A stretch of 64,000 nucleotides of DNA from Phycicoccus endophyticus (lineage in GTDB: Bacteria; Actinomycetota; Actinomycetes; Actinomycetales; Dermatophilaceae): NCBI RefSeq assembly GCF_011326735.1, contig NZ_JAANCN010000005.1:62001-126000 (forward strand), in the 5' to 3' direction. Below are positions 1 through 64,000 of this stretch, one piece after another (the stretch's first letter is position 1; every line of letters starts with the position of its first letter). The translations under genes were made by a program, and so were the position numbers. A model generated the notes under the pieces. That model searched no databases, was not told where the DNA came from, and saw only the letters and a list, made by a program, of their open reading frames with translations.

Positions 1-2
1 GG

Positions 3-959
3 CCCCGGACGCACCTGACCCTCGGCCGCCTCCCCCGCTGGGCCGACCTCGCGGCCCACGCCCCCGGGGTGGTCAACGCCGTGACCCAGGGGCCGCTGGC
101 ACCGCTCGTGGCACGCGCGGCCGGCATCGACCCGCGCCGCTCGATGCCCCGCTTCGCGTCCATGACCTTCCACCGGGCCCGGCGGACGCGGCCGGCCACC
201 GCGGGTGCCCCGGTGGCCGGCGGCCGGCCGGTCGTGCTCTGGGTGGACACCTTCACCGACCACTTCGCCCCCGAGGTGGCCGAGGCAGCCGTCCGGGTCC
301 TCGAGGGCGCCGGGCACGAGGTGCGCGTCGCCGGCGACGGCGTGTGCTGCGGCATCACCGAGATCTCCACCGGTCAGCTGGACCGGGCCACCGCCTCGGT
401 GCGCCGGACCGTGCGGGCCCTGGCCCGCGAGCTCGACGACGACGCCGTCCTCGTCGGGCTCGAGCCCTCCTGCCTCGGCGTGCTGCGCGAGGACGCCCTG
501 CACCTCCTGCCCGGCGACGAGGACGCCGCGCGGGTCGCCCGGGCGGCGCGGCCGCTCGCCCGGCTGCTGCTCGACACCCCCGGCTGGCGGCCCCCCGACC
601 TCTCCGGGGTCCGGGTCGTCGCCCAGCCGCACTGCCACGAGCACGCGGCCACCGGCTGGCAGGCCGAGGAGGAGCTGCTCACCCGCAGCGGCGCGGACCT
701 GCACGTGGTGCGGGGGTGCTGCGGGCTCGCCGGCAACTGGGGGGTCGAGGCCGGCCACCACGACGTCTCGGTCGCCATCGCCGAGGGCGGCCTGCTGCCC
801 GCCGTGCGCGACCTCGCAGACGGCGGCCTCGTCTGCGCCGACGGCTTCTCGTGCCGCACCCAGGTGGCCGACCTCGTCGGGCGCGACGCCCTCCACCTCG
901 CCGAGCTGCTCGACGGCGCGGACGAGGTGGCCCCGGGAACGGTGAACGTGCTTGGGTGA
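3..959 (+). CDS. FAD-linked oxidase / (Fe-S)-binding protein, C-terminal part
   Basis: C-terminal portion of a large FAD-binding plus Fe-S oxidoreductase of the D-lactate/glycolate dehydrogenase type; the 5' part lies outside the window and the frame is open from base 3. Visible are the cysteine-rich CCG-type elements that close such proteins: GVCCGITE, EPSCLGVLR, QPHCHEH and VRGCCGLAGNWG, then GFSCRTQV. The Arg/Pro-rich stretch before them is the usual linker from the ferredoxin-like domain. In this family electrons from a 2-hydroxyacid pass through FAD and Fe-S centres to the respiratory chain at the membrane. The next gene starts 26 bases downstream, so co-transcription with the transporter is possible. 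The exact substrate cannot be told from this fragment. Confidence 0.8.
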   Translation, partial: PRTHLTLGRLPRWADLAAHAPGVVNAVTQGPLAPLVARAAGIDPRRSMPRFASMTFHRARRTRPATAGAPVAGGRPVVLWVDTFTDHFAPEVAEAAVRVLEGAGHEVRVAGDGVCCGITEISTGQLDRATASVRRTVRALARELDDDAVLVGLEPSCLGVLREDALHLLPGDEDAARVARAARPLARLLLDTPGWRPPDLSGVRVVAQPHCHEHAATGWQAEEELLTRSGADLHVVRGCCGLAGNWGVEAGHHDVSVAIAEGGLLPAVRDLADGGLVCADGFSCRTQVADLVGRDALHLAELLDGADEVAPGTVNVLG

Positions 960-984
960 GGGGGAGCGACCCGAAAGGACCCCG

Positions 985-2535
985 ATGACCGACGCGACGG
1001 CGGCCGAGAGCCACCGCGGTGCCTTCTCCTCCCGCAAGGTCTTCATCCTCGCGGCGGTCGGCTCCGCGGTCGGCCTCGGCAACATCTGGCGCTTCCCGTA
1101 CGTGGCCTACGAGAACGGCGGCGGTGCCTTCGTCCTGCCCTACCTCGTGGCGCTGCTCACCGCGGGTATCCCGTTCCTCCTGCTCGACTACGCCCTCGGA
1201 CACCGTGGCCGGGGCTCGGCCCCGCTCTCCTTCGCCCGCACCGACCGGCGCACCGAGTGGATCGGGTGGTGGCAGGTCGGCATCTGCTTCGTCATCGCCG
1301 TGTACTACGCGGCCGTCATCGCCTGGGCGGTGCGGTACACCGGCTTCTCGCTCGGGAAGGTCTGGGGCGACGCGCCCGAGGAGTTCCTCTTCGGCTCCTT
1401 CCTCCAGGCCGGCGACCCGGGGGTCAGCCTCGACCTCGTCCCCGGGGTGCTCGTCCCCCTGGCCCTGGTGTGGGCGGCCGTGCTCGCCGTCATGGTCCTC
1501 GGCGTGCAGAAGGGCATCGGGGCGACCGCGGTCGTCTTCATCCCGGTGCTCGTCCTCGCCTTCGGCGCGCTCGTCGTGCGGGCGCTCTTCCTTCCCGGCG
1601 CCGGCGCCGGCCTCGACGCGCTCTTCAGCCCGGACTGGGCCGCCCTCGGGCACGCCTCGGTGTGGGCGGCCGCCTTCGGGCAGATCTTCTTCAGCCTCTC
1701 GGTCGGCTTCGGGATCATGATCACCTACAGCTCCTACGTCTCCCGGCGCACCGACATGACCGGCTCGGGGCTCGTCGTCGGCTTCGCCAACTCCGGCTTC
1801 GAGCTGCTCGCGGGGATCGGCGTGTTCGCCGCCCTCGGGTTCATGGCCCAGGCCAACGGCGTCCCCGTCGACGAGGTGGCCTCCGACGGGCTCGGCCTGG
1901 CGTTCGTCGCCTTCCCCGCGATCATCAACGAGGCACCGGCGGGCGGGCTCATCGGCGTGCTCTTCTTCGGCTCGCTCGTCTTCGCCGGCGTCACCTCCCT
2001 CGTCAGCGTCATCGAGGTGGTCATCTCCGCCGTGCGCGACAAGCTCGAGCTGAGCCGCACCGCGGCCACCGTGGCGGTCGTCCTCCCCTCGGCCCTGGTC
2101 AGCCTCGTCTTCTTCGGCACGACGAGCGGCGTCTACGTGCTCGACATCGTCGACCACTTCGTCAACCGCTACGGCATCCTGCTCGTCGCCGTCGTCAGCA
2201 TGCTCGCCGTGGCCTGGCTGGCCCGGGCCCTCCGGCCGCTCTCGGACCACCTCAACCTCACCGGCTCGGTCCGGGTCGGGCGCTGGTGGCTCGTCCTCGT
2301 CGGAGCGCTCACCCCGGCGGCCCTGACCGTCGTCCTCGTCCGCGAGCTCGCCACCGACCTCGGCACGCCCTACGAGGGCTACCCGGGGTGGATGCTCGGG
2401 ACCTTCGGCTGGGGGGTGGCCGCCGCCGTGGTCCTCGCCGCGGTGCTGGCCACCCTCGTCCGGTGGCGGCCGCGGACCTCGCTCACCCCGCCGGGCGAGG
2501 ACCCGGCCCCGGACCCGACGGAGGTCGCCTCATGA
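985..2535 (+). CDS. metP: Sodium-dependent amino-acid importer, large subunit (NSS family, MetP-like)
   Basis: A 516-residue Na+-coupled amino-acid symporter of the neurotransmitter:sodium symporter family. The TM1 signature GLGNIWRFPYVAYENGGGAF follows the N-terminus closely, and about 11-12 hydrophobic segments fill the rest, matching the bacterial short-loop subfamily. I start it at the ATG of MTDATAAE because GAAAGGA lies just upstream; an in-frame GTG at 952 would overlap the previous gene. Its stop overlaps the start of a 42-residue membrane peptide (ATGA), which is the MetP/MetS arrangement characterised in Corynebacterium as a methionine and alanine importer. Substrate assignment rests on that pairing, not on binding-site residues. 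Confidence 0.85.
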   Translation: MTDATAAESHRGAFSSRKVFILAAVGSAVGLGNIWRFPYVAYENGGGAFVLPYLVALLTAGIPFLLLDYALGHRGRGSAPLSFARTDRRTEWIGWWQVGICFVIAVYYAAVIAWAVRYTGFSLGKVWGDAPEEFLFGSFLQAGDPGVSLDLVPGVLVPLALVWAAVLAVMVLGVQKGIGATAVVFIPVLVLAFGALVVRALFLPGAGAGLDALFSPDWAALGHASVWAAAFGQIFFSLSVGFGIMITYSSYVSRRTDMTGSGLVVGFANSGFELLAGIGVFAALGFMAQANGVPVDEVASDGLGLAFVAFPAIINEAPAGGLIGVLFFGSLVFAGVTSLVSVIEVVISAVRDKLELSRTAATVAVVLPSALVSLVFFGTTSGVYVLDIVDHFVNRYGILLVAVVSMLAVAWLARALRPLSDHLNLTGSVRVGRWWLVLVGALTPAALTVVLVRELATDLGTPYEGYPGWMLGTFGWGVAAAVVLAAVLATLVRWRPRTSLTPPGEDPAPDPTEVAS

Positions 2536-2660
2536 GTGCCGGTGCGGTCGTGATGATGGTCCTGGCGATGCTCGTCCTGTGGGGCGGCCTCGCCGCGGCG
2601 GTGTGGAACCTCACCCACCGCAGCAAGGCCCCGGAGGAGCACTACCGCCGCGACCTGTGA
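2532..2660 (+). CDS. metS: MetS-like small subunit of NSS importer (42 aa)
   Basis: A 42-residue protein: one transmembrane helix (MVLAMLVLWGGLAAAVW, about residues 9-25) followed by a short charged cytoplasmic tail ending EEHYRRDL. Its ATG overlaps the stop of the large subunit by four bases, so translation is almost certainly coupled. Small partners of this kind are required by the methionine/alanine NSS importers of corynebacteria. The conserved features, N-terminal helix, WNLTHR-type junction and acidic/basic tail, are present. It is easily missed because of its size. Confidence 0.85.
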   Translation: MSAGAVVMMVLAMLVLWGGLAAAVWNLTHRSKAPEEHYRRDL

Positions 2661-2705
2661 GCCGCGGCGCCTCACCCTGCCCACGGGACAGGGGGGCGTC
2701 ACACG

Positions 2706-3959
2706 TCAGTAGTCGACGGGGTCGCGCACGAGCGGGCACGTCATGCAGTGCCCGCCACCGCGGCCGCGGCCGAGCTCGGCGCCGCGGATCTCGACGACCT
2801 CGACTCCCGCGCGGCGCAGGAGCGCGTTCGTCGTCGTGTTGCGGTCGTAGGTGAACACGACGCCCGGGGCGACGGCGACGGCGTTGTTGCCGCTGTCCCA
2901 CTGCTGGCGCTCGGAGGCGTAGACGTCGCCGCCGGTCTCGATGACCCGCAGCCCGTCGAGGCCGAGCGCGTCGGCGACGACCTTGGTGAAGCTGCCCTCG
3001 CCGCGGTCCTCGACCTCGACGCCCGGCTCGGCGTCCCCGGGGTGCAGGACGAAGGTGTGGACGTTGTCCATGATCCGCGGGTAGAGGGTGACGACGTCAC
3101 GGTCGGCGAAGGTGAAGACGGTGTCGAGGTGCATCGCGGCCCGCAGCTGCGGCATCCCCGCGACGACGACCTTCTCGGCGGCGCCCTGGGCGAACAGCGC
3201 CCGGGCCACCTGGGTGATCGCCTGCCGGGAGCTGCGCTCGCTCATCCCCATGAGGACGACCCCGTTCCCGACGGGCATGACGTCGCCGCCCTCGAGGGTG
3301 GCCTCGCCCCAGTCCACCTCGGGGTCGCCCCACCAGACGGTGGAACCGGCGAAGTCGGGGTGGAAGGTGTAGATCGCCTTGTAGATGATCGTCTCGTGCT
3401 GGCGCGCCGGCCAGTAGAGCGGGTTGAGGGTGAGCCCGCCGTAGACCCAGCACGTCGTGTCCCGGGTGTACAGCGTGTTGGGCAGGGGCGGCAGCAGGTA
3501 CTCGCGCGCCCCCGTCTGCTCCCGGGCCAGGACGACCCACGGCGTGCGGTACTCCTCGGGCAGGTCGGGGATGGCCAGGCCGCCGATGAGGAACTCCGCG
3601 AGCCGGTGCGGCTCGAGGGTCTCCAGGAAGGCCCGGGTGCCGTCGACGAGGCCGAGGCCGACGTGGTTGGGCACGATCTTGCGGTCGAGCAGCCAGTCGC
3701 GGGCCGTCGGGATGGCCATCGTCTCGGCGAGCACGTCGTGCAGCTCGACGACCTCGACCCCGTGGGCCTGGAGCTTCTCGACGAAGTCCGCGTGGTCGCG
3801 CTCGGCCTGCCCGACCCACATGACGTCGTCGAAGAGCAGCCCGTCGGACGTCGACGGCGTGAGCCGCCGGTGCGCGAGCCCCGGCCGGCAGACGAGGACC
3901 TTGCGCAGCCGGCCCACCTCGGAGTGGACGCCGTGCGGCTCGGGGGTGGTGTCGGTCAT
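2706..3959 (-). CDS. arcA: Arginine deiminase
   Basis: Hydrolyses L-arginine to citrulline and ammonia in the cytoplasm. The 417-residue length is typical. Guanidino-modifying enzyme motifs are all present: [10 protein letters not shown] near residue 160, the EGGD box, MHLDTVFTF with the catalytic His, DSGNNAVAV, and near the C-terminus GGGHCMTCP with the nucleophilic Cys about 12 residues from the end. The start is an ATG overlapping the upstream YibE/F stop (ATGA), so it is translationally coupled to that gene. No ornithine carbamoyltransferase, carbamate kinase or arginine/ornithine antiporter gene is nearby, so the full energy-yielding pathway is not encoded here; the enzyme may serve nitrogen supply or acid tolerance. 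Confidence 0.95.
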
Positions 3960-5302
3960 CGGCCGTCCTCGTGCTCGTCGTCGTCGGGGGACGGCGCCCC
4001 GGCCGGCGCCGCGGTCGATCCCATCACACCGGGCCCCGCGGCACCAGCCGGTGCCGCGGGGGCTCTCGGCGGGGGCGCCACGGCAACGGCCACGGCGGTG
4101 GTCGCCGGGATGGCCAGGACGAGCCCGACCGCGCTCGCCAGGGTGCGGACCACCTCGGCGGTGATGTCCTCGGACAGGAAGAGGGTGGCGGCGCCCTGGC
4201 TGGAGAGCGAGATGAGCAGGAGAACCGGCAACGCCGCTCCGGCGTAGGCGAACACGATGGTGTAGACGGTCGACGCGAGATGGTCGCGCCCGATCCGCAT
4301 CGCCGACGCGAACAGCGCCCGGCGGCTGCGCCCGGGGTCGGCGGCGCGCAGCTCCCAGACGGCGGAGGTCTGGCTGATCGTCACGTCGTTGAGGACCCCG
4401 AAGGCGGCGATGAGCACCCCGCACGCCACGAGGTCGTGCAGGCGCACGTTCGTCGCGAGCGCCTGCAGCAGCCCGCTGTTCTCGTCACCGACCCCGGTGA
4501 GCCGGGCGGCGTTGGACCCGAGGACCCCGGCGACGGCGGTGAGCCCGAGCCCGACCGCGGTCCCGAGGAGGGCGGTCGAGGTGCGCAGGCTCAGCCCGTG
4601 GGTGAGGTAGAGGACGAGGAGCATGGTCGCGCCCGACCCGGTGAGCCCGACCGCGACCGGTGGCGCCCCGTCGAGCAGGGCGGGGGCGACGAACAGCAGC
4701 AGCACCGCACCGCCGACGCCGAGGCTGACGAGCGCGGCGAGGCCCCGCCAGCGGGCCACGGCGACGACGAGGACGACGAAGACGGCGGCGAGCGCGAGCA
4801 GGGGGGCCCGCCGCTCGACGCCGGCGTAGGAGTAGGCGCTCTGCAGCAGGGCCCCCTGGTCGGCCGCGCCGTCGACCGCGTCGTCGGGCAGCCGCAGGAG
4901 GACCACGGTGTCCCCGGGGCGCAGGCCGGAGCGGCTCACCTCGGTCGTCACCCGGACGACCTGGGTCGAGCCGTCCGCGAGCCGCGCCTCGAGCTGGCCG
5001 CAGTCCGCCGAGCCCTCCGGCTCGGTGCCGACCGAGTCCGGGGCCGTGGCCGGGCACGGCTCGGTGAGCCGGACGACGGTGGCCCGCGGGAAGGTCGCGC
5101 CGGGGACGGCGTAGTCGAGGTCGGGGGAGGTCGGTGCGGGCCCGCCGGGCCACAGGGCGACCAGCCCCACGGCCGTCGCGCCCGCGGTGAGCAGCACGAG
5201 GACGACGACGACGACCCGGGTGAGCACCGGCGTCCGCGGCAGGGCGTCGCGGGGCAGGGCGCCGTGCGCGGCCGCGTCCGGGAGGGCGTGGTGGTGGGCC
5301 AT
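3956..5302 (-). CDS. YibE/F family multi-pass membrane protein
   Basis: A 448-residue membrane protein. After a short cytoplasmic His/Ala-rich N-terminus, TM1 (about residues 27-49) leads to an extracytoplasmic domain of about 110 residues with an OB-like GDTVVLLRL segment. Seven or so helices follow, including the family hallmark [17 protein letters not shown] and [18 protein letters not shown], then a Pro/Ala-rich acidic tail. I chose the ATG of MAHHHALP because residues upstream lack coding character. It directly precedes and overlaps arcA. The family function is unknown; membrane transport is often suggested. The pairing with arginine deiminase would fit a role in moving arginine or a product, but that is speculation. 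Confidence 0.85.
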
Positions 5303-5309
5303 GCCCGGG

Positions 5310-6023
5310 TCAGTCGTCCTCGCCGGCCGTGCGCAGCATCGGTGGCTGGATGTCGGTGGCCTCGCCGCGGCGGTAGAGCAGCGCCGGGCGGCCACCGGAG
5401 GCCGAGACGCCGTGGGTGTCGGTCGGGACCACGAAGCCGTCGGTGCCGAGCACCTTGCGCCGGAAGTTCCCGAGGTCGGGAGGCGAGCCCCACACGGCCG
5501 CGTAGACCCGGCGCAGCTCCGGGAGGGTGAACGGCTCGGCGACGAACTCCCTTGCCAGGGTGGTGTACTCGAGCTTCGCGCGGATCCGCTCGCGGGCGTC
5601 GGCGAGGATCGTCGCGTGGTCGAAGGCGAGCGGTGGGGCGTCCGGGCCGCCGTCGAGCAGGTCCTCGACGGCCCACCAGCGCGCGTTCGCCGCGTCCGAC
5701 CCCGGGGCGGGCGCCGGCAGGTCCGGGGCGAAGGCCACGTGCGCGACGGAGACCACCCGCATCCGCGGGTCCCGGTCGGGGGCGGAGTAGGTGCGCAGCT
5801 GCTCCAGGTGCCCCTCGAACCGCTCGACGCCGGTCTCCTCGCGCAGCTCTCGCCAGGCGGCGGTCTCGGCGTCCTCGTCGGCCTCGACGAAGCCCCCGGG
5901 CAGGGCCCAGGAGCCGGCGAAGGGCTCCGTGCCCCGCTCGACGAGGAGCACGCTGAAGATGCCGTCGCGGATGGTGAAGACGGCCAGGTCGACGGTGACC
6001 GCGAAGGCCGCGTGCCCGCTCAC
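5310..6023 (-). CDS. nrtR: NrtR-like Nudix transcriptional regulator of NAD metabolism
   Basis: A 237-residue protein with an N-terminal Nudix domain and a C-terminal winged-helix segment. The Nudix box is complete: G44, E50 and then RELREETGV at 58-66, so ADP-ribose-type hydrolysis cannot be excluded. The C-terminal half ([41 protein letters not shown]) is the DNA-binding part typical of NrtR, which senses ADP-ribose and represses NAD genes. It is the last gene of the pncB-nicotinamidase operon, starting with a GTG that overlaps the nicotinamidase stop. Context strongly supports the regulatory assignment; a pure Nudix hydrolase is the alternative. Confidence 0.85.
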
Positions 6024-6601
6024 CGCCCGACCTCCGCGCCGGCCTCGGCCATCTCGGCGAGGGCCTGCTCGCTCGTGGCAGGGGCGACCCCGGCGTGCAG
6101 CCCGGGGAGCAGCCGCACCCCCAGCCCCTCGGCGAGCGCGTCGAGGACGGTGGCGCGCACGCAGTAGTCGGTGGCGATGCCGGTGACCTCGACCTCGGTG
6201 ACGCCGAGCGCGCGCAGCAGCTGACCGAGGCGCCGGCCGTCGTCGGTGACCCCCTCGAAGGCGCTGTAGGCCGCGGCCCCCATCCCCTTGCGGACGTGGT
6301 GGGTGACCGCCCGGGTGTCCAGCTCGGGTGCGTAGTCCGCCCCGGGCCCGGTCCGCACGCAGTGGGGCGGCCAGGTGGAGCGGAAGTCCGGCTGCTCCCC
6401 CGGGGCCGCGAAGTGCCCGCCGTTCGAGCCGTGCGGCTCGTGCCAGTCCCGCGAGGCGACGACGGCGGCGTAGTCGCCGGCGTGGGCGGCCAGGTGCTCG
6501 CTGATCCGCCGCGCCACCTCCCGCCCTCCCTCGACGCCGAGGGAGCCGCCCTCGACGAAGTCGTTCTGGACGTCGACGACCAGCAGCGCCGTGGTGCTCA
6601 C
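6020..6601 (-). CDS. pncA: Nicotinamidase (isochorismatase-like hydrolase)
   Basis: Converts nicotinamide to nicotinate in NAD salvage. A 193-residue cysteine hydrolase: [17 protein letters not shown] supplies the catalytic Asp, [15 protein letters not shown] gives metal-binding His residues, [14 protein letters not shown] is present, and [18 protein letters not shown] carries the nucleophilic Cys. The GTG start overlaps the pncB stop and the stop overlaps the downstream Nudix start, so the three genes form a tightly coupled operon. The product feeds pncB directly upstream. Confidence 0.93.
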
Positions 6602-7893
6602 GATGGCTCTCCTTCGAGACCGGCGGTCAGGTACGCGGGCCCCGCGGCGACGGTGCGCGCGCCGGGCGGCAGGCCGGCGAGCGCGGCGCGGCAGGTCGCC
6701 CGGACCTCCTCGAGCGTGGGGGCGTGCACGACGGCGCCACCGCGGACGACGGGGACCTGGACCGGGCGCGCGTCCGGCTCCTCGCGGCCGTCGACCCGGT
6801 ACCACTCGGCGGCCAGGACGCCGTCGACCGCGCGCCGCCAGGCGGTCTTGGCCCCGCCGACCGAGACCTTGTCGTGGCTCTTCTTGGCCACCGGCCGTAG
6901 CGGCCCGCCCGGTGAGCTGCCCACGGCGACGAGCTTGTAGACCATGCCGGCCGTCGGGTGGCCCGAGCCGGTCACCAGGCGGGTCCCGACGCCGTAGCCG
7001 TCGATGGGCGCGTCGGCCAGCGCGGTGATGACGAACTCGTCGAGGTCGCTCGTGGCGATGATCCGGGTCTCCCGGGCCCCGAGCTCGTCGAGCAGGGCAC
7101 GCGCCGCGCTCGCCGTCTCCGCGAGGTCCCCGGAGTCGATCCGCACCGCCCCGAGACCCGGACCGGCCACCTCGACGGCGGTCCGGATGCCCTCGGCCAC
7201 GTCGTAGGTGTCGACGAGCAGGGTGGTGTCCTTGCCCTGGACGGCGACCTGGCTGGCGAAGGCGTCGCGCTCGGTGGCGTGGGCGAGTGTGAAGGCGTGC
7301 GCGGCCGTCCCGACCGTGGGGACCCCGTAGCGCAGCCCGGCGGCGAGGTTGCTCGTCGAGGCGAACCCGGCAAGGTAGGCGGCCCGGGCGGCCGCCACCG
7401 CGGCGTCCTCGTGGGTGCGCCGGCTGCCCATCTCGACGAGCGGCCGGTCGCCCGCGGCGAGGACCATCCGGGCCGCCGCACCGGCGACCGCGCTGTCGTG
7501 GTTGAGCACGCTGAGGACGAGGGTCTCGAGCATGACGCACTCCCCGAGCGTGCCGCGCACGGTGAGCACCGGGCTGCCGGGGAAGTAGAGCTCGCCCTCG
7601 GGGTAGGCGTCGACGTCTCCGGTGAACCGGAAGCCCGCCAGCCACCGTGCCGTGGCGTCGTCGACGACGTCCCGGGCGCGCAGCCAGGCGACCTCCTCGG
7701 CCGTGAAGCGGAAGTCCGCGAGCAGCTCGCGCAGCCGCCCCAGGCCGGCGACCACCCCGAAGCGCCGGCCCTCGGGCAGCCGGCGCGCGAAGACCTCGAA
7801 CACCGCGGGATGCTCGACCGTGCCGTCGCGGACGAAGGCGGTGAGCATCGTCAGCTCGTAGCGGTCGGTCAGGAGGCCGGCGGAGACGGGCAC
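6598..7893 (-). CDS. pncB: Nicotinate phosphoribosyltransferase
   Basis: Forms nicotinate mononucleotide from nicotinate and PRPP (Preiss-Handler pathway). The 431-residue protein opens with [11 protein letters not shown], the family N-terminal motif, and contains [39 protein letters not shown] and RIDSGDL with the phosphoribosyl-binding region. I start it at a GTG because GAGGAGG sits six to seven bases upstream, while the longer frame into the intergenic region lacks coding character. First gene of the NAD-salvage operon; a TATGGT -10-like hexamer lies at 7924-7929 on the same strand. Confidence 0.93.
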
Positions 7894-8048
7894 GGGGCCT
7901 CCTCGCTGCAGAGAGTCGCTGTGACCATAACAGGCGGGGCGGGGCGGGCCCCCCGCACGCACCGCCCGGGTCGGCCGCCGGCGGGGCCCCGCACCGCACC
8001 CGGCCCGCGGCGGGTCCCGGGGGTTGTCAACGGCGTCCTGGCATGGCA

Positions 8049-8082
8049 AGGTAAGCGCTCACAGGCAGTTGTAAGCGCTTAC
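8049..8082. promoter_or_regulatory. Two tandem LacI-family operators
   Basis: Two LacI/GalR-type palindromes precede the regulator gene: an imperfect GGTAAGCGCTCACA at 8049-8062 and a perfect TGTAAGCGCTTACA at 8069-8082. Their centres are 20 bases apart, about two helical turns, so two dimers could bind one face of the DNA. The second ends only 14 bases before the GTG of the LacI gene and abuts its Shine-Dalgarno GGAGG, so binding should block expression of the regulator and the downstream sugar operon. Confidence 0.85.
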
Positions 8083-8096
8083 AAGGAGGTGGCGCC

Positions 8097-9131
8097 GTGG
8101 CGGCCGTGCCGACCCCGGAGACCCCCGGACCGACGATCTACTCGGTCGCCGACGCCGCGGGCGTCTCCATCGCCACCGTCTCGCGCGTCCTCCAGGGCAG
8201 CGCCTCGGTCTCGGCCCGCACCCGCGAGAAGGTCCTCGCCGCCGTCGACCGGCTCGACTACATGCCCCGCGCCTCGGCCCGCTCGCTCGCCGCCGGCCAG
8301 CACGAGGCCCTCGGCCTGGTCCTGCCCGAGCTGCACGGGCCCTACTTCTCCGAGCTGCTCATGGGCTTCGAGGAGGCCGCCGCCGGCCTCGACCTCAGCG
8401 TCGTCCTCGCTCTCGTCGAGCCCGACCGCCCTCTCGACGGTGCGCGCTTCACCCGGCTCGCCGCCGGCGTCGACGGCCTCGCCGTCCTCGGTGGCCTCAT
8501 CCCCGACGACGTCCTGCGCCGCGCGACCCGCCAGAAGCCGCTGCTCGTCGTCGCGGGCGAGGGGACCGCCGGCTTCGAGGCACTCGCCGCGGAGAACACC
8601 GCGAGCGCCGAGCAGGTCACCGCCCACGTCCTGGACGCCCACGGCCGCACCCGCCCGGTGTTCGCCGGCGACCCCGAGGTCGCCCCCGACGTCCGGCTGC
8701 GCTTCGAGGGCTTCACCCGCGCGCTGGAGCGCCGGGGCCTGCCGGTCCCGGCGCCGCTGGGCGGGGGGCTGCGTGAGGCCGACGGTGTCGACGCGGCCGA
8801 GCGCCTCCTCGCGACCGGAATGCCCACCGACGCCGTGGTCTGCGCCAACGACGAGATCGCGCTGGCGCTGACCGCCCGGCTCACCGCGGCAGGCCTCGCC
8901 GTCCCGGGGGACCTCGCGGTCACCGGCTGGGACGACGTCATGGCCGCCAGCTACGTGCGCCCCGGCCTGACCACCGTGCGCCAGCCGGTGCGCGACCTCG
9001 GCGCCCTCGCCGCCCACCAGCTGCACGAGCGGATCACCGGTGCCGCGCCCCACGACCCCGGCGTGCTCGAGACCCGCGTCGTGCTGCGTGGCTCCTGCGG
9101 CTGCCCCGAACCGGCCCCGCCGGCCCCCTGA
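8097..9131 (+). CDS. LacI-family transcriptional regulator
   Basis: A 344-residue repressor. The N-terminal HTH (YSVADAAGVSIATVSRVLQG, about residues 14-33) is followed by the hinge helix DYMPRASARSLAAG and a periplasmic-binding-protein-like sensor domain with VCANDEIALALTARL and VTGWDDVMAASYVRPGLTTV. The GTG start has GGAGG upstream and sits directly after two cognate-looking palindromes. It is the first gene of the glycan uptake and hydrolysis operon that continues 45 bases downstream, so it is likely autoregulated and induced by the sugar that operon imports. An unusual C-terminal GSCGC motif ends the sensor domain. Confidence 0.92.
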   Translation: MAAVPTPETPGPTIYSVADAAGVSIATVSRVLQGSASVSARTREKVLAAVDRLDYMPRASARSLAAGQHEALGLVLPELHGPYFSELLMGFEEAAAGLDLSVVLALVEPDRPLDGARFTRLAAGVDGLAVLGGLIPDDVLRRATRQKPLLVVAGEGTAGFEALAAENTASAEQVTAHVLDAHGRTRPVFAGDPEVAPDVRLRFEGFTRALERRGLPVPAPLGGGLREADGVDAAERLLATGMPTDAVVCANDEIALALTARLTAAGLAVPGDLAVTGWDDVMAASYVRPGLTTVRQPVRDLGALAAHQLHERITGAAPHDPGVLETRVVLRGSCGCPEPAPPAP

Positions 9132-9175
9132 CCCAACCTCCGGCCCAGTTCACCCACAAGGAAGTGAGTACCTCC

Positions 9176-10450
9176 ATGAGACGCACGTCGACGACGGCTC
9201 TGGCCCTCCTGGCCACGGCGGCCCTGACCCTGAGCGCCTGCGGTCGCAGCGAGTCCGACGACACCGAGGCGACCCAGGGCGCCGACGTCAGCTCCGGCAA
9301 GGCGACCGGCACCATCACCGTCTGGGCGATGGGCGCCGAGGGCGAGGCGCTGCCCGAGCTCGCCAAGGAGTTCGAGGAGGAGAACCCGGGCGCCAAGGTC
9401 AACGTCACGGCCATCCCCTGGGACTCCGCGCACGACAAGTTCACGACGGCGATCACCGCCGACAGCACGCCCGACGCCGCGATGGTCGGGACAACGTGGA
9501 TGGGCGAGTTCGCCGGGCTCGACGCCCTCGACCCGCTGCCGAGCAACATCGACACGAGCGGCTTCTTCTCCGGCGCCCAGAAGACCACCGAGGTCGACGG
9601 GACCTCCTACGGCATCCCGTGGTACGTCGAGACGCGGCTGCTGTTCTACCGCACCGACCTGGCGGAGAAGGCCGGCTACGACGAGGCGCCCACCGACTGG
9701 CAGGGCCTGCACGACATGGCCAAGGCCATGCAGGACAAGGCCGGCGCGAAGTGGGGCATCGGCCTCCAGGCCGGCGGTACCGGCTCGTGGCAGTCGATCA
9801 TGCCCTTCGCCTGGGGTGAGGGGGCGTCGCTCACCGCGGACGACGCGTACACCTTCGACACCCCGGAGATGCTCAAGGCCGTCCAGTACTACCAGTCCTT
9901 CTTCACCGACGGCATCTCGAACACCTCCGCCCCCACCCAGCCCACCACCGAGCCGGACTTCGCCAGCGGCAAGGTGCCGATGTTCATCTCCGGCCCGTGG
10001 ATGATGTCGGCCGTCGAGAAGGTCGGCGGCGACGGCTTCAAGGACAAGTACTCCGTCGCGAAGATCCCCGAGGGCAGCGCGGGCTCCTCCTCGTTCGTCG
10101 GCGGCTCGGACTTCGTGGTCTTCAAGAGCTCCAAGGAGCGCGACACCGCCTGGAAGTTCGTCCAGTTCCTCGCCGAGCCGGAGACCCAGGTCAAGTGGTA
10201 CGAGATGTCGACCGACCTGCCCTCGGTCCAGTCCGCCTGGGACGACCCCGCGCTGGCCGGCGACGACAAGCTCAAGGTCTTCGGTGAGCAGCTCGAGACC
10301 GCCAAGGCCCCGCCGTCGTACCCGACGTGGGAGCAGGTCGTGGCCAACTTCGACACCGAGATGGAGAAGGTGACCAAGACCGGAGCCGACCCGAAGAAGG
10401 CCCTCGAGAGCGTGCAGCAGCAGGCGGACTCGATCGGGACCGGTCAGTGA
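9176..10450 (+). CDS. Sugar ABC transporter substrate-binding lipoprotein
   Basis: A 424-residue family-1 extracellular solute-binding lipoprotein. The signal peptide MRRTSTTALALLATAALTLSAC ends in the lipobox LSAC, anchoring it to the outer face of the membrane. The mature part shows GTITVWAMGAEGEALPELAKEFEEENPGAKV, typical of maltose/oligosaccharide binders, and GSDFVVFKSSKERDTAWKFV... near the C-terminus. I use the ATG at 9176 with AAGGAAG upstream; a GTG four codons earlier is possible. It begins the transport part of the LacI-controlled operon. The neighbouring hydrolases suggest an oligoglucoside ligand. Confidence 0.92.
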   Translation: MRRTSTTALALLATAALTLSACGRSESDDTEATQGADVSSGKATGTITVWAMGAEGEALPELAKEFEEENPGAKVNVTAIPWDSAHDKFTTAITADSTPDAAMVGTTWMGEFAGLDALDPLPSNIDTSGFFSGAQKTTEVDGTSYGIPWYVETRLLFYRTDLAEKAGYDEAPTDWQGLHDMAKAMQDKAGAKWGIGLQAGGTGSWQSIMPFAWGEGASLTADDAYTFDTPEMLKAVQYYQSFFTDGISNTSAPTQPTTEPDFASGKVPMFISGPWMMSAVEKVGGDGFKDKYSVAKIPEGSAGSSSFVGGSDFVVFKSSKERDTAWKFVQFLAEPETQVKWYEMSTDLPSVQSAWDDPALAGDDKLKVFGEQLETAKAPPSYPTWEQVVANFDTEMEKVTKTGADPKKALESVQQQADSIGTGQ

Positions 10451-10451
10451 C

Positions 10452-11369
10452 ATGACCGCGACGACCGCCCCGCCGGCCTCGGCCGGCGCGTCCGCCGCCC
10501 GGGCGGAGGGGCGGGCCGCGTGGATCCTCGCCCTGCCCTTCTGCCTGCTCTTCCTCGCCTTCACCGCGTGGCCGGTGCTCCAGTCGCTCTTCATGAGCTT
10601 CACCGACACCCGCTCACGCGACCTGCGGACCCCGTTCGCCGTGGACTTCGTCGGCCTCGACAACTACACGAAGGCCTTCGCCGACCCGGTCTTCCGCCGG
10701 GCGATGCTCAACACCGCCTACTTCGTCCTCGTCGGGGTCCCACTGACGCTGACCATTGCGCTGGCTGCCGCCGTCGCCCTCAACCGGGGCATCCACCGGT
10801 TCCGGTCGGTCTTCCGGCTCGGCTTCTACACCCCGGTGATCACCTCGATCGTCGCTGTCGCGGTCGTGTGGCGCTTCCTGCTCCAGGAGGACGCCGGACT
10901 GGTCAACACCGTGCTCGGCTGGGTCGGCATCGACGGTCCCAACTGGCTCGGCGACCAGCACTGGTCGATGCCCGCGCTCATCCTCATGGCGACCTGGCGC
11001 AACTTCGGGACCGGCATGATCATCTTCCTCGCCGGCCTCCAGTCGGTGCCCTGGCAGCTGCACGAGGCCGCGGCGATCGACGGGGCGTCGGCCTGGCAGC
11101 GGTTCCGCCACGTCACCCTCCCGATGCTGCGGCCGACGATCCTCTTCGTCTCGGTGACGACCGGCATCGGCTACCTGCAGTTCTTCGAGGAGCCGTTCGT
11201 CATGACGAGCGGCGGCCCGCTGAACTCGACGATCTCGATGTCCATGTACACGTACAACCAGTTCGGCTTCGGCAACTACGGGTACGCGGCCTCGCTGAGC
11301 TACGTGATCTTCGTCCTCGTGGCGGTGGTCACCGCGATCCAGTTCCGGCTGCTGCGGGAGGGGGACTGA
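10452..11369 (+). CDS. Carbohydrate ABC transporter permease (MalF type)
   Basis: A 305-residue inner-membrane permease with six predicted helices. The EAA loop that contacts the ATPase reads EAAAIDGASAWQRFRHVTLPML, about residues 197-218. It starts two bases after the binding-protein stop. It pairs with the MalG-type permease immediately downstream. No ATP-binding subunit is encoded in the operon, so a shared MsiK-type ATPase elsewhere in the genome is the probable energy source. Confidence 0.92.
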   Translation: MTATTAPPASAGASAARAEGRAAWILALPFCLLFLAFTAWPVLQSLFMSFTDTRSRDLRTPFAVDFVGLDNYTKAFADPVFRRAMLNTAYFVLVGVPLTLTIALAAAVALNRGIHRFRSVFRLGFYTPVITSIVAVAVVWRFLLQEDAGLVNTVLGWVGIDGPNWLGDQHWSMPALILMATWRNFGTGMIIFLAGLQSVPWQLHEAAAIDGASAWQRFRHVTLPMLRPTILFVSVTTGIGYLQFFEEPFVMTSGGPLNSTISMSMYTYNQFGFGNYGYAASLSYVIFVLVAVVTAIQFRLLREGD

Positions 11370-11371
11370 CC

Positions 11372-12199
11372 ATGGGCCTGAACTCCCGCCGCGCCAACTG
11401 GTGGCTGTACGGCGTGCTCACCGTGGGCCTCGTCGCCGTCGTCGCACCCTTCGTGTGGATGGTCCTCGGCTCGTTCAAGACCGAGGGTGAGCTGCGTCAG
11501 TCACCGCCCACCTGGTGGCCCCAGGACGGCACCCTCGACAACTACACCCAGCTGTTCAGCCGGCTCGACTTCGGTGGCTACTTCACCAACTCGGTCATCG
11601 TGGCGGCCGCCGTCACCGCGGGCAACCTGCTCTTCTGCTCGATGCTCGGCTACGCCTTCGCGATGCTCGAGTTCCGCGGCAAGAGAGCGTTGTTCGTCGT
11701 GGTCATGACGACGCTGATGATCCCCGGGGTCGTGACGTTCGTCCCCCTGTTCGTCCTCGTCGCCAACGCCGGGCTGGTCAACACCCTGCCCGGGCTCTTC
11801 CTGCCCTTCCTCGTCAGCCCGTTCGGGGTCTTCCTCATGCGGCAGTTCATCATCGGGCTGCCCAAGGACCTCGTCGACGCCGCCCGCGTCGACGGCTCGG
11901 GCGAGCTCGGGATCTTCGCGCGCATCATCCTGCCGCTGTGCGGGCCGGCGCTCGCGACGCTGGGCATCCTCACCTTCCTCGGGTCGTGGAACAACTTCCT
12001 GTGGCCGCTCGTCGTGGCCCAGACCGAGGACACCTACACCCTGCCCGTCGCGCTGGCCCTCTACAGCACCGGACAGAACAGCACGAACTACGGCCTGCTC
12101 CTGGCCGGTGCCACGGTCGTGGTGCTGCCGGTGCTCGTCGTGTTCCTCGTCTTCCAGCGCCGGTTCATCGAGGGCATCGCCACGACCGGCATCAAGTGA
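11372..12199 (+). CDS. Carbohydrate ABC transporter permease (MalG type)
   Basis: A 275-residue permease, six helices, with the EAA-type loop DAARVDGSGELGIFARIILPLCGPAL and the family's C-terminal RRFIEGIATTGIK. The ATG of MGLNSRRANW lies three bases after the stop of the MalF-type gene. Together the two permeases form the membrane channel for the sugar captured by the lipoprotein upstream. Confidence 0.92.
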   Translation: MGLNSRRANWWLYGVLTVGLVAVVAPFVWMVLGSFKTEGELRQSPPTWWPQDGTLDNYTQLFSRLDFGGYFTNSVIVAAAVTAGNLLFCSMLGYAFAMLEFRGKRALFVVVMTTLMIPGVVTFVPLFVLVANAGLVNTLPGLFLPFLVSPFGVFLMRQFIIGLPKDLVDAARVDGSGELGIFARIILPLCGPALATLGILTFLGSWNNFLWPLVVAQTEDTYTLPVALALYSTGQNSTNYGLLLAGATVVVLPVLVVFLVFQRRFIEGIATTGIK

Positions 12200-12245
12200 G
12201 GCCCCGCCTCACCAGGCATCCCCCACCCTCGAAGGAGACCCTCCA

Positions 12246-13850
12246 ATGACCACCACTCCCGCCCGTCCCGCGACCTCGCGTCGCCAGCTGCTCGTCGGGG
12301 GCGCCGCCCTCGGCGGGCTCGTCGTCACCGGCGCGGCGGCACCGTCCGCAGCCGCCGCACCCGGCGCGCCGGCCTTCGTGCGCGGTCGCGGCCACGCCGG
12401 CCGGTGGAGCAGCCGCGGCGCCCGCCGCTGGGCCGCCGACACCTGGCGCTCCATCGTCGCGATGACCGACGAGCACACCGGGCTGCCCGCCGACAACATC
12501 CCCGAGTCGCTCGCCGCGGCCGACCGCAGCGGCTACACCTCGCCGACGAACATCGGCGGGTACCTGTGGAGCACCGTCGTCGCCCGCGAGCTGGGCATCA
12601 TCACGCCCGGCGAGGCGACCCGCCGCGTGCGCCGGACCCTGACGACGCTGCTGCGGATGGAGCACCACGAGCCGAGCGGCCTGTACTACAACTGGTACGA
12701 CGAGGCCACGGGCGAGAAGCTGACCTCCTGGCCCGGGTCGGGCGACCCGGTCTACCCGTTCGTCTCGAGCGTCGACAGCGGATGGCTCGGCGCGGCGCTC
12801 CTCGTGGTCCGCGAGGCCGTCCCCGGTGCGCGTGGCCTCGCCGACCGGCTCTTCTCCCGGATGCGCTGGGACATGTTCTACGACACCGACGTCGACCTCA
12901 AGCCCGGCCTCATCCACGGCGGCTTCTACCCCGAGGCCCCCGCGAGCACCGACGGGCTCTTCCTCGGCAACCACATCGGCGTCGGGGACGACGTCTGGTA
13001 CACGAACCACCACTACGACACGACCGTGTCCGAGACGCGCATCACGAGCTACCTCGGCATCCTCACCGGCCAGATCCCCGGCGCGCAGTACTACGCGATG
13101 TGGCGCACCTTCCCCGCGACCTGCGACTGGTCCTGGCACGAGATGCAGCCGGTCGGCGAGAACCGCACCTACCTCGGCGTCGAGGTCTACGAGGGCGTGT
13201 ACACCTACCGCGGGCTGCACGTCGTCCCCGGCTGGGGAGGGTCGATGTTCGAGGAGCTGATGCCGGACGTGTTCGTCCCCGAGGCCACCTGGGCGCCACG
13301 TTCCTGGGGCCGCAACCACCCCCGGCACGTGCGCGCCCAGCGCGAGCACGGTCTGCTCGAGGCGCAGTACGGCTACTGGGGCTTCTCTCCGTCCTCCAAC
13401 CCCGCCGGCGGCTACCGCGAGTACGGCGTCGACGCCCTCGGGCTCAACCCGGACGGCTACTTCTCCGACCAGGAGAGCACGAACTACGACCCCGGGTTCG
13501 GCGACTGCCGCGAGGCCACCAACCCCCACCCGACCTACGGCGACGGCGTCGTGACGCCGCACGCCTCCTTCCTCGCGATGATGCACGAGCCCCGGCAGGC
13601 CTACGCCAACCTCGTCGGCATCGAGCGGGAGCTGGGTGCCTACGGCGACGGCGGCTTCTTCGACGCCGTGGCCGTCGGCTCCGGCACCATCGCGCGGCGC
13701 TACCTCTCGCTCGACCAGGCGATGGTCATGGGTGCCGTCGGCAACGTCCTGTGCCGCGACGTCATCCGCCGCTCCTTCGCCACCCGGCGGGTCGAGAGGC
13801 GCCTCCGCCCGGTCATCGGGATGGAGGAGTTCGGGGCGGGCGTGGCATGA
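12246..13850 (+). CDS. Tat-exported glycoamylase/DUF3131-like glycoside hydrolase
   Basis: A 534-residue protein with a twin-arginine signal (SRRQLLVGGAALGGLVVTGAAA, cut near residue 37). The remainder resembles the glycoamylase-like (alpha/alpha) barrel family that includes DUF3131 proteins and GH144 endo-beta-1,2-glucanases: VDSGWLGAALLVVREA, GWGGSMFEELMPDVFVPE, REHGLLEAQYGYWGFSPSS and GVDALGLNPDGYFSD. Placement between a sugar importer and a GH3 gene (its stop overlaps the GH3 start) suggests it attacks a glucan or complex glycan outside the cell and supplies oligosaccharides. Family membership is from recognisable motifs; beta-1,2-glucan as substrate is only a hypothesis. GAAGGAGA precedes the ATG. 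Confidence 0.75.
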   Translation: MTTTPARPATSRRQLLVGGAALGGLVVTGAAAPSAAAAPGAPAFVRGRGHAGRWSSRGARRWAADTWRSIVAMTDEHTGLPADNIPESLAAADRSGYTSPTNIGGYLWSTVVARELGIITPGEATRRVRRTLTTLLRMEHHEPSGLYYNWYDEATGEKLTSWPGSGDPVYPFVSSVDSGWLGAALLVVREAVPGARGLADRLFSRMRWDMFYDTDVDLKPGLIHGGFYPEAPASTDGLFLGNHIGVGDDVWYTNHHYDTTVSETRITSYLGILTGQIPGAQYYAMWRTFPATCDWSWHEMQPVGENRTYLGVEVYEGVYTYRGLHVVPGWGGSMFEELMPDVFVPEATWAPRSWGRNHPRHVRAQREHGLLEAQYGYWGFSPSSNPAGGYREYGVDALGLNPDGYFSDQESTNYDPGFGDCREATNPHPTYGDGVVTPHASFLAMMHEPRQAYANLVGIERELGAYGDGGFFDAVAVGSGTIARRYLSLDQAMVMGAVGNVLCRDVIRRSFATRRVERRLRPVIGMEEFGAGVA

Positions 13851-15730
13851 GCACCACCGCCCATCCCGGGTCCCCGGTCGTCCGTCATCCGGCGACCGGG
13901 GACTCCCCGGCCTGGCGCGACCTCAACGGCAACGGCGTCCTCGACCCCTACGAGGACCCTCGGCTGCCGGTCGAGGAGCGGGTCGAGGACCTGCTCGGCC
14001 GGCTCTCCCTCGAGGAGAAGGTCGGGCTGATGTTCCACACCGTCATCGAGGCCGGACCCGACGGCGGGCTCCTCGAGGGACCGGGGGCGATCAGCAAGTC
14101 GGCGACGAGCGAGGTGGTCCTCGGCAAGCACCTCTCGCACTTCAACGTCCACGAGCTGCGCGACGCCCGGCAGGCGGCGCGCTGGAGCAACGCCCTCCAG
14201 CGGCTCGCCGAGCGCACCCCGCACGGCATCCCGGTCACGGTGAGCAGCGACCCGCGGCACGCCTTCATCGACAACGCCGGGGTGTCCTTCGCGGCGGGAG
14301 CGTTCTCGCAGTGGCCCGAGCCGCTCGGGCTGGCCGCCCTGCGCGACCGCGACGCGGTGCGCCGGTTCGCCGACATCGTCCGGCAGGAGTACCGGGCGGT
14401 CGGCATCCGCGAGGCCCTGCACCCGACGCTCGACCTGGCGACCGAGCCGCGTTGGGGCCGGCAGGCCGGCACCTTCGGCCAGGACCCGACGCTCGTCGGC
14501 GACCTCGGCGTGGCCTACCTCGAGGGGCTGCAGCAGGGCCCCGAGCTCGGCCCGGACGCGGTCGCCTGCGTGACCAAGCACTTCCCGGGAGGCGGACCGC
14601 AGCAGGACGGCGAGGACGCGCACTTCCCGTACGGGCGCGAGCAGGTCTACCCGGGAGGTCGGTTCGCCGACCACCTCGCGCCGTTCCCCCGCGCGATCGA
14701 GGCGGGGACCGCCGCGGTCATGCCGTACTACGGGATGCCGGTCGGGCTGGAGCTGGACGGCGAGCCCGTCGAGGCGGTCGGTTTCGGCTACAACCGGCAG
14801 ATCGTCACGGGCCTGCTGCGGGAGCGCCTGGGCTTCGACGGCGTGGTGCTCACCGACTGGGAGCTGGTCAACGACAACCACGTCGGCGACCAGGTCCTTC
14901 CGGCGCGGGCGTGGGGTGTGGAGCACCTCGACCCGGCCGGCCGGATGGAGCTGCTGCTCCACGCGGGAGCCGACCAGCTGGGCGGCGAGGAGTGCGTCGA
15001 GGTGCTCTTGGACCTCGTCCGCTCCGGGCGGGTGCCGCAGTCCCGGGTGGAGGAGTCGGCCCGGCGCCTGCTGCGGGTGAAGTTCCGCCTCGGGCTGTTC
15101 GACGACCCGTTCGTCGACGAGGACGCCGCGGTGGCGCTCGTCGGCAACGGCACCTTCCGGCGGGCCGGCCTGGAGGCCCAGGCCCGTTCGGTGACGGTGC
15201 TGCGCACCGAGGAGGTCGGCGGCCGGCCCGCGCTGCCGCTGCTCCCGGGGACGCGGGTGTACGCCGAGCGGGTCTCGCCCGAGGCGCTCACCCGGCACGG
15301 CCTGGTGCCCGTCTCGACGCCGGCGGAGGCGGACCTCGCGCTCGTCCGGCTCGCGGCGCCGTTCGAGCACCGGGACGACCTGTTCCTCGAGGCGTGGTTC
15401 CACCAGGGCTCGCTGGACTTCCCGCCCGGGCTCGTCACCCGGATGGAGCGGGTCGCCGCACACTGCCCGCTCGTGCTCGACGTGACCCTCGACCGGCCCG
15501 CGGTGCTCACCCCGCTCGTCCCGCTCTGCGCCGCGCTGACCGCGACGTACGGCACGAGCGAGGAGGCGCTGCTCGCCGCCCTCACCGGGAAGGTCGAGCC
15601 GGTGGGCCGGCTGCCCTTCGACCTGCCGGTGTCGATGGAGGCCGTCCGTCGGCACCCCGAGGACGTCCCCGGCCTGGGGGACCAGGCACTCTTCCGCTGC
15701 GGCGACGGCGGGGGCCCGGTGTCGGTCTGA
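13847..15730 (+). CDS. GH3 family beta-glucosidase-like hydrolase
   Basis: A 627-residue glycoside hydrolase family 3 protein without a signal peptide, so probably cytoplasmic. The N-terminus has a DLNGNGVLDPYEDP calcium-loop-like segment, then RVEDLLGRLSLEEKVGLMFH. Catalytic-domain motifs are CVTKHFPGGG and the nucleophile motif GVVLTDWELVND; the C-terminal alpha/beta domain continues to LPFDLPVSMEAVRRHPEDVPGL. It overlaps the previous gene by ATGA. It probably cleaves imported oligosaccharides from the non-reducing end. Last gene of the LacI-controlled operon. Confidence 0.9.
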   Translation: MSTTAHPGSPVVRHPATGDSPAWRDLNGNGVLDPYEDPRLPVEERVEDLLGRLSLEEKVGLMFHTVIEAGPDGGLLEGPGAISKSATSEVVLGKHLSHFNVHELRDARQAARWSNALQRLAERTPHGIPVTVSSDPRHAFIDNAGVSFAAGAFSQWPEPLGLAALRDRDAVRRFADIVRQEYRAVGIREALHPTLDLATEPRWGRQAGTFGQDPTLVGDLGVAYLEGLQQGPELGPDAVACVTKHFPGGGPQQDGEDAHFPYGREQVYPGGRFADHLAPFPRAIEAGTAAVMPYYGMPVGLELDGEPVEAVGFGYNRQIVTGLLRERLGFDGVVLTDWELVNDNHVGDQVLPARAWGVEHLDPAGRMELLLHAGADQLGGEECVEVLLDLVRSGRVPQSRVEESARRLLRVKFRLGLFDDPFVDEDAAVALVGNGTFRRAGLEAQARSVTVLRTEEVGGRPALPLLPGTRVYAERVSPEALTRHGLVPVSTPAEADLALVRLAAPFEHRDDLFLEAWFHQGSLDFPPGLVTRMERVAAHCPLVLDVTLDRPAVLTPLVPLCAALTATYGTSEEALLAALTGKVEPVGRLPFDLPVSMEAVRRHPEDVPGLGDQALFRCGDGGGPVSV

Positions 15731-15878
15731 CCGGCCGGCCCGGACGCCGAGACGCACGCCACGCCGGCCGCGGCTGTACGCCGGCCGTCCCCGGCGAGAC
15801 GATGGAACCGGGCGCCGTGGGCCGTCGCCACCGCTCCGGCGTTCCGGTAGCCGGTGGCGAGGCACCGAGGAGGCGGCC

Positions 15879-16373
15879 ATGAGAGCCAGCACCGGGGACC
15901 ACATCGTCCTGGCGGGTGAGCGGGTCGACAGCCCCGTCAGGGGCGGAGAGGTCGTGTCCGCGGGCCCGGGGGGCGACCCCCCGTACACGGTGCGGTGGGA
16001 CGACGGACGCACGAGCACCATCTACCCCGCGGCGGGCGCGGTGCTCAAGGTCGTCGAGGGCGAGGAACGCCACGCCGACGTCGTCGCCAGACCCGAGCTC
16101 GGCACGATGCGCCAGTGGACGGTCCGGGTGACCCTCTTCGAGCGCGGCGACGACACGACGGCGACGGTGGCGATGCTCGCCGACTCGCCCGAGGCGCTGA
16201 CCGCCCGCGGGACGAGCCACCGCAGCGCCGCGGACCCGCCGGACGCCCACATCGGGGACGAGGTCGCGGTGGCGCGCGCGCTGCACCATCTCGCCGACCG
16301 GATCCTCGGGACGGTCGAGGAGGACATCACCAGCGCGACCGGCGCCGAGGAGGTGCACGTCCGCTCCCGCTGA
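15879..16373 (+). CDS. DUF1918 / DUF1876 two-domain protein
   Basis: A 164-residue protein joining two short actinobacterial domains. The N-terminal DUF1918 part (about 1-60) has GDHIVLAGERVDSPVRGGEVV and VRWDDGRTSTIYPAAGA. The C-terminal DUF1876 dsRBD-fold part (about 72-160) has WTVRVTLFERGDDTTATVAML and HIGDEVAVARALHHLADRIL. Neither domain has an assigned biochemical function; such proteins are often reported as stress-related in actinomycetes. It stands alone, with GAGGCGG upstream of the ATG. Confidence 0.85.
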   Translation: MRASTGDHIVLAGERVDSPVRGGEVVSAGPGGDPPYTVRWDDGRTSTIYPAAGAVLKVVEGEERHADVVARPELGTMRQWTVRVTLFERGDDTTATVAMLADSPEALTARGTSHRSAADPPDAHIGDEVAVARALHHLADRILGTVEEDITSATGAEEVHVRSR

Positions 16374-16448
16374 GCGTGCGGGCCCGCCCGCGCGTCCGCA
16401 CGACGAGACCGATGCCGCCGAGGCGCCGGGCGGGTGCACGGTGGGGCC

Positions 16449-17270
16449 ATGACGCGCTACACCCACGGGCACGGCGAGGCCGTGCTGCGCTCGCACCGGT
16501 GGCGGACGGCGGAGAACTCCGCGGCCCATCTGCTGCCCCACCTCGCGCCCGGGATGCGGCTGCTCGACGTCGGCTCCGGGCCGGGCACGATCACCGCCGA
16601 CCTCGCCGCGCGCGTCGCCCCGGAGCGGGTGACGGCACTCGAGGCCACGGAGGCGGCGCTCGCGCTCACCGAGGCCGAGCTGCGGCGACGGGAGGTGCCG
16701 GCCGACCTCGTCGTCGGTGACGTGCTCGACCTGCCCTTTCCGGACGCGTCCTTCGACATCGTCCACGCCCACCAGGTGCTCCAGCACGTCGCCGACCCCG
16801 TGCGCGCGCTGCGCGAGCTGTGGCGGGTCTGCCGGCCCGGGGGCGTCCTGGCGGTGCGGGACGCCGACTACGGCGCCTTCGCCTGGTGGCCGGCGCTCCC
16901 CGGGCTGGAGCGGTGGCGCAGCCTCTACGCGCAGGCGGCCCGCGCCAACGGCGGCGAGCCGGACGCCGGGCGCCGCCTGCTGTCCTGGGCGCTGGCCGCC
17001 GGGGTGAGCGAGGCGCACGTCGGCGCCTCGACGTGGTGCTTCTCGACGCCGGACGGGCGGGCCTACTGGGGCGGGATGTGGGCCGAGCGCATCACCGCCT
17101 CGGCCCTCGCCGACCAGCTGGTCGAGGAGGGCCGGTGCACGCGGGCCGACCTCGAGGAGATGTCCGAGGCCTGGCGCCGGTGGTCGGCGGCGGCCGACGG
17201 GTGGTTCGTCACCGTCCACGCCGACCTGGTGGCGCTCCGCCCGGAGCGGCCGGGTCAGTCGGGGACGTAG
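16449..17270 (+). CDS. SAM-dependent class I methyltransferase
   Basis: A 273-residue methyltransferase. Motif I is LLDVGSGPGTITADLA (about residues 35-50), followed by the acidic loop VTALEATEAAL, VVGDVLDLPFPDASFDIVHAHQVLQHV, and LRELWRVCRPGGVLAVRDADYGAF. The ubiquinone/menaquinone-type Methyltransf_11 core is clear, but nothing indicates the acceptor. I use the ATG of MTRYTHGHGEA; a GTG five codons upstream is less convincing. Its last 16 bases overlap the end of the convergent aldo/keto reductase gene. Confidence 0.85.
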   Translation: MTRYTHGHGEAVLRSHRWRTAENSAAHLLPHLAPGMRLLDVGSGPGTITADLAARVAPERVTALEATEAALALTEAELRRREVPADLVVGDVLDLPFPDASFDIVHAHQVLQHVADPVRALRELWRVCRPGGVLAVRDADYGAFAWWPALPGLERWRSLYAQAARANGGEPDAGRRLLSWALAAGVSEAHVGASTWCFSTPDGRAYWGGMWAERITASALADQLVEEGRCTRADLEEMSEAWRRWSAAADGWFVTVHADLVALRPERPGQSGT

Positions 17271-18100
17271 TCGAAGACCTCCGGGTGGGCCCCGATGCGG
17301 CCCTCCTCGCCGCGGTCGAGGGTGGCCATCCGGTCCATCTCCTGCGGCCTCAGCTCGACGTCGAAGATGTCGATGTTCTCCCGGATGCGCTCCGGGGTCA
17401 CCGACTTGGGGAAGACGATGTCGCCGCGCTCGATGTGCCAGCGCAGGACGACCTGCGCCGGCGTCTTGCCCCGCGCCGCCGCGATCTCGCCGACGACCGG
17501 GTCCGTCAGGACCTTGCCCTGGGCGATCGGCGACCACGCCTCGGTCGCGATGCCGAGCCGGGCGTCCGCCGCGCGGACCTGCTCGTTGCCGAAGTAGGGG
17601 TGGATCTCCACCTGGTTGACCACGGGTACGACGCCGGTCTCGTCGACGAGCCGCTGCAGGTGCTCCGGCTGGAAGTTCGAGACCCCGACGGACGCGGCCC
17701 GACCGTCCTCGACGAACTCGGTGAGGGTGCGCCACGTCGAGACGAAGTCGCCGTCGTAGAGCGTCGGGAGCGGCCAGTGGACGAGGAAGAGGTCGATGCG
17801 CTCGAGCCCGAGCCGCTCGAGGGTCTCGCCGAAGGCCCGGCGGGCGTCCTCGGGCCGGTGGGCCGCGTTGCTCAGCTTGGAGGTGACGTACACCTCGTCC
17901 CGGGGGAGCCCGGAGGCCGCGACCGCCTCACCCACCTCGCGTTCGTTGCGGTACATCTGCGCGGTGTCGATGTGCCGGTAGCCGGCCTCCAGGGCCGTGG
18001 CCACCGCCTCGGCGGTGTTCTCCGGCTCGATCTGGAAGACCCCGAAGCCGAGCTGCGGGATGGTCGTGCCGTCGTGGAGCGGGATGCGGGGAACGGTCAT
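17255..18100 (-). CDS. Aldo/keto reductase
   Basis: A 281-residue NADPH-dependent aldo/keto reductase of the 2,5-diketo-D-gluconate reductase type. Motifs: IPQLGFGVFQIEPEN, AGYRHIDTAQMYRNEREVGEA with the catalytic Asp and Tyr, RIDLFLVHWP with the catalytic His, ASVGVSNF, and FPKSVTPERIRENI for the 2'-phosphate of NADPH. ATG start. It is divergent from the class V aminotransferase; an inverted repeat CAGGT-N6-ACCTG sits in the shared upstream region at 18126-18141. Substrate unknown. Confidence 0.92.
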   Translation of the reverse strand: MTVPRIPLHDGTTIPQLGFGVFQIEPENTAEAVATALEAGYRHIDTAQMYRNEREVGEAVAASGLPRDEVYVTSKLSNAAHRPEDARRAFGETLERLGLERIDLFLVHWPLPTLYDGDFVSTWRTLTEFVEDGRAASVGVSNFQPEHLQRLVDETGVVPVVNQVEIHPYFGNEQVRAADARLGIATEAWSPIAQGKVLTDPVVGEIAAARGKTPAQVVLRWHIERGDIVFPKSVTPERIRENIDIFDVELRPQEMDRMATLDRGEEGRIGAHPEVFDYVPD

Positions 18101-18272
18101 GCCGGGTCCAGCACCACCACCGGCACAGGTATTCCGACCTGCGCAGATGCTGCCGGCCGCGACGCCCGTCACGGAAGGCGTCCGGCCGCCCGGACGGGCC
18201 GCGGTGCTACGAGGTCCTTTCGGGCCGGCCCGCGGGCGCGACGCCGACGCGGCCGCCGGGCACGATGGCCGG

Positions 18273-19379
18273 GTGGACCGCCGAGACGACTACGCCATCG
18301 CGCCGGAGCGCACCTTCCTCAACCACGGGTCGTTCGGGGCGACCCCGCTCCCCGTGCTCGAGGTGGCCCGTGGGCTGCGCGCCGAGGCCGAGCAGGACTA
18401 CCCCGGCTTCTACCACGAGCGGGTCTTCCCCCTCCTGGAGGCCTCGCGCCGCGCGGTGTGCCACTACCTCGGCGTCCCCGCCGACCGCGGGGTGTTCGTC
18501 CGGAACGCGACGACCGCGATGCAGACCGTCGTCGACCACCTCGCCCTGCGGCCCGGCGACCGGGTGGTGACCACCTCGCGCGAGTACGAGGCCACCACCG
18601 TCCTGCTGCGGCTGCTCACCGCCCGCGGGGTCGAGGTGGAGACCGTCGACGGCGGGTTCTCGGGGCTGGGCGAGCGGGTCCTCGCGGCGGTCGGGCCCCG
18701 GACGCGCGCCGTCGTCGTCAGCCACGTCACCTCGCCGTGGTCGCAGGTCAACCCCGTCGACGAGCTGTCCGACGCACTCGCGGGCACCGGGGTCGCCGTC
18801 GTCGTCGACGGCGCCCACACGGCCGGGATGATGCCGATGCCGGTGGCCGGCCCGGGCGTCTTCGGGTGCCTGACCCTCCACAAGTGGCTCCACCTGCCGA
18901 CGGGCACCGGCTTCCTCGTCCTGCCCGAGGAGGCCGCCCCCACGGTGCGGCCGGTGGTGACCAGTTGGTTCGCCGAGTCCGAGGACCTGGCGCGGCGGTT
19001 CTCCTGGGCCGGGACCGACGACGTCGTCGCCCACCTCCTGGGCCGGGAGGCGGTGGCCTACCAGCGCGACCTCGAGCGGGACGGCCTCGCCGACCACCGG
19101 GCCAAGCTGACGACGCACGCGCACGACCGCCTCCTGGCCGTGCCCGGGGTGTACGCCCTCCCGCCGGCACCCCGGGCGCCGGCGATGGTCGCCGTCGGCC
19201 TGCCGGCCCTGGACCCGGAGGAGCTGCTCGCCCGGCTGCACCGCCGCGGGGTCGACCTGTGGTGCGGCACCACCGGCGAGGGCCCCGTGCTGCGGCTGTC
19301 GGTGGCGCCGTACACGACCGCCGAGGACGTCGACCATGGCCTGGGCGTGCTCGATGAGGAGCTGGCCGCGCTGCGCTGA
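18273..19379 (+). CDS. PLP-dependent class V aminotransferase (isopenicillin-N epimerase-like)
   Basis: A 368-residue fold-type I PLP enzyme. The N-terminal FLNHGSFGATPLPVLE is the hallmark of the isopenicillin-N epimerase/cysteine desulfurase-like branch. VVVDGAHTAGMMPMP supplies the PLP-interacting Asp and LTLHKWLHLPTGTGFLVL the Schiff-base Lys. The GTG start is the first plausible codon before DRRDDYAI. It may act on an amino-acid derivative as desulfurase, epimerase or lyase; no substrate clue comes from the neighbours. Confidence 0.87.
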   Translation: MDRRDDYAIAPERTFLNHGSFGATPLPVLEVARGLRAEAEQDYPGFYHERVFPLLEASRRAVCHYLGVPADRGVFVRNATTAMQTVVDHLALRPGDRVVTTSREYEATTVLLRLLTARGVEVETVDGGFSGLGERVLAAVGPRTRAVVVSHVTSPWSQVNPVDELSDALAGTGVAVVVDGAHTAGMMPMPVAGPGVFGCLTLHKWLHLPTGTGFLVLPEEAAPTVRPVVTSWFAESEDLARRFSWAGTDDVVAHLLGREAVAYQRDLERDGLADHRAKLTTHAHDRLLAVPGVYALPPAPRAPAMVAVGLPALDPEELLARLHRRGVDLWCGTTGEGPVLRLSVAPYTTAEDVDHGLGVLDEELAALR

Positions 19380-19409
19380 GCCGCCCGGGCGCCCGGGCGG
19401 CTCCTCGGG

Positions 19410-20117
19410 TCAGCGCCCGCCGCCGGACCCGGTCAGCGCCGTGGCCTCCCAGTGCTCGAGCAGGTCGGCGGTGTCCGACCAGGTCTCCACGCACCCGGCC
19501 GCCCCCAGCTCCGCGGCGCTCGTCCCCCCCGACTCCACCCCGATGCACGGCATCCCGAGCCGGCCGGCGGCCTCGGCGTCCCAGACCGCGTCGCCGACGA
19601 AGACGCACTCGGTCGGGGAGGCGCCGATCCGCTCGAGGGCCGCCTGGAGGATGTCGGTGTCGGGCTTGCTGTGCTCCGCGTCCGAGCTCGTCGTCACCTC
19701 GTCGACCCACTCGTCGGCGTCGAGGGCGCGGCGCAGCGCCTCGACGTCGCTCGGGCCCGCCGACGTGGACAGCACGACGGTCAGCCCCTCCTCGGCGCAC
19801 CGGCGCAGCAGCTCGCGCGCGCCGGGCAGGGGGACGAACCGCTCGTGCCAGGCCGTGACGAGCGCGGCGTGCGCCGCGACCACGGACTCGTCGATGCTCT
19901 CGTCGTGCTCGCCGAGCAGGTGCCCGACGATGCGGTCCGCCCCGAGGCCGATGGCGCGGTGGATCCTGGCCATCGGTACGAGGTGCCCGTGCTGGCGCAG
20001 TGCCTGCCACCAGCACGTCGTGTGGGCGTAGGTGGTGTCGACGAGGGTGCCGTCGACGTCGAGGAGCACCGCCCGCGGGCGGCCGCCGGGCGTCGGGAAG
20101 GTGGCGGTGGGGGGCAT
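19410..20117 (-). CDS. HAD-superfamily phosphatase
   Basis: A 235-residue haloacid-dehalogenase-type hydrolase. Motif I is LLDVDGTLVDTTYAHTTCW with the nucleophilic Asp, motif II VVLSTSAG, motif III SKPDTDILQAAL, and motif IV VFVGDAVWDAEAAGRLG. The cap lies between residues 35 and 95. It looks like a phosphoglycolate-phosphatase or beta-phosphoglucomutase relative; the substrate is not determined. The ATG of MPPTATFP has GAGGAG upstream. Confidence 0.88.
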   Translation of the reverse strand: MPPTATFPTPGGRPRAVLLDVDGTLVDTTYAHTTCWWQALRQHGHLVPMARIHRAIGLGADRIVGHLLGEHDESIDESVVAAHAALVTAWHERFVPLPGARELLRRCAEEGLTVVLSTSAGPSDVEALRRALDADEWVDEVTTSSDAEHSKPDTDILQAALERIGASPTECVFVGDAVWDAEAAGRLGMPCIGVESGGTSAAELGAAGCVETWSDTADLLEHWEATALTGSGGGR

Positions 20118-20315
20118 CGGTGGCTCCTCGGGGCAGGCCGGTGGCGACGGGGTCCCGGAGGTCCGGGTGCCCGCCAGCCTACGCAGCCAGGGAGGTCCCC
20201 AGCAGCCCGGCAGCGGGCCGGGCCCTGTCCGCTCTCTCGCGGTTGAGCCGGTGGCCGACGGGGTATAGGCGGTCGTTACAGTCGACATCTGCGCAGGTCA
20301 GGCTCGTGTGAGCAC

Positions 20316-20348
20316 TTGACAGCAACTTTTGCTCCATGCAAACGTTGC
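20316..20348 (+). promoter_or_regulatory. TTGACA hexamer with adjacent inverted repeat
   Basis: A consensus -35 TTGACA (20316-20321) is followed at once by an inverted repeat: arm GCAACTTTTGC (20322-20332), spacer TCCAT, arm GCAAACGTTGC (20338-20348). The arms pair at 10 of 11 positions. The repeat ends three bases before the GTG at 20352, so it would overlap the -10 region and start of transcription: a likely operator for the Nramp operon. A convincing -10 hexamer is not visible. Confidence 0.5.
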
Positions 20349-20351
20349 CCC

Positions 20352-20828
20352 GTGCAATCTCGTGGCGTCTCGACTCTCGCCCGGCCGGTGGCCCTCCTCG
20401 CCGCCGCCGCGCTCGTCGCCTGCGCCTGCCTCTGGTACCTCGTCCGGCCCCCGCGCACCGTGGGCGAGTACCGGCAGGAGGCCCACCAGACCCTCGCCTC
20501 CCTCGCCTCCGAGGTCGCGACCGCCCGGATGTGGGCCGACCATCTCGACCGCGGTGACGCCCCGCTCACGACCACCCGGCTCGGCCTCGCGGAGATGGAG
20601 TCCGACGCGACCGAGGCGGTCCGGCAGTTCGAGGCCTACCAGCCGCCGGTGGGGGCCGCGTCCGTGCGCGCCCGGGTCAGCGGCCTCGGCGGGCGCAGCG
20701 TGGCCGCGCTCGCGCAGCTGCGGATCGCCGCGCGCTCCGGCCGGCCCGAGGAGGTCGTGCGCCGGGGGCGTGACCTGCGGGGCCTCTCGAGGGACCTCGA
20801 GGCGGCGACGCGGGCGGTCGCGCCGTGA
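20352..20828 (+). CDS. Membrane-anchored helical protein of unknown function
   Basis: A 158-residue protein I do not recognise. One N-terminal transmembrane helix (ARPVALLAAAALVACACLWYLV, about residues 10-31) is followed by an Ala/Arg/Glu-rich region expected to be helical, with no cysteines or catalytic motif. The GTG start is chosen over a TTG at 20316 because that TTG is part of a -35-like element. Its stop overlaps the GTG start of the Nramp-like gene, so it is the first gene of that operon and could be an accessory subunit of the transporter; that role is inferred only from position. Confidence 0.65.
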   Translation: MQSRGVSTLARPVALLAAAALVACACLWYLVRPPRTVGEYRQEAHQTLASLASEVATARMWADHLDRGDAPLTTTRLGLAEMESDATEAVRQFEAYQPPVGAASVRARVSGLGGRSVAALAQLRIAARSGRPEEVVRRGRDLRGLSRDLEAATRAVAP

Positions 20829-22063
20829 GTACCTCGAAAGTCTTCTCCTTCACCCTCGGCACGCTCTCGGCCATCGGGGGCTTCATCGACATCGGCGACC
20901 TCGTCGCGGACGCTCTCGTCGGCGCCCGCTTCGGCCTGCGCCTGGCCTGGGTCACCGTCCTCGCCGTCATCGGGATCATGTGCTACGCGGAGATGTCCGG
21001 GCGGATCGTCGCCGTCACCGGGCGGCCCGCCTTCGACCTCGCGCGCTCGCGGCTCGGGCCGCGGTTCGGCCTCGTCGCCCTCGTCGGCTCCTTCCTCGTC
21101 ACCGGGCTGCTCGTCATGGCCGAGCTGAGCGGCATCGCGCTGTCCTTCCAGCTCGTCACCGACATCTCCTACCTGTTCTGGGTGCCGCTCGCGGCCGTGC
21201 TCGTCGGCATCGCCCTGTGGGCCCTGCCCTTCGAGATCCTCGAACGCCTCTACGGCGTCATCGGGCTCGCGATGCTCGTCTTCGTCGTCGCCGTCTGGCA
21301 GCTCCACCCGGACTGGGGCCAGATGTGGCACTCGGCCACCACGGTGCGGCCCACCGCCGGTGAGACCTGGCCCGTCTACGCCTTCCTCGGGGTCACCCTC
21401 ATCGGTGCCCAGATGACCCCCTACGAGATGTTCTTCTTCTCCTCCGGGGGCGTGGAACACCGCTGGGGGCCCAAGAGCATGTCCGAGATGCGCACCAACG
21501 TGCTCGTCGGCTTCCCCCTGGGGGGCCTGCTGGCGGTCGCGATCCAGGCCGTGGCCTACCTCGTCTTCGCGCCGGCCGGTATCGAGGTCGAGCACCTGAG
21601 CCAGACCGCGTTGCCGGTCGTCGTGGCCCTGGGCAAGGTGGGGCTGGCGTTCGCGGTCGTCGGCATCTTCGCCGCCACCTTCGGCGCCACGATGGAGACC
21701 CTCTTCGCGACCGGGTACGACATCGCGCAGTACTTCGGATGGTCCTACGGCAAGGTCCAGCCGCCCGCGCAGGCGGCTCGGTTCACCGCGGTCACGGCAT
21801 CGCTGCTCATCCTCTCGACCGCCCTGGCCCTCACGACGCTCAACCCGATCCGGGTCACCATCGTCGCGGTCGTCTTCAGTGCCATGCTCCTGCCCCTGGG
21901 CCTCTTCCCGGTCCTGCTCGTCGGCAACGACCACTCGGTCATGGGCGAGTTCCGCAACGGCCGGCTCGCCAACACCCTCGGCACGGCGACCCTGGCCCTG
22001 AGCATCCTCGTCGCGCTCGTCGCCATGCCCCTGCTCGTCTGGACCCGAGGAGGCAGCGGATGA
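20825..22063 (+). CDS. Divergent Nramp/SLC11-family metal-ion transporter
   Basis: A 412-residue transporter with about 11 helices and the LeuT-like fold of Nramp proteins. The canonical TM1 metal-binding motif DPGN is not present; the equivalent region reads GGFIDIGDLVADA. The TM6 MPH motif is replaced by GAQMTPYEMFFFSSG. Such substitutions occur in Nramp-related magnesium or trivalent-ion transporters rather than in Mn2+/Fe2+ MntH. Two PRC-barrel proteins follow in overlapping frames; PRC-barrels also accompany MgtE-type magnesium transporters. I therefore favour Mg2+ or another non-classical cation, as inference. GTG start overlapping the preceding stop. Confidence 0.82.
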   Translation: MSTSKVFSFTLGTLSAIGGFIDIGDLVADALVGARFGLRLAWVTVLAVIGIMCYAEMSGRIVAVTGRPAFDLARSRLGPRFGLVALVGSFLVTGLLVMAELSGIALSFQLVTDISYLFWVPLAAVLVGIALWALPFEILERLYGVIGLAMLVFVVAVWQLHPDWGQMWHSATTVRPTAGETWPVYAFLGVTLIGAQMTPYEMFFFSSGGVEHRWGPKSMSEMRTNVLVGFPLGGLLAVAIQAVAYLVFAPAGIEVEHLSQTALPVVVALGKVGLAFAVVGIFAATFGATMETLFATGYDIAQYFGWSYGKVQPPAQAARFTAVTASLLILSTALALTTLNPIRVTIVAVVFSAMLLPLGLFPVLLVGNDHSVMGEFRNGRLANTLGTATLALSILVALVAMPLLVWTRGGSG

Positions 22064-22440
22064 CTCCGGCACACCGCACCATGGCCATGCGGCACGACGT
22101 GCTCGACCGGCAGGTCGTCGACAGCGAGGGTCGCCCGGTGGGCCGCGTCGACGACGTCGAGCTCGACGAGGACGGCGCGGCGGTGGCCCTGCGCGTGGGG
22201 ATGGCCGCGCTGGCGCCCCGGCTCGGCGGCTGGGTGGGGCAGCTCCTGGGTGGCCTCGCCCATCGGCTGGCCGAGGGCGAGCCGTCGCCCGCGGTCCCGG
22301 TCGAGCGCGTCACGAAGTGGTCCCCGCTGGTCCACCTCGATGTCCCCGTGCGCGAGCTGGACGGCGTCGCGGGGCTGGAGGGATGGCTGGGGACCCGGGT
22401 CGTCGGACGTCTCCCAGGAGGTGGCGATGCGCGCGTCTGA
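22060..22440 (+). CDS. PRC-barrel domain protein 1
   Basis: A 126-residue protein. The N-terminal half is a PRC-barrel (HDVLDRQVVDSEGRPVGRVDDVELDEDG). After it come a Gly/Leu-rich amphipathic helix (LGGWVGQLLGGLAHRLAEGE) and AVPVERVTKWSPLVHLDVPV. PRC-barrels mediate protein or RNA contacts and regulate membrane proteins. The ATG overlaps the transporter stop (ATGA), and its own 3' end overlaps the next PRC gene by 14 bases, so all are translated together. Probably a cytoplasmic regulatory or gating partner of the transporter. Confidence 0.78.
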   Translation: MTPAHRTMAMRHDVLDRQVVDSEGRPVGRVDDVELDEDGAAVALRVGMAALAPRLGGWVGQLLGGLAHRLAEGEPSPAVPVERVTKWSPLVHLDVPVRELDGVAGLEGWLGTRVVGRLPGGGDARV

Positions 22441-22768
22441 GCTGCTCGGCCGCCCCGTGGTCGACTCCGAGGGGCACTCGCTGGGCCCGGTGCGCGACCT
22501 GCGCCTGGACCACGGGGCCACCGCCGGGCGGGTCCGTGCCCGGTGGGTCGTGGTCGGCGGGCACGAGCTGGCCCACCGTCTCGGCTACGTCGACGGCCGT
22601 ACCCGCGGCCCGGCCGTACTCGCCCGGCTGCTGCGCGGCGGCTGGCGCGACACGGCGCTCGCCGTGCCGGTCGCGGCCGTGGCCTCCTGGGGTCCGGACG
22701 TCGTCAGACTCTCGCGGCCGGCCACCGAGACGGCCCGGCCGGTGTCCGAGCTGAGGGAGTCACTGTGA
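22427..22768 (+). CDS. PRC-barrel domain protein 2
   Basis: A 113-residue PRC-barrel protein, related in pattern to the one just upstream: LLGRPVVDSEGHSLGPVRDLRLDHG aligns with its N-terminus, and ALAVPVAAVASWGPDVVRL matches the end of the barrel. The middle is Arg-rich. It begins inside the previous gene in another frame, preceded by GGAGG. The two probably arose by duplication and may form a heteromeric regulator of the Nramp-like transporter. Confidence 0.75.
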   Translation: MRASELLGRPVVDSEGHSLGPVRDLRLDHGATAGRVRARWVVVGGHELAHRLGYVDGRTRGPAVLARLLRGGWRDTALAVPVAAVASWGPDVVRLSRPATETARPVSELRESL

Positions 22769-22778
22769 GGAGGCGAGC

Positions 22779-22868
22779 ATGCTGACCACCGCCGAGGCCC
22801 TCGTGGCCGGTTGGGGGGTGCTGGTCCTCGCGGTCGGGGTCCTGGTCCTCCTCGTCCGCCGCCGCTGA
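22779..22868 (+). CDS. 29-residue membrane peptide
   Basis: A 29-residue single-helix peptide: MLTTAEALVAGWGVLVL, then a Val/Leu run ending in RRR (positive-inside). GAGGAGG lies seven bases before the ATG and the reading frame follows the second PRC gene by 10 bases, so it looks like the last gene of the operon. It could be a small regulatory subunit of the transporter. No homology is claimed. Confidence 0.55.
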   Translation: MLTTAEALVAGWGVLVLAVGVLVLLVRRR

Positions 22869-22876
22869 GGGCGCGG

Positions 22877-24025
22877 TCAGCCCCCGACGGAGGCCGGCAC
22901 TCGTCCGGCCGGCTGGTAGCTGCAGGCCGGGTCCTCGCCGAGCGGGTCGCCGGAGGCGGCGTAGGCACGCGCCCGCGAGCCCCCACAGAGGTCCGCGTAC
23001 TCGCACACGCCGCACCGGCCCGTGAAGCGGGCCGCCCGGATGTCCTGCAGGAGAGGGGTGTCGCGGTAGAGCTGGGCCAGGGGCTGCTCGGTGACCGAGC
23101 CGAGCGGCAGCGGCAGGAAGCCGGCCGGCGTCACCTCGCCGTCGTAGGCGACGAAGACGAGGCCCTTGCCGTCGCGGGTCCGCGCGGTCTGCGCGCGCAC
23201 CCGGGCCGCCGGCTCGCCCAGGAGCTCGGTGAGCCGGGCGGCGAGGCGGCGGTAGATCGGGGTCTGCGGAGCGGGCCGGCCCTCCTCCCGCCAGGCCACC
23301 ACCCGACGGAAGAACGGCGCCTCGACCGTGCGGACGACGAAGCCGTACTGGCTGGCGTCGTAGAGCAGGTGGCAGACCTCCTCGTGCTGCTCGGGGGTGA
23401 TGGCGCCCTCGGCGACCCCGCGCCCCACGTGGACGAGGAAGAAGACCTCCCAGATGTGCGCACCGGCGTCCTTGACGAGGCGGGCGACGTCGGCGAGCTC
23501 GTCGAGGTTGGCCGACATCACCGTCGTGTTGACCTGGACCGTCAGGCCGGCCTCGGACAGCGCCCGCAGGGCCGGCAGGGTCTCGGCGAAGTGGCCGGGG
23601 ATGCCGCGGACCCCGTCGTGGGTCTGCGCGCGGGCGCCGTCGAGGCTGATCGAGACGGCGTTGACGCCGGCCTCGACCATCCGGGTGACCGTCTCGGGCG
23701 TCAGCTGCGGGGTCACCGACGGGGAGAGGGCGGTGGGGATGCCCCGGGCCCGCGCCGCCGCGACGAGCTCCCAGATGTCCGGACGCAGCAGGCAGTCGCC
23801 GCCGGTGAGCACGAGGATCGGGTAGGGGCGCCCGAAGCCGGCGACCTGGTCGATGAGGTCGAGGCCCTCCTCGTGGGTCAGCTCCCCGGGCAGCGCCCCG
23901 GCCATGGCGTTGGCGCGGCAGTGCTTGCACGCCAGCTGACAGGCCCGGGTCACCTCCCAGAACACGAGCATCGGACGCTGGTCGAAGCTGACCTTGCTGG
24001 GTGCCGTGGGGGAGGGGCGTGGCAA
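22877..24025 (-). CDS. Radical SAM/SPASM protein (TIGR04053/AhbD-like)
   Basis: A radical SAM enzyme with CQLACKHC (C-x3-C-x2-C) binding the SAM cluster, LVLTGGDCLLRPDI, SISLDGARAQTHDGVRG, and a C-terminal SPASM-like region CGVCEYADLCGGSRARAYA with further cysteines. The pattern PAGFLPLPLGSV...GGSRARAYA resembles heme-synthase AhbD/NirJ relatives as well as TIGR04053. The start is uncertain. I take a TTG 13 codons before KVSFDQRPMLVFW; an ATG at 24169 keeps the frame open, but the added 48 codons include rare AGT/AGA and look non-coding. It converges with the Nramp operon and lies at the edge of the lower-GC island. Confidence 0.78.
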   Translation of the reverse strand: MPRPSPTAPSKVSFDQRPMLVFWEVTRACQLACKHCRANAMAGALPGELTHEEGLDLIDQVAGFGRPYPILVLTGGDCLLRPDIWELVAAARARGIPTALSPSVTPQLTPETVTRMVEAGVNAVSISLDGARAQTHDGVRGIPGHFAETLPALRALSEAGLTVQVNTTVMSANLDELADVARLVKDAGAHIWEVFFLVHVGRGVAEGAITPEQHEEVCHLLYDASQYGFVVRTVEAPFFRRVVAWREEGRPAPQTPIYRRLAARLTELLGEPAARVRAQTARTRDGKGLVFVAYDGEVTPAGFLPLPLGSVTEQPLAQLYRDTPLLQDIRAARFTGRCGVCEYADLCGGSRARAYAASGDPLGEDPACSYQPAGRVPASVGG

Positions 24026-24283
24026 CGGGGGCCGTCCTGGTCGTCGTCGGTCGGCACCACGAACGGGTGTCGCCCGCAATCTACTCCGGCACGGCGGCCG
24101 GGCTTCGCCCAGCACCCCGCCCTCCGGGGTCGGCACGACGTCCGGCAGAACTGGCCCCGAGCGAGCCATCCGGCACTCGACGCATCAGTCGCCGTACTCC
24201 GACATCAGTGTCGAGAAGCATCGAAGATTGCGCGCTCTCCTACGGGGTACTTTGCACGATCAGATCCCGCGTGAGGTGCGGCT

Positions 24284-25390
24284 CTACGGGACCCTCAATT
24301 CGTGGAGAGGGTCCCGGTTCGCGGCATAGGTCGCCGGAACGCTGGCAGCGAGGGCTGCGGTAGCCGTGAGTCCGACCACTACGGCCATGACGTAGCTCGG
24401 GCGCGGGATTTGCGTGTTCAGCATGGACAGCGTGGCGGTGCAGAACAGGGCGCCCATGGTGGAGGCGAGTGCGGCCGTCAGGGCCACCTGGCCGACGACG
24501 AGCGCGATGATCGTCGCGCGCGTGGCGCCGAGGGCGCGGCGGCGGCCGAGATCCTTGCGCCGGCCGAGGACGAATCCCCAGACGATGACCAGAGATATTG
24601 CGGTGGAGATAGCGAGGACGGCTAGGACGATGACGCGGGCTTGTTTGGTCAGTTCACCACCGATGGCCTGGCGCAATGTGGCCAGGCGTTCGGAGGACGA
24701 GAGGCTGACGTTCTCATCGGGGAGTTCACTCAGCAGGGGGGCGACAGTCTTCCCGAGGAAGGCGACGTCCTCCGGGCTCTTGGCGAGGATGACAATGGTG
24801 GAGAGGCTGGCCTTCCCGTGCGGGTCCGCGGGCGTCGGGATCACGACGAGTGGCTCGAAGGACTGCAGGTAGTCCGGTGGGGTGACAACGCCGGCGACCG
24901 TGTATTCCGGGCCGTCGATGATCCGTATAGTCCCGGCCCCAGGCGGCAGTCCAAGGGTTCGGCTGGCTTGCATCGAGAGCCAGGCGAGCTGCACTGTGGC
25001 CTCATTCGGGGTCCTCGGCGTGGCCTGGACGTTGCCGATCACTCCGTATGCCAACCGCGCGCCGACGCGGGTTCCGTCAGGCAGTGCTGCGGCGGTGACG
25101 TCGCGGACCGGCCCGAACCCCACGACGGTTTCAACGAGGGGGATGGTCGCGATGGTGTCGACCAACTGGGTCGCCAACAACGGGCTGTCGCCAGTGGACT
25201 GGATGACGAGCGTGCGAGTTCCCTGTTGGTCCACAGTCCGCAGAACAGCTTCTTCAGTGGCCGCAGCGCGACCACTGGTCATAAGGATTGTCGTCGTCGC
25301 TGCGGCAACGAGGACCGCGGTGACCACTGTGAAGACCCGTTGCGACCACGCGGAGGCCGCAACCTCTCGCAGGAATCGGGCCGGGCTCAC
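24284..25390 (-). CDS. ABC transporter permease, FtsX/MacB-like
   Basis: A 368-residue permease. One N-terminal helix (VFTVVTAVLVAAATTTILMT, about 19-38), an extracytoplasmic domain of about 200 residues, then three C-terminal helices: ARVIVLAVLAISTAISLVIVW, ALVVGQVALTAALASTMGALF and VMAVVVGLTATAALAAS. This is the FtsX topology of MacB-type ABC systems, which move or sense peptides in the envelope instead of importing solutes. The GRRRALGATRATII coupling segment precedes helix 3. The GTG start overlaps the ATPase stop. It is the last gene of the peptide/lipoprotein/adaptor module. Confidence 0.85.
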   Translation of the reverse strand: MSPARFLREVAASAWSQRVFTVVTAVLVAAATTTILMTSGRAAATEEAVLRTVDQQGTRTLVIQSTGDSPLLATQLVDTIATIPLVETVVGFGPVRDVTAAALPDGTRVGARLAYGVIGNVQATPRTPNEATVQLAWLSMQASRTLGLPPGAGTIRIIDGPEYTVAGVVTPPDYLQSFEPLVVIPTPADPHGKASLSTIVILAKSPEDVAFLGKTVAPLLSELPDENVSLSSSERLATLRQAIGGELTKQARVIVLAVLAISTAISLVIVWGFVLGRRKDLGRRRALGATRATIIALVVGQVALTAALASTMGALFCTATLSMLNTQIPRPSYVMAVVVGLTATAALAASVPATYAANRDPLHELRVP

Positions 25391-26094
25391 GCGCTGACCC
25401 CCTCGTGGAGCGGATCAAGTGAGATGCGCCGATCGGCCCACCCCGCGACAGTCGGGTCGTGCGTAACGACAATGGCGCAACCACCCGTGACGGCGTGTTC
25501 CCGGAACGCTTCGAGCACGGTGGCCGCCGACCGTGGATCCAGGTTGCCCGTGGCCTCATCGGCTACGAGGATGTCCGGCTCACCCAAGAGTGCGCGGCAC
25601 AAGGCAATGCGCTGGGCCTGACCTCCCGAGATCTGACCCGGCCGGCGATCGGGTGGGATCGCGATGTCGAACCGATCCATGAGCTCGCGGGCCCTCTGGG
25701 CGGCCTCACGCCGCGACTGGTTCCGGTATAGGGACGCTTCTATGATGTTGTCCAGCACACTGCGGGTGGGATCGAGTGCGGCGTCCTGAAACACGAAGCC
25801 AAACCTCCAGGCTCGAATGCGCGAGCGAGCGGCATCGGAGAGGTGGTCCACCCGCTGGCCGTCGATCTCCACAGCGCCAGCCGTCAATTTGACCATGAGC
25901 CCCAGCAGGTACAGGCGGGTGGACTTTCCGCAGCCTGACGGCCCGGTGATCGCCGTGACCGTACCGGGATGGAACTCCGCACTCCAATCGTCAACGATCG
26001 GGCTGTCGGTCCCATACCCGAACACCGCGCCCCTGACCCGCACGCGCGGGCCAAGGTACGCGCCCCCCGTAGGGGCCTCAAGGCTGGGCATCAT
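25387..26094 (-). CDS. ABC transporter ATP-binding protein
   Basis: A 235-residue ATPase of the MacB/LolD type. Walker A GPSGCGKST, Q-loop FVFQDAALDPTRSVLDNI, signature ISGGQAQRIALCRALL, Walker B ILVADEATGNLD and switch VVTHDPT are all intact. The start overlaps the adaptor's 3' end by 17 bases, and the stop overlaps the permease start. It powers the FtsX-like permease downstream. Codon use is less GC-biased than in flanking chromosomal genes. Confidence 0.92.
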   Translation of the reverse strand: MMPSLEAPTGGAYLGPRVRVRGAVFGYGTDSPIVDDWSAEFHPGTVTAITGPSGCGKSTRLYLLGLMVKLTAGAVEIDGQRVDHLSDAARSRIRAWRFGFVFQDAALDPTRSVLDNIIEASLYRNQSRREAAQRARELMDRFDIAIPPDRRPGQISGGQAQRIALCRALLGEPDILVADEATGNLDPRSAATVLEAFREHAVTGGCAIVVTHDPTVAGWADRRISLDPLHEGVSA

Positions 26095-27217
26095 CAGCGA
26101 TCCGGATCTTCTGCCCGACCGCGACGCCCTCTACGACGGCACGGCCGCCCGAGCTCGCCACGACGGTCACCGGCATCCGGGTCCCGTCCTCCGCTAAGAC
26201 AGCTGCGCTCCCATCGGTGCCGACGACAAGGGCAGTCGTCGGCACGACGACGCCTGCGGTCATGGGGATAAGCTCGATCCTCGCCGCCAGGGCAGCCTCT
26301 CCGCCTGGCGGGATACTCGAGCAGTCTCGCTCACAAATCGACGAGGATCCCTTGGTCGGTCCCAGACGTGCGATAGCTGCACCATCGGTGCCGAAATCTC
26401 CGATCTCCGTGATCTCGGCATCCCACGTGTACTCGCTCTTCGAGATCTGCACCGACATTCCGGTCCGTACCAGGGCTGCCTGGCTCTCCGGCAGGGTGAT
26501 CGTGAACGTGGGAGCAGCTGGTAGAACCTTGATGCCCACACCCTCGAGCGTGACGGTAGCGTCATCCGGCGCAGCAGGAGAACTTCCCGGGCTCACCACC
26601 GAACCGACATGGAAGCCTTGAAGGGCCACCTTGGCCGGTAGTTCCGGCACGAACAAGAGCCTCCCAAGCGGCACCTCGCCGGTAGGGCGCTCGCCATGCT
26701 CGCGCTGCCACCGCTCGACACCCCTTGCCGTGCCGGGGCCGAAGCGACCATCCGGTGCGGTGTCCATCAACCCCAATGACTTCAGCAGGGCCTGCAGCTG
26801 CCGGACATCGTCCCCGCGAGCTCCCTGCCCCAGCGTACGGAACGCAGGCACCGAACCCTGCGCGACCCACACCGGCTCGAGGTCGACGTCGTAAACCGCG
26901 TCACCAGCCTGAACTTCCCCCGAGCCGGTGACCCGAACTTTGGTGACCGTGCCTGTCGCGACGTTTGCCACCAAACCGCCACCGGTCCACCGCGCTTCCG
27001 CATTCAAATCGATAGTCCGGCCCACTGAACCATCCGTCGCGGCCATCACAACAAACGCTGGACCGCTCGGAAGCGGCGCTGGAGGAGCGAGCAGCACACG
27101 CGCTGCCCAACCCAAGCCGACCCCCACGATGAGAGCGGCCACGAGCGCGGCCACCAGCACCCTACGCCTTCGCACGCTTCCCATGCGGACGCCAACCTGC
27201 GGAACGGTCCCAACCAT
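26078..27217 (-). CDS. Membrane-anchored adaptor with peptidoglycan-binding domain
   Basis: A 379-residue HlyD/MacA-like adaptor. An N-terminal helix after RRRR (VLVAALVAALIVGVGLGWAARVLL, about residues 19-42) anchors it; a lipoyl-like strand pair (GTVTKVRVTGSGEVQAGDAVYDVD) follows. Inserted is a PG_binding_1 domain (GARGDDVRQLQALLKSLGLM, DGRFGPGTARGVERWQREHG, about 130-180). The C-terminal barrel has VVVPTTALVVGTDGSAAVL and AVVEGVAVGQKIRI. This links an ABC permease to the cell wall, a layout repeatedly seen in Gram-positive actinobacteria. ATG chosen for GGAG five to six bases upstream; a GTG five codons earlier is possible. First gene of the adaptor-ATPase-permease operon. Confidence 0.85.
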   Translation of the reverse strand: MVGTVPQVGVRMGSVRRRRVLVAALVAALIVGVGLGWAARVLLAPPAPLPSGPAFVVMAATDGSVGRTIDLNAEARWTGGGLVANVATGTVTKVRVTGSGEVQAGDAVYDVDLEPVWVAQGSVPAFRTLGQGARGDDVRQLQALLKSLGLMDTAPDGRFGPGTARGVERWQREHGERPTGEVPLGRLLFVPELPAKVALQGFHVGSVVSPGSSPAAPDDATVTLEGVGIKVLPAAPTFTITLPESQAALVRTGMSVQISKSEYTWDAEITEIGDFGTDGAAIARLGPTKGSSSICERDCSSIPPGGEAALAARIELIPMTAGVVVPTTALVVGTDGSAAVLAEDGTRMPVTVVASSGGRAVVEGVAVGQKIRIADDAQP

Positions 27218-27773
27218 CGAGTCTCCACCCACCCCTGATGAACCTACCTGCGCGCGCAGTCGTCAACAGAAGAATGGGAGCAGGCCGTGAACACCGGCTG
27301 CATGCGGCGCGCAACTAGTCCCGGGAGCACCACCGGCAGCGCCACACCCCCCGCCAGACGTGTGATCAAGACTCGGCCCTCCAACCTTTGCCGTCGGAGC
27401 GCCAGTATGACGGCGCGGATTTCGAGGGGGCTACATGACACGCGCCCCAGAAGCTAGTCCGGCAAAGCAGTGTGCGAGCAGCCGCAGCGGGGTTCTCCTT
27501 CCCCGAGTGCGCGGTCACGATCCTGGCGGTGATCTCGAGGGGGCTGACCTCGCTGCGGTCAGGCGCAGTGACGCTGGACGTCGGAATGAGGATTCGGCGG
27601 GCTATCACCCGGGACCGCTCGGAATCAGCATTCCTCCATTGCGGGAAAAACGCTTCCCCGGATCTACACGCCCGTCGCCGACCACCGAGCCTCGAAGGAT
27701 CCGGGCTAACGAAGCAGGTGACGGTCATCAGGCGATTTCTTCGAGGCGTCTCTTATAACCGAACTTGGAGGTG
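27218..27773. other. 556-base gap without a convincing gene
   Basis: No frame here has a start, ribosome site and coding-like composition. A 12-base palindrome CTGCGCGCGCAG (27248-27259) lies just upstream of the adaptor gene, and a TTGACG -35-like hexamer on the minus strand (27261-27266) could serve its promoter. Two near-copies of GAT(T/C)TCGAGGGGGCT occur at 27418-27432 and 27531-27545. The stretch may be decayed gene remnants or a regulatory leader. Confidence 0.4.
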
Positions 27774-28316
27774 CTAGCCAGGCTGTGGGCAAGTCCGATT
27801 GACTTCATCCCATTTGCTGGCACTGAGATCCGCGACGTCATTGAATGGTGACCATGGTTCGCGCCCCCCCAGATAGTCGTCGACAAACTTCTCCTCCGAG
27901 GGTGGATCTGAGATTGAATATCCGAGCCTCTCCAGGCACGCTTTGGACTTAACAAGCGCGACATATTGCGATTTAACGCGCTCCTCCGTCAGGGGCTTCG
28001 CGTTCGGCTGGGGCCCGGCCTTCGACTCACATTCCCGTACTGCGTTCTGGAATGAAGAACGTTGATTAGTGGGAAGTGAATCCACCGCAATTCCATCTCC
28101 GGTGGCCGCGATACTTACGCCCGTCCAGCCCGCATCGTGCATACAACTCACCACTCTCGCTACCCAAGCCTGAAGAGGTTGTTCGCTGACCGCTGGCGAA
28201 CTTTGCGGATTCTCGGCGCTGGGCGACGGCGAACAAGCGGTAAGGATGGCTAAAAGGAACGCGCCATAGACCACCAAGATGGGACTAGCGGGCTGTGCCC
28301 AATTATGGCGTCCCAT
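27774..28316 (-). CDS. Lipoprotein of the peptide/ABC module
   Basis: A 180-residue lipoprotein. A hydrophobic segment ends in lipobox LTAC (Cys28), followed by a Ser/Pro-rich linker. The mature domain has four further cysteines in the pattern VVSCMHDAGW, VRECESKAG, SKACLERLGY and NRTCPQPG, suggesting two disulfides, and PPSEEKFVDDYLGG. I recall similar Cys/GW-patterned lipoproteins in other actinobacteria but know no function. Its ATG lies inside the last codons of the secreted-peptide gene (14-base overlap), so the two are co-translated. Being surface-anchored and co-expressed with a secreted peptide, it could be a self-protection or receptor protein; that is inference. Confidence 0.72.
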   Translation of the reverse strand: MGRHNWAQPASPILVVYGAFLLAILTACSPSPSAENPQSSPAVSEQPLQAWVARVVSCMHDAGWTGVSIAATGDGIAVDSLPTNQRSSFQNAVRECESKAGPQPNAKPLTEERVKSQYVALVKSKACLERLGYSISDPPSEEKFVDDYLGGREPWSPFNDVADLSASKWDEVNRTCPQPG

Positions 28317-28626
28317 TGATGCAGTAGGCGTAGGTCCCAGAGTTGCCAATCGACCCATTTGTTTCGACGAACCAGAACCCGCCCCCACCGCTGGTGGCAT
28401 TTTTTGCCGTTACCTTCCAGGTGCTGCCGTTGTAGAAGACCCCGTACCCGGTGTCGGGCGGATAATGCTCAGTTGTTCCAGTCGAGTAGGCCCTCGAAAC
28501 GCCGGTTTGATTCGCCGTACAGTTCTTTGTTCCGCTCTTTCCGACACTTGCTTGCGCCGCCGCGGGAACCAGCAGAGTCATCGCAACGGCCACCGCAGCA
28601 GCCATCGAAACCTTGATTGTAGTCAT
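28303..28626 (-). CDS. Small secreted two-cysteine peptide precursor
   Basis: A 107-residue precursor. The Sec signal MTTIKVSMAAAVAVAMTLLV ends near AAAQA|SVG (about residue 29). The mature peptide of about 78 residues has two cysteines, one near each end (KNC and YCING), and is rich in Gly, Ser, Thr, Asn, Tyr and Trp (GYGVFYNGSTWKV, GGGGFWFVETNG), suggesting a disulfide-closed beta fold. Size, secretion and neighbours (lipoprotein, ABC module) suggest a bacteriocin-like or signalling peptide. It somewhat recalls lactococcin-972-type proteins in size and export route, but I see no diagnostic motif. GGGTGG precedes the ATG. Confidence 0.72.
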   Translation of the reverse strand: MTTIKVSMAAAVAVAMTLLVPAAAQASVGKSGTKNCTANQTGVSRAYSTGTTEHYPPDTGYGVFYNGSTWKVTAKNATSGGGGFWFVETNGSIGNSGTYAYCINGTP

Positions 28627-28670
28627 TTCACCCACCCCAATTTTCCGAAAACTACAGACCTGACGATGTG

Positions 28671-28700
28671 ACGCTAACGGCGCGCCACTAGACATGTCAA
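28671..28700 (-). promoter_or_regulatory. Promoter of the secreted-peptide gene
   Basis: On the minus strand a perfect -35 TTGACA (28695-28700) and a -10 TAGCGT (28671-28676, fitting TAnnnT) are separated by 18 bases. The -10 lies 44 bases before the peptide ATG. It is the best sigma-70-type promoter visible in the island and would drive the peptide and lipoprotein genes. Confidence 0.6.
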
Positions 28701-28888
28701 GAAGTATGGCGTGCACGCTTGCTTGGTCGGGAAGGGGACACTTCGGTGATGGGAGTCAGCGGGGAGGCGGACGGGCATGAGCACGTGCCGGTAGTCGGGA
28801 GGGACTGCTGCACGGATTGGTGGCATCTGGTTTGGCTTGCCTGCGGGGTGGGCCTGCGGGCAACCGGCGAGAGCACCATGCCGAGTTC

Positions 28889-29704
28889 CTACACAGCCTT
28901 GGGGTAGAGAAGGGTTTCCGACCCCGTGGCCTTCAGCCAGTGCCGATACGGCGCCAAGCTAGGACCGGTGAGACACACATACATCTCAAGGCCGAAGATG
29001 GACATAGCGAAGATGATGTGCTGGTCGCCGAGGACAAGGAAGTCAAGTTCTGAGACGCGTTGGTCGCCCGGTTCGTCGTCCGCGAACTGGGTATCCGCCT
29101 CGTAGATCCGTCGAACGGAGACCTCCCACGTGTCTGGTCCCTGCCCGTACCGGACGAATCGGCGACAGGGATCCAATTCTGGCGCGCCATCGAAGTTCAC
29201 GAGAGAGCCGACGTGGTGCAGGTTCTCCAGGGCGATGTACTCGTAGCCCGACTTTGCGACGAACCTCGCGACTTCCCTTGATGTCCTCAAGGAGTCGGGG
29301 GCCGCGGCGTAGCCGACTGTCGGGCGCGAGGCACCTGTGAAGGCCCCCTTGGTGACCACCTCAGGAGCATCGACCTCGAGCAGCCTCCGCGCGGAACTTC
29401 GGTCGAGAATCATCTCGGCCTCCATCCCGTTCGCCAACCTGACAGGCATGTTGGGGATCCGTCCGCGTTTGTTGCCAACCCCCTGCAAGTGCCGCAAAGC
29501 CACCATTGCTGCTGAGCTCACGACGGGCGCCTCCACCTTCCGCCCAAGGTAGTTGTTGCACGCGTTGCACACCGCTCCCGGCGAGAGGACGAGACTATCG
29601 TTCTCCAACGCTTCCGGCACGATATGCTCCCAACTCACTGACAAGCGGGAGTCGCCATCGCAGAAGATGCACAAGGACAGTGAGGCCGACGCAGCCTGAG
29701 GCAC
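28889..29704 (-). CDS. HNH-type endonuclease-like protein
   Basis: A 271-residue protein. The N-terminal zinc/HNH core reads LCIFCDGDSRLSVSWEHIVP, followed by CNACNNYLGRKVEAP: two CxxC pairs around WEHIVPEAL, as in HNH_5-type nucleases. The remaining 200 residues are unrecognised. I choose a GTG because AAAGGAG lies five to six bases upstream; an ATG at 29743 is in frame but falls within a palindrome. It diverges from an XRE-DUF488 gene, with the palindrome between them. A host-defence or mobile-element role is possible, but there is no partner methylase or toxin nearby. Confidence 0.72.
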   Translation of the reverse strand: MPQAASASLSLCIFCDGDSRLSVSWEHIVPEALENDSLVLSPGAVCNACNNYLGRKVEAPVVSSAAMVALRHLQGVGNKRGRIPNMPVRLANGMEAEMILDRSSARRLLEVDAPEVVTKGAFTGASRPTVGYAAAPDSLRTSREVARFVAKSGYEYIALENLHHVGSLVNFDGAPELDPCRRFVRYGQGPDTWEVSVRRIYEADTQFADDEPGDQRVSELDFLVLGDQHIIFAMSIFGLEMYVCLTGPSLAPYRHWLKATGSETLLYPKAV

Positions 29705-29742
29705 GAACGCTCCTTTCAGGCCCGGGTCGGACCTCGGCCGCA

Positions 29743-29758
29743 TAGTAATGATTTACTA
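29743..29758. promoter_or_regulatory. Palindrome between divergent HNH and XRE-DUF488 genes
   Basis: Perfect 6-base arms TAGTAA (29743-29748) and TTACTA (29753-29758) around TGAT, in an AT-rich pocket. It lies 38 bases before the HNH GTG and 5 bases before the upstream candidate GTG of the XRE protein, so it overlaps any promoter for both. The XRE protein is the natural candidate to bind it. Confidence 0.6.
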
Positions 29759-29763
29759 CACCT

Positions 29764-30411
29764 GTGAGCCCCGAGTCTTCCATGCCCCGGACCCGCAGTC
29801 AGGCCCTCGGCTCAGGAATCGCGCAAGCGCGTTGGGAGCGCGGCATCACCCAAGGGGAGCTCGCGACTGCCTCGGGGGTAGGACTTGAGACATTGCGGAA
29901 GCTCGAGCAAGGGCACGTCGAGCAGCCTGGAGTGTTTCGGATCGCCGCCATCGCGGATGCTCTGGAGATGGCTGTGGATTCGCTCTTGCCCGCGCGGCCG
30001 CATCCGGTGTCGTCGGTCGGGTATGAAGGCTGCGATATCGCATCGTTCGTCGATGCGATCCAGGCGGCCAACGTCGACCTAGTTGCTGACGTTCGCCTCA
30101 CACCTCTGAGCCGGAAGCAAGGGTTCAGCAAGGCGCGCCTGGACTCGGCCCTCGGGGAGATCGGCGTGCGATACGAGCACCTACGGTCCCTGGGGAATGC
30201 CAAGGAGAACCGACCGCTCTTTGCCGGCGCGGAGCTGGAGGTCGGGCGGGCACGCTATCGAGCCGGCCTCCGGACCCCCGAGGCGAAGCGCGCCCTCGAT
30301 GAGTTGGCCTCTTGGCGACAAGAGCATCACGTCGTTTTGCTCTGTTTCGAGCGAGATGAGCGGCGATGCCACCGCTCCGTCGTGCTCGAGGAGCTGGCTC
30401 AGTTGGGGTAG
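29764..30411 (+). CDS. XRE helix-turn-helix fused to DUF488
   Basis: A 215-residue fusion. Residues about 17-70 form a Cro/CI-type HTH (GITQGELATASGVGLETLRKLEQG), and about 82-213 a DUF488 domain with SVGYEGCDIASFVDAI, LVADVRLTPLSRKQGFSK, YEHLRSLGN and VVLLCFERDERRCHRSVV. The conserved CHR and Asp/Arg residues of DUF488 are kept. DUF488 has no settled function. GTG start taken; an ATG six codons later is possible. With the palindrome 5 bases upstream it probably regulates itself and the divergent HNH gene. Its end overlaps the convergent broken gene by 13 bases. Confidence 0.8.
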   Translation: MSPESSMPRTRSQALGSGIAQARWERGITQGELATASGVGLETLRKLEQGHVEQPGVFRIAAIADALEMAVDSLLPARPHPVSSVGYEGCDIASFVDAIQAANVDLVADVRLTPLSRKQGFSKARLDSALGEIGVRYEHLRSLGNAKENRPLFAGAELEVGRARYRAGLRTPEAKRALDELASWRQEHHVVLLCFERDERRCHRSVVLEELAQLG

Positions 30412-30928
30412 TACACCCCGAGCACGTGGAACACCTGGTGGCGTTTGGCTTGGTTGCCGACGAAGAAGGCCGGCCGCCGTGGCGCCTGGAACATCATGTC
30501 GACGAACTTGGCTCGAAGTGCGCCGCGAACGACGGCATCGCTTGCGCCGCTGAGCCGGCGCTGGAGAGCCACGAGCTCCCAGTCGATGATGCTCTGCTCG
30601 TGACTGCGGCACGAGGGCTCGAAACACTTTCAGCGATAACGACCTTCGAATCGAGGTCCTCGAGCGCACTCTTGTCTGCAGTGTCGAAGAGATCGAGTTG
30701 ATTGACATAGGCATCGATCTTGGCTTGCTCGTCTTGCGACCAGCCTGGGTGGTCAGTGACCCGGAGGTCGATGAGTTCTCGGACTGGCACGAGGCCGAGC
30801 GACGCGTCGGCAGCTTCCGCCTGGTTCTCGCGGTTCAGGGCGCACATGGTGTCTGTCACCGTTGGGTCCAGCAGGGCTTGCCGCCGCTTCCATGGGTCGA
30901 GATGGTCGACGACCGTCATCGTCGACAT
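30399..30928 (-). pseudogene. Conserved hypothetical gene broken by a -1 frameshift
   Basis: Frame 1 gives 100 coding-like codons, MSTMTVVDHLDPWKRRQALL to LEDLDSKVVIAE, including VTDHPGWSQDEQAKIDAYV. After the GAA at 30631-30629 that frame turns into Ser/Ala-rich nonsense and stops near 30494. In the -1 frame, beginning at 30629, 76 clearly coding residues follow: KCFEPSCRSHEQSIIDWELV through FFVGNQAKRHQVFHVLGVYYPN, ending at TGA 30399-30401. The two halves match one conserved actinobacterial protein family of unknown function as I remember it. No classical slippery heptamer is visible, so mutation (or a sequencing error) is likelier than programmed shifting. Its upstream end faces dnaB. Confidence 0.75.
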
Positions 30929-30997
30929 ATCAGGTCGCCAGGACTCGACTCGATTGTCGCCGGTGGCGGGAGTGGCCCGAACGCGGATGATGTCGTA

Positions 30998-32368
30998 TCA
31001 GAAGCCGCCGTCGCGAGCCATGTTGTTGAAGCGCGAGTAGTGGCCCTGGAAGGCCAGGACGAGGTCCTTCGTCGGCCCGTTGCGGTGCTTGGCCACGATG
31101 ACGTCCGCCTCGCCGTCGCGCTCGGGGTCGGAGCGGTCCCGGTGCAGGAGGATGACGACGTCGGCGTCCTGCTCGATCGAGCCCGACTCGCGCAGGTCCG
31201 ACATCTGGGGGCGCTTGTCGGTGCGCTGCTCCGGACCTCGGTTCAGCTGGGAGATCGCGACGACCGGCACCTCGAGCTCCTTGGCGAGCAGCTTCAGCGC
31301 CCGGGAGAACTCGGCGACCTCCTGCTGGCGGGACTCGACCTTCTTGCCGCTCGTCATCAGCTGGAGGTAGTCGATGACGACGAGCTTGAGGTTGTGCTGC
31401 TGCTTGAGCCGGCGCGCTTTGGCCCGGATCTCCATGAGCGACATGTTCGGGCTGTCGTCGATGAACAGCGGCGCGTTGGAGATCTTCCCCATGATCCGCG
31501 CCAGCTTGGTCCACTGCTCCTGGTTCTTCAGCCCTCGGCGCAGGTCCTGCAGCTGGATCGTGGCCTCCGCCGAGAGGATGCGCATCGTGATCTCGGTGCG
31601 GCTCATCTCCAGCGAGAACACGGCCGCCGCCATGTCGTGCTTGATCGCCGCCGTGCGCACGATGTCGATGCCCAGCGTCGACTTGCCGACCGCCGGACGG
31701 GCCGCGACGACGACCATCTGCCCGGGGTGCAGGCCGTGGGTCAGCTCGTCGAGCTCGATGAACCCCGTGGGCACCCCGATCAGCTCGTCGGTGCGCCCCG
31801 AGGCGGCCTCGATCTCCTCCATCGTCTCGTTGAGCAGCTCGCCGAGGGCGTGGTAGTCCTCCCCGCCGCGCTTCTCGGCGACCGAGTACACCTCCGCCTG
31901 GGCGCGGTTGACGATGTCGTCGATGTCCCCCTCGCCCTGGGCGTAGCCCATCTGGACGATCCGGGTGCCCGCCTCGACCAGCCGCCGCAGCACCGCCCGC
32001 TCGTGGACGATCTCCGCGTAGTAGCCGGCGTTGGCCGCGGTCGGCACCGACTGGATGAGCTGGTGCAGGTAGGCCTGGCCGCCCACCCGCGCGAGGTCAC
32101 CGCGCTTGGAGAGCTCGTCGGCGACGGTGATCGCGTCCGCCGGCTCACCCCGGCCGAACAGGTCGAGCACGGCGTCGAAGATCGCCTCGTGCGCCGGGCG
32201 GTAGAAGTCGTGGGCCTTGACCTCCTCGAGGCAGTCGGCGATGGCGTCCTTGTCGAGGAGCATCGAGCCGAGCACCGACTGCTCGGCGTGGAGGTCCTGC
32301 GGGGGGACGCGCTCGTCGGGGCGTGCCGAGGGCTCGGCGTACGCCTCGCTCAGCTCCGCGATGCTCAC
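30998..32368 (-). CDS. dnaB: Replicative DNA helicase DnaB
   Basis: A 456-residue hexameric helicase that unwinds DNA at the replication fork. The N-terminal domain has DLHAEQSVLGSMLLDKDAI; the RecA-like domain has Walker A ARPAVGKST, FSLEMSRTEITMRILSAEA, Walker B-type LVVIDYLQLM, SQLNRGPEQRTDKRPQMSDLRESGSIEQDAD and the C-terminal HRNGPTKDLVLAFQG. No intein is present. GTG start chosen for GGGAGGAAGGGG upstream; the longer frame is Arg-rich and non-coding. Its 3' end borders the lower-GC island. Confidence 0.96.
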   Translation of the reverse strand: MSIAELSEAYAEPSARPDERVPPQDLHAEQSVLGSMLLDKDAIADCLEEVKAHDFYRPAHEAIFDAVLDLFGRGEPADAITVADELSKRGDLARVGGQAYLHQLIQSVPTAANAGYYAEIVHERAVLRRLVEAGTRIVQMGYAQGEGDIDDIVNRAQAEVYSVAEKRGGEDYHALGELLNETMEEIEAASGRTDELIGVPTGFIELDELTHGLHPGQMVVVAARPAVGKSTLGIDIVRTAAIKHDMAAAVFSLEMSRTEITMRILSAEATIQLQDLRRGLKNQEQWTKLARIMGKISNAPLFIDDSPNMSLMEIRAKARRLKQQHNLKLVVIDYLQLMTSGKKVESRQQEVAEFSRALKLLAKELEVPVVAISQLNRGPEQRTDKRPQMSDLRESGSIEQDADVVILLHRDRSDPERDGEADVIVAKHRNGPTKDLVLAFQGHYSRFNNMARDGGF

Positions 32369-32771
32369 CCGCGACCCCTTCCTCCCGCTCCTGGTCCGTT
32401 GCTCGGGACGCCTTCGACCCGCCGGGGCCCATGGGGAGAATCGCACCAGAGGCCACCGACAGCCGGGACGCCCGAGTCACCGTAGGACCGCCGGTCACGG
32501 GCCACCAAGCCGAACGAGGCACATCGGCCGAACGGCTGGGGAGAACCTGTGGAGGGCTTGGGGAAAACGCCGAGGACCGTTGTGCACCGTCGGTGGAGAA
32601 CCCTGTGGACGCACCACCCGCGCCGTCGTCCGCGAGGCCGTGACCTGCAAGAACGCCGTCCACCTCATGTGCACCGGAGAAAGTCCCGGGCGTGTCACGG
32701 TCCACAGGCCGGCCGCTCCCTCGGGCCACCGCGTCACCGCCGAGCGCCCCGCGTTCGGGCGCCCGAGCCGG
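32369..32771. other. dnaB leader with DnaA-box-like sites
   Basis: A 403-base gap upstream of dnaB. It holds four sequences close to the DnaA box: TGTGGA at 32548-32553, TTGTGCACC at 32580-32588, TGTGGAC at 32604-32610, and GGTCCACA ending at 32706. The first and third sit inside a direct repeat, GGAGAACC(C)TGTGGA, at about 32540-32554 and 32595-32609. No gene or RNA is apparent. Confidence 0.45.
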
Positions 32772-33047
32772 TCAGCCGACGCGGTCGTAGCGCTGCGCGG
32801 CCCGGGCCCGGGCCTTGGCCGCCTCGACCTCGCGGTCCCGGGGCGGTGCGGTCGTCACGAGCTCCTCGAGCAGCCGCCTGGTCGCCTCGGCCACGGTGTC
32901 GACGGCCCGCTCGAAGGCCTCCTGGTTCGTCCGCGAGGGCCGGGTGGTGCCACCGACCTTGCGCACGTACTGCAGCGCCGCGGCCGACACCTCCTCGTCG
33001 GTGGCGGGGGGCTCGAGGTTCTGCAGCGGGCGGATGTTGCGGCACAT
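32772..33047 (-). CDS. DUF2277 protein
   Basis: A 91-residue protein beginning MCRNIRPLQNLEPPATDEEV, the invariant start of DUF2277. Then come AALQYVRKVGGTTRPSRTNQ and a helical acidic/basic tail. The N-terminal MCRNI and KVGGTTRPS motifs are typical; function unknown. The ATG is clear from the motif, although the frame is open upstream. Confidence 0.9.
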   Translation of the reverse strand: MCRNIRPLQNLEPPATDEEVSAAALQYVRKVGGTTRPSRTNQEAFERAVDTVAEATRRLLEELVTTAPPRDREVEAAKARARAAQRYDRVG

Positions 33048-33141
33048 CCCCCCACGGTAGGGCGGGACCGCAGGGATCGCCCGGGAGAGGAAAGGCTGAC
33101 CTGCGCTGTGGGGCCCGGGCCGGACCGGCCATGATGGGGGC

Positions 33142-34368
33142 ATGAGGACCGTGAGTCTCGAGCAGCTCGGCCGCCACCTCGCCGCCCTCCCGGGCACCCC
33201 CCGCGTCGTCGTCTCCGGCAACGTGTCCGTGCCCTGGGAGGCCGTGCGCGTTCTCGACGAGGCCCGTGAGACCTACGTCATCAACGCGCTCAACGCACCG
33301 CCCGGCATCCCCGACCGTCCCGGCGTCACCGCCGAGACGAGCTTCGTCGGCGGCGGCATGCGCCGGCACTCCAACCTCTCCTACGTCCCGAGCCGGCTCT
33401 CGCTCGTCCCGGTGCTCTTCGCCGGCCCGCTCGCACCGGACGTCGTCATCGTCCACTGCGCCCCGGCGCGCGACGGCGTGCTCTCCCTCGGGCTCGAGGT
33501 CAACGTCCTGCCCGCCGCCATCGAGGCCTGCCGGGCCCGCTCCGGGCTCGTCGTCGCGGTCGTCAACGACCGGATGCCGTACACGATGGGCGACGCCCTG
33601 CTCGACACCAGCGCCGTCGACCTCGCCGTCGAGGTCTCCACCCCGATGCCCTCGCACGACCCCCTCGTCCCCGACGAGGACAGCCGGCACATCGGCGAGC
33701 GGGTCGCCGCCCGGGTCGGCGACGGCGCGACGATCCAGGCGGGCATCGGCGGCATCCCGGACGCCACGATCGCGGCGCTCATCGACCGGCACGGGCTGCG
33801 GGTGTGGACCGAGATGTTCTCCGACGGCGTCGTCGCGCTCGAGCGCGCCGGCGCGCTCGACCCCGACCAGCCCCTGGTCACCTCCTTCCTCTTCGGCTCC
33901 CAGGACCTCTACGACTGGGTCGACGGGAACCCCCGGGTGCGGATGACCCGCACCGAGACGACGAACGACCCGGGGCTCATCGCCCGGCAGCGCGCGATGA
34001 CCTCGGTCAACTCCGCCCTCGAGGTCGACCTCTTCGGGCAGGCCAACGCCTCACGGATCGACGCGCGCATCCACTCCGGCTTCGGCGGGCAGACCGACTT
34101 CGTCGTCGGGGCGCTGCACTCGCGCGGCGGGCAGTCGTTCATCGCCCTGCGCTCCTGGCACCCCAAGGCCGACGTCTCGACGGTCGTGCCCCTGCTGGAC
34201 GAGCCGGTGACGAGCGTGCAGCAGAGCGCCATCGTCACCGAGCAGGGCGTCGCCGAGCTGTTCGGCTACGACCAGCGCGGCCAGTGCCGGCACATCATCC
34301 GCGACGCTGCGCACCCCAACGTCCGTGACGAGCTGTGGGAGGAGGCCGCCGGGCTCGGCCTCGCCTGA
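33142..34368 (+). CDS. Acetyl-CoA hydrolase/transferase family CoA-transferase
   Basis: A 408-residue CoA-transferase of the 4-hydroxybutyrate/acetate CoA-transferase type. VWTEMFSDGVVALERAG contains the likely catalytic Glu that forms the glutamyl-CoA thioester; GIGGIPDATIAALIDRH and HSGFGGQTDFVVGA are the CoA-binding loops; and AIVTEQGVAELFGYDQRGQCRHII closes the C-terminal domain. Members exchange CoA between acetate or short-chain hydroxy acids. Monocistronic, ATG start. Confidence 0.88.
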   Translation: MRTVSLEQLGRHLAALPGTPRVVVSGNVSVPWEAVRVLDEARETYVINALNAPPGIPDRPGVTAETSFVGGGMRRHSNLSYVPSRLSLVPVLFAGPLAPDVVIVHCAPARDGVLSLGLEVNVLPAAIEACRARSGLVVAVVNDRMPYTMGDALLDTSAVDLAVEVSTPMPSHDPLVPDEDSRHIGERVAARVGDGATIQAGIGGIPDATIAALIDRHGLRVWTEMFSDGVVALERAGALDPDQPLVTSFLFGSQDLYDWVDGNPRVRMTRTETTNDPGLIARQRAMTSVNSALEVDLFGQANASRIDARIHSGFGGQTDFVVGALHSRGGQSFIALRSWHPKADVSTVVPLLDEPVTSVQQSAIVTEQGVAELFGYDQRGQCRHIIRDAAHPNVRDELWEEAAGLGLA

Positions 34369-34421
34369 GCCCGGTTCGGGCACACCGAACCCGCGCGCCC
34401 CCGGCACGGACGCCGCTGGCG

Positions 34422-35777
34422 TCAGCGGACCGCACCTGCCACCATCCACCGGTCGGTGCGCACCCGCATCCACATGAGCGTCCCGCGCACGGACATGAAC
34501 ACCGTGAACGCGAGCCACAGCCAGGTCACCGCGTTGACCTGACCGCGGGTCGAGCCGTCGTCGAGCAACCAGTCCCCGCCGGCGTGCACGAGCAGCACGA
34601 CGGGCAGGTAGGCGAGCAGGGTCGCGCTCATGGCCCCGGCGAGCCACCGCCCGTCGCCGGCACCGATGAGCACGCCGTCGACGACGAAGACGAACCCCGA
34701 GAGCGGCTGGCCGAGCGCGACGACGACGAGCCCGCCCGCGATCGCCGCCTGGACGGCCTCGTCGGGCGTGAACCAGCCACCCACCCAGGGCCGCACGAGC
34801 AGCAGCCCGATGCCGAGGACCACCCCACCGAGCACCCCCCAGCGGACCATCATCCGGGTCGCCGAGCGGGCCGCCGCCAGCTCACCCGCCCCGAGCCACC
34901 GCCCGGTCACCGCCTGGGCGGCGATGGCCACCGCGTCGAGGGCGAAGGTGAGGAAGGACCACACCGTCGAGGTCACCTGGTAGGCGGCCAGCGGGACGTC
35001 CCCGAGGCCGGCGGCGACCCACGTCGTCACGAGCAGGACGGCCCGCAGGGCGAGTGTGCGCACGAGCAGCGGCACCCCACCGCGCGCGGCCGCGAGGACC
35101 CGCCCCGGGTGGGCGCGCAGGGTGACGGCGGTGCGTGCCGCCTCCCGTGCGAGCATCGCGCCGAGCGCGAGCGCCATCCCGGTCTGGGCGATGACCGTGC
35201 CCCACGCCGACCCCGCGATCCCCCAGCCGAGGCCGTGGACGAACCACAGGCTGAGCAGGCCGTTCGTCGTGAACCCGGCGACCGAGACCACGAGCGGGGT
35301 CCGGGTGTCCTGCAGGCCACGCAGGACTCCCGTCGTCGCGAGGACGACGAGCATCCCGGGCAGCCCGAGGGCCGACACCCGCAGGTAGGTCGCCGCCTGG
35401 TCCAGGGCGGCGGCCGAGGCACCGAAGAGACCGGCCAGGTCACGGGCGAACAGCGCGACGAGCGCCGAGGTCACCGCCCCGAGCAGCACCGCCAGCCAGG
35501 TGCCGTCGATGCCGGCCGTCACCGCGCCCGACCGGGACCCGGCCCCGAGCTGGCGGGCGACGACGCTCGTCGTGCCGTAGGCGAGGAAGACGAAGACGTT
35601 GGCGGCGGTGAGCAGCACCGCGCTGGCCACCCCGAGCCCGGCCAGGGGCGCCACCCCGAGCCGCCCGACGATCGCGGAGTCGACGAGCAGGAAGATCGGC
35701 TCGGCGACGAGGGCGAGGAAGGCCGGCACGGCCAGCCTGAGCACCTCGCGGTGCTGGCCCTCGGGGGACGCGCTCAC
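34422..35777 (-). CDS. MATE family efflux transporter
   Basis: A 451-residue multidrug and toxin extrusion protein with 12 predicted helices in two six-helix halves. The N-terminus LRLAVPAFLALVAEPIFLLVDSAIVGRLG is characteristic of the DinF-like branch, and NGLLSLWFVHGLGWGIAGSAWGT and VTGRWLGAGELAAARS mark the second halves. It exports cationic compounds with Na+ or H+. GTG start at VSASPEGQHREV; the upstream open frame is not coding. Transcribed towards the CoA-transferase, after the gamma-glutamyltransferase gene. Confidence 0.9.
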   Translation of the reverse strand: MSASPEGQHREVLRLAVPAFLALVAEPIFLLVDSAIVGRLGVAPLAGLGVASAVLLTAANVFVFLAYGTTSVVARQLGAGSRSGAVTAGIDGTWLAVLLGAVTSALVALFARDLAGLFGASAAALDQAATYLRVSALGLPGMLVVLATTGVLRGLQDTRTPLVVSVAGFTTNGLLSLWFVHGLGWGIAGSAWGTVIAQTGMALALGAMLAREAARTAVTLRAHPGRVLAAARGGVPLLVRTLALRAVLLVTTWVAAGLGDVPLAAYQVTSTVWSFLTFALDAVAIAAQAVTGRWLGAGELAAARSATRMMVRWGVLGGVVLGIGLLLVRPWVGGWFTPDEAVQAAIAGGLVVVALGQPLSGFVFVVDGVLIGAGDGRWLAGAMSATLLAYLPVVLLVHAGGDWLLDDGSTRGQVNAVTWLWLAFTVFMSVRGTLMWMRVRTDRWMVAGAVR

Positions 35778-35877
35778 GGCGGAACTCTCGCACGTGCGGG
35801 CACCGGGCGCGCGGAGCGCGCGGACGGCGGACGCCCCGGGCCGGCAGTGGGCCGGGCAGCCGGGCGGGCGGGCGGGG

Positions 35878-37434
35878 TCAGCCGCCGGCGCCCGCGGGGC
35901 CCGGGACGACCTCGACGGCCGCCTCGCGTCGCGGGTCGCCCGCGGCGAGCACCGTGCCGTCCTCCCGGCGGTACGCCGCCCCGACGCCACCGAAGTACAT
36001 CGACACCGAGCCGTGGTCGGTGGCCGCCAGGCCGGCCTCGCGCACAGCGGCGGTGATCGCCGGGTCCGACTCGTGCTCGACCACCGGGCGGCCGGCGTCG
36101 TCGAAGCGCACGTGCAGGCGCGGGGCGTCGACCGCCGCCTGGAGGTCGGCGCCGTGGAGGCAGCCCTGGCCGAGGACCTGCATGAGGGCCGTCGTGATCC
36201 GGTCTGCACCGGGCGACCCGACCGCGATGACCCGCCCGTCGTCGGTGCGGCCGGTGGTGGGCGCCATGTTCGAGGCCATCCGGGTGCCCGGCGCGAGGGC
36301 GTGCAGCCCGAGGCGGTTCAGCTCCGGCTCGCCGAGTGCGTTGTTGAGCAGGAGGCCGGTGCCGGGCACGGTCACGCCCGCGCCGTAGCCGGCCGACATC
36401 GTCACCGCGCAGGCGAGCCCGTCGGTGTCGACCGCCGAGACGTGCGCCGTCGAGGCGGAGGTCGGCAGCCCGGCGAGCCCGTGCCGGTCGACCGCGGCGA
36501 GCAGCGCGTGCCCCGCCGCGTCGAGGTCGGTCGCGACGTCGTGGACGGCGAGCCGGTAGCGCAGGACGGCGGTCTGGATGGCGAGCACGTCGGACCACCC
36601 GTAGTCGCCCCGTCGCGCGAGCTCGCCGAGCATCGCCGCGAGCATCGGCCCGCCCACCGACGGCGGCGGGTTGACCGCGAGGTCCCACTCGCCGACGGTG
36701 CGCCGCACCGGTTCCCGCTCGAGCGGACGGTGGGCCGTCAGGTCGGCCGCGGTGACCAGCCCCTCGTGCCGGGCCATGTCCTCGACCATCGCCCGGCCCA
36801 CCTCGCCGGTCGACAGCAGGGCCGAGCCCTCTCGGCCGAGGAGGTCCAGCAGGTCGGCGAGCGCGCCGTTGGTCGCCACCTCCCCGGCACGCAGCGGTGA
36901 GCCGTCACGGCGGGTGACGAGGGCGTGCGCCTCGGGGTCCGGCCCGAACAGGCTCCCCGCGACGAACCCGAGGTAGCGTCCGGCGGCGCCGCCGACGACG
37001 TAGCCCGCGCGGCAGGCGTCGGCGGCCGGGGCGACGGCCTCGGCCCACGGCGCCCGGCCGAAGCGGGCGACGGCGTGCTCGCAGGCCGCCGCGGCGCCCG
37101 GCGTGGCGACCGACCCGTGCCCGACGAACATCGTCACGCCGCCGCCGTAGTCGGTGTGCACCTGGCGCACCCCACGGCCGAAGGCCTCCGGTGGCAGGCC
37201 ACGGCCGGGCATCTCGACGTTGCCGTCGACGACCACCGGGTCCTCGCCCGGTGCCCACACCGAGACGAACGCGCCGCCGCCGAGCGAGACGATGCCGGGC
37301 TCGGTCGCCATCGCCGCCAGCGCGGCCGCCACCGCGGCGTCCACGGCGTTGCCGCCGGCGCGGGCGAGCGCGCGGCCGGCCCCCAGCGAGACCGGGCCGG
37401 TCGCCGCGATCGCCACCTCACCCATCGCCCGCAT
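35878..37434 (-). CDS. Gamma-glutamyltransferase family protein
   Basis: A 518-residue Ntn-hydrolase homologue of gamma-glutamyltranspeptidase. The N-terminal GGNAVDAAVAAALAAMATEPG and SLGGGAFVSVW are standard. The self-cleavage site reads STAHVSAVD, with Thr329 as the likely nucleophile; the usual second Thr of TTH is Ala. GSPGADRITTALMQVL matches the C-terminal glycine-rich motif. There is no signal peptide, unlike periplasmic GGTs, so it may be cytoplasmic or act on a different gamma-glutamyl or amide substrate. Divergent from the nucleoside phosphorylase. Confidence 0.87.
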   Translation of the reverse strand: MRAMGEVAIAATGPVSLGAGRALARAGGNAVDAAVAAALAAMATEPGIVSLGGGAFVSVWAPGEDPVVVDGNVEMPGRGLPPEAFGRGVRQVHTDYGGGVTMFVGHGSVATPGAAAACEHAVARFGRAPWAEAVAPAADACRAGYVVGGAAGRYLGFVAGSLFGPDPEAHALVTRRDGSPLRAGEVATNGALADLLDLLGREGSALLSTGEVGRAMVEDMARHEGLVTAADLTAHRPLEREPVRRTVGEWDLAVNPPPSVGGPMLAAMLGELARRGDYGWSDVLAIQTAVLRYRLAVHDVATDLDAAGHALLAAVDRHGLAGLPTSASTAHVSAVDTDGLACAVTMSAGYGAGVTVPGTGLLLNNALGEPELNRLGLHALAPGTRMASNMAPTTGRTDDGRVIAVGSPGADRITTALMQVLGQGCLHGADLQAAVDAPRLHVRFDDAGRPVVEHESDPAITAAVREAGLAATDHGSVSMYFGGVGAAYRREDGTVLAAGDPRREAAVEVVPGPAGAGG

Positions 37435-37496
37435 CCTGCCACCGCCGCACCGGATCCCGTCGCCCCCGCCCGGGCCGGACGGTAGCGTGCGGGGGC

Positions 37497-38273
37497 ATGA
37501 CCGCTCCGCCCCTCGCCGTCGTCGCCGGTACCGGGTTCTACGACCTCGAGGCGCTCCAGGACCGGTCCGAGCAGACCGTGGAGACCCGATGGGGGCCCGC
37601 GCGGGTCACCCACGGACGCTGGCACGGCCTCCCCGTCGTCTTCCTCACCCGCCACGGCCCGGGCCACACCCTCCCCCCGCACCTGGTCAACTACCGGGCG
37701 AACATCCGCGCCCTGGCCGACCTCGGCTGCACCGACGTCCTCGCCGTCAACGTCACCGGCTCCATCGACCCCGACCTCGCGCCCGGCGACCTGCTCTGCC
37801 TGGACGACTTCCTCGACCTGACCCGCCAGCGCCCACTGACCTTCTTCGACGGCTCGGGCCCGCAGGGCGTCGTCCACGTCGACGTCAGCACGCCCTACCA
37901 CCCCGAGCTGCGCCGCGAGCTGCTCGAGGCGGCCGCGGCCCTCGGGCAGCCGATGCGCGACGGCGGGGTGTACGCGGCCTTCGAGGGTCCGCGGTTCGAG
38001 ACCGCCGCCGAGATCCGCCTGGCCCGCCTCGCAGGAGCGGACGTCGCCGGGATGACCGGCGTCCCGGAGGTCACCCTCGCGCACGAGGCCGGCCTGCGCT
38101 ATGCCGCGGTCTCCCTCGTCGTCAACCCCGCGACCGGTGTCGGGGAGGGGACGGAGCCGATCACGATGAGCGAGATCGAGGCCGTGCTCACCCGCAGCCG
38201 GGAGGCCGTCGTCGCCGTCCTCGACGAGCTCGTCCACACCCGGGCGACCTTCGCCGAGGAGGATGCCGGGTGA
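37497..38273 (+). CDS. Purine nucleoside / methylthioinosine phosphorylase family
   Basis: A 258-residue phosphorylase of the PNP/MTAP family. Motifs: VVAGTGFYDLEAL, FLTRHGPGHTLPPHLVNYRANI for phosphate binding, NVTGSIDPDLAPGDLLCLDDFLDLT, YAAFEGPRFETAAEIRLARLAGADVAGMTGVPEV (the family signature) and SLVVNPATGVGEG. It splits a 6-oxo or 6-aminopurine (methylthio)nucleoside with phosphate. The next gene, overlapping by GTGA, encodes an MTA/SAH-deaminase-like enzyme, so methylthioinosine is the most likely substrate. The ATG was chosen for family length. Confidence 0.87.
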   Translation: MTAPPLAVVAGTGFYDLEALQDRSEQTVETRWGPARVTHGRWHGLPVVFLTRHGPGHTLPPHLVNYRANIRALADLGCTDVLAVNVTGSIDPDLAPGDLLCLDDFLDLTRQRPLTFFDGSGPQGVVHVDVSTPYHPELRRELLEAAAALGQPMRDGGVYAAFEGPRFETAAEIRLARLAGADVAGMTGVPEVTLAHEAGLRYAAVSLVVNPATGVGEGTEPITMSEIEAVLTRSREAVVAVLDELVHTRATFAEEDAG

Positions 38274-39610
38274 GCCGGCTCGCGGTGGCCGGCGCCCGCC
38301 ACGTCGTCACGGTCGACCCCGACGACACCGTGCTGCACGACACCACGGTCGTCGTCGAGGACGGCACCATCGTCGAGGTCCGGCCCGCCTCGGCCGGGCC
38401 GGTCGACGCCGACGAGGTGCTCGACGGCACCGGCCGGCTGCTCCTGCCGGGCCTGGTCAACGTGCACACACACCTGCCGATGACCCTGCTGCGCGGCCTC
38501 GCCGAGGACGTCGACCTCCAGGGCTTCCTCACCCGGGTGTGGGCCGCCGAGGCCGCCGTGATGGACCCGCCGACGGTGCAGCTCGGCGCCACCCTCGGGG
38601 CCCTCGAGTCCCTGCTCGGCGGGTGCACGACCCAGCTCGACATGTACTTCCACCACGACGCCGCCCACCGCGGCGCGCTCGCGGCCGGCAGCCGGCACGT
38701 CACCGGCCCGGTCTTCCTCGACGGGCCGGGGCCGGACGGGCTGACCTGGCAGGCGCGCGAGGAGCTGCTGCGCGCCTGGCCGGCGCAGCTCGCCGCCCTC
38801 GGCGGCCCGCAGGTGCCCGTGGCGGCCCTGCCGCACGCGACGTACACGTGCTCGCCCGAACGGCTCGCACAGGTGGCGGCCACCCTGCGCGAGGTCGCCG
38901 GGGACCGGCCGGCGCTGCTGAGCACCCACGTCTCCGAGAACGCCGCCGAGAACGCCGACGTCGCGGCCCGCTACGGCCGCACCCCGACCGAGGTCCTCGC
39001 CGACGCCGGGTGGCTCACGGGCGACCTGCCCGTCGTCGTCGGCCACGGGGTGCATCTGAGCGACTCCGACCGTGGCCGGCTCGCCGCCGCGGGGGCGTCC
39101 GTGGCCCACTGTCCCGGCTCGAACCAGAAGCTCGCCAGCGGCGCGCTGCACTGGGAGGCGGTGCGCGAGAGCGGGGTCCGGCTCGGCATCGGCACCGACG
39201 GGTGCTCCTCGTCCAATGACCTCGACATGTGGCAGGCCATCCGCCAGGCGGCCCTGCTCGCCCGGCTGACCAGCGGCCGGCCGGACGCCGCGAGCGCGCA
39301 CGAGGTCCTGCGGGCCGCGACGCTCGGCGGCGCCGAGGCCCTCGGCCTGGGCGACGTCGTCGGCTCGGTCGAGGTCGGCAAACGCGCCGACCTCGTCCTC
39401 GTCGACCTCGAGCAGCCCCACCTGACGCCGGTCCACGACGTCCACGCCCTCCTCGTCTTCGCCGCGGGCCGCGCCGACGTCACCGACGTCGTCGTCGACG
39501 GCGAGGTCGTCGTGCGTGGCTCTCGCAGCACCCGGGTCGACACCCCCGCGCTCCTCGCCCGGGCCCGCGACCGGGCCGCGGCCGCCGGCGCCGCCGCGGA
39601 GGCGTCGTGA
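38270..39610 (+). CDS. Amidohydrolase, MTA/SAH deaminase-like
   Basis: A 446-residue metal-dependent amidohydrolase. Metal ligands: VNVHTHLPMTLLRG, STHVSENAAENADV, VVVGHGVHLS and GIGTDGCSSSNDLDMWQAI. The last motif is close to the TDG-ASNN-LDM pattern of methylthioadenosine / S-adenosylhomocysteine deaminases; 8-oxoguanine deaminase is the alternative. It would convert MTA to methylthioinosine for the phosphorylase upstream. GTG start overlaps the previous stop and its own stop overlaps the cupin gene. Confidence 0.87.
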   Translation: MSRLAVAGARHVVTVDPDDTVLHDTTVVVEDGTIVEVRPASAGPVDADEVLDGTGRLLLPGLVNVHTHLPMTLLRGLAEDVDLQGFLTRVWAAEAAVMDPPTVQLGATLGALESLLGGCTTQLDMYFHHDAAHRGALAAGSRHVTGPVFLDGPGPDGLTWQAREELLRAWPAQLAALGGPQVPVAALPHATYTCSPERLAQVAATLREVAGDRPALLSTHVSENAAENADVAARYGRTPTEVLADAGWLTGDLPVVVGHGVHLSDSDRGRLAAAGASVAHCPGSNQKLASGALHWEAVRESGVRLGIGTDGCSSSNDLDMWQAIRQAALLARLTSGRPDAASAHEVLRAATLGGAEALGLGDVVGSVEVGKRADLVLVDLEQPHLTPVHDVHALLVFAAGRADVTDVVVDGEVVVRGSRSTRVDTPALLARARDRAAAAGAAAEAS

Positions 39611-40107
39611 GCGGGCCGGAGGGGGCGCCCGCGGGCGGGCACCCCGGCGAGAGCGCCGAGGAGGTCATCGACCGGTTCGGCATGGTGCCCATCCCCGAGG
39701 AGGGCGCCTGGTTCGTCGCCGGGCCGCGGACCCAGGGCCTCAACGCCGTCACCGTGCTGCTCACGCCCCGACCCGACGGCTTCTCCGCGATGCACCGGCT
39801 CGCCGTCGACGAGGGCTGGCAGTGGCTGGGCGGCGCGCCGGCGGCCCTGCTGCGGCTGCGCCCGGGTGGCTCCGGGGTCCTGAACTACCTCGGCGAGGAG
39901 CACCCCCAGGTGCTCGTCCGCCGGGGGACGTGGATGGGAGCGAGCACCCTCGGCACCTGGACTCTCGTCTCCTGCTGGTGCGCCCCGGCCTTCCGGCCCG
40001 AGCACTTCGAGCTCGGGGAGCGGGCGGCCCTCGCCGAGGAGTACCCGCAGTTCGCCACCGAGATCGCCGCACTGACCCGGGACGAGCCGGTCGGGCGGAT
40101 GCGGTGA
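39607..40107 (+). CDS. Cupin-fold DUF985 protein
   Basis: A 166-residue protein of the Cupin_5/DUF985 family: VTVLLTPRPDGFSAMHRLAVDEGWQWLGGAPAALLRL forms the first barrel strands, and STLGTWTLVSCWCAPAFRPEHFELGER closes the domain. The family is related in fold to sugar-nucleotide epimerase cupins, but its reaction is not established. It sits inside the nucleoside-salvage operon with stop-start overlaps on both sides, so it may process a sugar phosphate such as methylthioribose-1-phosphate; position is the only evidence. Confidence 0.85.
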   Translation: MSGPEGAPAGGHPGESAEEVIDRFGMVPIPEEGAWFVAGPRTQGLNAVTVLLTPRPDGFSAMHRLAVDEGWQWLGGAPAALLRLRPGGSGVLNYLGEEHPQVLVRRGTWMGASTLGTWTLVSCWCAPAFRPEHFELGERAALAEEYPQFATEIAALTRDEPVGRMR

Positions 40108-40862
40108 GCGCGCTCGTCACCGGCGCCAGCGGTGGCCTCGGCCGAGAGGTGGCGCTGGCCCTTGCCCGCGGTGGCCACGACGTGGCCGTCCACTACCGCG
40201 GGGACGCGGCGGGGGCCGAGGAGACGGCTGCCGGGGTCCGCGAGGCCGGGCGTCGGGCGGCCACGCTGCACGCCGACCTCGACGTGCCCCTCGGCGAGCC
40301 GGACGTGCTCGAGACCCGGTGCGCGGACCTGCTCGAGCGGTGCGCCGAGCGGCTCGGGGAGCCAGCGGTCGTCGTGCTCAACGCCTTCCCCCAGCACCAG
40401 GTGGCGTGGGAGGAGCTCGACGCCGCGGCCTGGGACGCCTACCACCGGGCCGGCCTGCGCCCGAGCGCCGTCCTCCTGCACCGCTCGGCCGCCCGGATGG
40501 CCGAGGGCGGCGTGGTCGTCGTCGTCGGCTCCATCGAGGGCCTGCGCGCGATGCCCGGACACGCTCCGTACGCCGTCGCCAAGGCCGCGCTGCACCACCT
40601 CGTCGGCGCCGCCGCGCACGAGCTCGGCCGCCGCGGGGTGCGGGTCGTCGGGGTGTCGCCCGGGCTCGTCGAGCGCGCCGGCCTCGCGCAGGCCTGGCCC
40701 GAGGGCGTGACCCGCTACCGGGCGGCGGCGGCCCTGGGCCGGCCGGTCCGGCCCGAGGAGGTCGCCGCGACCGTGGCCTTCCTCGCCTCACCCGTCGCAT
40801 CCGGCATCACGGGCACCACCGTCACCGTCGACGCGGGGTGGTCGGCCGGCCCCGGCTGGTGA
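40104..40862 (+). CDS. Short-chain dehydrogenase/reductase
   Basis: A 252-residue SDR with cofactor motif VTGASGGLGREVALALA, VVVLNAFP in place of the usual NNAG, the catalytic Ser in VVVVGSIEG, and Tyr/Lys in YAVAKAAL. The C-terminal VASGITGTTVTVDAGWS is typical of FabG-like enzymes. The basic residue after the Rossmann strand (VHYRGDA) suggests NADP(H). Last gene of the salvage operon; GTG start overlapping the cupin stop. Confidence 0.9.
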   Translation: MSALVTGASGGLGREVALALARGGHDVAVHYRGDAAGAEETAAGVREAGRRAATLHADLDVPLGEPDVLETRCADLLERCAERLGEPAVVVLNAFPQHQVAWEELDAAAWDAYHRAGLRPSAVLLHRSAARMAEGGVVVVVGSIEGLRAMPGHAPYAVAKAALHHLVGAAAHELGRRGVRVVGVSPGLVERAGLAQAWPEGVTRYRAAAALGRPVRPEEVAATVAFLASPVASGITGTTVTVDAGWSAGPGW

Positions 40863-40973
40863 CCCCCGCCACACCTCGGTAACGACCCCGCAACGACTGT
40901 GGGGCGGGTGCGGCGAGGACCCGTTCTGGCCGTAGCATCTGCTCGACTGACCCGTACCCCGAGGAGATCCTCC

Positions 40974-42065
40974 ATGAAGTCTTCGCGTTACCTCGTCGCG
41001 GTTCCCGCGGCCCTCGCCCTGGCCCTCGCCGGCTGTGGTGGCAGCACCGGCAGCTCCGGTGACGGCAGCAGCGACTCCGGCTCGTCGGCGGGTGCGCCCA
41101 CGGACGACTCCAACTGCGCCAGCGAGGACGTCTTCTGCGTCGGCCTGGTCACCGACACCGGCAAGGTCGACGACAAGAGCTTCAACCAGTCCGCACACGA
41201 GGGCGCCCAGGCCGCGGCCGAGGAGCTCGGCGGCTTCTACAAGTACATCGAGACCCAGGACGCCAAGGACTACGCCGCCAACATGGCGCAGTTCACGAAC
41301 AAGAGCTACGACGTCGTCGTCACGGTCGGCTTCCTCATGGCCGACGCCACCGTCGAGGCCGCCGCGAGCAACCCCGACACGATGTTCATCGGCGTCGACC
41401 AGGACTACTCCGAGCAGGCGCCCGAGGGCACGAACATCACCGGCCTGACCTTCCCCGCCGACCAGGCGGGCTACGCCGCCGGCTTCCTCGCCGCGCAGAT
41501 GACCAAGACGAACAAGCTCGGCCAGGTGCTCGGGCTCGAGATCCCGACCGTCGTCGCCTTCGCCGAGGGCTACAAGAACGGCGCCAAGGCGGTCAACCCC
41601 GACATCTCCGTCGCCACCGTCTACCACCCCGCCGGCGACAACGCCTTCAGCGACCCGGTGTGGGGCGCCAGCGAGGCCAAGAAGCAGCTCTCGCAGGGCG
41701 TCGACGTCATCTTCGGTGCCGGTGGCGGCACCGGCAACGGTGCCCTCCAGGAGGTCGCCAAGTCCTCCGGTGCGGGCACCGACACCTTCTGCATCGGCGT
41801 CGACAGCGACCAGTGGGAGACCGTCCCGGCCGCCCACCCGTGCCTGCTCACCTCGGCGATGAAGCTCATCAGCCAGGGCGTCACCGACACCGTTACGGCG
41901 GCCAGCGAGAACGGCGAGTTCGAGGACGTGCAGACGACCGGCGAGGTCGGCCTCGCGCCGTACCACGACTTCGACAGCACCGTCCCCGAGGACGTCAAGA
42001 CCAAGGTCGCCGACGTCGTCAGCCAGCTCCAGGACGGCTCGCTGGAGACCGGCGTCACCCTCTAA
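40974..42065 (+). CDS. BMP-family nucleoside-binding lipoprotein
   Basis: A 363-residue substrate-binding lipoprotein of the basic membrane protein (BMP/PnrA) family. Signal MKSSRYLVAVPAALALALAGC with lipobox ALAGC, then a Ser/Gly linker. Core motifs: GLVTDTGKVDDKSFNQSAHEG, VVTVGFLMADAT, FPADQAGYAAGFLAAQMTK, VIFGAGGGTGNGALQEV and FCIGVDSDQWETVP. These proteins bind purine nucleosides for ABC import. GAGGAG precedes the ATG. The permeases and ATPase follow after a hairpin-containing gap. Confidence 0.92.
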   Translation: MKSSRYLVAVPAALALALAGCGGSTGSSGDGSSDSGSSAGAPTDDSNCASEDVFCVGLVTDTGKVDDKSFNQSAHEGAQAAAEELGGFYKYIETQDAKDYAANMAQFTNKSYDVVVTVGFLMADATVEAAASNPDTMFIGVDQDYSEQAPEGTNITGLTFPADQAGYAAGFLAAQMTKTNKLGQVLGLEIPTVVAFAEGYKNGAKAVNPDISVATVYHPAGDNAFSDPVWGASEAKKQLSQGVDVIFGAGGGTGNGALQEVAKSSGAGTDTFCIGVDSDQWETVPAAHPCLLTSAMKLISQGVTDTVTAASENGEFEDVQTTGEVGLAPYHDFDSTVPEDVKTKVADVVSQLQDGSLETGVTL

Positions 42066-42108
42066 GGAGCGCCCGGGCCACCATCGAGCGGCCCCCGCGC
42101 CTGACCGC

Positions 42109-42146
42109 AAGGGGCGGGCACCCGGTCCACCGGGTGCCCGCCCCTT
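42109..42146 (+). terminator. Strong hairpin between BMP gene and permeases
   Basis: A perfect 17-base stem: AAGGGGCGGGCACCCGG (42109-42125), loop TCCA, and its complement (42130-42146). It lies 44 bases after the binding-protein stop. There is no T-run, so it more likely blocks 3' exonucleases or partly terminates, giving more binding protein than permease, than fully ends transcription. Confidence 0.7.
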
Positions 42147-42227
42147 CGCCGGTCCCGGCACGTCCCCTTCCGCCGGAGGGCGCCACCGGCCAGACTGTGG
42201 CCCGAGCCCCGAGTCCATTGGAGACCC

Positions 42228-43376
42228 ATGTCCGACACCCGCACGGCGCCCGCGGCGCCGTCACCGGGAGAGCAGCAGCCCCCTGAGCAGCGGCCCTCCC
42301 GCGGTGGCGCCCTCGCGTACGCCATCGCCCACCAGAACGCCATCGTCATCCTCGTCGCCCTCGTCATCGCGCTGCTCATCGGCGCCGCCCTGATCCGGGC
42401 CCAGGGGGTCAACCCGTGGTACGCCTACGAGACGCTCGTGCGTGAGGCGCTCGTCTACCCGGGCGCGTTCACCCGCACGCTGCAGAAGACGACGCCGCTG
42501 GTCCTCACCGGCCTGGCCGTCGTCATCCCGCTGCGCCTGGGGCTGTTCAACATCGGCGGCCAGGGCCAGTTCGCGATGGGGGCGATCGCGGGAGCGTGGG
42601 TGGCCTACCTCGCCGGTGGCGCCGGCTTCCTCGGTGCCGTGCTCGGCATGCTCGCCGGCATCGCCCTCGGCGGCCTCGTCGGGCTGCTCGTCGGTGTCCT
42701 CAAGGCCTACCGCGGCGTGCACGAGGTGATCTCCACGATCATGCTCAACTACATCGTCTCCGGGGTCACCTTCTGGCTCGTCGTCGGCCCGCTCCAGGCC
42801 GAGCGCTCCAAGACCAGCGGCATCCCGCAGACCGAGTCCATCCCGGCCGCCTCACGGGTCGGGGCCCTCTCCGGGGTGCCCATCGGGTTCGTCATCGCCG
42901 CCGTGCTCGCGGCGCTGTGCTGGTGGATGCTCTCGCGCACGACGCTCGGCTTCCGGTTCAACACCGTCGGCGCCAACAAGAGCGCCGCCGGGTACGCCGG
43001 CATCCGGATCAACACGATGGTCGTGCTCTCGGTCGTCATCGGGGCCGGCCTGGCCGGGCTCGGCGGCGCCCTCGAGGCCGAGGGCACGCTGCACCGGTTC
43101 GAGCCGGCCATCGTCGGCTCCCTCGGGTTCGACGGGATCACCATCGCCCTGCTCGCGCGCGCCAACCCGCTCGCCACCATCCCGGCGGCCTTCCTCGTCG
43201 GCGTGCTGCGGACCGGCGCCGCCGGCCTGCAGTTCTCCACCGGCATCGCCCCCGAGATCGTCGACCTCCTGCTCGCGCTCATCCTCCTCATGGTCTCGAT
43301 CCCGGTCCTCGGCACCTGGCTGTTCCGCAGCCGGGCCGACAAGGTGAGCGTCGCCTCGACGAGCTGGGGGTCCTGA
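42228..43376 (+). CDS. Nucleoside ABC transporter permease 1
   Basis: A 382-residue permease of the branched-chain/ribose superfamily as used in BMP nucleoside importers. A cytoplasmic N-terminal extension of about 38 residues precedes the first helix. Motifs: TPLVLTGLAVVIPLRLGLFNIGGQGQF, YRGVHEVISTIMLNYIVSG, GFRFNTVGANKSAAGYAGI and IAPEIVDLLLALIL. It forms the channel with the second permease, which begins one base after its stop. Confidence 0.9.
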   Translation: MSDTRTAPAAPSPGEQQPPEQRPSRGGALAYAIAHQNAIVILVALVIALLIGAALIRAQGVNPWYAYETLVREALVYPGAFTRTLQKTTPLVLTGLAVVIPLRLGLFNIGGQGQFAMGAIAGAWVAYLAGGAGFLGAVLGMLAGIALGGLVGLLVGVLKAYRGVHEVISTIMLNYIVSGVTFWLVVGPLQAERSKTSGIPQTESIPAASRVGALSGVPIGFVIAAVLAALCWWMLSRTTLGFRFNTVGANKSAAGYAGIRINTMVVLSVVIGAGLAGLGGALEAEGTLHRFEPAIVGSLGFDGITIALLARANPLATIPAAFLVGVLRTGAAGLQFSTGIAPEIVDLLLALILLMVSIPVLGTWLFRSRADKVSVASTSWGS

Positions 43377-43377
43377 G

Positions 43378-44418
43378 ATGGCCTGGGTCATGCGCAACCG
43401 GGTGACGGTCGGCCTGCTCGCCGTGGTCGTCGTCGCCGCCTACGTCTTCTACTGGGCCGCGAACGACATCGCGCCGTCGATGTACGTCTCGGCGTGGGGC
43501 TACGCCATCCCGCTGGTCCTCGCCGCGCTCGTCGGCGTCATCGGCGAGCGCTCCGGCGTCGTGAACATCGGCATCGAGGGGCAGATGCTCATCGCCGCCT
43601 TCGCGGGGTTCTTCACCGCCGCGGCCACCGGCTCGATCCTCGTCGGCGTCCTCGTCGGCGTCGGCAGCGGGCTCGTCGCGGGGGCCTTCCTCGCCTGGAC
43701 CACCGTGCGCTGGCGGATGGACCAGATCATCGCCGGCGTCGTGCTCAACATCGTCGCCACCGGGATCACCTCCTTCTACTACACGCCGGGCAAGATCCTC
43801 CCCGGCGTCATCCCCAACCTCGACATCCCCGTGCTCCAGGACATCCCCCTGGTCGGCGAGGTCTTCTTCAGCGGCCGCAGCTGGATCGCCACGGTGGCGA
43901 TCCTCGCCGCGATCGGGATCCACCTCCTGCTCTTCCACACCCGCTGGGGGCTGCGCACCCGGGCGGTCGGCGAGTACCCCTCGGCGGCCGACACCGCCGG
44001 CATCAACGTCGAGCGGCTGCGCCTGGTCAACGTCACCATCGCCGGGTCGCTCGCCGGGCTCGCGGGCGTCTACCTGTCGATGGACGCGTCGAGCTCCTTC
44101 GAGCGCGGCATGACCGCCGGGCGCGGCTTCCTCGCCCTGGCGATCATGATCATGGGCGCCTGGCGGCCGCTGCGGGCCTTCGCCATGGCGCTCTTCTTCG
44201 GCTTCGTCAACGCGGTCGCCAGCCAGCTGCAGCAGTCCGGCCTCGGGGTCGACGGCGAGCCGAGCGGCTTCCTCGAGTGGCTGCTCGCCGCCGTCACCTC
44301 GCCGCAGATCCTCGCCACCCTGCCCTACGTCGCGGTGCTCGTCGTCCTCGGCCTCGCCGCGGGCCGGGTGCGTGCACCGGGGGCGGTCGGCCAGCCCTAC
44401 GTCAAGGGAGACCAGTGA
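43378..44418 (+). CDS. Nucleoside ABC transporter permease 2
   Basis: A 346-residue permease paired with the preceding one. Motifs: VLAALVGVIGERSGVVNIGIEGQML (family signature for permease 2), MDQIIAGVVLNIVATGITSF, GLRTRAVGEYPSAADTAGINVERL and GRGFLALAIMIMGAWRPLRAF. Its TGA shares one base with the ATG of the ATPase gene (TGATG). Confidence 0.9.
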   Translation: MAWVMRNRVTVGLLAVVVVAAYVFYWAANDIAPSMYVSAWGYAIPLVLAALVGVIGERSGVVNIGIEGQMLIAAFAGFFTAAATGSILVGVLVGVGSGLVAGAFLAWTTVRWRMDQIIAGVVLNIVATGITSFYYTPGKILPGVIPNLDIPVLQDIPLVGEVFFSGRSWIATVAILAAIGIHLLLFHTRWGLRTRAVGEYPSAADTAGINVERLRLVNVTIAGSLAGLAGVYLSMDASSSFERGMTAGRGFLALAIMIMGAWRPLRAFAMALFFGFVNAVASQLQQSGLGVDGEPSGFLEWLLAAVTSPQILATLPYVAVLVVLGLAAGRVRAPGAVGQPYVKGDQ

Positions 44419-46085
44419 TGTCGGACCCGACCACGACCGGCACGCCGGAGGCCGAGGGCACCCCGACCCCGGCCGGGCACGTCGACACCAGCCCCGACCA
44501 CCTGGAGCGGGTCGCCACGACCGACGCCGCGCGGGAGCTGCCCCCGGAGCGCTCCGGCTTCGGCGAGGGGGTCGTCGGCGAGGTGCTGCTCGACATCCAG
44601 GGCCTCTCGAAGAGCTTCGGCTCGGTCCACGCCAACCGCGACATCACCCTGACGGTGCGCCGCGGCGAGATCGTCGCGCTCCTCGGCGAGAACGGCGCCG
44701 GCAAGTCCACCCTCGTCAACCAGATCTTCGGGCTGATCGCCCCGGACGCCGGCACGGTGAGCGTCAAGGGCGACGCCACCCCGATCAAGGACCCCAAGGA
44801 CGCCATCGGCCGCGGCATCGGCATGGTGCACCAGCACTTCCAGCTCGTCCCCGTCATGACGGTGGCCGAGAACCTCATGCTCGGCCACGAGACGACCCGG
44901 GCCGGCGTGGTCCTCGACCTCGAGGGCGCCCGGCGGATGGTGCGCGACCTCGCCGAGCGGCACGGGCTGCGGGTCGACCCCGACGCCGAGGTCGACGACC
45001 TGCCGGTCGGCACCCAGCAGCGGGTGGAGATCCTCAAGGCGCTCTCCCGGCGCGTCGACCTGCTCATCCTCGACGAGCCCACGGCGGTGCTCACCCCGCA
45101 GGAGACCGACGAGCTGCTCGGGGTGATGCGCGAGCTCGCCGCCTCCGGCACCTCGATCGTCTTCATCACCCACAAGCTGCGCGAGGTGCTCGCCGTCGCC
45201 GACCGGGTCTACGTCCTGCGCCAGGGCGCGGTCGTCGGGGAGGTCGCGACCGGGGACACCGACGCCACCGGGCTCGCGACGATGATGGTCGGGCGCGAGG
45301 TCGTGCTCTCCATCGACAAGGAGCCCGCCACCCCCGGGGAGACGGTGCTCTCGATCCGGGACCTGCGGGTCGAGGACGACCGCGAGCTGACCGCCGTCGA
45401 CGGCTTCTCCCTCGAGGTGCGCGCCGGGGAGATCGTCGGCGTCGCCGGGGTCGAGGGCAACGGCCAGCGCGAGCTCGTCGAGGCCCTGGCCGGGATGCGC
45501 AAGGTCGTCTCGGGGCAGATGACCCTCGGCGACCTCGACCTGACCAGGGCCGACCCGCACCGCACCCACCACGCCGGCGTCGGGCACATCCCGGAGAACC
45601 GCGAGAAGCACGGGCTCGTCAGCGCCTACTCCATCGCCGACAACCTCGTCCTCAACGAGTTCGACCAGCCGCCGTACGCCAGGAGCGGGGTGCGCCAGTT
45701 CGCCGCGGTCCGTGAGAACGCCCAGCGGCTGCGCGAGGAGTTCGACATCCGCTCCTCCGGCGTCATGCAGACCGCAGGCTCGCTCTCCGGCGGCAACAAG
45801 CAGAAGGTCGTCGTCGCGCGGGAGATGTCCTTCGAGCCCCGGCTGCTCATGGCCGCCCAGCCCACCCGCGGCGTCGACGTCGGGTCCATCGAGTTCATCC
45901 ACCGCCGGATCGTGCAGGCCCGCGACCAGGGCGCCGCCGTCCTGCTCGTCTCCGCCGAGCTCGACGAGATCCTCTCGCTCTCGGACCGGATCGCCGTCGT
46001 CCACGGCGGCAAGGTCGTCGCCGAGATGGCCGCCGCCGACGCCGACCGCACCGAGATCGGCCGCCTCATGGCCGGCGACCACTGA
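44418..46085 (+). CDS. Nucleoside ABC transporter ATPase (two ABC domains)
   Basis: A 555-residue protein with two ATPase domains, as in ribose/BMP importers. An atypical acidic N-terminal extension of about 55 residues comes first. Domain 1: Walker A GENGAGKST, VPVMTVAENLML, Walker B LLILDEPTAVLTP, FITHKL. Domain 2 has a degenerate Walker A (GVEGNGQRELVEAL), signature LSGGNKQKVVVAREMS and LLMAAQPTRGVDVG, where the Walker B Asp/Glu are replaced by AQ-type residues. A degenerate second site is normal for the family. Its position after both permeases differs from the common order (binding protein, ATPase, permeases). Confidence 0.92.
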   Translation: MSDPTTTGTPEAEGTPTPAGHVDTSPDHLERVATTDAARELPPERSGFGEGVVGEVLLDIQGLSKSFGSVHANRDITLTVRRGEIVALLGENGAGKSTLVNQIFGLIAPDAGTVSVKGDATPIKDPKDAIGRGIGMVHQHFQLVPVMTVAENLMLGHETTRAGVVLDLEGARRMVRDLAERHGLRVDPDAEVDDLPVGTQQRVEILKALSRRVDLLILDEPTAVLTPQETDELLGVMRELAASGTSIVFITHKLREVLAVADRVYVLRQGAVVGEVATGDTDATGLATMMVGREVVLSIDKEPATPGETVLSIRDLRVEDDRELTAVDGFSLEVRAGEIVGVAGVEGNGQRELVEALAGMRKVVSGQMTLGDLDLTRADPHRTHHAGVGHIPENREKHGLVSAYSIADNLVLNEFDQPPYARSGVRQFAAVRENAQRLREEFDIRSSGVMQTAGSLSGGNKQKVVVAREMSFEPRLLMAAQPTRGVDVGSIEFIHRRIVQARDQGAAVLLVSAELDEILSLSDRIAVVHGGKVVAEMAAADADRTEIGRLMAGDH

Positions 46086-46103
46086 CCCGCCCGCCCCAAC
46101 TTT

Positions 46104-46207
46104 CCCTCCGGCTGCCGGAACCTTCAGCGGCCGGAGGGTTACAACCGGCAGGTCGCTGAAGGTTCCGGCAGGTCACTGGTCGGTCGCTGAAGGTTCCGGC
46201 AGGTCAC
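46104..46207. repeat. Intergenic repeat cluster
   Basis: A 26-base direct repeat (core CGCTGAAGGTTCCGGC, flanked by GGT and AGGTCAC) occurs at 46151-46176 and 46182-46207. An inverted copy of the 16-base core is at 46114-46129, in the loop of a hairpin with stem CCCTCCGGC (46104-46112) / GCCGGAGGG (46130-46138). The inverted copy can also pair with either direct copy. Placed just after the ABC operon it may act in termination or be a REP-like element. Confidence 0.7.
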
Positions 46208-46280
46208 CGGCCGGATGCGGGCGTCGACCGGCGCCCGGGGCGTCCCTGGCCCCTTCCTGAGAAGAGACCCTACGCTCTCG

Positions 46281-46302
46281 TAACTTACGGGAACGTAGGT
46301 TA
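46281..46302. promoter_or_regulatory. Palindromic operator upstream of reductase/desaturase operon
   Basis: An inverted repeat with arms TAACTTACG (46281-46289) and CGTAGGTTA (46294-46302), 8 of 9 paired, around GGAA. It ends 10 bases before the GTG of the ferredoxin reductase and overlaps the only -10-like hexamer (TAGGTT). Size and symmetry resemble TetR-family sites. The cognate regulator is not in the window. Confidence 0.65.
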
Positions 46303-46312
46303 TGGTCGGACC

Positions 46313-47470
46313 GTGACCGCCTCGACGACCGACCGAGCGACCCCCCGTGGGGGCACCCGGCCGCGCCTCGGCGCCCACACCCCCGGCCCGCTCGGCGGAC
46401 TGGCCCGGGGGGCGCGCCGCGTGGCCGAGGCGCTCGCGACCCCGCTGGTCCCCGCCGACTACCTCGACCTCATCGACCCGATGCGCGCCGGGGCCGACCT
46501 GCGCGGGCGGATCGTCGAGATCCGCCCCGAGACCGACGACGCCGCGACGGTCGTCATCCGCCCGGGTCGCGGCTGGGCCGGGCACGTCCCCGGCCAGTAC
46601 ATCCGGATCGGCATCGACATCGACGGCGTGCGGCACTGGCGGGCCTACAGCCTCACCCACCGCGCGGACGGCTCGGCCGCCGCCGGCATCCCCGCCGGGT
46701 GCGTGGCCATCACGACCAAGGCCATCCCCGACGGCAAGGTCAGCACCCACCTCGTCCGGCGGGCCCGCCCCGGCACGCTCGTCATGCTCGACCAGGCCAC
46801 CGGGGGCTTCACCCTCCCGGTCCCGGCGCCCGCGAAGGTCCTCTTCCTCACCGCGGGCAGCGGGATCACCCCCGTCATCGGGATGCTGCGCAACCACCTG
46901 CCCGAGCTCACCGACGTCGCCCACGTCCACTGCGCCCCGAGCGAGCACGAGGTGATCTTCCACCGCGAGCTCACCGAGCACCACGACGCCGGCAGGGTCG
47001 CCCTCTCGCTGAACCTCGACGACGTCCACGGCGTCCTCGAGCTCGGCCGGCTCGACACGCTCGTCCCCGACTGGCGCGAGCGCGAGACCTGGCTGTGCGG
47101 CCCGACCGCCCTGCTCGACGCCGCGGAGAAGCACTGGGCCGACACCGGCGTCCCGGACCGGCTGCACGTGGAGCGCTTCCGCCCCACCGTCGTCGAGCCC
47201 GGCGAGGGTGGGTCCGTGACGTTCGCCCGCAGCGAGCAGGTCGTCGAGGCCGACGGCGCAACCCCCATCCTCGACGCCGGCGAGGCGGCCGGCGTGCTCA
47301 TGCCGAGCGGGTGCCGGATGGGCATCTGCTACGGCTGCGTCGTCCCGATGCGCGGCGGCGCCGTGCGCGACCTGCGCACCGGCGAGGTCACCGTCCACGA
47401 GTCCGACGAACCGCTGCCCGTCCAGACCTGTATCAACGCCGTCGCCGGCGCCTGCGAGTTCGACCTCTGA
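46313..47470 (+). CDS. Ferredoxin reductase with 2Fe-2S domain (desaturase electron donor)
   Basis: A 385-residue flavoprotein with three parts: FAD-binding barrel (HVPGQYIRIGIDIDGVRHWRAYSLTH), NAD-binding domain (VLFLTAGSGITPVIGML and TWLCGPTALLDAAEK), and a plant-type 2Fe-2S domain (MPSGCRMGICYGCVVPM ... VQTCINAVAGACEFDL). It passes electrons from NAD(P)H to a di-iron enzyme. The fatty acid desaturase starts 40 bases downstream, the same pairing as Rv3230c/DesA3 of mycobacteria. GTG start, with the palindromic operator immediately upstream. Confidence 0.93.
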   Translation: MTASTTDRATPRGGTRPRLGAHTPGPLGGLARGARRVAEALATPLVPADYLDLIDPMRAGADLRGRIVEIRPETDDAATVVIRPGRGWAGHVPGQYIRIGIDIDGVRHWRAYSLTHRADGSAAAGIPAGCVAITTKAIPDGKVSTHLVRRARPGTLVMLDQATGGFTLPVPAPAKVLFLTAGSGITPVIGMLRNHLPELTDVAHVHCAPSEHEVIFHRELTEHHDAGRVALSLNLDDVHGVLELGRLDTLVPDWRERETWLCGPTALLDAAEKHWADTGVPDRLHVERFRPTVVEPGEGGSVTFARSEQVVEADGATPILDAGEAAGVLMPSGCRMGICYGCVVPMRGGAVRDLRTGEVTVHESDEPLPVQTCINAVAGACEFDL

Positions 47471-47509
47471 CCACCGACCCTCCCGCGACCCCTCCGGAAG
47501 GACACCACC

Positions 47510-48808
47510 ATGACCCTCGCCCCCCAGCGTGCCGACCACGCCTCGACCAAGCCGCAGGGCATCAACCCGCGGCTGCGCGTGACGAGCGACGAACCCCGCC
47601 CGCAGCGCGCGGCGCTCACCGGGACCGGACGGCCCAACCCGGCCGCGCACCTGAGCCCGGATGACATCGAGGGCATCGGCCACGAGCTCGACGCCCTGCG
47701 CCAGGAGGTCATGGACTCCCGCGGCGACCGCGACGCGGCCTACATCCGCAAGGTCATCCGCACCCAGCGCTACCTCGAGATGGGCTCGCGCGCACTGCTG
47801 CTGTTCAGCAACGTCAAGGTCAAGGGCTTCCGCCCGGCGTGGTGGCTCGGGACGGCCGGCCTCTCGGTCTCGAAGATCCTCGAGAACATGGAGATCGGCC
47901 ACAACGTCATGCACGGCCAGTGGGACTGGATGCGTGACCCGAAGATCCACTCGACCGCCTGGGAGTGGGACAACGCCTCGCCGGCGAGTCAGTGGAAGCA
48001 CAGCCACAACGAGATCCACCACACCTTCACCAACGTGCTCGGGCGCGACAACGACCTCGGCTACGGCATCCTGCGGGTCGACGAGGACCAGCCGTGGAGC
48101 CTGTTCTACCTCTTCCAGCCGATCTGGCACGTCGGCAACGCGCTGGTCTTCGAGTACTCGATCGCGGCCTACGACCTCGAGCTCGGCGGCTACCTCGCCA
48201 AGCGCGAGCGGATGAGCGAGGAGGAGAAGGCGACCTTCCGCGCGAACCGCAACGAGGTCCTCCAGAAGATCAAGCGCCAGGCGACCAAGGACTACGTCGT
48301 CCACCCGGCGCTCTCGGCCGTCAGCGGCTCCTCCCGCACGACGCTCACCGCCAACGTCGTGGCCAACCTCGTGCGCAACCTGTGGACGAACACCGTCATC
48401 ATCTGCGGGCACTTCCCCCCGGGCATCTCCACCTTCGAGAAGACCTCGATCGACGGCGAGACCCGTGGCGAGTGGTACCTGCGCCAGATGCTCGGCTCGG
48501 GGAACATCAGCGGCACCAAGGCGATGCACGTGATCACCGGCAACCTCAGCCACCAGATCGAGCACCACCTCTTCCCCGACATGCCGAGCAACCGGTACGC
48601 GGAGATCGCGCCGCGCATCCGCGACCTCATGCAGCGGAACGACCTGCCCTACGTCACGGGCAGCCTGTGGAAGCAGGCCGCCTCGGTCTACCTCAAGGTC
48701 GTCCAGCTCTCGCTGCCGAACAAGGTCGAGGGCGAGCGTCGCCGCGACGTGGTCCGCCGCGAGCTCGGCAAGGCCTGGCGGAGCAAGAAGCTCGGTCGGC
48801 GGTACTGA
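47510..48808 (+). CDS. Membrane acyl-CoA/acyl-lipid fatty acid desaturase
   Basis: A 432-residue membrane di-iron desaturase. Its three histidine boxes are complete: GHNVMHGQWDW, KHSHNEIHHTF, and HQIEHHLFPDMP, with two hydrophobic stretches between. It introduces a double bond into saturated acyl chains (mycobacterial DesA3 relatives make oleate from stearoyl-CoA) and adjusts membrane fluidity. Electron supply comes from the reductase encoded directly upstream. GGAAGGA precedes the ATG. Confidence 0.93.
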   Translation: MTLAPQRADHASTKPQGINPRLRVTSDEPRPQRAALTGTGRPNPAAHLSPDDIEGIGHELDALRQEVMDSRGDRDAAYIRKVIRTQRYLEMGSRALLLFSNVKVKGFRPAWWLGTAGLSVSKILENMEIGHNVMHGQWDWMRDPKIHSTAWEWDNASPASQWKHSHNEIHHTFTNVLGRDNDLGYGILRVDEDQPWSLFYLFQPIWHVGNALVFEYSIAAYDLELGGYLAKRERMSEEEKATFRANRNEVLQKIKRQATKDYVVHPALSAVSGSSRTTLTANVVANLVRNLWTNTVIICGHFPPGISTFEKTSIDGETRGEWYLRQMLGSGNISGTKAMHVITGNLSHQIEHHLFPDMPSNRYAEIAPRIRDLMQRNDLPYVTGSLWKQAASVYLKVVQLSLPNKVEGERRRDVVRRELGKAWRSKKLGRRY

Positions 48809-48935
48809 GCCGGCGAGGTCCGGGCCGGTGAGCCCGGGCCACCCGCGGCAGGCCGGTGAGGCTGCCCGCTCCTCGCGGGAGTAGCGTCGGGCGCTGACCT
48901 CCGGGCGCCGGGGCGTCGAGCCCGCAAGGAGGACC

Positions 48936-49688
48936 GTGGTGGAGCTGCTCGGCGGCGGCCTGCTCGCCGCCGCCCTCATGGGGCTCGCCGCGCTCGTCAT
49001 CGGCTACTCCAAGACGGCCCTCGGCGGCCTGGCCGTGGTCGCCGTCGCGATCTTCGCCTCACTGCTCCCGGCCCGGCAGTCGACCGCGGCCATCCTTGCC
49101 GTCCTCATCGTCGGCGACCTCGTCGCCGTGTGGCACTACCGGCACGATGCCGACTGGGCCATCGTGCGGCGGCTGCTCCCGGCGGTGCTGCCCGGGCTCG
49201 TCCTCGGGAGCCTCTTTTTACGGGTCGTCGACGACACCACCCTCCGGCGCAGCATCGGCGGCATCCTGCTCGTCCTGGTCCTGCTCCAGCTGTGGGTCAA
49301 GTGGCGCGCCGGAGAGGCGGACTCGACCCTGCACGAGCGGCGTGGTGTCGCCTGGGCGGCGGGTACCGGTGTCGGGTTCGCGACGATGACGGCCAACGCC
49401 GCGGGCGCCGTGACCACCCTCTACCTGTCGGCGTCCGGCATCGACAAGCGGCGCTTCGTCGGGACGAACGCGTGGTTCTTCCTCATCGTCAACCTCGTCA
49501 AGGTCCCGTTCTCCGTCGGCCTCGGCCTGATGCACTGGGCCGACGCCGGGCGCGCCGCGCTGCTCGCCCCGCTCGTGCTGCTCGGCGGTCTGGCGGGCTA
49601 CGCCACGGTGCGTCGGATCAGCCAACGCACCTTCGACGTGTCCGTCCTGCTGGCCTCGGCCCTCGCGGCGCTGGCCCTCCTGGCGTGA
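48936..49688 (+). CDS. TauE/SafE family sulfite/organosulfur exporter
   Basis: A 250-residue membrane protein with about eight helices in two repeats: LMGLAALVIGYSKTALGGLAVVAVAIF and AWAAGTGVGFATMTANAAGAVTTLYL are the paired family motifs. TauE/SafE proteins export sulfite, sulfoacetate or related anions. AAGGAGG precedes the GTG. Monocistronic, convergent with the L,D-transpeptidase gene. Confidence 0.88.
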   Translation: MVELLGGGLLAAALMGLAALVIGYSKTALGGLAVVAVAIFASLLPARQSTAAILAVLIVGDLVAVWHYRHDADWAIVRRLLPAVLPGLVLGSLFLRVVDDTTLRRSIGGILLVLVLLQLWVKWRAGEADSTLHERRGVAWAAGTGVGFATMTANAAGAVTTLYLSASGIDKRRFVGTNAWFFLIVNLVKVPFSVGLGLMHWADAGRAALLAPLVLLGGLAGYATVRRISQRTFDVSVLLASALAALALLA

Positions 49689-49716
49689 CACCGGCGGCCC
49701 GGCAGCGCCTCGCGCG

Positions 49717-51135
49717 TCAGTAGTGCGCCGCGACCGGGGTGCCGACCGGCGCGAAGTCGTAGACCCACTTCGCGGTGCTCACCGGCAGGTTGATGCAGCC
49801 GTGCGAGGCGGCGTAGCCGAAGCTGTCGCGCCACGGCGCGCCGTGCAGCGCGATCCCGCCGTCGTAGAACGAGGACCAGGGGACGTTTGGCGTCTCGTAG
49901 TCCGAGCCGTCGGCGTTCGAGCCGCGCATCGTCATCAGCGGGTTCTTGTAGTACACGTGGAAGAGGCCGGTGGACGAGGGGGTCTCGGCCGCGCCGTTGA
50001 CCATGGACACCGGCCCCAGCGCCACGTCGGCGCCGACGTAGGCGGTCATCGTGTGCTGGCTGAGGTTGACGTCGATCCACTTCTCCCCGACCGCTGCCAA
50101 GTATGCCAGCGACTCGGCCCCGGGCGCGATCTCGCGCTCCTCCCAGGTCGCCGGCACGGTGTCGTAGGCCAGCTCGCCGCGGTAGGCCTTGGCGGAGCCG
50201 AGCGCCGTGACCACGGCGGAGGTGAGGGCGTCCGCGTTCGCGGCCGTCCGGCCGTCGACGGCCTCGGTCATCACCTGACGCACGGCGCCGGCCGCGTCGA
50301 CGTACCGCAGGCCCTCGGTCGGCTCGATCTCGGCGTCCTGCGCCACCGACGTCACCCAGGCACCGACCTTGTCGGCGTCGAGGGTCGGCGCGCCAAAGCC
50401 GTCGGCGGTCTGCGGGACGCTGACCCAGGATGCCTTGGTGCGCCGCGACGCCTCGTGCTCGGAGACACCGTCGGAGATGGCGACGGTCCGCCCGATGACC
50501 GCGTTGGCGGCGGCCGCCGCCTTCTTCGCCGCGGCGGTGGTCACCGTCGGGGTGACGTCGACGAACTCGAGCGTGGTCGTCGCGGAGGTCAGGGTGGCGG
50601 CCGCCTGCTCGACGACGTCCTGGAAGGAGGACGGGTCGACCGTCTGGCCGGTGACGGCGGGGGTCACCGTGAAGGACCGCCCGTCCTCGGCAAGGGCGAC
50701 CGTGGCGTCGCGCCCGGCCTTGCCCGCCTGCTCGACGAGCTCGGTGACGACGTCGTCGAGCGCCGTCTCGTCGTGGGTGACGACGGCGGAGACGTCCCGC
50801 GAGGAGACCAGGGAGGTCGCGTAGGAGGACCACGAGGCGTTCGGGGAGAGGACGGCCTCGACCGTGGCGTCGACGTCGACGTCGACGCCGAGGTCGGCGA
50901 GGTGCTCGGTGCGGCTCGTGGACCCGGAGCGGAGGGTCACCGTGACGTCGGCGGCGCGCTCACGGACCGCGCTGGCCAGGGCCTCGCGGGTCAGCCCGCT
51001 CACCGAGGCCCCCGCGACGGTGCTGCCCGGCAGCGCCTTGTCCTGGTAGTGGGCCGCGTACGCGGTGCCGGCACCCCCGAGCACCATGGGCAGGGCGACG
51101 GCGGCGGCGAGCAGCGCCTTCCTCCGGGTCGTCAT
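49717..51135 (-). CDS. L,D-transpeptidase (YkuD domain) with N-terminal repeats
   Basis: A 472-residue exported cell-wall enzyme. A membrane-targeting N-terminus (RRKALLAAAVALPMVLGGAGTAYA) is followed by a long extracellular region with YoaR/PG_binding_4-like units (KALPGSTVAGASVSGLTREAL, about 34-250). The C-terminal YkuD domain begins at WIDVNLSQHTMTAYVGADV and has the active site IALHGAPWRDSFGYAASHGCINLP with catalytic His and Cys. It forms 3-3 peptidoglycan crosslinks. The ATG of MTTRRKAL was chosen at the signal sequence. Confidence 0.92.
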   Translation of the reverse strand: MTTRRKALLAAAVALPMVLGGAGTAYAAHYQDKALPGSTVAGASVSGLTREALASAVRERAADVTVTLRSGSTSRTEHLADLGVDVDVDATVEAVLSPNASWSSYATSLVSSRDVSAVVTHDETALDDVVTELVEQAGKAGRDATVALAEDGRSFTVTPAVTGQTVDPSSFQDVVEQAAATLTSATTTLEFVDVTPTVTTAAAKKAAAAANAVIGRTVAISDGVSEHEASRRTKASWVSVPQTADGFGAPTLDADKVGAWVTSVAQDAEIEPTEGLRYVDAAGAVRQVMTEAVDGRTAANADALTSAVVTALGSAKAYRGELAYDTVPATWEEREIAPGAESLAYLAAVGEKWIDVNLSQHTMTAYVGADVALGPVSMVNGAAETPSSTGLFHVYYKNPLMTMRGSNADGSDYETPNVPWSSFYDGGIALHGAPWRDSFGYAASHGCINLPVSTAKWVYDFAPVGTPVAAHY

Positions 51136-51307
51136 CTGGGCGGTCCGTCCACTTCCTGGGTCGCGAGCGGCGTGCGCAGTAGGCGCACGCCGCCATCCAT
51201 GATGGGGCAGGCCGAGAGGGCCCGCCACCTGGCGGCCGTTCCGTCCAGGTCACGAACTGACAACGATGCCGGCGCTCGCGGCGCGCCCTGAGTCGACAGC
51301 GGGCAGG

Positions 51308-52813
51308 TCAGGCGTTGCGCGGGAAGCCGAGCTCGAGGCCGCCGTGACTCGGGTCGAGCCAGCGCGAGGTGACCACCTTGCCGCGGGTGAAGAAGTGCAC
51401 ACCCTCGGTGCCGTGCGCGTGGCTGTCGCCGAAGAGGCTGTTCTTCCAGCCGCCGAAGGAGTAGTAGGCCATCGGGACCGGGATCGGGACGTTGATGCCC
51501 ACCATCCCGACCTCGACCTCGTGCTGGAAGCGCCGGGCCGCGCCGCCGTCGTTGGTGAAGATCGCGGTGCCGTTGCCGTAGGGGTTGGCGTTGACGAGCC
51601 CCAGCGCCTCGTCGTAGGAGGCGGCCCGCAGGACGGAGAGCACGGGCCCGAAGATCTCGTCGGTGTACACCGACATCTGCGGGGTCACGTGGTCGAAGAG
51701 CGTGGGGCCGAGGAAGAAGCCCTCACCGTCGGCGTCGACCTCCCCCTCCCGGCCGTCGACGACGAGGGTCGCCCCGGCCTCGACCCCGGCGTCGAGGTAG
51801 GAGGCGACCTTGTCCCGGTGCTGCGCGGTGACGAGGGGCCCCATGTCGCAGGCGCGGGTGCCGTCACCGGTGACGAGCGTGCTCATCCGCTCGGCGATCT
51901 TGGCGACGAGCTCGTCGGCGACCGGCTCGACGGCCACGAGCGCGGAGATGGCCATGCACCGCTCGCCGGCGGAGCCGAAGCCGGCGTTCACAGCGGCGTC
52001 GGCGGCGAGGTCGAGGTCGGCGTCGGGCAGGACGACCATGTGGTTCTTCGCGCCGCCGAGGGCCTGGACGCGCTTGCCGTGCGCGGTGCCCGTCTCGTAG
52101 ACGTACTTCGCGACCGGCGTCGAGCCGACGAAGGAGACCGAGGCGACGTCCGGGTGGGTCAGCAGCGCGTCGACCGCCTCCTTGTCGCCGTGCACGACGT
52201 TCATCACGCCGTCGGGGAGGCCGGCCTCGGTCCACAGCCGCGCGACGGCGTTGACCGCCGACGGATCCTTCTCGGACGGCTTGATGACCACCGCGTTGCC
52301 GCAGGCGACCGCCACCGGGACGAACCACAGCGGGACCATCGCCGGGAAGTTGAACGGGCTGACCACCGCGACGACGCCGAGGCTCTGGCGGATCGAGTAG
52401 ACGTCGACCTTGGTCGAGGCGTTCTCGGTGTAGCCCCCCTTGAGCAGGTGCGGTATGCCGCAAGCGAACTCGGCCACCTCGAGCCCACGGGTCACCTCGC
52501 CGAGCGCATCGGAGAGGACCTTGCCGTGCTCGGCGGTGATCAGGGCGGCGATCTCCTCCTTGCGCTCGTTCAGCAGCTCGCGGAAGCGGAAGAGGACCTG
52601 GGTGCGTCGGGTCAGCGACGCCTGCGCCCACTCGCCGGCCCATGCCGCCCGGGCCCCGGCGACGACCTCGGCGACCAGCTGCGCCGACGCGAGGTCGACG
52701 ACCCCGGTCTGCTCCCCGGTCGCGGGGTTGTAGACCGGGCCGGTCCGTTGCGCGGTGCCCTCCCAGGGCGCGCCGGCGACGAGGTGGGTGATGCGGGTGG
52801 GGGTCGGGCTCAC
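51308..52813 (-). CDS. mmsA: CoA-acylating methylmalonate-semialdehyde dehydrogenase
   Basis: A 501-residue aldehyde dehydrogenase that converts methylmalonate semialdehyde, or malonate semialdehyde, to propionyl-/acetyl-CoA with NAD and CoA in valine and inositol breakdown. Motifs: SPFNFPAMVPLWFVPVAVACGN, SVSFVGSTPVAKYVYE, LGGAKNHMVVLPDADLD and catalytic Cys286 in GSAGERCMAIS. The HMVV and RCMA signatures distinguish MmsA from other aldehyde dehydrogenases. GTG start. No other valine or inositol genes are adjacent. Confidence 0.92.
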   Translation of the reverse strand: MSPTPTRITHLVAGAPWEGTAQRTGPVYNPATGEQTGVVDLASAQLVAEVVAGARAAWAGEWAQASLTRRTQVLFRFRELLNERKEEIAALITAEHGKVLSDALGEVTRGLEVAEFACGIPHLLKGGYTENASTKVDVYSIRQSLGVVAVVSPFNFPAMVPLWFVPVAVACGNAVVIKPSEKDPSAVNAVARLWTEAGLPDGVMNVVHGDKEAVDALLTHPDVASVSFVGSTPVAKYVYETGTAHGKRVQALGGAKNHMVVLPDADLDLAADAAVNAGFGSAGERCMAISALVAVEPVADELVAKIAERMSTLVTGDGTRACDMGPLVTAQHRDKVASYLDAGVEAGATLVVDGREGEVDADGEGFFLGPTLFDHVTPQMSVYTDEIFGPVLSVLRAASYDEALGLVNANPYGNGTAIFTNDGGAARRFQHEVEVGMVGINVPIPVPMAYYSFGGWKNSLFGDSHAHGTEGVHFFTRGKVVTSRWLDPSHGGLELGFPRNA

Positions 52814-52966
52814 GAGATCGCGTCCTTCTCCGGGGTCGGATGATGGATTCAGTGTGTCAGAGGCGAATGAGCGATGGAATGGGCCACCACATCCCGGTCC
52901 TGGTCCTCGGATCCGCGGCAGAACCGCCGACCACTGCCGCGATGGTCGTCTGCTCCGCGACCCGCG

Positions 52967-53602
52967 TCAGCCCGCGCTCCGGCGCCTCTCCCCCGTCCAC
53001 CGGAGGGCGAGGCCCGCGGTCAGGGCCCCGAGCGTGCCGAGGGTGAGGTCTGCGAGGGTGTCCTCGTAGGCCGTGGAGCGCTCGGTGCCGTGCCGGATGA
53101 ACGTGTACCACTCCCCGAGCTCCCACCCGATGGCCAGGATGGCCCCGAGCCCGGTGACGACGAGGCCGACGGCCCACGGGGGCTCCACCCGCGCAGCGAC
53201 CAGCAGCCCGAGGCCACCGAGGAGGAGCAGCCAGTTGACGTAGTGGTTCAGGTCGTCCCACCACGCCACGGTGTCGTAGAGGTCGAGGCTGTTGCCCGTC
53301 ACGTCGACGAGGAAGGGGGCCATGACGAGCGCGAACGCGCCGTACGGCACCGGCGGCCGCGGTCCACGGCGGCGCGTGGACCACCACCACAGGGCCGGCA
53401 CGAGGAGCATGAGCAGCGGGTAGGCGATCAGCCGCGCACCGAAGGCCTTGTCGGCGAAGCGCTCGATCCCCGGCCACCACTGCGCCACGGCGAGCTGGGC
53501 GACGGTGAGGGCCAGGACGGTCGCGGGCACCCACCACGGGCAGCGCGGTCGGGCGGCGGCAGCGGGGTCCACGGCCGCCAGTGTGGCACCCACCGCGCGC
53601 AC
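52967..53602 (-). CDS. DUF2238-like multi-pass membrane protein
   Basis: A protein of about 211 residues with five or six helices: WWVPATVLALTVAQLAVAQWW, LIAYPLLMLLVPALWWW, FALVMAPFLVDVTGNSLDLY, DDLNHYVNWLLLLGGLGLLV and GLGAILAIGWELGEWY. The DVTGNSLDLYD...WWDDLNHYVNW pattern and GWELGEWYTF with conserved acidic and His residues fit DUF2238/YjdF-like proteins of unknown function. The start is uncertain among GTGs at 53602, 53593 and 53572; none has a good ribosome site. Divergent from lysS. Confidence 0.72.
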   Translation of the reverse strand: MRAVGATLAAVDPAAAARPRCPWWVPATVLALTVAQLAVAQWWPGIERFADKAFGARLIAYPLLMLLVPALWWWSTRRRGPRPPVPYGAFALVMAPFLVDVTGNSLDLYDTVAWWDDLNHYVNWLLLLGGLGLLVAARVEPPWAVGLVVTGLGAILAIGWELGEWYTFIRHGTERSTAYEDTLADLTLGTLGALTAGLALRWTGERRRSAG

Positions 53603-53647
53603 GCCGCCGCGAGTGGCTGCAGGGTCACCCCCGTAGGCTTGTCCACC

Positions 53648-55150
53648 GTGACCGACACCCCCGCCGCCGACGTGACCGAGGCCGCGCTGCCGGAGCAGAT
53701 GCGGGTCCGGCGCGCCAAGCGCGACCGCATCCTCGCCGACGGCGGACAGGCCTACCCGGTGCAGGTGCCGCGCACCCACTCGCTCGCCGAGGTGCGCCGC
53801 GGGTGGAGCCACCTCGACACCGGTGAGGAGACCACCGACGTCGTCGCGGTCGCCGGCCGCGTCGTGTTCGTCCGCACCACCGGCAAGCTGGCGTTCGCCA
53901 CCCTCCAGGAGGGGGACGGGACCCGGCTGCAGGCGATGCTCAGCCTCGCCGAGGTGGGCGAGGAGGCCCTCGAGGCATGGAAGGCCGACGTCGACCTCGG
54001 CGACCACGTGTGGGTCGAGGGGCGCGTGGTCTCCAGCCGCCGCGGTGAGCTCTCGGTGATGGCCAGCCGCTGGGGGATGGCGAGCAAGGCGCTGCGCCCG
54101 CTGCCGGTCCTCCACAAGGAGCTGTCCGAGGAGTCGCGCGTGCGCCAGCGCTACGCCGACCTCGTCGTGCGCCAGGAGGCCCGCGACATGGTCCGGACCA
54201 AGGCCGCGACGCTGCGTGCCCTGCGCCGGGTGCTCGAGGAGCAGGGCTTCCTCGAGGTCGAGACACCCGTCCTCCAGCTCGTCCACGGCGGAGCCGCCGC
54301 CCGGCCCTTCCGCACCCACATGAACGCCTTCGACCAGGACATGGTGCTGCGGATCGCGCTCGAGCTGCCGCTGAAGAAGGCCGTCGTCGGCGGCGTCGAC
54401 CGGGTCTACGAGATGGGCCGGATCTTCCGCAACGAGGGCGTCGACGCGACGCACTCTCCCGAGTTCACGATGCTCGAGGCCTACCAGGCCTGGGGCGACC
54501 AGCACACCGTCGGCGCCCTGGTCCGCGACCTCTACCTCGGGGTCGCCGACGCCCTCGGCGCGCGCCGGGTCCAGACCCCGGCCGGCGTGGTCGACCTCGA
54601 CGGCGAGTGGCGCTGGCTGCCGGTGTACGACGCCGTGAGCGAGACGGTCGGCGAGCCGGTCACCCTCGAGACCCCCAAGGAGCGGCTGCTCGAGCTCGCC
54701 GCACGGCACGGCGTCGAGGTCGACCCGACGCTGGAGAAGGACCGGGTCTTCCTCGAGCTGCTCGGCGAGCTCGTCGAGCCCGGGCTGGTCCAGCCGACGT
54801 TCCTGTGCGACTACCCCGCCGTCGCCCAGCCGCTCGCCCGCCCGCACCGGTCGGTGCCCGGCCTGATCGAGGCGTGGGACCTCATCATCGGCGGCGTCGA
54901 GCGCGGTACCGGCTTCTCCGAGCTCGTCGACCCGGTGCTGCAGCGCCAGGTGCTCACCGACCAGTCGCTGCGCGCGGCCGGCGGTGACCCCGAGGCCATG
55001 GAGCTCGACGAGGACTTCCTGCGCGCTCTGGAGTACGGCGCACCCCCGATGGGGGGTCTCGGGGTGGGCATCGACCGGCTCGTCATGCTCTTCACCGGCG
55101 CAAACATCCGCGAGACGATCCTCTTCCCGCACCTGAAGCCGGAGGTCTGA
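53648..55150 (+). CDS. lysS: Lysine--tRNA ligase, class II
   Basis: A 500-residue class II lysyl-tRNA synthetase. The anticodon-binding OB domain covers about residues 60-150 (VAVAGRVVFVRTTGKLAFATLQEGDG). Catalytic motif 2 is MGRIFRNEGVDATHSPEFTMLEAYQAW and motif 3 GGLGVGIDRLVMLFTGANIRETILFP. The HGGAAARPFRTHMNAFDQ segment has AAA where canonical LysS shows GGAAARPF-type sequence, so it is standard. GTG start. A small membrane-protein gene begins four bases after the stop. Confidence 0.94.
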   Translation: MTDTPAADVTEAALPEQMRVRRAKRDRILADGGQAYPVQVPRTHSLAEVRRGWSHLDTGEETTDVVAVAGRVVFVRTTGKLAFATLQEGDGTRLQAMLSLAEVGEEALEAWKADVDLGDHVWVEGRVVSSRRGELSVMASRWGMASKALRPLPVLHKELSEESRVRQRYADLVVRQEARDMVRTKAATLRALRRVLEEQGFLEVETPVLQLVHGGAAARPFRTHMNAFDQDMVLRIALELPLKKAVVGGVDRVYEMGRIFRNEGVDATHSPEFTMLEAYQAWGDQHTVGALVRDLYLGVADALGARRVQTPAGVVDLDGEWRWLPVYDAVSETVGEPVTLETPKERLLELAARHGVEVDPTLEKDRVFLELLGELVEPGLVQPTFLCDYPAVAQPLARPHRSVPGLIEAWDLIIGGVERGTGFSELVDPVLQRQVLTDQSLRAAGGDPEAMELDEDFLRALEYGAPPMGGLGVGIDRLVMLFTGANIRETILFPHLKPEV

Positions 55151-55154
55151 GCCG

Positions 55155-55385
55155 ATGGACTCCTTTGTGCCCTACGTCGTCGCCGTCGTCCCGACGATCG
55201 TGGTCGCCGCCTTCTTCTACGTCATCATCAAGCGGATGATGGAGGCCGACCGCCGGGAACGGCTGGCCCAGAGCCAGTTCGAGGCCGAGCAGGACCGCCG
55301 ACAGGCCACCCGGAAGGACGGTCCGGACGACCCGGCACGACCCGTCGACAGTGCTCAGGAAAGCCACAGCGAGGAATTGCCCTGA
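55155..55385 (+). CDS. Small membrane protein (76 aa)
   Basis: A 76-residue protein: one N-terminal helix (VPYVVAVVPTIVVAAFFYVIIK, about residues 5-26) and a hydrophilic tail rich in Glu, Arg and Gln. It follows lysS by four bases and probably shares its transcript. It lies between lysS and lsr2. Function unknown. Confidence 0.75.
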   Translation: MDSFVPYVVAVVPTIVVAAFFYVIIKRMMEADRRERLAQSQFEAEQDRRQATRKDGPDDPARPVDSAQESHSEELP

Positions 55386-55414
55386 CGCATTTCTCCTGAA
55401 CGCTCCTTTACCTT

Positions 55415-55420
55415 TACGAT
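55415..55420 (+). promoter_or_regulatory. Candidate -10 element of lsr2
   Basis: TACGAT (fits TAnnnT) in an AT-rich pocket 73 bases before the lsr2 ATG. The matching -35 is weak (TTCTCC, 18-base spacer). Lsr2 binds AT-rich DNA, so this pocket could also be an autoregulatory site. Confidence 0.35.
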
Positions 55421-55492
55421 AGCCGGTGCATACCCTTCGCCGGGCATGCTCGTGAATGCCCCGAAAAACCCCATCTTCCGAAGGAATCCCCC

Positions 55493-55822
55493 ATGGCCAA
55501 GAAGGTCCAGGTCCTGCTCGTCGACGACGTCGACAAGGAGTCGCCGGCCGACGAGACGGTGACGTTCGCCCTCGACGGCGTCAGCTACGAGATCGACCTC
55601 AAGAGCGAGAACGCCGCCAAGCTGCGCGACTCGCTCGCGATGTGGATCGGGCACGCCGAGCGCACGGGCGGCCGGCGCAGCACCTCGCGCGCCGGCAGCA
55701 AGGGCGCGCGTCGCGACGTCAGCGCGATCCGCGAGTGGGCGCGCAGCAACGGCTACGACGTCAGCGACCGCGGCCGCATCTCCAGCGAGGTCCAGGCGGC
55801 CTACGAGAAGGCCACCTCCTGA
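55493..55822 (+). CDS. lsr2: Lsr2 nucleoid-associated protein
   Basis: A 109-residue H-NS-like xenogeneic silencer. The N-terminal dimerisation domain (MAKKVQVLLVDDVDKESPAD through about residue 60) is followed by a basic linker and the C-terminal DNA-binding domain, with the AT-hook-like RGR at 93-95 (YDVSDRGRISSEVQAAYEKA). It bridges and silences AT-rich, often foreign, DNA. The lower-GC island earlier in this window would be an obvious target. GAAGGA precedes the ATG. Confidence 0.97.
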   Translation: MAKKVQVLLVDDVDKESPADETVTFALDGVSYEIDLKSENAAKLRDSLAMWIGHAERTGGRRSTSRAGSKGARRDVSAIREWARSNGYDVSDRGRISSEVQAAYEKATS

Positions 55823-55836
55823 GGCCCGACCCGTCC

Positions 55837-56466
55837 GTGGCAGCGGCGGCTCCCGACCCGGGGGCCGCCGCTGCTCGCATGTCGGGCCGCCACCCCTGGC
55901 TGCGGTGGGCGGCCACCGGGCCGCCGCTGCCCCACCCTCTCGGGGAGGACCCGACGCCGTGGCAGGAGGAGCTGCACGCCCTCCACCGGCGCTGGTACGG
56001 CGGGGGCGCGCCCCCGGCCGTCGCCGCCGTGTTCGTCCTGCAGTGGCTGCTGCAGGTCCCCGCCCACACCGCGGCGCACGCGGCCACCGCCGGGCCGTGG
56101 AGCGCCTCGCTCACGGGCCTGACCTTCTCGCGCGCCCCCTCCCTCGTCCCCGACACCGTGCGCCTACCGCCGCTCCTGCCCGACGACCGCCCGCTCGAGG
56201 CCCGCCTCGCGGCCGCCGGTGCCGGCTACCGCGCGGTCGCCGAGCCGCTCGCGGCGGCCTATCCCGCGACGGTACGTCTCGGCCCGCACGTGCGGGCGGC
56301 GCTCGTCGACGACGTCTGGGCCGAGGCCCGCCGGACGGCCGAGCTCTCCCTCGGCCGCGACCTCCCCGGCGTGCTGCGGCGCGCGTCCTGCTGCCTCGTC
56401 TACGCCCTGCCCGGCTGCGTCGAGTGCGCGGGGTGCCCCCGCCGGGCGCCCGGCCCCGGCGGCTGA
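55837..56466 (+). CDS. (2Fe-2S)-binding protein, FhuF-like C-terminus
   Basis: A protein of about 209 residues. The C-terminus RRASCCLVYALPGCVECAGCPRR carries the CC-x10-C-x2-C-like cysteine pattern of FhuF-type ferric-siderophore reductases, in which four cysteines bind a [2Fe-2S] cluster. The N-terminal part (WLRWAATGPPLPHPLG, VAAVFVLQWLLQVPAHTAAHA) is compatible with that family. It probably reduces iron from siderophores or is a related redox protein. Start uncertain between the GTG at 55837 and the ATG at 55879. Confidence 0.75.
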   Translation: MAAAAPDPGAAAARMSGRHPWLRWAATGPPLPHPLGEDPTPWQEELHALHRRWYGGGAPPAVAAVFVLQWLLQVPAHTAAHAATAGPWSASLTGLTFSRAPSLVPDTVRLPPLLPDDRPLEARLAAAGAGYRAVAEPLAAAYPATVRLGPHVRAALVDDVWAEARRTAELSLGRDLPGVLRRASCCLVYALPGCVECAGCPRRAPGPGG

Positions 56467-56467
56467 G

Positions 56468-56725
56468 TCAGCCCTCGAGGCGCACCCAGCGGGTGCCGTC
56501 CCATCGCCAGGTGACCGACCGGGTGCTGGTCTCCGTCGGGAGGGCGGCAGGGTCGGCACTGGCGGTGCGCACCTGCGGTCGGTCGTCGGCCACGCCCGCG
56601 GCCGCGGCGGTCGAGGCCGGCAGGGCGGCGACCCCGACGAGGGCGACCGCGGCGGCCGAGCCGAGCCCGCCGAGGGCTCGCAGGCCGTGGTGGTGACGGG
56701 TGGGGCTGCGCGGTGTGGTGTCCAT
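56468..56725 (-). CDS. Small secreted protein, unknown
   Basis: An 85-residue protein with a Sec-like signal (GLRALGGLGSAAAVALVGVAAL, cut near ASTAAAA) and a mature part of about 42 residues ending in TRSVTWRWDGTRWVRLEG. No family recognised. It converges head-on with the Fe-S protein gene, whose stop is one base away. Confidence 0.55.
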   Translation of the reverse strand: MDTTPRSPTRHHHGLRALGGLGSAAAVALVGVAALPASTAAAAGVADDRPQVRTASADPAALPTETSTRSVTWRWDGTRWVRLEG

Positions 56726-56788
56726 GGCAGGAGGCTGCTGCCGCAGGCCCGGAGCCGGCTGTGCCCTTCCTGGGACGCCGATGTGACC

Positions 56789-57805
56789 TCAGCGCACGAC
56801 GCAGCGGAAGCCGATGTGCGTCGTCGCGCTGTCCTCGGACTGCGGCGAGCGAGCGGCGGGCCGGTAGCGCAGGCAGTACTCCGGCGCACACAGGTGGGAC
56901 CCGCCCTTGAGGACCCGCCGGGGGTGACGCTCCCCCGGGGCGACCGAGGCGGCGGCGAGGCGCTGCGCGTCGTCGGCTGGAGCCGCGACCACCCCCGCGC
57001 GCGCCGGCGCGCAGCACGAGTGCGCCGCCGCAGGCCCCTCGGGCACGACGGCGGTCTCCCCGCGGGCGAGGGCGTCGGCGCTCTCCCGGTCGGCCCCGAC
57101 GCCGAAGAGGGTCCGGGTCCACTCCCACACGTTGCCGATGCAGTCCACGAGCCCGTAGCCGTTGGGTGGGAAGCTCCCGACGGGCGAGGTCCCGGCCCAG
57201 CCCAGCGCTGTGGTGTTGAGGTAGGGGAAGCGACCCTGCCAGGTGTTGGCCATCAGCCGGCCCCCGGGGTGGAGCTCCTCGCCCCACGCGTACGTCGTGC
57301 CGTCGGTGCCGCCCCGAGCCGCGTACTCCGCCTCGACCTCCGTGGGCAGGTCCCGCCCGGCCCACGCGGCGTACGCGAGCGCGTCCTCGTAGGCCACGAG
57401 CACGACCGGGTGCCTCTCCCTGCCCGTCAGGCCGCTGCCGGGGCCGGCGGGGGTGCGCCAGCTCGCACCGGGCTGCCACCGCCACCACTGGCTCCAGTCG
57501 CCGAGGTCGACCGGCCCGGGGGTCGGCGTGAACACCAGACCCCCCGGCACGAGCAGGGCGGGGTCGGCGCCGGGGAAGTCGGCCGGGTCGAGCTCGCACT
57601 CGGCGACCGTGACGTACCCCGTCGCGGCGACGAAGGCGGCGAACTGGGCGTTGGTGACCGGGTGGCGCTCCATCCGGAACGGCTCCACCTCCACGCGGCG
57701 CACCGGCCCCTCCTCCGGGTAGAAGGCGCTGGAGCCGTAGTGGAAGGTGCCTCCCGGCACGGCGACGAGCTCGCTGCGCCCGCCCCCGGTGCTCGTCTCG
57801 CCCAC
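56789..57805 (-). CDS. Formylglycine-generating enzyme family protein
   Basis: A 338-residue FGE-sulfatase domain protein. Motifs: ELVAVPGGTFHYGSSAFYPEEGP, RHPVTNAQFAAFVAATGY, HPVVLVAYEDALAYAAWAGRDLPTEVEAEYAARGG, DCIGNVWEWT and RRVLKGGSHLCAPEYCLRYR. The last has the redox-active cysteine pair that defines true formylglycine-generating enzymes. It oxidises the Cys of CxPxR in sulfatases to C-alpha-formylglycine. The neighbouring sulfatase, 43 bases upstream on the same strand, contains CAPSR, so the two form an enzyme-substrate pair. Confidence 0.92.
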   Translation of the reverse strand: MGETSTGGGRSELVAVPGGTFHYGSSAFYPEEGPVRRVEVEPFRMERHPVTNAQFAAFVAATGYVTVAECELDPADFPGADPALLVPGGLVFTPTPGPVDLGDWSQWWRWQPGASWRTPAGPGSGLTGRERHPVVLVAYEDALAYAAWAGRDLPTEVEAEYAARGGTDGTTYAWGEELHPGGRLMANTWQGRFPYLNTTALGWAGTSPVGSFPPNGYGLVDCIGNVWEWTRTLFGVGADRESADALARGETAVVPEGPAAAHSCCAPARAGVVAAPADDAQRLAAASVAPGERHPRRVLKGGSHLCAPEYCLRYRPAARSPQSEDSATTHIGFRCVVR

Positions 57806-57847
57806 CGCCCCACGGTAACCCGGTCGGCCCGGCCGCGCGCCGCCGGC

Positions 57848-59293
57848 TCAGACCCCGTCGGGTACCGGCTGGCTCGGGTGCGGCTCGTCCCCGAGCTCGG
57901 CCTGGGCTCGCCACATCGCCACCGTGAGCTCCTCCCGGACCGCCGCGTAGGCCGGGTCGCCGTAGACGTTGTGCAGCTCCTCGGGGTCGTCGTGCAGGTC
58001 GTAGAGCTCCCAGTCGGGCGGGTAGGTCTGCCAGCTCGTGCCGGGCAGGCCCATCCCGTCGTTGTAGTAGTAGATGAGCTTGTAGCGGTCGGTCCGCCAG
58101 CCGTAGTGCGCGGGGGCCTTGTGGTTGGGGTCGTCGTTCTCCCAGTACCGGTAGTAGAAGCCCTCGTGCGGGGGCGCGGCCGGTGCCCCCACCAGGTCCG
58201 GCAGGAAGCTGCGCCCCTGCATCCGCGGGTGGGGCTCGACCCCGGCGGCCTCGAGGAAGGTCTGGGCCATGTCGACGTTGGTCACGATGCCCTCGAGGAC
58301 CGTGCCGGCCGGGACCCGCCGCGGCCAGGAGAGCACGAACGGCATCCGGATGGACTCCTCGTACATGAGCCGCTTGTCGTACCACCCGTGGTCGCCGAGG
58401 AAGAAGCCCTGGTCGGAGGAGTAGACCATGAGGGTGTCCTCGTGGGCTCCTCGCTCGCGCAGCCACGCGGTGAGCCGCCCGACGTTGAGGTCGACGGAGT
58501 GCACGCAGCGCAGGTAGTCCTCCATGTAGCGCTGGTACTTCCACAGGGCCGCCTCCTCGTAGGAGAGCCCCGCCGGCGGGGTCGCCTTGAGGTCCTCGAG
58601 GTTCATCCCCTCGGCGAGGCGCATCGCCGCCCGCCGGGCCGACGCGGTGCGCGTCGCGTAGTCGTCCCAGAAGGTGCTCGGCACCGGCACCGGCTCGACG
58701 AAGAGGTCGGCGTGGTCCGGGTGGGGGGTCCACGGCCGGTGCGGCGCCTTGTGGTGGACCAGGAGGCACCAGGGGGCCTGCCCGTCGAGGCCCTCGAGCC
58801 AGCGCAGCGCGAGGTTGGTGATGACGTCCGTGGCGTAGCCCGGCTCGGTGCGCAGGCCGTCCGCGGAGAGCAGCTGCGGGTCGAGGTACTCGCCCTGGTC
58901 GACGAGCACGTCCCAGTAGTCGAAGCCCTGCGGGTCGTGGGGGACGCCGTCGGTCTCGCCGTGCCCGAGGTGCCACTTGCCGACGATCGCCGTGCGGTAC
59001 CCCGCCTCGCGCAGCTGGGTGACGAAGGTCGGCTGGCTGGAGTCGATGTCCTCGGCGAGCACCCGCACGCCGTTGACGTGGCTGTAGGTGCCGGTGAGGA
59101 TGCTCGCCCGGCTCGGCGCGCACAGCGAGTTCGTCGCGTAGCAGTGCTCGAGCCGGGCGCCGGACTGTGCGATCTCGTCGATGTGCGGGGTCTCGTTGAC
59201 GACCGACCCGTAGGCCCCGACGGCGTGGGCGGCATGGTCGTCGGTGAGGACCATGAGGATGTTCGGGCGGCGGTCGCGGGGCTGCGAGGTCAT
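57848..59293 (-). CDS. Sulfatase (formylglycine-dependent)
   Basis: A 481-residue type I sulfatase. NILMVLTDDHAAHAVGAYG gives the metal-binding Asp pair (D18, D19); Cys58 lies in LCAPSRASILTGTYSH, the CxPSR maturation motif; VGKWHLGH and SSDQGFFLGDHGWYDKRLMYEE supply further active-site residues. No signal peptide is visible, so it probably acts inside the cell or leaves by a non-classical route. Substrates could be choline sulfate or sulfated sugars. It depends on the adjacent FGE for activation. Confidence 0.92.
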   Translation of the reverse strand: MTSQPRDRRPNILMVLTDDHAAHAVGAYGSVVNETPHIDEIAQSGARLEHCYATNSLCAPSRASILTGTYSHVNGVRVLAEDIDSSQPTFVTQLREAGYRTAIVGKWHLGHGETDGVPHDPQGFDYWDVLVDQGEYLDPQLLSADGLRTEPGYATDVITNLALRWLEGLDGQAPWCLLVHHKAPHRPWTPHPDHADLFVEPVPVPSTFWDDYATRTASARRAAMRLAEGMNLEDLKATPPAGLSYEEAALWKYQRYMEDYLRCVHSVDLNVGRLTAWLRERGAHEDTLMVYSSDQGFFLGDHGWYDKRLMYEESIRMPFVLSWPRRVPAGTVLEGIVTNVDMAQTFLEAAGVEPHPRMQGRSFLPDLVGAPAAPPHEGFYYRYWENDDPNHKAPAHYGWRTDRYKLIYYYNDGMGLPGTSWQTYPPDWELYDLHDDPEELHNVYGDPAYAAVREELTVAMWRAQAELGDEPHPSQPVPDGV

Positions 59294-59330
59294 CCCACGA
59301 CCCTAGGACGCCCGACGGGAGGCCGGGACC

Positions 59331-60206
59331 TCAGGGCAGGCCGGCCAACAGGTCACCGTCACGGTCGAGGCGCTCGAGCACCTCCTCGATCATCAGCTGC
59401 TCCAGGGAGCCCCCGTCCTCGGCGCCGGCCTCGACCTCCGCCCAGGTGCGCGGCGCCGCGACCTGCGGCAGCTCACGGCCGCGCAGCGAGTAGGGGCTCA
59501 CCGTCGTCTTCGCCGCGACGTTCTGGCTCCAGTCGAGGAAGACCTTCCCCGGGCGCAGCGACCGGGTCATCCGCCACAGGACGAGGTCCGGGTGTCTCTT
59601 GGTCATCTCCTGGGCGAGCTGCTGGGCCAGGTCGCGCACCTCGGACGAGGAGAGGTCGCCCCCGAGGCGCGCGTACAGCTGCATCCCCTTGCTGCCGGAG
59701 GTGACGGGGTAGAGCTCCAGGCCGAGACGCTCGAGCCGTTCGCGGACGAGCAGCGCGACCCGGGCACACTCGCGCAGGCCGGCCGGGGCTCCCGGGTCGA
59801 GGTCGACGACGAGCCGGTCCGGGTTCTCGCGGGTGCCGTCCTGCCCGACGGTCCACTGCGGGACGTGCAGCTCGAGGGAGTTGAGGTTGACCAGGTAGGT
59901 CAGCTCCGCGAGCCCGGGCACGAGGGGGTAGGTGACGTCGTCGACCTCGACCCGGGGCAGCCACGAGGGCGCGCCCGCGGGCAGGTTCTTCTCGAAGAAC
60001 ATCTGGTCCGCGACGCCGTGCGGCCAGCGGACCCGGGTGACCGGCCGGGAGCGCAGGTGGGCCAGCAGCACCCCCGCGACCCGCGCGTAGTAGTCGAGCA
60101 CCTCGCCCTTGGTCGTCTCGGTCGAGGGGTACATCACCTTGTCCAGGCTGCTCAGCCGCAGCCGGCGCCCCTCGACGGTGACCCGGGTCGTCTCCGGCTC
60201 AGCCAC
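59331..60206 (-). CDS. LigD-type polymerase (primase-polymerase) protein
   Basis: A 291-residue stand-alone version of the polymerase domain of DNA ligase D. Motifs: LSSLDKVMYPSTETTKGEVLDYY, RWPHGVADQMFFEKNLP, VVDLDPGAPAGLRECARVALLV with catalytic Asp residues, TSGSKGMQLYARL and FLDWSQNVAAKTTVSPYSLR. It fills in or adds nucleotides at breaks during non-homologous end joining. GTG start overlaps the ligase gene end by eight bases. No phosphoesterase domain is present. Confidence 0.93.
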   Translation of the reverse strand: MAEPETTRVTVEGRRLRLSSLDKVMYPSTETTKGEVLDYYARVAGVLLAHLRSRPVTRVRWPHGVADQMFFEKNLPAGAPSWLPRVEVDDVTYPLVPGLAELTYLVNLNSLELHVPQWTVGQDGTRENPDRLVVDLDPGAPAGLRECARVALLVRERLERLGLELYPVTSGSKGMQLYARLGGDLSSSEVRDLAQQLAQEMTKRHPDLVLWRMTRSLRPGKVFLDWSQNVAAKTTVSPYSLRGRELPQVAAPRTWAEVEAGAEDGGSLEQLMIEEVLERLDRDGDLLAGLP

Positions 60207-61155
60207 CCTCCTCCACCTCCGCCAGCTCCTCGGGCGTCAGGTCGGTGCGCACCCCGAGGACCGAGGGCTGGCGCAGCCGGTGGCCGGCGGTCAGCTCCAG
60301 GGTCGCGACCTCGAGGACGACCCGGGGCTGCACCCAGGTCGTGCCGCGGGCGTCGATGCGAGGGACCTCCTCGGCGAACGGGGAGCTCGCCCGCTCCAGC
60401 GGCCGCAGCCGGCGCAGCAGGGCGGCCCCCGCGGCCCCGGCAAGGCCGGCGCCGACCCGGCCGGCGAACCGCCAGCCGCCGACGCCGTCCGGGAGGCCGA
60501 CGAGCACCGCCCCGAGCCGGCCGGCCGAGGAGGCCCCCGAGCCGTCCTCGGGTCGCCAGCCGCCGACGACGACCGAGTAGGTGCGCCGGTGGGCGACCTT
60601 GCGCCAGTCCGCCGAGCGACGCCCGGGCAGGTAGGGCGAGGAGCGCCGCTTGCTCACGACGCCCTCGAGCCCCTGCTCCGCGGTCACCCGCAGCAGCAGT
60701 GCGCCGTCGTCGTGGACGTCGGGGACCTGCCACGAGCGCTCCTCGAGGGCGAGCTGCTCGAGCAGCCGCCGGCGCGCCGACCACGGCTGCCCGGTGAGGT
60801 CCTCCCCGAAGAGCCGCAGCAGGTCGAACACCATGAGGGTGACCGGCCGCGCGCGGGCCACCCGCTGGGCCCGGGCCCGCCCGCTGACGTGCATCCGGTC
60901 GGCAAGCGCGTGGAAGCTCGGTCTCCCGTCCTCGACCGCGACGACCTCCCCGTCGAGGAGCAGGTCGTCGTAGGTGTCGGCGAGCCCGTCGAGCTCGGGG
61001 AAGGCGGCGGTGACGTCGCGCTCGGTGCGGCTCGTGACGACCACCGCGCCGTCGTGCACGTCGACGAGCACCCGCATGCCGTCCCACTTCACCTCGTGCA
61101 CCCACGCGTCACCGGCCGGCGGGGAGTCCGCGACGGTCGCGAGCATCGGGCGCAT
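60199..61155 (-). CDS. ATP-dependent DNA ligase (LigD ligase-domain type)
   Basis: A 318-residue ATP-dependent DNA ligase. The adenylated Lys23 lies in EVKWDGMR; further motifs are SRTERDVTAAFPEL, LLDGEVVAVEDGRPSF, VFDLLRLFGEDL, EGLEGVVSKRRSSPYLPGRRSADWRKVAH, and an OB-fold end with WVQPRVVLEVATLELT. It seals breaks with Ku and the adjacent polymerase. ATG chosen at MRPMLATVADSP, the usual start. Divergent from ku. Confidence 0.93.
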   Translation of the reverse strand: MRPMLATVADSPPAGDAWVHEVKWDGMRVLVDVHDGAVVVTSRTERDVTAAFPELDGLADTYDDLLLDGEVVAVEDGRPSFHALADRMHVSGRARAQRVARARPVTLMVFDLLRLFGEDLTGQPWSARRRLLEQLALEERSWQVPDVHDDGALLLRVTAEQGLEGVVSKRRSSPYLPGRRSADWRKVAHRRTYSVVVGGWRPEDGSGASSAGRLGAVLVGLPDGVGGWRFAGRVGAGLAGAAGAALLRRLRPLERASSPFAEEVPRIDARGTTWVQPRVVLEVATLELTAGHRLRQPSVLGVRTDLTPEELAEVEEGG

Positions 61156-61218
61156 GCGCCCATCCTGCCGCGTCCCCCTCGGGCTCGAGTGCGCTCGTGG
61201 TCGCCCCAGCAGCCACTT

Positions 61219-61238
61219 GCGCACTCGACCGAGTGCGC
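61219..61238. promoter_or_regulatory. Palindrome in the ku / ligase divergent region
   Basis: Perfect 9-base arms GCGCACTCG (61219-61227) and CGAGTGCGC (61230-61238) around AC. A third half-site, CGAGTGCGCT, is repeated at 61186-61195. The array lies between the divergent ligase and ku starts and could be a shared operator. Confidence 0.5.
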
Positions 61239-61366
61239 TGGGCGCCACCGTCGGGCCCTCCACCGGCACCCCCGCACCCTCCCGCCGAGCCCGCCTCGCG
61301 CCTACGCTGGGCGGACGCACCGTCGCCGCCGCGGCGCCGGGCCGACGCAGGAGGACGTGACACGCG

Positions 61367-62296
61367 ATGCGCGCGATCTGGAAGGGTGCCGTCTCCTTCG
61401 GTCTGGTCAACGTCCCGGTGCGGCTGTACTCCGCGACGGAGAACCACGACGTGCAGTTCCGGCAGGTCCACCGCGAGGACGGCGGCCGCATCCGCTACCG
61501 CCGGTTCTGCTCGATCGACGGCGAGGAGGTCAGCTACGACGACATCGCCAAGGGCTACGAGACCGAGGACGGCGACATGGTCGTGCTCACCGACGAGGAG
61601 CTGGCCGACCTGCCGAGCCGGACCTCCAAGGAGATCGGGGTGACCAAGTTCGTCCCCGCCGACCAGATCGACCCGATGTGGCTCGACAAGTCCTACTACC
61701 TCGAGCCGGACAGGTCGGCGACCAAGCCGTACGTCCTGCTGCGCGACGCGCTGGAGCGGGAGCGCCGCGTCGCCATCGTCACCGTCTCCATCCGCACCCG
61801 GATGACGATGGCGGTGCTCCGGGTGCGCGACGGCGTCATCGTCATGCAGACGATGTTGTGGCCGGACGAGGTCCGCGGCGCCGACTTCGCCCACGTCGAG
61901 GAGGAGCAGCACGCCACCAAGCAGGAGATGGACATGGCCCGGATGCTCATCGACCAGCTCGCCGGCGACTACGACCCCGGCGAGTACGAGGACGACTACG
62001 CCATCGCCGTCAAGGAGCTCGTCCGGGCCAAGGTCGAGGGCGGCGAGGTCGAGGTGGGTGCCGCCGAGGAGGAGGACAGCGGCGAGGTCGTCGACCTGCT
62101 CGCGGCGCTCTCGCGCTCGGTCGAGCGGGCCAAGGCCTCCCGGGGTGAGACGTCGAGCGAGGCCACCAGCGGGGGGAATGCCTCGACGGGCGGGAGCACG
62201 GAGAAGGGCACGACGCGCGGCGGCAAGGGGGGCGCCAAGAAGAGCACCTCGAAGAAGACCGCCGCGAAGAAGGCCAGCGCGAAGAAGGCCAGCTGA
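61367..62296 (+). CDS. ku: Ku protein, non-homologous end joining
   Basis: A 309-residue bacterial Ku that encircles DNA ends and recruits the ligase. The core begins MRAIWKGAVSFGLVNVPVRLY and includes RRFCSIDGEEVSYDDIAKGYE, GVTKFVPADQIDPMWLDKSYYLEP and GVIVMQTMLWPDEVR (about residues 1-255). A low-complexity tail of about 50 residues, Ser/Gly/Thr then Lys/Ala (SKKTAAKKASAKKAS), follows; such basic tails bind DNA and aid ligase stimulation. ATG start. Divergent from the two LigD-type genes. Confidence 0.96.
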   Translation: MRAIWKGAVSFGLVNVPVRLYSATENHDVQFRQVHREDGGRIRYRRFCSIDGEEVSYDDIAKGYETEDGDMVVLTDEELADLPSRTSKEIGVTKFVPADQIDPMWLDKSYYLEPDRSATKPYVLLRDALERERRVAIVTVSIRTRMTMAVLRVRDGVIVMQTMLWPDEVRGADFAHVEEEQHATKQEMDMARMLIDQLAGDYDPGEYEDDYAIAVKELVRAKVEGGEVEVGAAEEEDSGEVVDLLAALSRSVERAKASRGETSSEATSGGNASTGGSTEKGTTRGGKGGAKKSTSKKTAAKKASAKKAS

Positions 62297-62380
62297 GCCG
62301 GCCCGGGCACCCGGTCTGCCGAGTTTCGGCCTAGCATCGAGCGACCGCCCCGACCGGTGGGCGCGGACCGGGAGGGACAG

Positions 62381-64000
62381 ATGACGAGGACACGGCGCCT
62401 GGCAGCGGCTCCGCTGCTCGTCGCCGTCCTGGCCGGGGGGCTCGTGGGCCTCGCACCGCAGCCGGCGGCCGCGGCCACGGGCCTGTCCGCGAGCGCCCAC
62501 AGCCGCTACGTGCTCGACGCCGAGGCCGAGGTCGTCCACGCGACGATGACCCTCGACCTGGAGAACGTCAGCCCGGACACCGAGGCCGACGGCGGGGTCT
62601 ACACGTACTACTTCGACGCCTACGGCGTCCCGGTGCCCGCCGGCGCCGAGGCGGTCCGGGCGCGCAGCGAGGGGGCGGACCTGGGCGTCGAGGTGTCCGG
62701 CACCGACGACCCGAGCACCGAGCTGGTCCGGATCGGCTTCCCCAACCTGGAGTACGAGCAGACCCGGCACATCGTCCTCACCTTCGAGATCCCGGGGGCA
62801 CCCCCGCGCTCGGAGAACAGCACCCGGGTGGGGCCGGGGTACGCGACGTTCGTCGCCTACGGGCCCGGTGACGCCGGGCACAACGTCGTCGAGGTGGTCG
62901 CGCCCTCGTCGATGACCTTCACGAGCACGATCGACGGCTTCAGCCCGCAGGAGGCGGCGGGCAGCACCACCTACACGGCCACCGAGAACACCTTCGACGG
63001 CGGCCTGTGGGCCGCCGTGTCCCTGCGTGACCCGCAGGCGACCACGGAGAGCACGGTCACCGTCGAGGACATGCCGCTGACCCTCGAGGCATTCCCGGAC
63101 GACGACCAGTGGTCGGCGTTCGTCGCGCAGAAGGTCACCGACGGGCTACCCGTGCTCGCCCGGCTCGTCGACACCCCGTGGCCCGGTGGGCTGCAGCGCA
63201 TCCGCGAGGACGCCTCACCGTCGCTGCGGGGCTACGACGGGTGGTTCGACCCCACCGGCGACGAGATCGTCGTCGGTGAGCAGCTCGACGACGACCTGAT
63301 CTTCCACGAGCTGACGCACGCCTGGGTCTCCGGTGAGAGCTTCGAGCAGCGGTGGCTGTACGAGGGGCTGGCGCAGGCCACCGCCGAGCGGGCGGTCGAC
63401 GAGACCGGTGGCACGCCGCGCGAGCACCCCGAGGTGAGCCCGACGAGCGCCGACGCGGTGCCGCTCAACGACTGGGCCGGCGACGCCGGCAGCCGGTCGG
63501 CCGACGTCGACGCCTACGCCTACCCCGCCTCCTACCGGGTGATGACCGCGCTGCTGTCCGGGCTGACCGACAAGCAGTTCGCCGCCGTCGTGGGGGCTGG
63601 TGTGCGCGGGGAGCGCGCCTACGACCCCGCGGGTCTGGTCACCCCGAGCGGTGGGCGCACCTCGTGGCAGGACTGGCTCGACCTGGTCCAGACCCGCGCC
63701 GGTGTCCGTGCCGCACCGAAGGTCTTCGCCACCTGGGTGCTCACCGACGCCCAGCGCAAGCGGCTGGCGCCCCGGGCCCGGGAGCGGCGCGCCTACGCCG
63801 CCCTCGACCGGGCCGACGGCGCGTGGCTGCCCCCCGAGGGCCTCCGGGACGCCATGACGACCTGGGACTTCTCCCGGGCACGGCACATCCGTGGAGCGGT
63901 GGCGCCCCTGGGCGCGGCCGCCACCGCCGTGCAGGACGCCGCGGCGGCCACCGGGCTCGACGTGCCCTCGCAGGTCCGCGAGGACTACGAGCAGGCCTCC
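62381..64000 (+). CDS. Secreted HExxH metallopeptidase-like protein (3' truncated)
   Basis: Open to the window end: 540 codons with no stop. A Sec signal (RLAAAPLLVAVLAGGLVGLA, cut near PAAAA) is followed by an N-terminal beta-rich region to about residue 220. Then comes IFHELTHAWVSGESFEQRWLYEGLAQATAERAV: an HExxH zinc motif with a downstream Glu, as in gluzincins. GGAGGGA precedes the ATG. The C-terminal region is Ala/Arg-rich and incomplete. The exact peptidase family cannot be named; the substrate is likely extracellular protein. Confidence 0.82.
   Translation, partial: MTRTRRLAAAPLLVAVLAGGLVGLAPQPAAAATGLSASAHSRYVLDAEAEVVHATMTLDLENVSPDTEADGGVYTYYFDAYGVPVPAGAEAVRARSEGADLGVEVSGTDDPSTELVRIGFPNLEYEQTRHIVLTFEIPGAPPRSENSTRVGPGYATFVAYGPGDAGHNVVEVVAPSSMTFTSTIDGFSPQEAAGSTTYTATENTFDGGLWAAVSLRDPQATTESTVTVEDMPLTLEAFPDDDQWSAFVAQKVTDGLPVLARLVDTPWPGGLQRIREDASPSLRGYDGWFDPTGDEIVVGEQLDDDLIFHELTHAWVSGESFEQRWLYEGLAQATAERAVDETGGTPREHPEVSPTSADAVPLNDWAGDAGSRSADVDAYAYPASYRVMTALLSGLTDKQFAAVVGAGVRGERAYDPAGLVTPSGGRTSWQDWLDLVQTRAGVRAAPKVFATWVLTDAQRKRLAPRARERRAYAALDRADGAWLPPEGLRDAMTTWDFSRARHIRGAVAPLGAAATAVQDAAAATGLDVPSQVREDYEQAS

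Follow-up and report, generated by a model that had tools for sequence, protein, structure and literature searches.

Judged by comparison with described systems, the plan of a bacteriocin accompanied by a lipoprotein or membrane protein, a MacA-like adaptor, an ATPase and a MacB-like permease has close precedents. In the passages that describe it, DdGHIJ consists of DdG (role unknown), an RND-type adaptor, an ATPase and a MacB-like permease; As-48FGH and DdHIJ are 94–98% identical, As-48EFGH and DdGHIJ give resistance to externally added bacteriocin, and As-48EFGH is unable to export newly made AS-48 (PMC8538875, PMC9865063). The module studied here likewise has an adaptor, an ATPase and a MacB-like permease together, but enterocin AS-48 and EntDD14 are circular or leaderless peptides with their own exporter, whereas our peptide is of Sec type, and the same passages mention neither a peptidoglycan-binding domain nor a lipoprotein, both of which our set contains; the likeness is one of description. 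As the excerpts on them relate, the extracytoplasmic lipoprotein NisI binds its peptide and the ABC pump NisFEG expels it, so that lipoprotein and pump are combined as in our set, again by description, although they serve a lantibiotic, unlike our peptide. NisFEG is an ABC-2-type transporter and not FtsX/MacB-like. CmmAMP-I of Clavibacter michiganensis, a Sec-secreted antibacterial protein from a member of the Microbacteriaceae, is also likened by description. MacAB- and LolCDE-type machines have an ATPase, an FtsX permease and an adaptor in common with our module, which nevertheless scores below the curated NCBIfam cut-offs and whose adaptor carries a peptidoglycan-binding domain. Propionicin T1 (PctA) of Propionibacterium thoenii is described as having a 31-aa leader with signal-peptide features, a mature part of 65 aa, and an ABC gene 68 nucleotides downstream for which immunity was proposed (PMC5756557). 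By that description it resembles our locus in being actinobacterial, with a signal-like leader and an ABC gene nearby, but the source passage mentions one ABC gene and no lipoprotein, which our set has. A lactococcin-972-type operon of Brevibacterium, located on a genomic island, is outlined as encoding an ATPase together with two membrane proteins (PMC5719810), and the lactococcin 972 family itself is a small secreted bacteriocin, small and secreted like our peptide.

The locus lies in a 64,000-nucleotide stretch of the Phycicoccus endophyticus genome (hereafter the window, in whose coordinates all positions are given), where five intact open reading frames within 24284–28626 occupy the minus strand:

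28303–28626, minus strand: Sec-secreted peptide precursor with two cysteines, 107 aa, mature part about 81 aa (translation, family alignment)
27774–28316, minus strand: lipoprotein of 180 aa, lipid-bearing Cys28 and further Cys58, Cys96, Cys127 and Cys176 (lipobox, alignment)
27233–27773, no strand: interval between lipoprotein and adaptor genes, absent from 20 other same-strand loci compared
26078–27232, minus strand: membrane-fusion/adaptor-like protein with PG_binding_1 at residues 139–187 (E 2.2e-11)
25387–26094, minus strand: ABC ATPase of the LolD/MacB/FtsE kind (profile scores)
24284–25390, minus strand: FtsX/MacB-type permease (PF02687, E 1.8e-9)

The preliminary description had claimed a two-cysteine peptide with a Sec signal, a multi-cysteine lipoprotein overlapping it, and an adaptor with a peptidoglycan-binding domain, an ATPase and an FtsX-like permease, all on one strand, and each of these is borne out by the translations, domains and signals. 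The peptide and lipoprotein genes share 14 bases, and the ATPase gene overlaps the adaptor gene by 17 bases and the permease gene by 4. The one correction is that tight coupling does not extend to lipoprotein and adaptor, whose called genes are separated by 541 bases (514 to the opening of the adaptor frame), against 7 bases or fewer to the frame opening at each of 20 further same-strand loci. The interval has neither a second copy in its own genome nor a plasmid match. A promoter scan found none. GC content at the module is 0.61–0.67, below most of the window. The same-genus genome G523 has retained both flanks, matching the window up to position 19354 and again from 31000, and encloses different content between them, which places the module next to dnaB in a variable segment; for the same-genus genome G555, the 19 kb taken matched on the dnaB side only. 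A radical SAM gene sought as a synteny anchor was not found in these two genomes, and dnaB could be used instead. Neither module nor peptide was found in either of them among the first 10 and 16 candidates scored per genome. The arrangement is more than chance, since it recurs in other genomes.

Cleavage of the precursor is predicted between AQA and SVGK, which would leave a mature peptide of 81 aa (8.36 kDa, pI 8.6) with cysteines at mature positions 10 and 76. Because this small mature part follows a Sec-type signal, recognised by pattern, its export needs no ABC transporter. Among 20 peptides of the family compared by eye, 12 carry G-[ST]-x-x-C close to where the mature part begins, 19 contain tryptophan and 15 have an aromatic residue at most four positions before the last cysteine; net charge is negative in 4 of the 20, and the composition is rich in G/A/S/T/Y/W/N (no background computed). 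Fold prediction, which the preliminary description had proposed as a check, gave an all-beta AF2 model of the mature part (mean pLDDT 73, 15-row alignment) with no match among PDB folds at E ≤ 0.001. Searches with 15 members returned nothing better than E 0.019 in Pfam, NCBIfam and PHROGs, and the single sequence matched in 8 of 296 genomes of the phylum at E ≤ 0.01, convincingly only in its own genome and in the same-order genome G062; a single-sequence search of viral contigs gave no relative.

Membership of the lactococcin 972 family was considered and rejected. None of the 15 peptides matched PF09683 at E ≤ 1, and PF09683 had no match in the genome of the window (G000) or in G062 at E ≤ 0.001. 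Alignment by hhalign of the mature parts of 6 lactococcin 972 members with those of the 20 peptides gave a probability of 0.2% (E 0.33), the family side being 6 of the 7 members fetched with L264, whose starts were guessed, left out; the profile of the full-length peptides, however, gave E 0.006 with one member, L268, which counts against a separation. The lactococcin 972 partner ATPase model TIGR03608 (L_ocin_972_ABC) gave our ATPase 144.2 bits against a cut-off of 254.85; the other best score, 150 bits with LolD, is also below its NCBIfam cut-off.

The lipoprotein carries the lipobox LTAC28, and in an alignment of 24 homologues Cys28, 58, 127 and 176 are invariant while Cys96 is kept in at least 90%. 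With Cys28 present in 24 of 24 homologues, it has, by pattern, the lipobox and signal that are a trait of NisI/LanI-type proteins. Its AF2 model is mostly helical, with mean pLDDT of at least 90 from about residue 51, and has no counterpart among PDB folds at E ≤ 0.001. Sequence searches likewise gave no kinship with a solved structure or any known family: the best matches fell below threshold in Pfam (E 0.12, five members), among PDB sequences (E 0.029) and, for the window protein, in NCBIfam (HrpD5, E 9e-4, with 18.7 bits where the cut-off is 300). As far as such comparisons reach, the two-cysteine Sec peptides and their lipoproteins are new families within an already known kind of plan.

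The adaptor with its peptidoglycan-binding domain is conserved in the G062 copies and has no phage match. Two weak, below-cut-off matches, to HlyD_D23 at residues 92–124 and RND_mfp at residues 325–376, resemble the halves of a lipoyl-like domain, and their positions suggest that the peptidoglycan-binding domain (139–187) sits between them. In Gram-negative adaptors a helical hairpin lies between the two half-motifs of the lipoyl-like domain, and the peptidoglycan-binding domain thus appears to stand where other adaptors have this hairpin.

In G062 the order lipoprotein–adaptor–ATPase–permease occurs four times as in the window, at about 23–50% identity to it, and two of the copies (L023, L025) have a two-cysteine Sec peptide immediately upstream. 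A lipoprotein profile matched at least 92 of 297 genomes of the order at E ≤ 1e-3, many of the weak matches covering the N-terminal part only; the first 10 candidates per genome were scored, so that absences and tallies are lower bounds. We took 40 regions around the listed places (E up to 2.5e-8), counting G062 and the window apart, and observed that at least the adaptor gene adjoins the lipoprotein gene in 35 of the 40, some contigs ending before the remaining genes. Sorted by adaptor and permease score against the window and G062 models, the regions comprise 20 of type A, 15 of type B and 5 lone lipoproteins (L066, L075, L077, L084, L087). A wider lipoprotein profile matched at least 43 of 394 genomes of the class at E ≤ 1e-6 (first 8 candidates per genome), and among 10 regions taken there, three outside the order are of type A (L244, L245, L246). 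Two of these have peptides, three in L244 and one in L245, while L246 has only a one-cysteine secreted open reading frame upstream. At a contig end, L247 has a lipoprotein directly preceded by a two-cysteine Sec open reading frame, which goes unmatched by the peptide profile. No credible two-cysteine peptide was seen in six type-B-like regions outside the order; in one of them (L251) a four-cysteine secreted open reading frame adjoins the permease gene. The Clavibacter sp. plasmid pCL-A6099, typed as mobilizable, encodes adaptor, ATPase, permease, peptide and lipoprotein in that order, and the PLSDB gene table, incomplete by its own description, lists only the ATPase and permease of the set. 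An ATPase alignment mostly retrieved unrelated MacB/LolD-like loci among the 80 of 588 matches listed.

Linkage of peptide and module was assessed with a homology-free definition of the peptide, written after the first peptides had been seen: a Sec-like N-terminus, a small-x-small cleavage site and a mature part of 58–98 aa with exactly two cysteines, one near each end. Type-A loci number 25 when the window and the four G062 copies are added to the 20 regions, with L057 and L058 near copies of each other; of these, 15 were flagged and 14 are credible, the candidate at L026 having been dropped as an Arg-rich spurious open reading frame by eye; with L206 and L207, found via the peptide and also flagged, the raw count is 17 of 27. 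No credible peptide was found by this definition at any of the 15 type-B loci or the 5 lone lipoproteins. Type-A modules and their surroundings (142,708 bp) yield 21 raw candidates, 18 of which look credible by eye; the 452,599 bp taken from other places yield 3, and by eye all of these are spurious. The remaining 11 of the 25 type-A loci lack a credible two-cysteine peptide; two type-A loci have five-cysteine relatives (L064, downstream of the permease gene, and L070), and L079, also of type A, has a shortened copy of the peptide.

Surveys with a peptide profile (A5, built from 15 peptides of one order) scored the first 16 candidates per genome in the order and 19 in the class, and their tallies are lower bounds. 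At least 34 places in 297 genomes of the order matched at E ≤ 1e-3. All 18 matches with E < 1e-10 adjoin a module: 15 are training rows, G469 contributes two near copies of such rows, and one case, in G369, is new. Five of the 16 weaker matches adjoin module genes, including a new one in G296 (L207) and a divergent one in G419 (L211), where an adaptor and an ATPase were found but no permease match; around the other 11, the loci examined gave no match to lipoprotein, adaptor or permease. At least 31 places matched in 251 genomes of the class, four of them training rows. Outside the order, G701 has three tandem copies (E 7e-11 to 6e-7) and G600 a single match (E 5e-5), all of which lie beside modules, and the remaining 23, at E 2e-5 or worse, have no module gene in their loci of about 3 kb; one of these, in G298, ranks above that of G600. 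The proteins in G298, G457 and G694, which we take to be Excalibur-like, have a Sec-type signal and a cysteine near each end but no module, so the two-cysteine pattern alone does not define the family. Peptide and module are strongly linked. The preliminary description had named homologues of the peptide and lipoprotein lying consistently apart from the ABC genes as what would undo its reading; the surveys find the peptide family tied to the module instead, and the set of five adjoining genes whose co-occurrence it proposed to check does recur in other genomes.

Across 17–18 loci, mean pairwise identity is 0.20 for the mature peptide, 0.235 for the lipoprotein, 0.31 for the permease, 0.34 for the adaptor and 0.51 for the ATPase. 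Mirror-tree analysis gave no signal of co-variation between the peptide and its partners: mature-peptide and lipoprotein distances are uncorrelated (rho 0.09, p 0.18, 17 loci), the other partners score lower, and peptide distances are near saturation. Selection on the peptide gene is measurable in relatives only. In the close pair L076/L206, dN/dS is 0.25 for the peptide and 0.13–0.32 over the five genes; the L057/L058 peptides give 0.61 and 1.04 with few substitutions, nine nonsynonymous ones falling in the two peptides and none in the one lipoprotein and the permease compared. The close comparisons showed no positive selection, most of them giving dN/dS below 1 and two, with few substitutions, a value of about 1. 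Peptide copies 2 and 3 of L244 differ at dS 0.04 in the signal and 0.98 in the mature part, a pattern to be expected from swapping or rapid divergence of mature parts. Strongly divergent mature peptides, tandem peptides, modules lacking a recognised peptide, a plasmid copy, a variable segment and lower GC are genomic traits of a bacteriocin-like kind.

The genes, their pattern-based signals, their conservation, their recurrence and their linkage are matters of observation, and from gene order, signals and precedents we infer an intercept-and-expel mechanism. The locus probably represents a bacteriocin-like, Sec-exported peptide family not described before, whose producers would owe their immunity to the lipoprotein and a MacB-type pump. 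The peptide would leave the cell through Sec, be cleaved after AQA and take on a small, beta-rich fold outside the cell, in which the two conserved cysteines probably form a single disulfide, and as a bacteriocin-like antibacterial it would kill relatives. The lipoprotein, anchored outside the producer's membrane, would intercept returning peptide, and the complex of ATPase, FtsX-type permease and peptidoglycan-binding adaptor would use ATP to move it off the membrane and into or through the wall, the presumed direction of transport. Of the roles that the preliminary description left side by side (removal, sensing, release), comparison favours removal together with immunity, which has been either proposed or demonstrated for propionicin T1, NisI/NisFEG and As-48EFGH.

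A different division of labour, in which the lipoprotein and ABC complex complete secretion by assisting the Sec-exported peptide to mature, to fold or to come free of membrane and wall for use in competition or attachment, draws on the overlap of the peptide and lipoprotein genes in the window, on the peptidoglycan-binding domain of the adaptor and on DdGHIJ, which in the passages describing it adds to export (reported up to 75%) besides resistance; we hold it to be unlikely, as type-A modules in which no peptide is recognised and the absence of one from all 15 type-B loci suggest a pump that is useful without its own peptide. That the peptide is a signal, sensed by the lipoprotein and ABC complex to control envelope responses, seems more doubtful still: FtsX-type permeases do act in sensing elsewhere, in the accounts of Bce-type systems, and a histidine kinase lies near 2 of the 4 type-B loci whose neighbours were scanned (L078, L088), but no histidine kinase or response regulator was present among eight window proteins scanned, and the mature peptides, about 80 aa long, are extremely variable. 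We give equally little credence to an endogenous envelope or adhesion protein whose module clears away mislocalised secreted proteins as a housekeeping task; the all-beta model and the composition noted above would suit it, whereas the sporadic distribution, with no copy found among the candidates scored in the two same-genus genomes, and the four module copies in G062 and one on a plasmid speak against it.

Returning to the immunity reading, the adaptor, ATPase and permease are encoded together, beside a Sec peptide that is a putative bacteriocin. The preliminary description knew of no system with exactly this set; that holds for the five genes together, for which searches of open-licence PMC text gave no description, but not for the plan, with its close precedents. 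None of the 15 peptides and 5 lipoproteins scanned reaches a curated Pfam cut-off, and with both genes missing from the PLSDB table as well, mining for known families likely overlooks them. More tentatively, there may be a large undescribed class in Actinomycetes of Sec-exported, beta-rich, two-cysteine antibacterials with hypervariable mature parts, their producers protected by a wall-anchored pump. In its MacA-like adaptor a peptidoglycan-binding domain would replace the hairpin that in Gram-negatives docks to the outer-membrane channel, and the pump would throw whatever peptide the lipoprotein has caught into the wall instead of across an outer membrane. The peptidoglycan-binding adaptor raises the question of how a MacB-type machine works without an outer membrane. 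If the peptides kill, they would form a reservoir of narrow-spectrum antibacterials in Actinomycetes, for which the conserved ABC module would be a genomic marker.

Comparison with a genome of the same genus (G523) places a variable segment at 19354-31000, adjoining dnaB, where G523 carries other content inside corresponding flanks. The genes neighbouring the module of peptide, lipoprotein, adaptor, ATPase and permease are as follows.

22877-24169, minus strand, radical SAM/SPASM protein of the TIGR04053 family (506 bits against a cut-off of 395), adjoining the module
28889-29743, minus strand, HNH_5 endonuclease-like gene, immediately upstream of the peptide gene and sharing its strand
29764-30411, plus strand, HTH_3-DUF488 fusion

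The fusion gene additionally matched PDC-M19A and PDC-M45B, both PADLOC models for defence candidates. Within the module, the interval separating the lipoprotein and adaptor genes (27233-27773) had no counterpart in the 20 related loci compared, and is present as one copy only in its own genome.

Several variants were observed in regions fetched around related modules or peptides from other genomes (coordinates within each region). Small secreted or membrane proteins, similar by eye, lie 5′ of the lipoproteins of two type-A modules, those closer to the window module by adaptor and permease score (L061:7830-8384 and L070:7108-7599), and a histidine kinase lies near the module in two of the four more distant, type-B loci whose neighbours were scanned (L078 and L088, at about 5–6 kb). 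In L065, an intact peptide copy is flanked by additional fragmentary copies at 7428-7556 and 12129-12530, and L211:6802-9613 holds a divergent version of the module, comprising a different two-cysteine Sec peptide, a cysteine-rich lipoprotein-like ORF, an adaptor and an ATPase.
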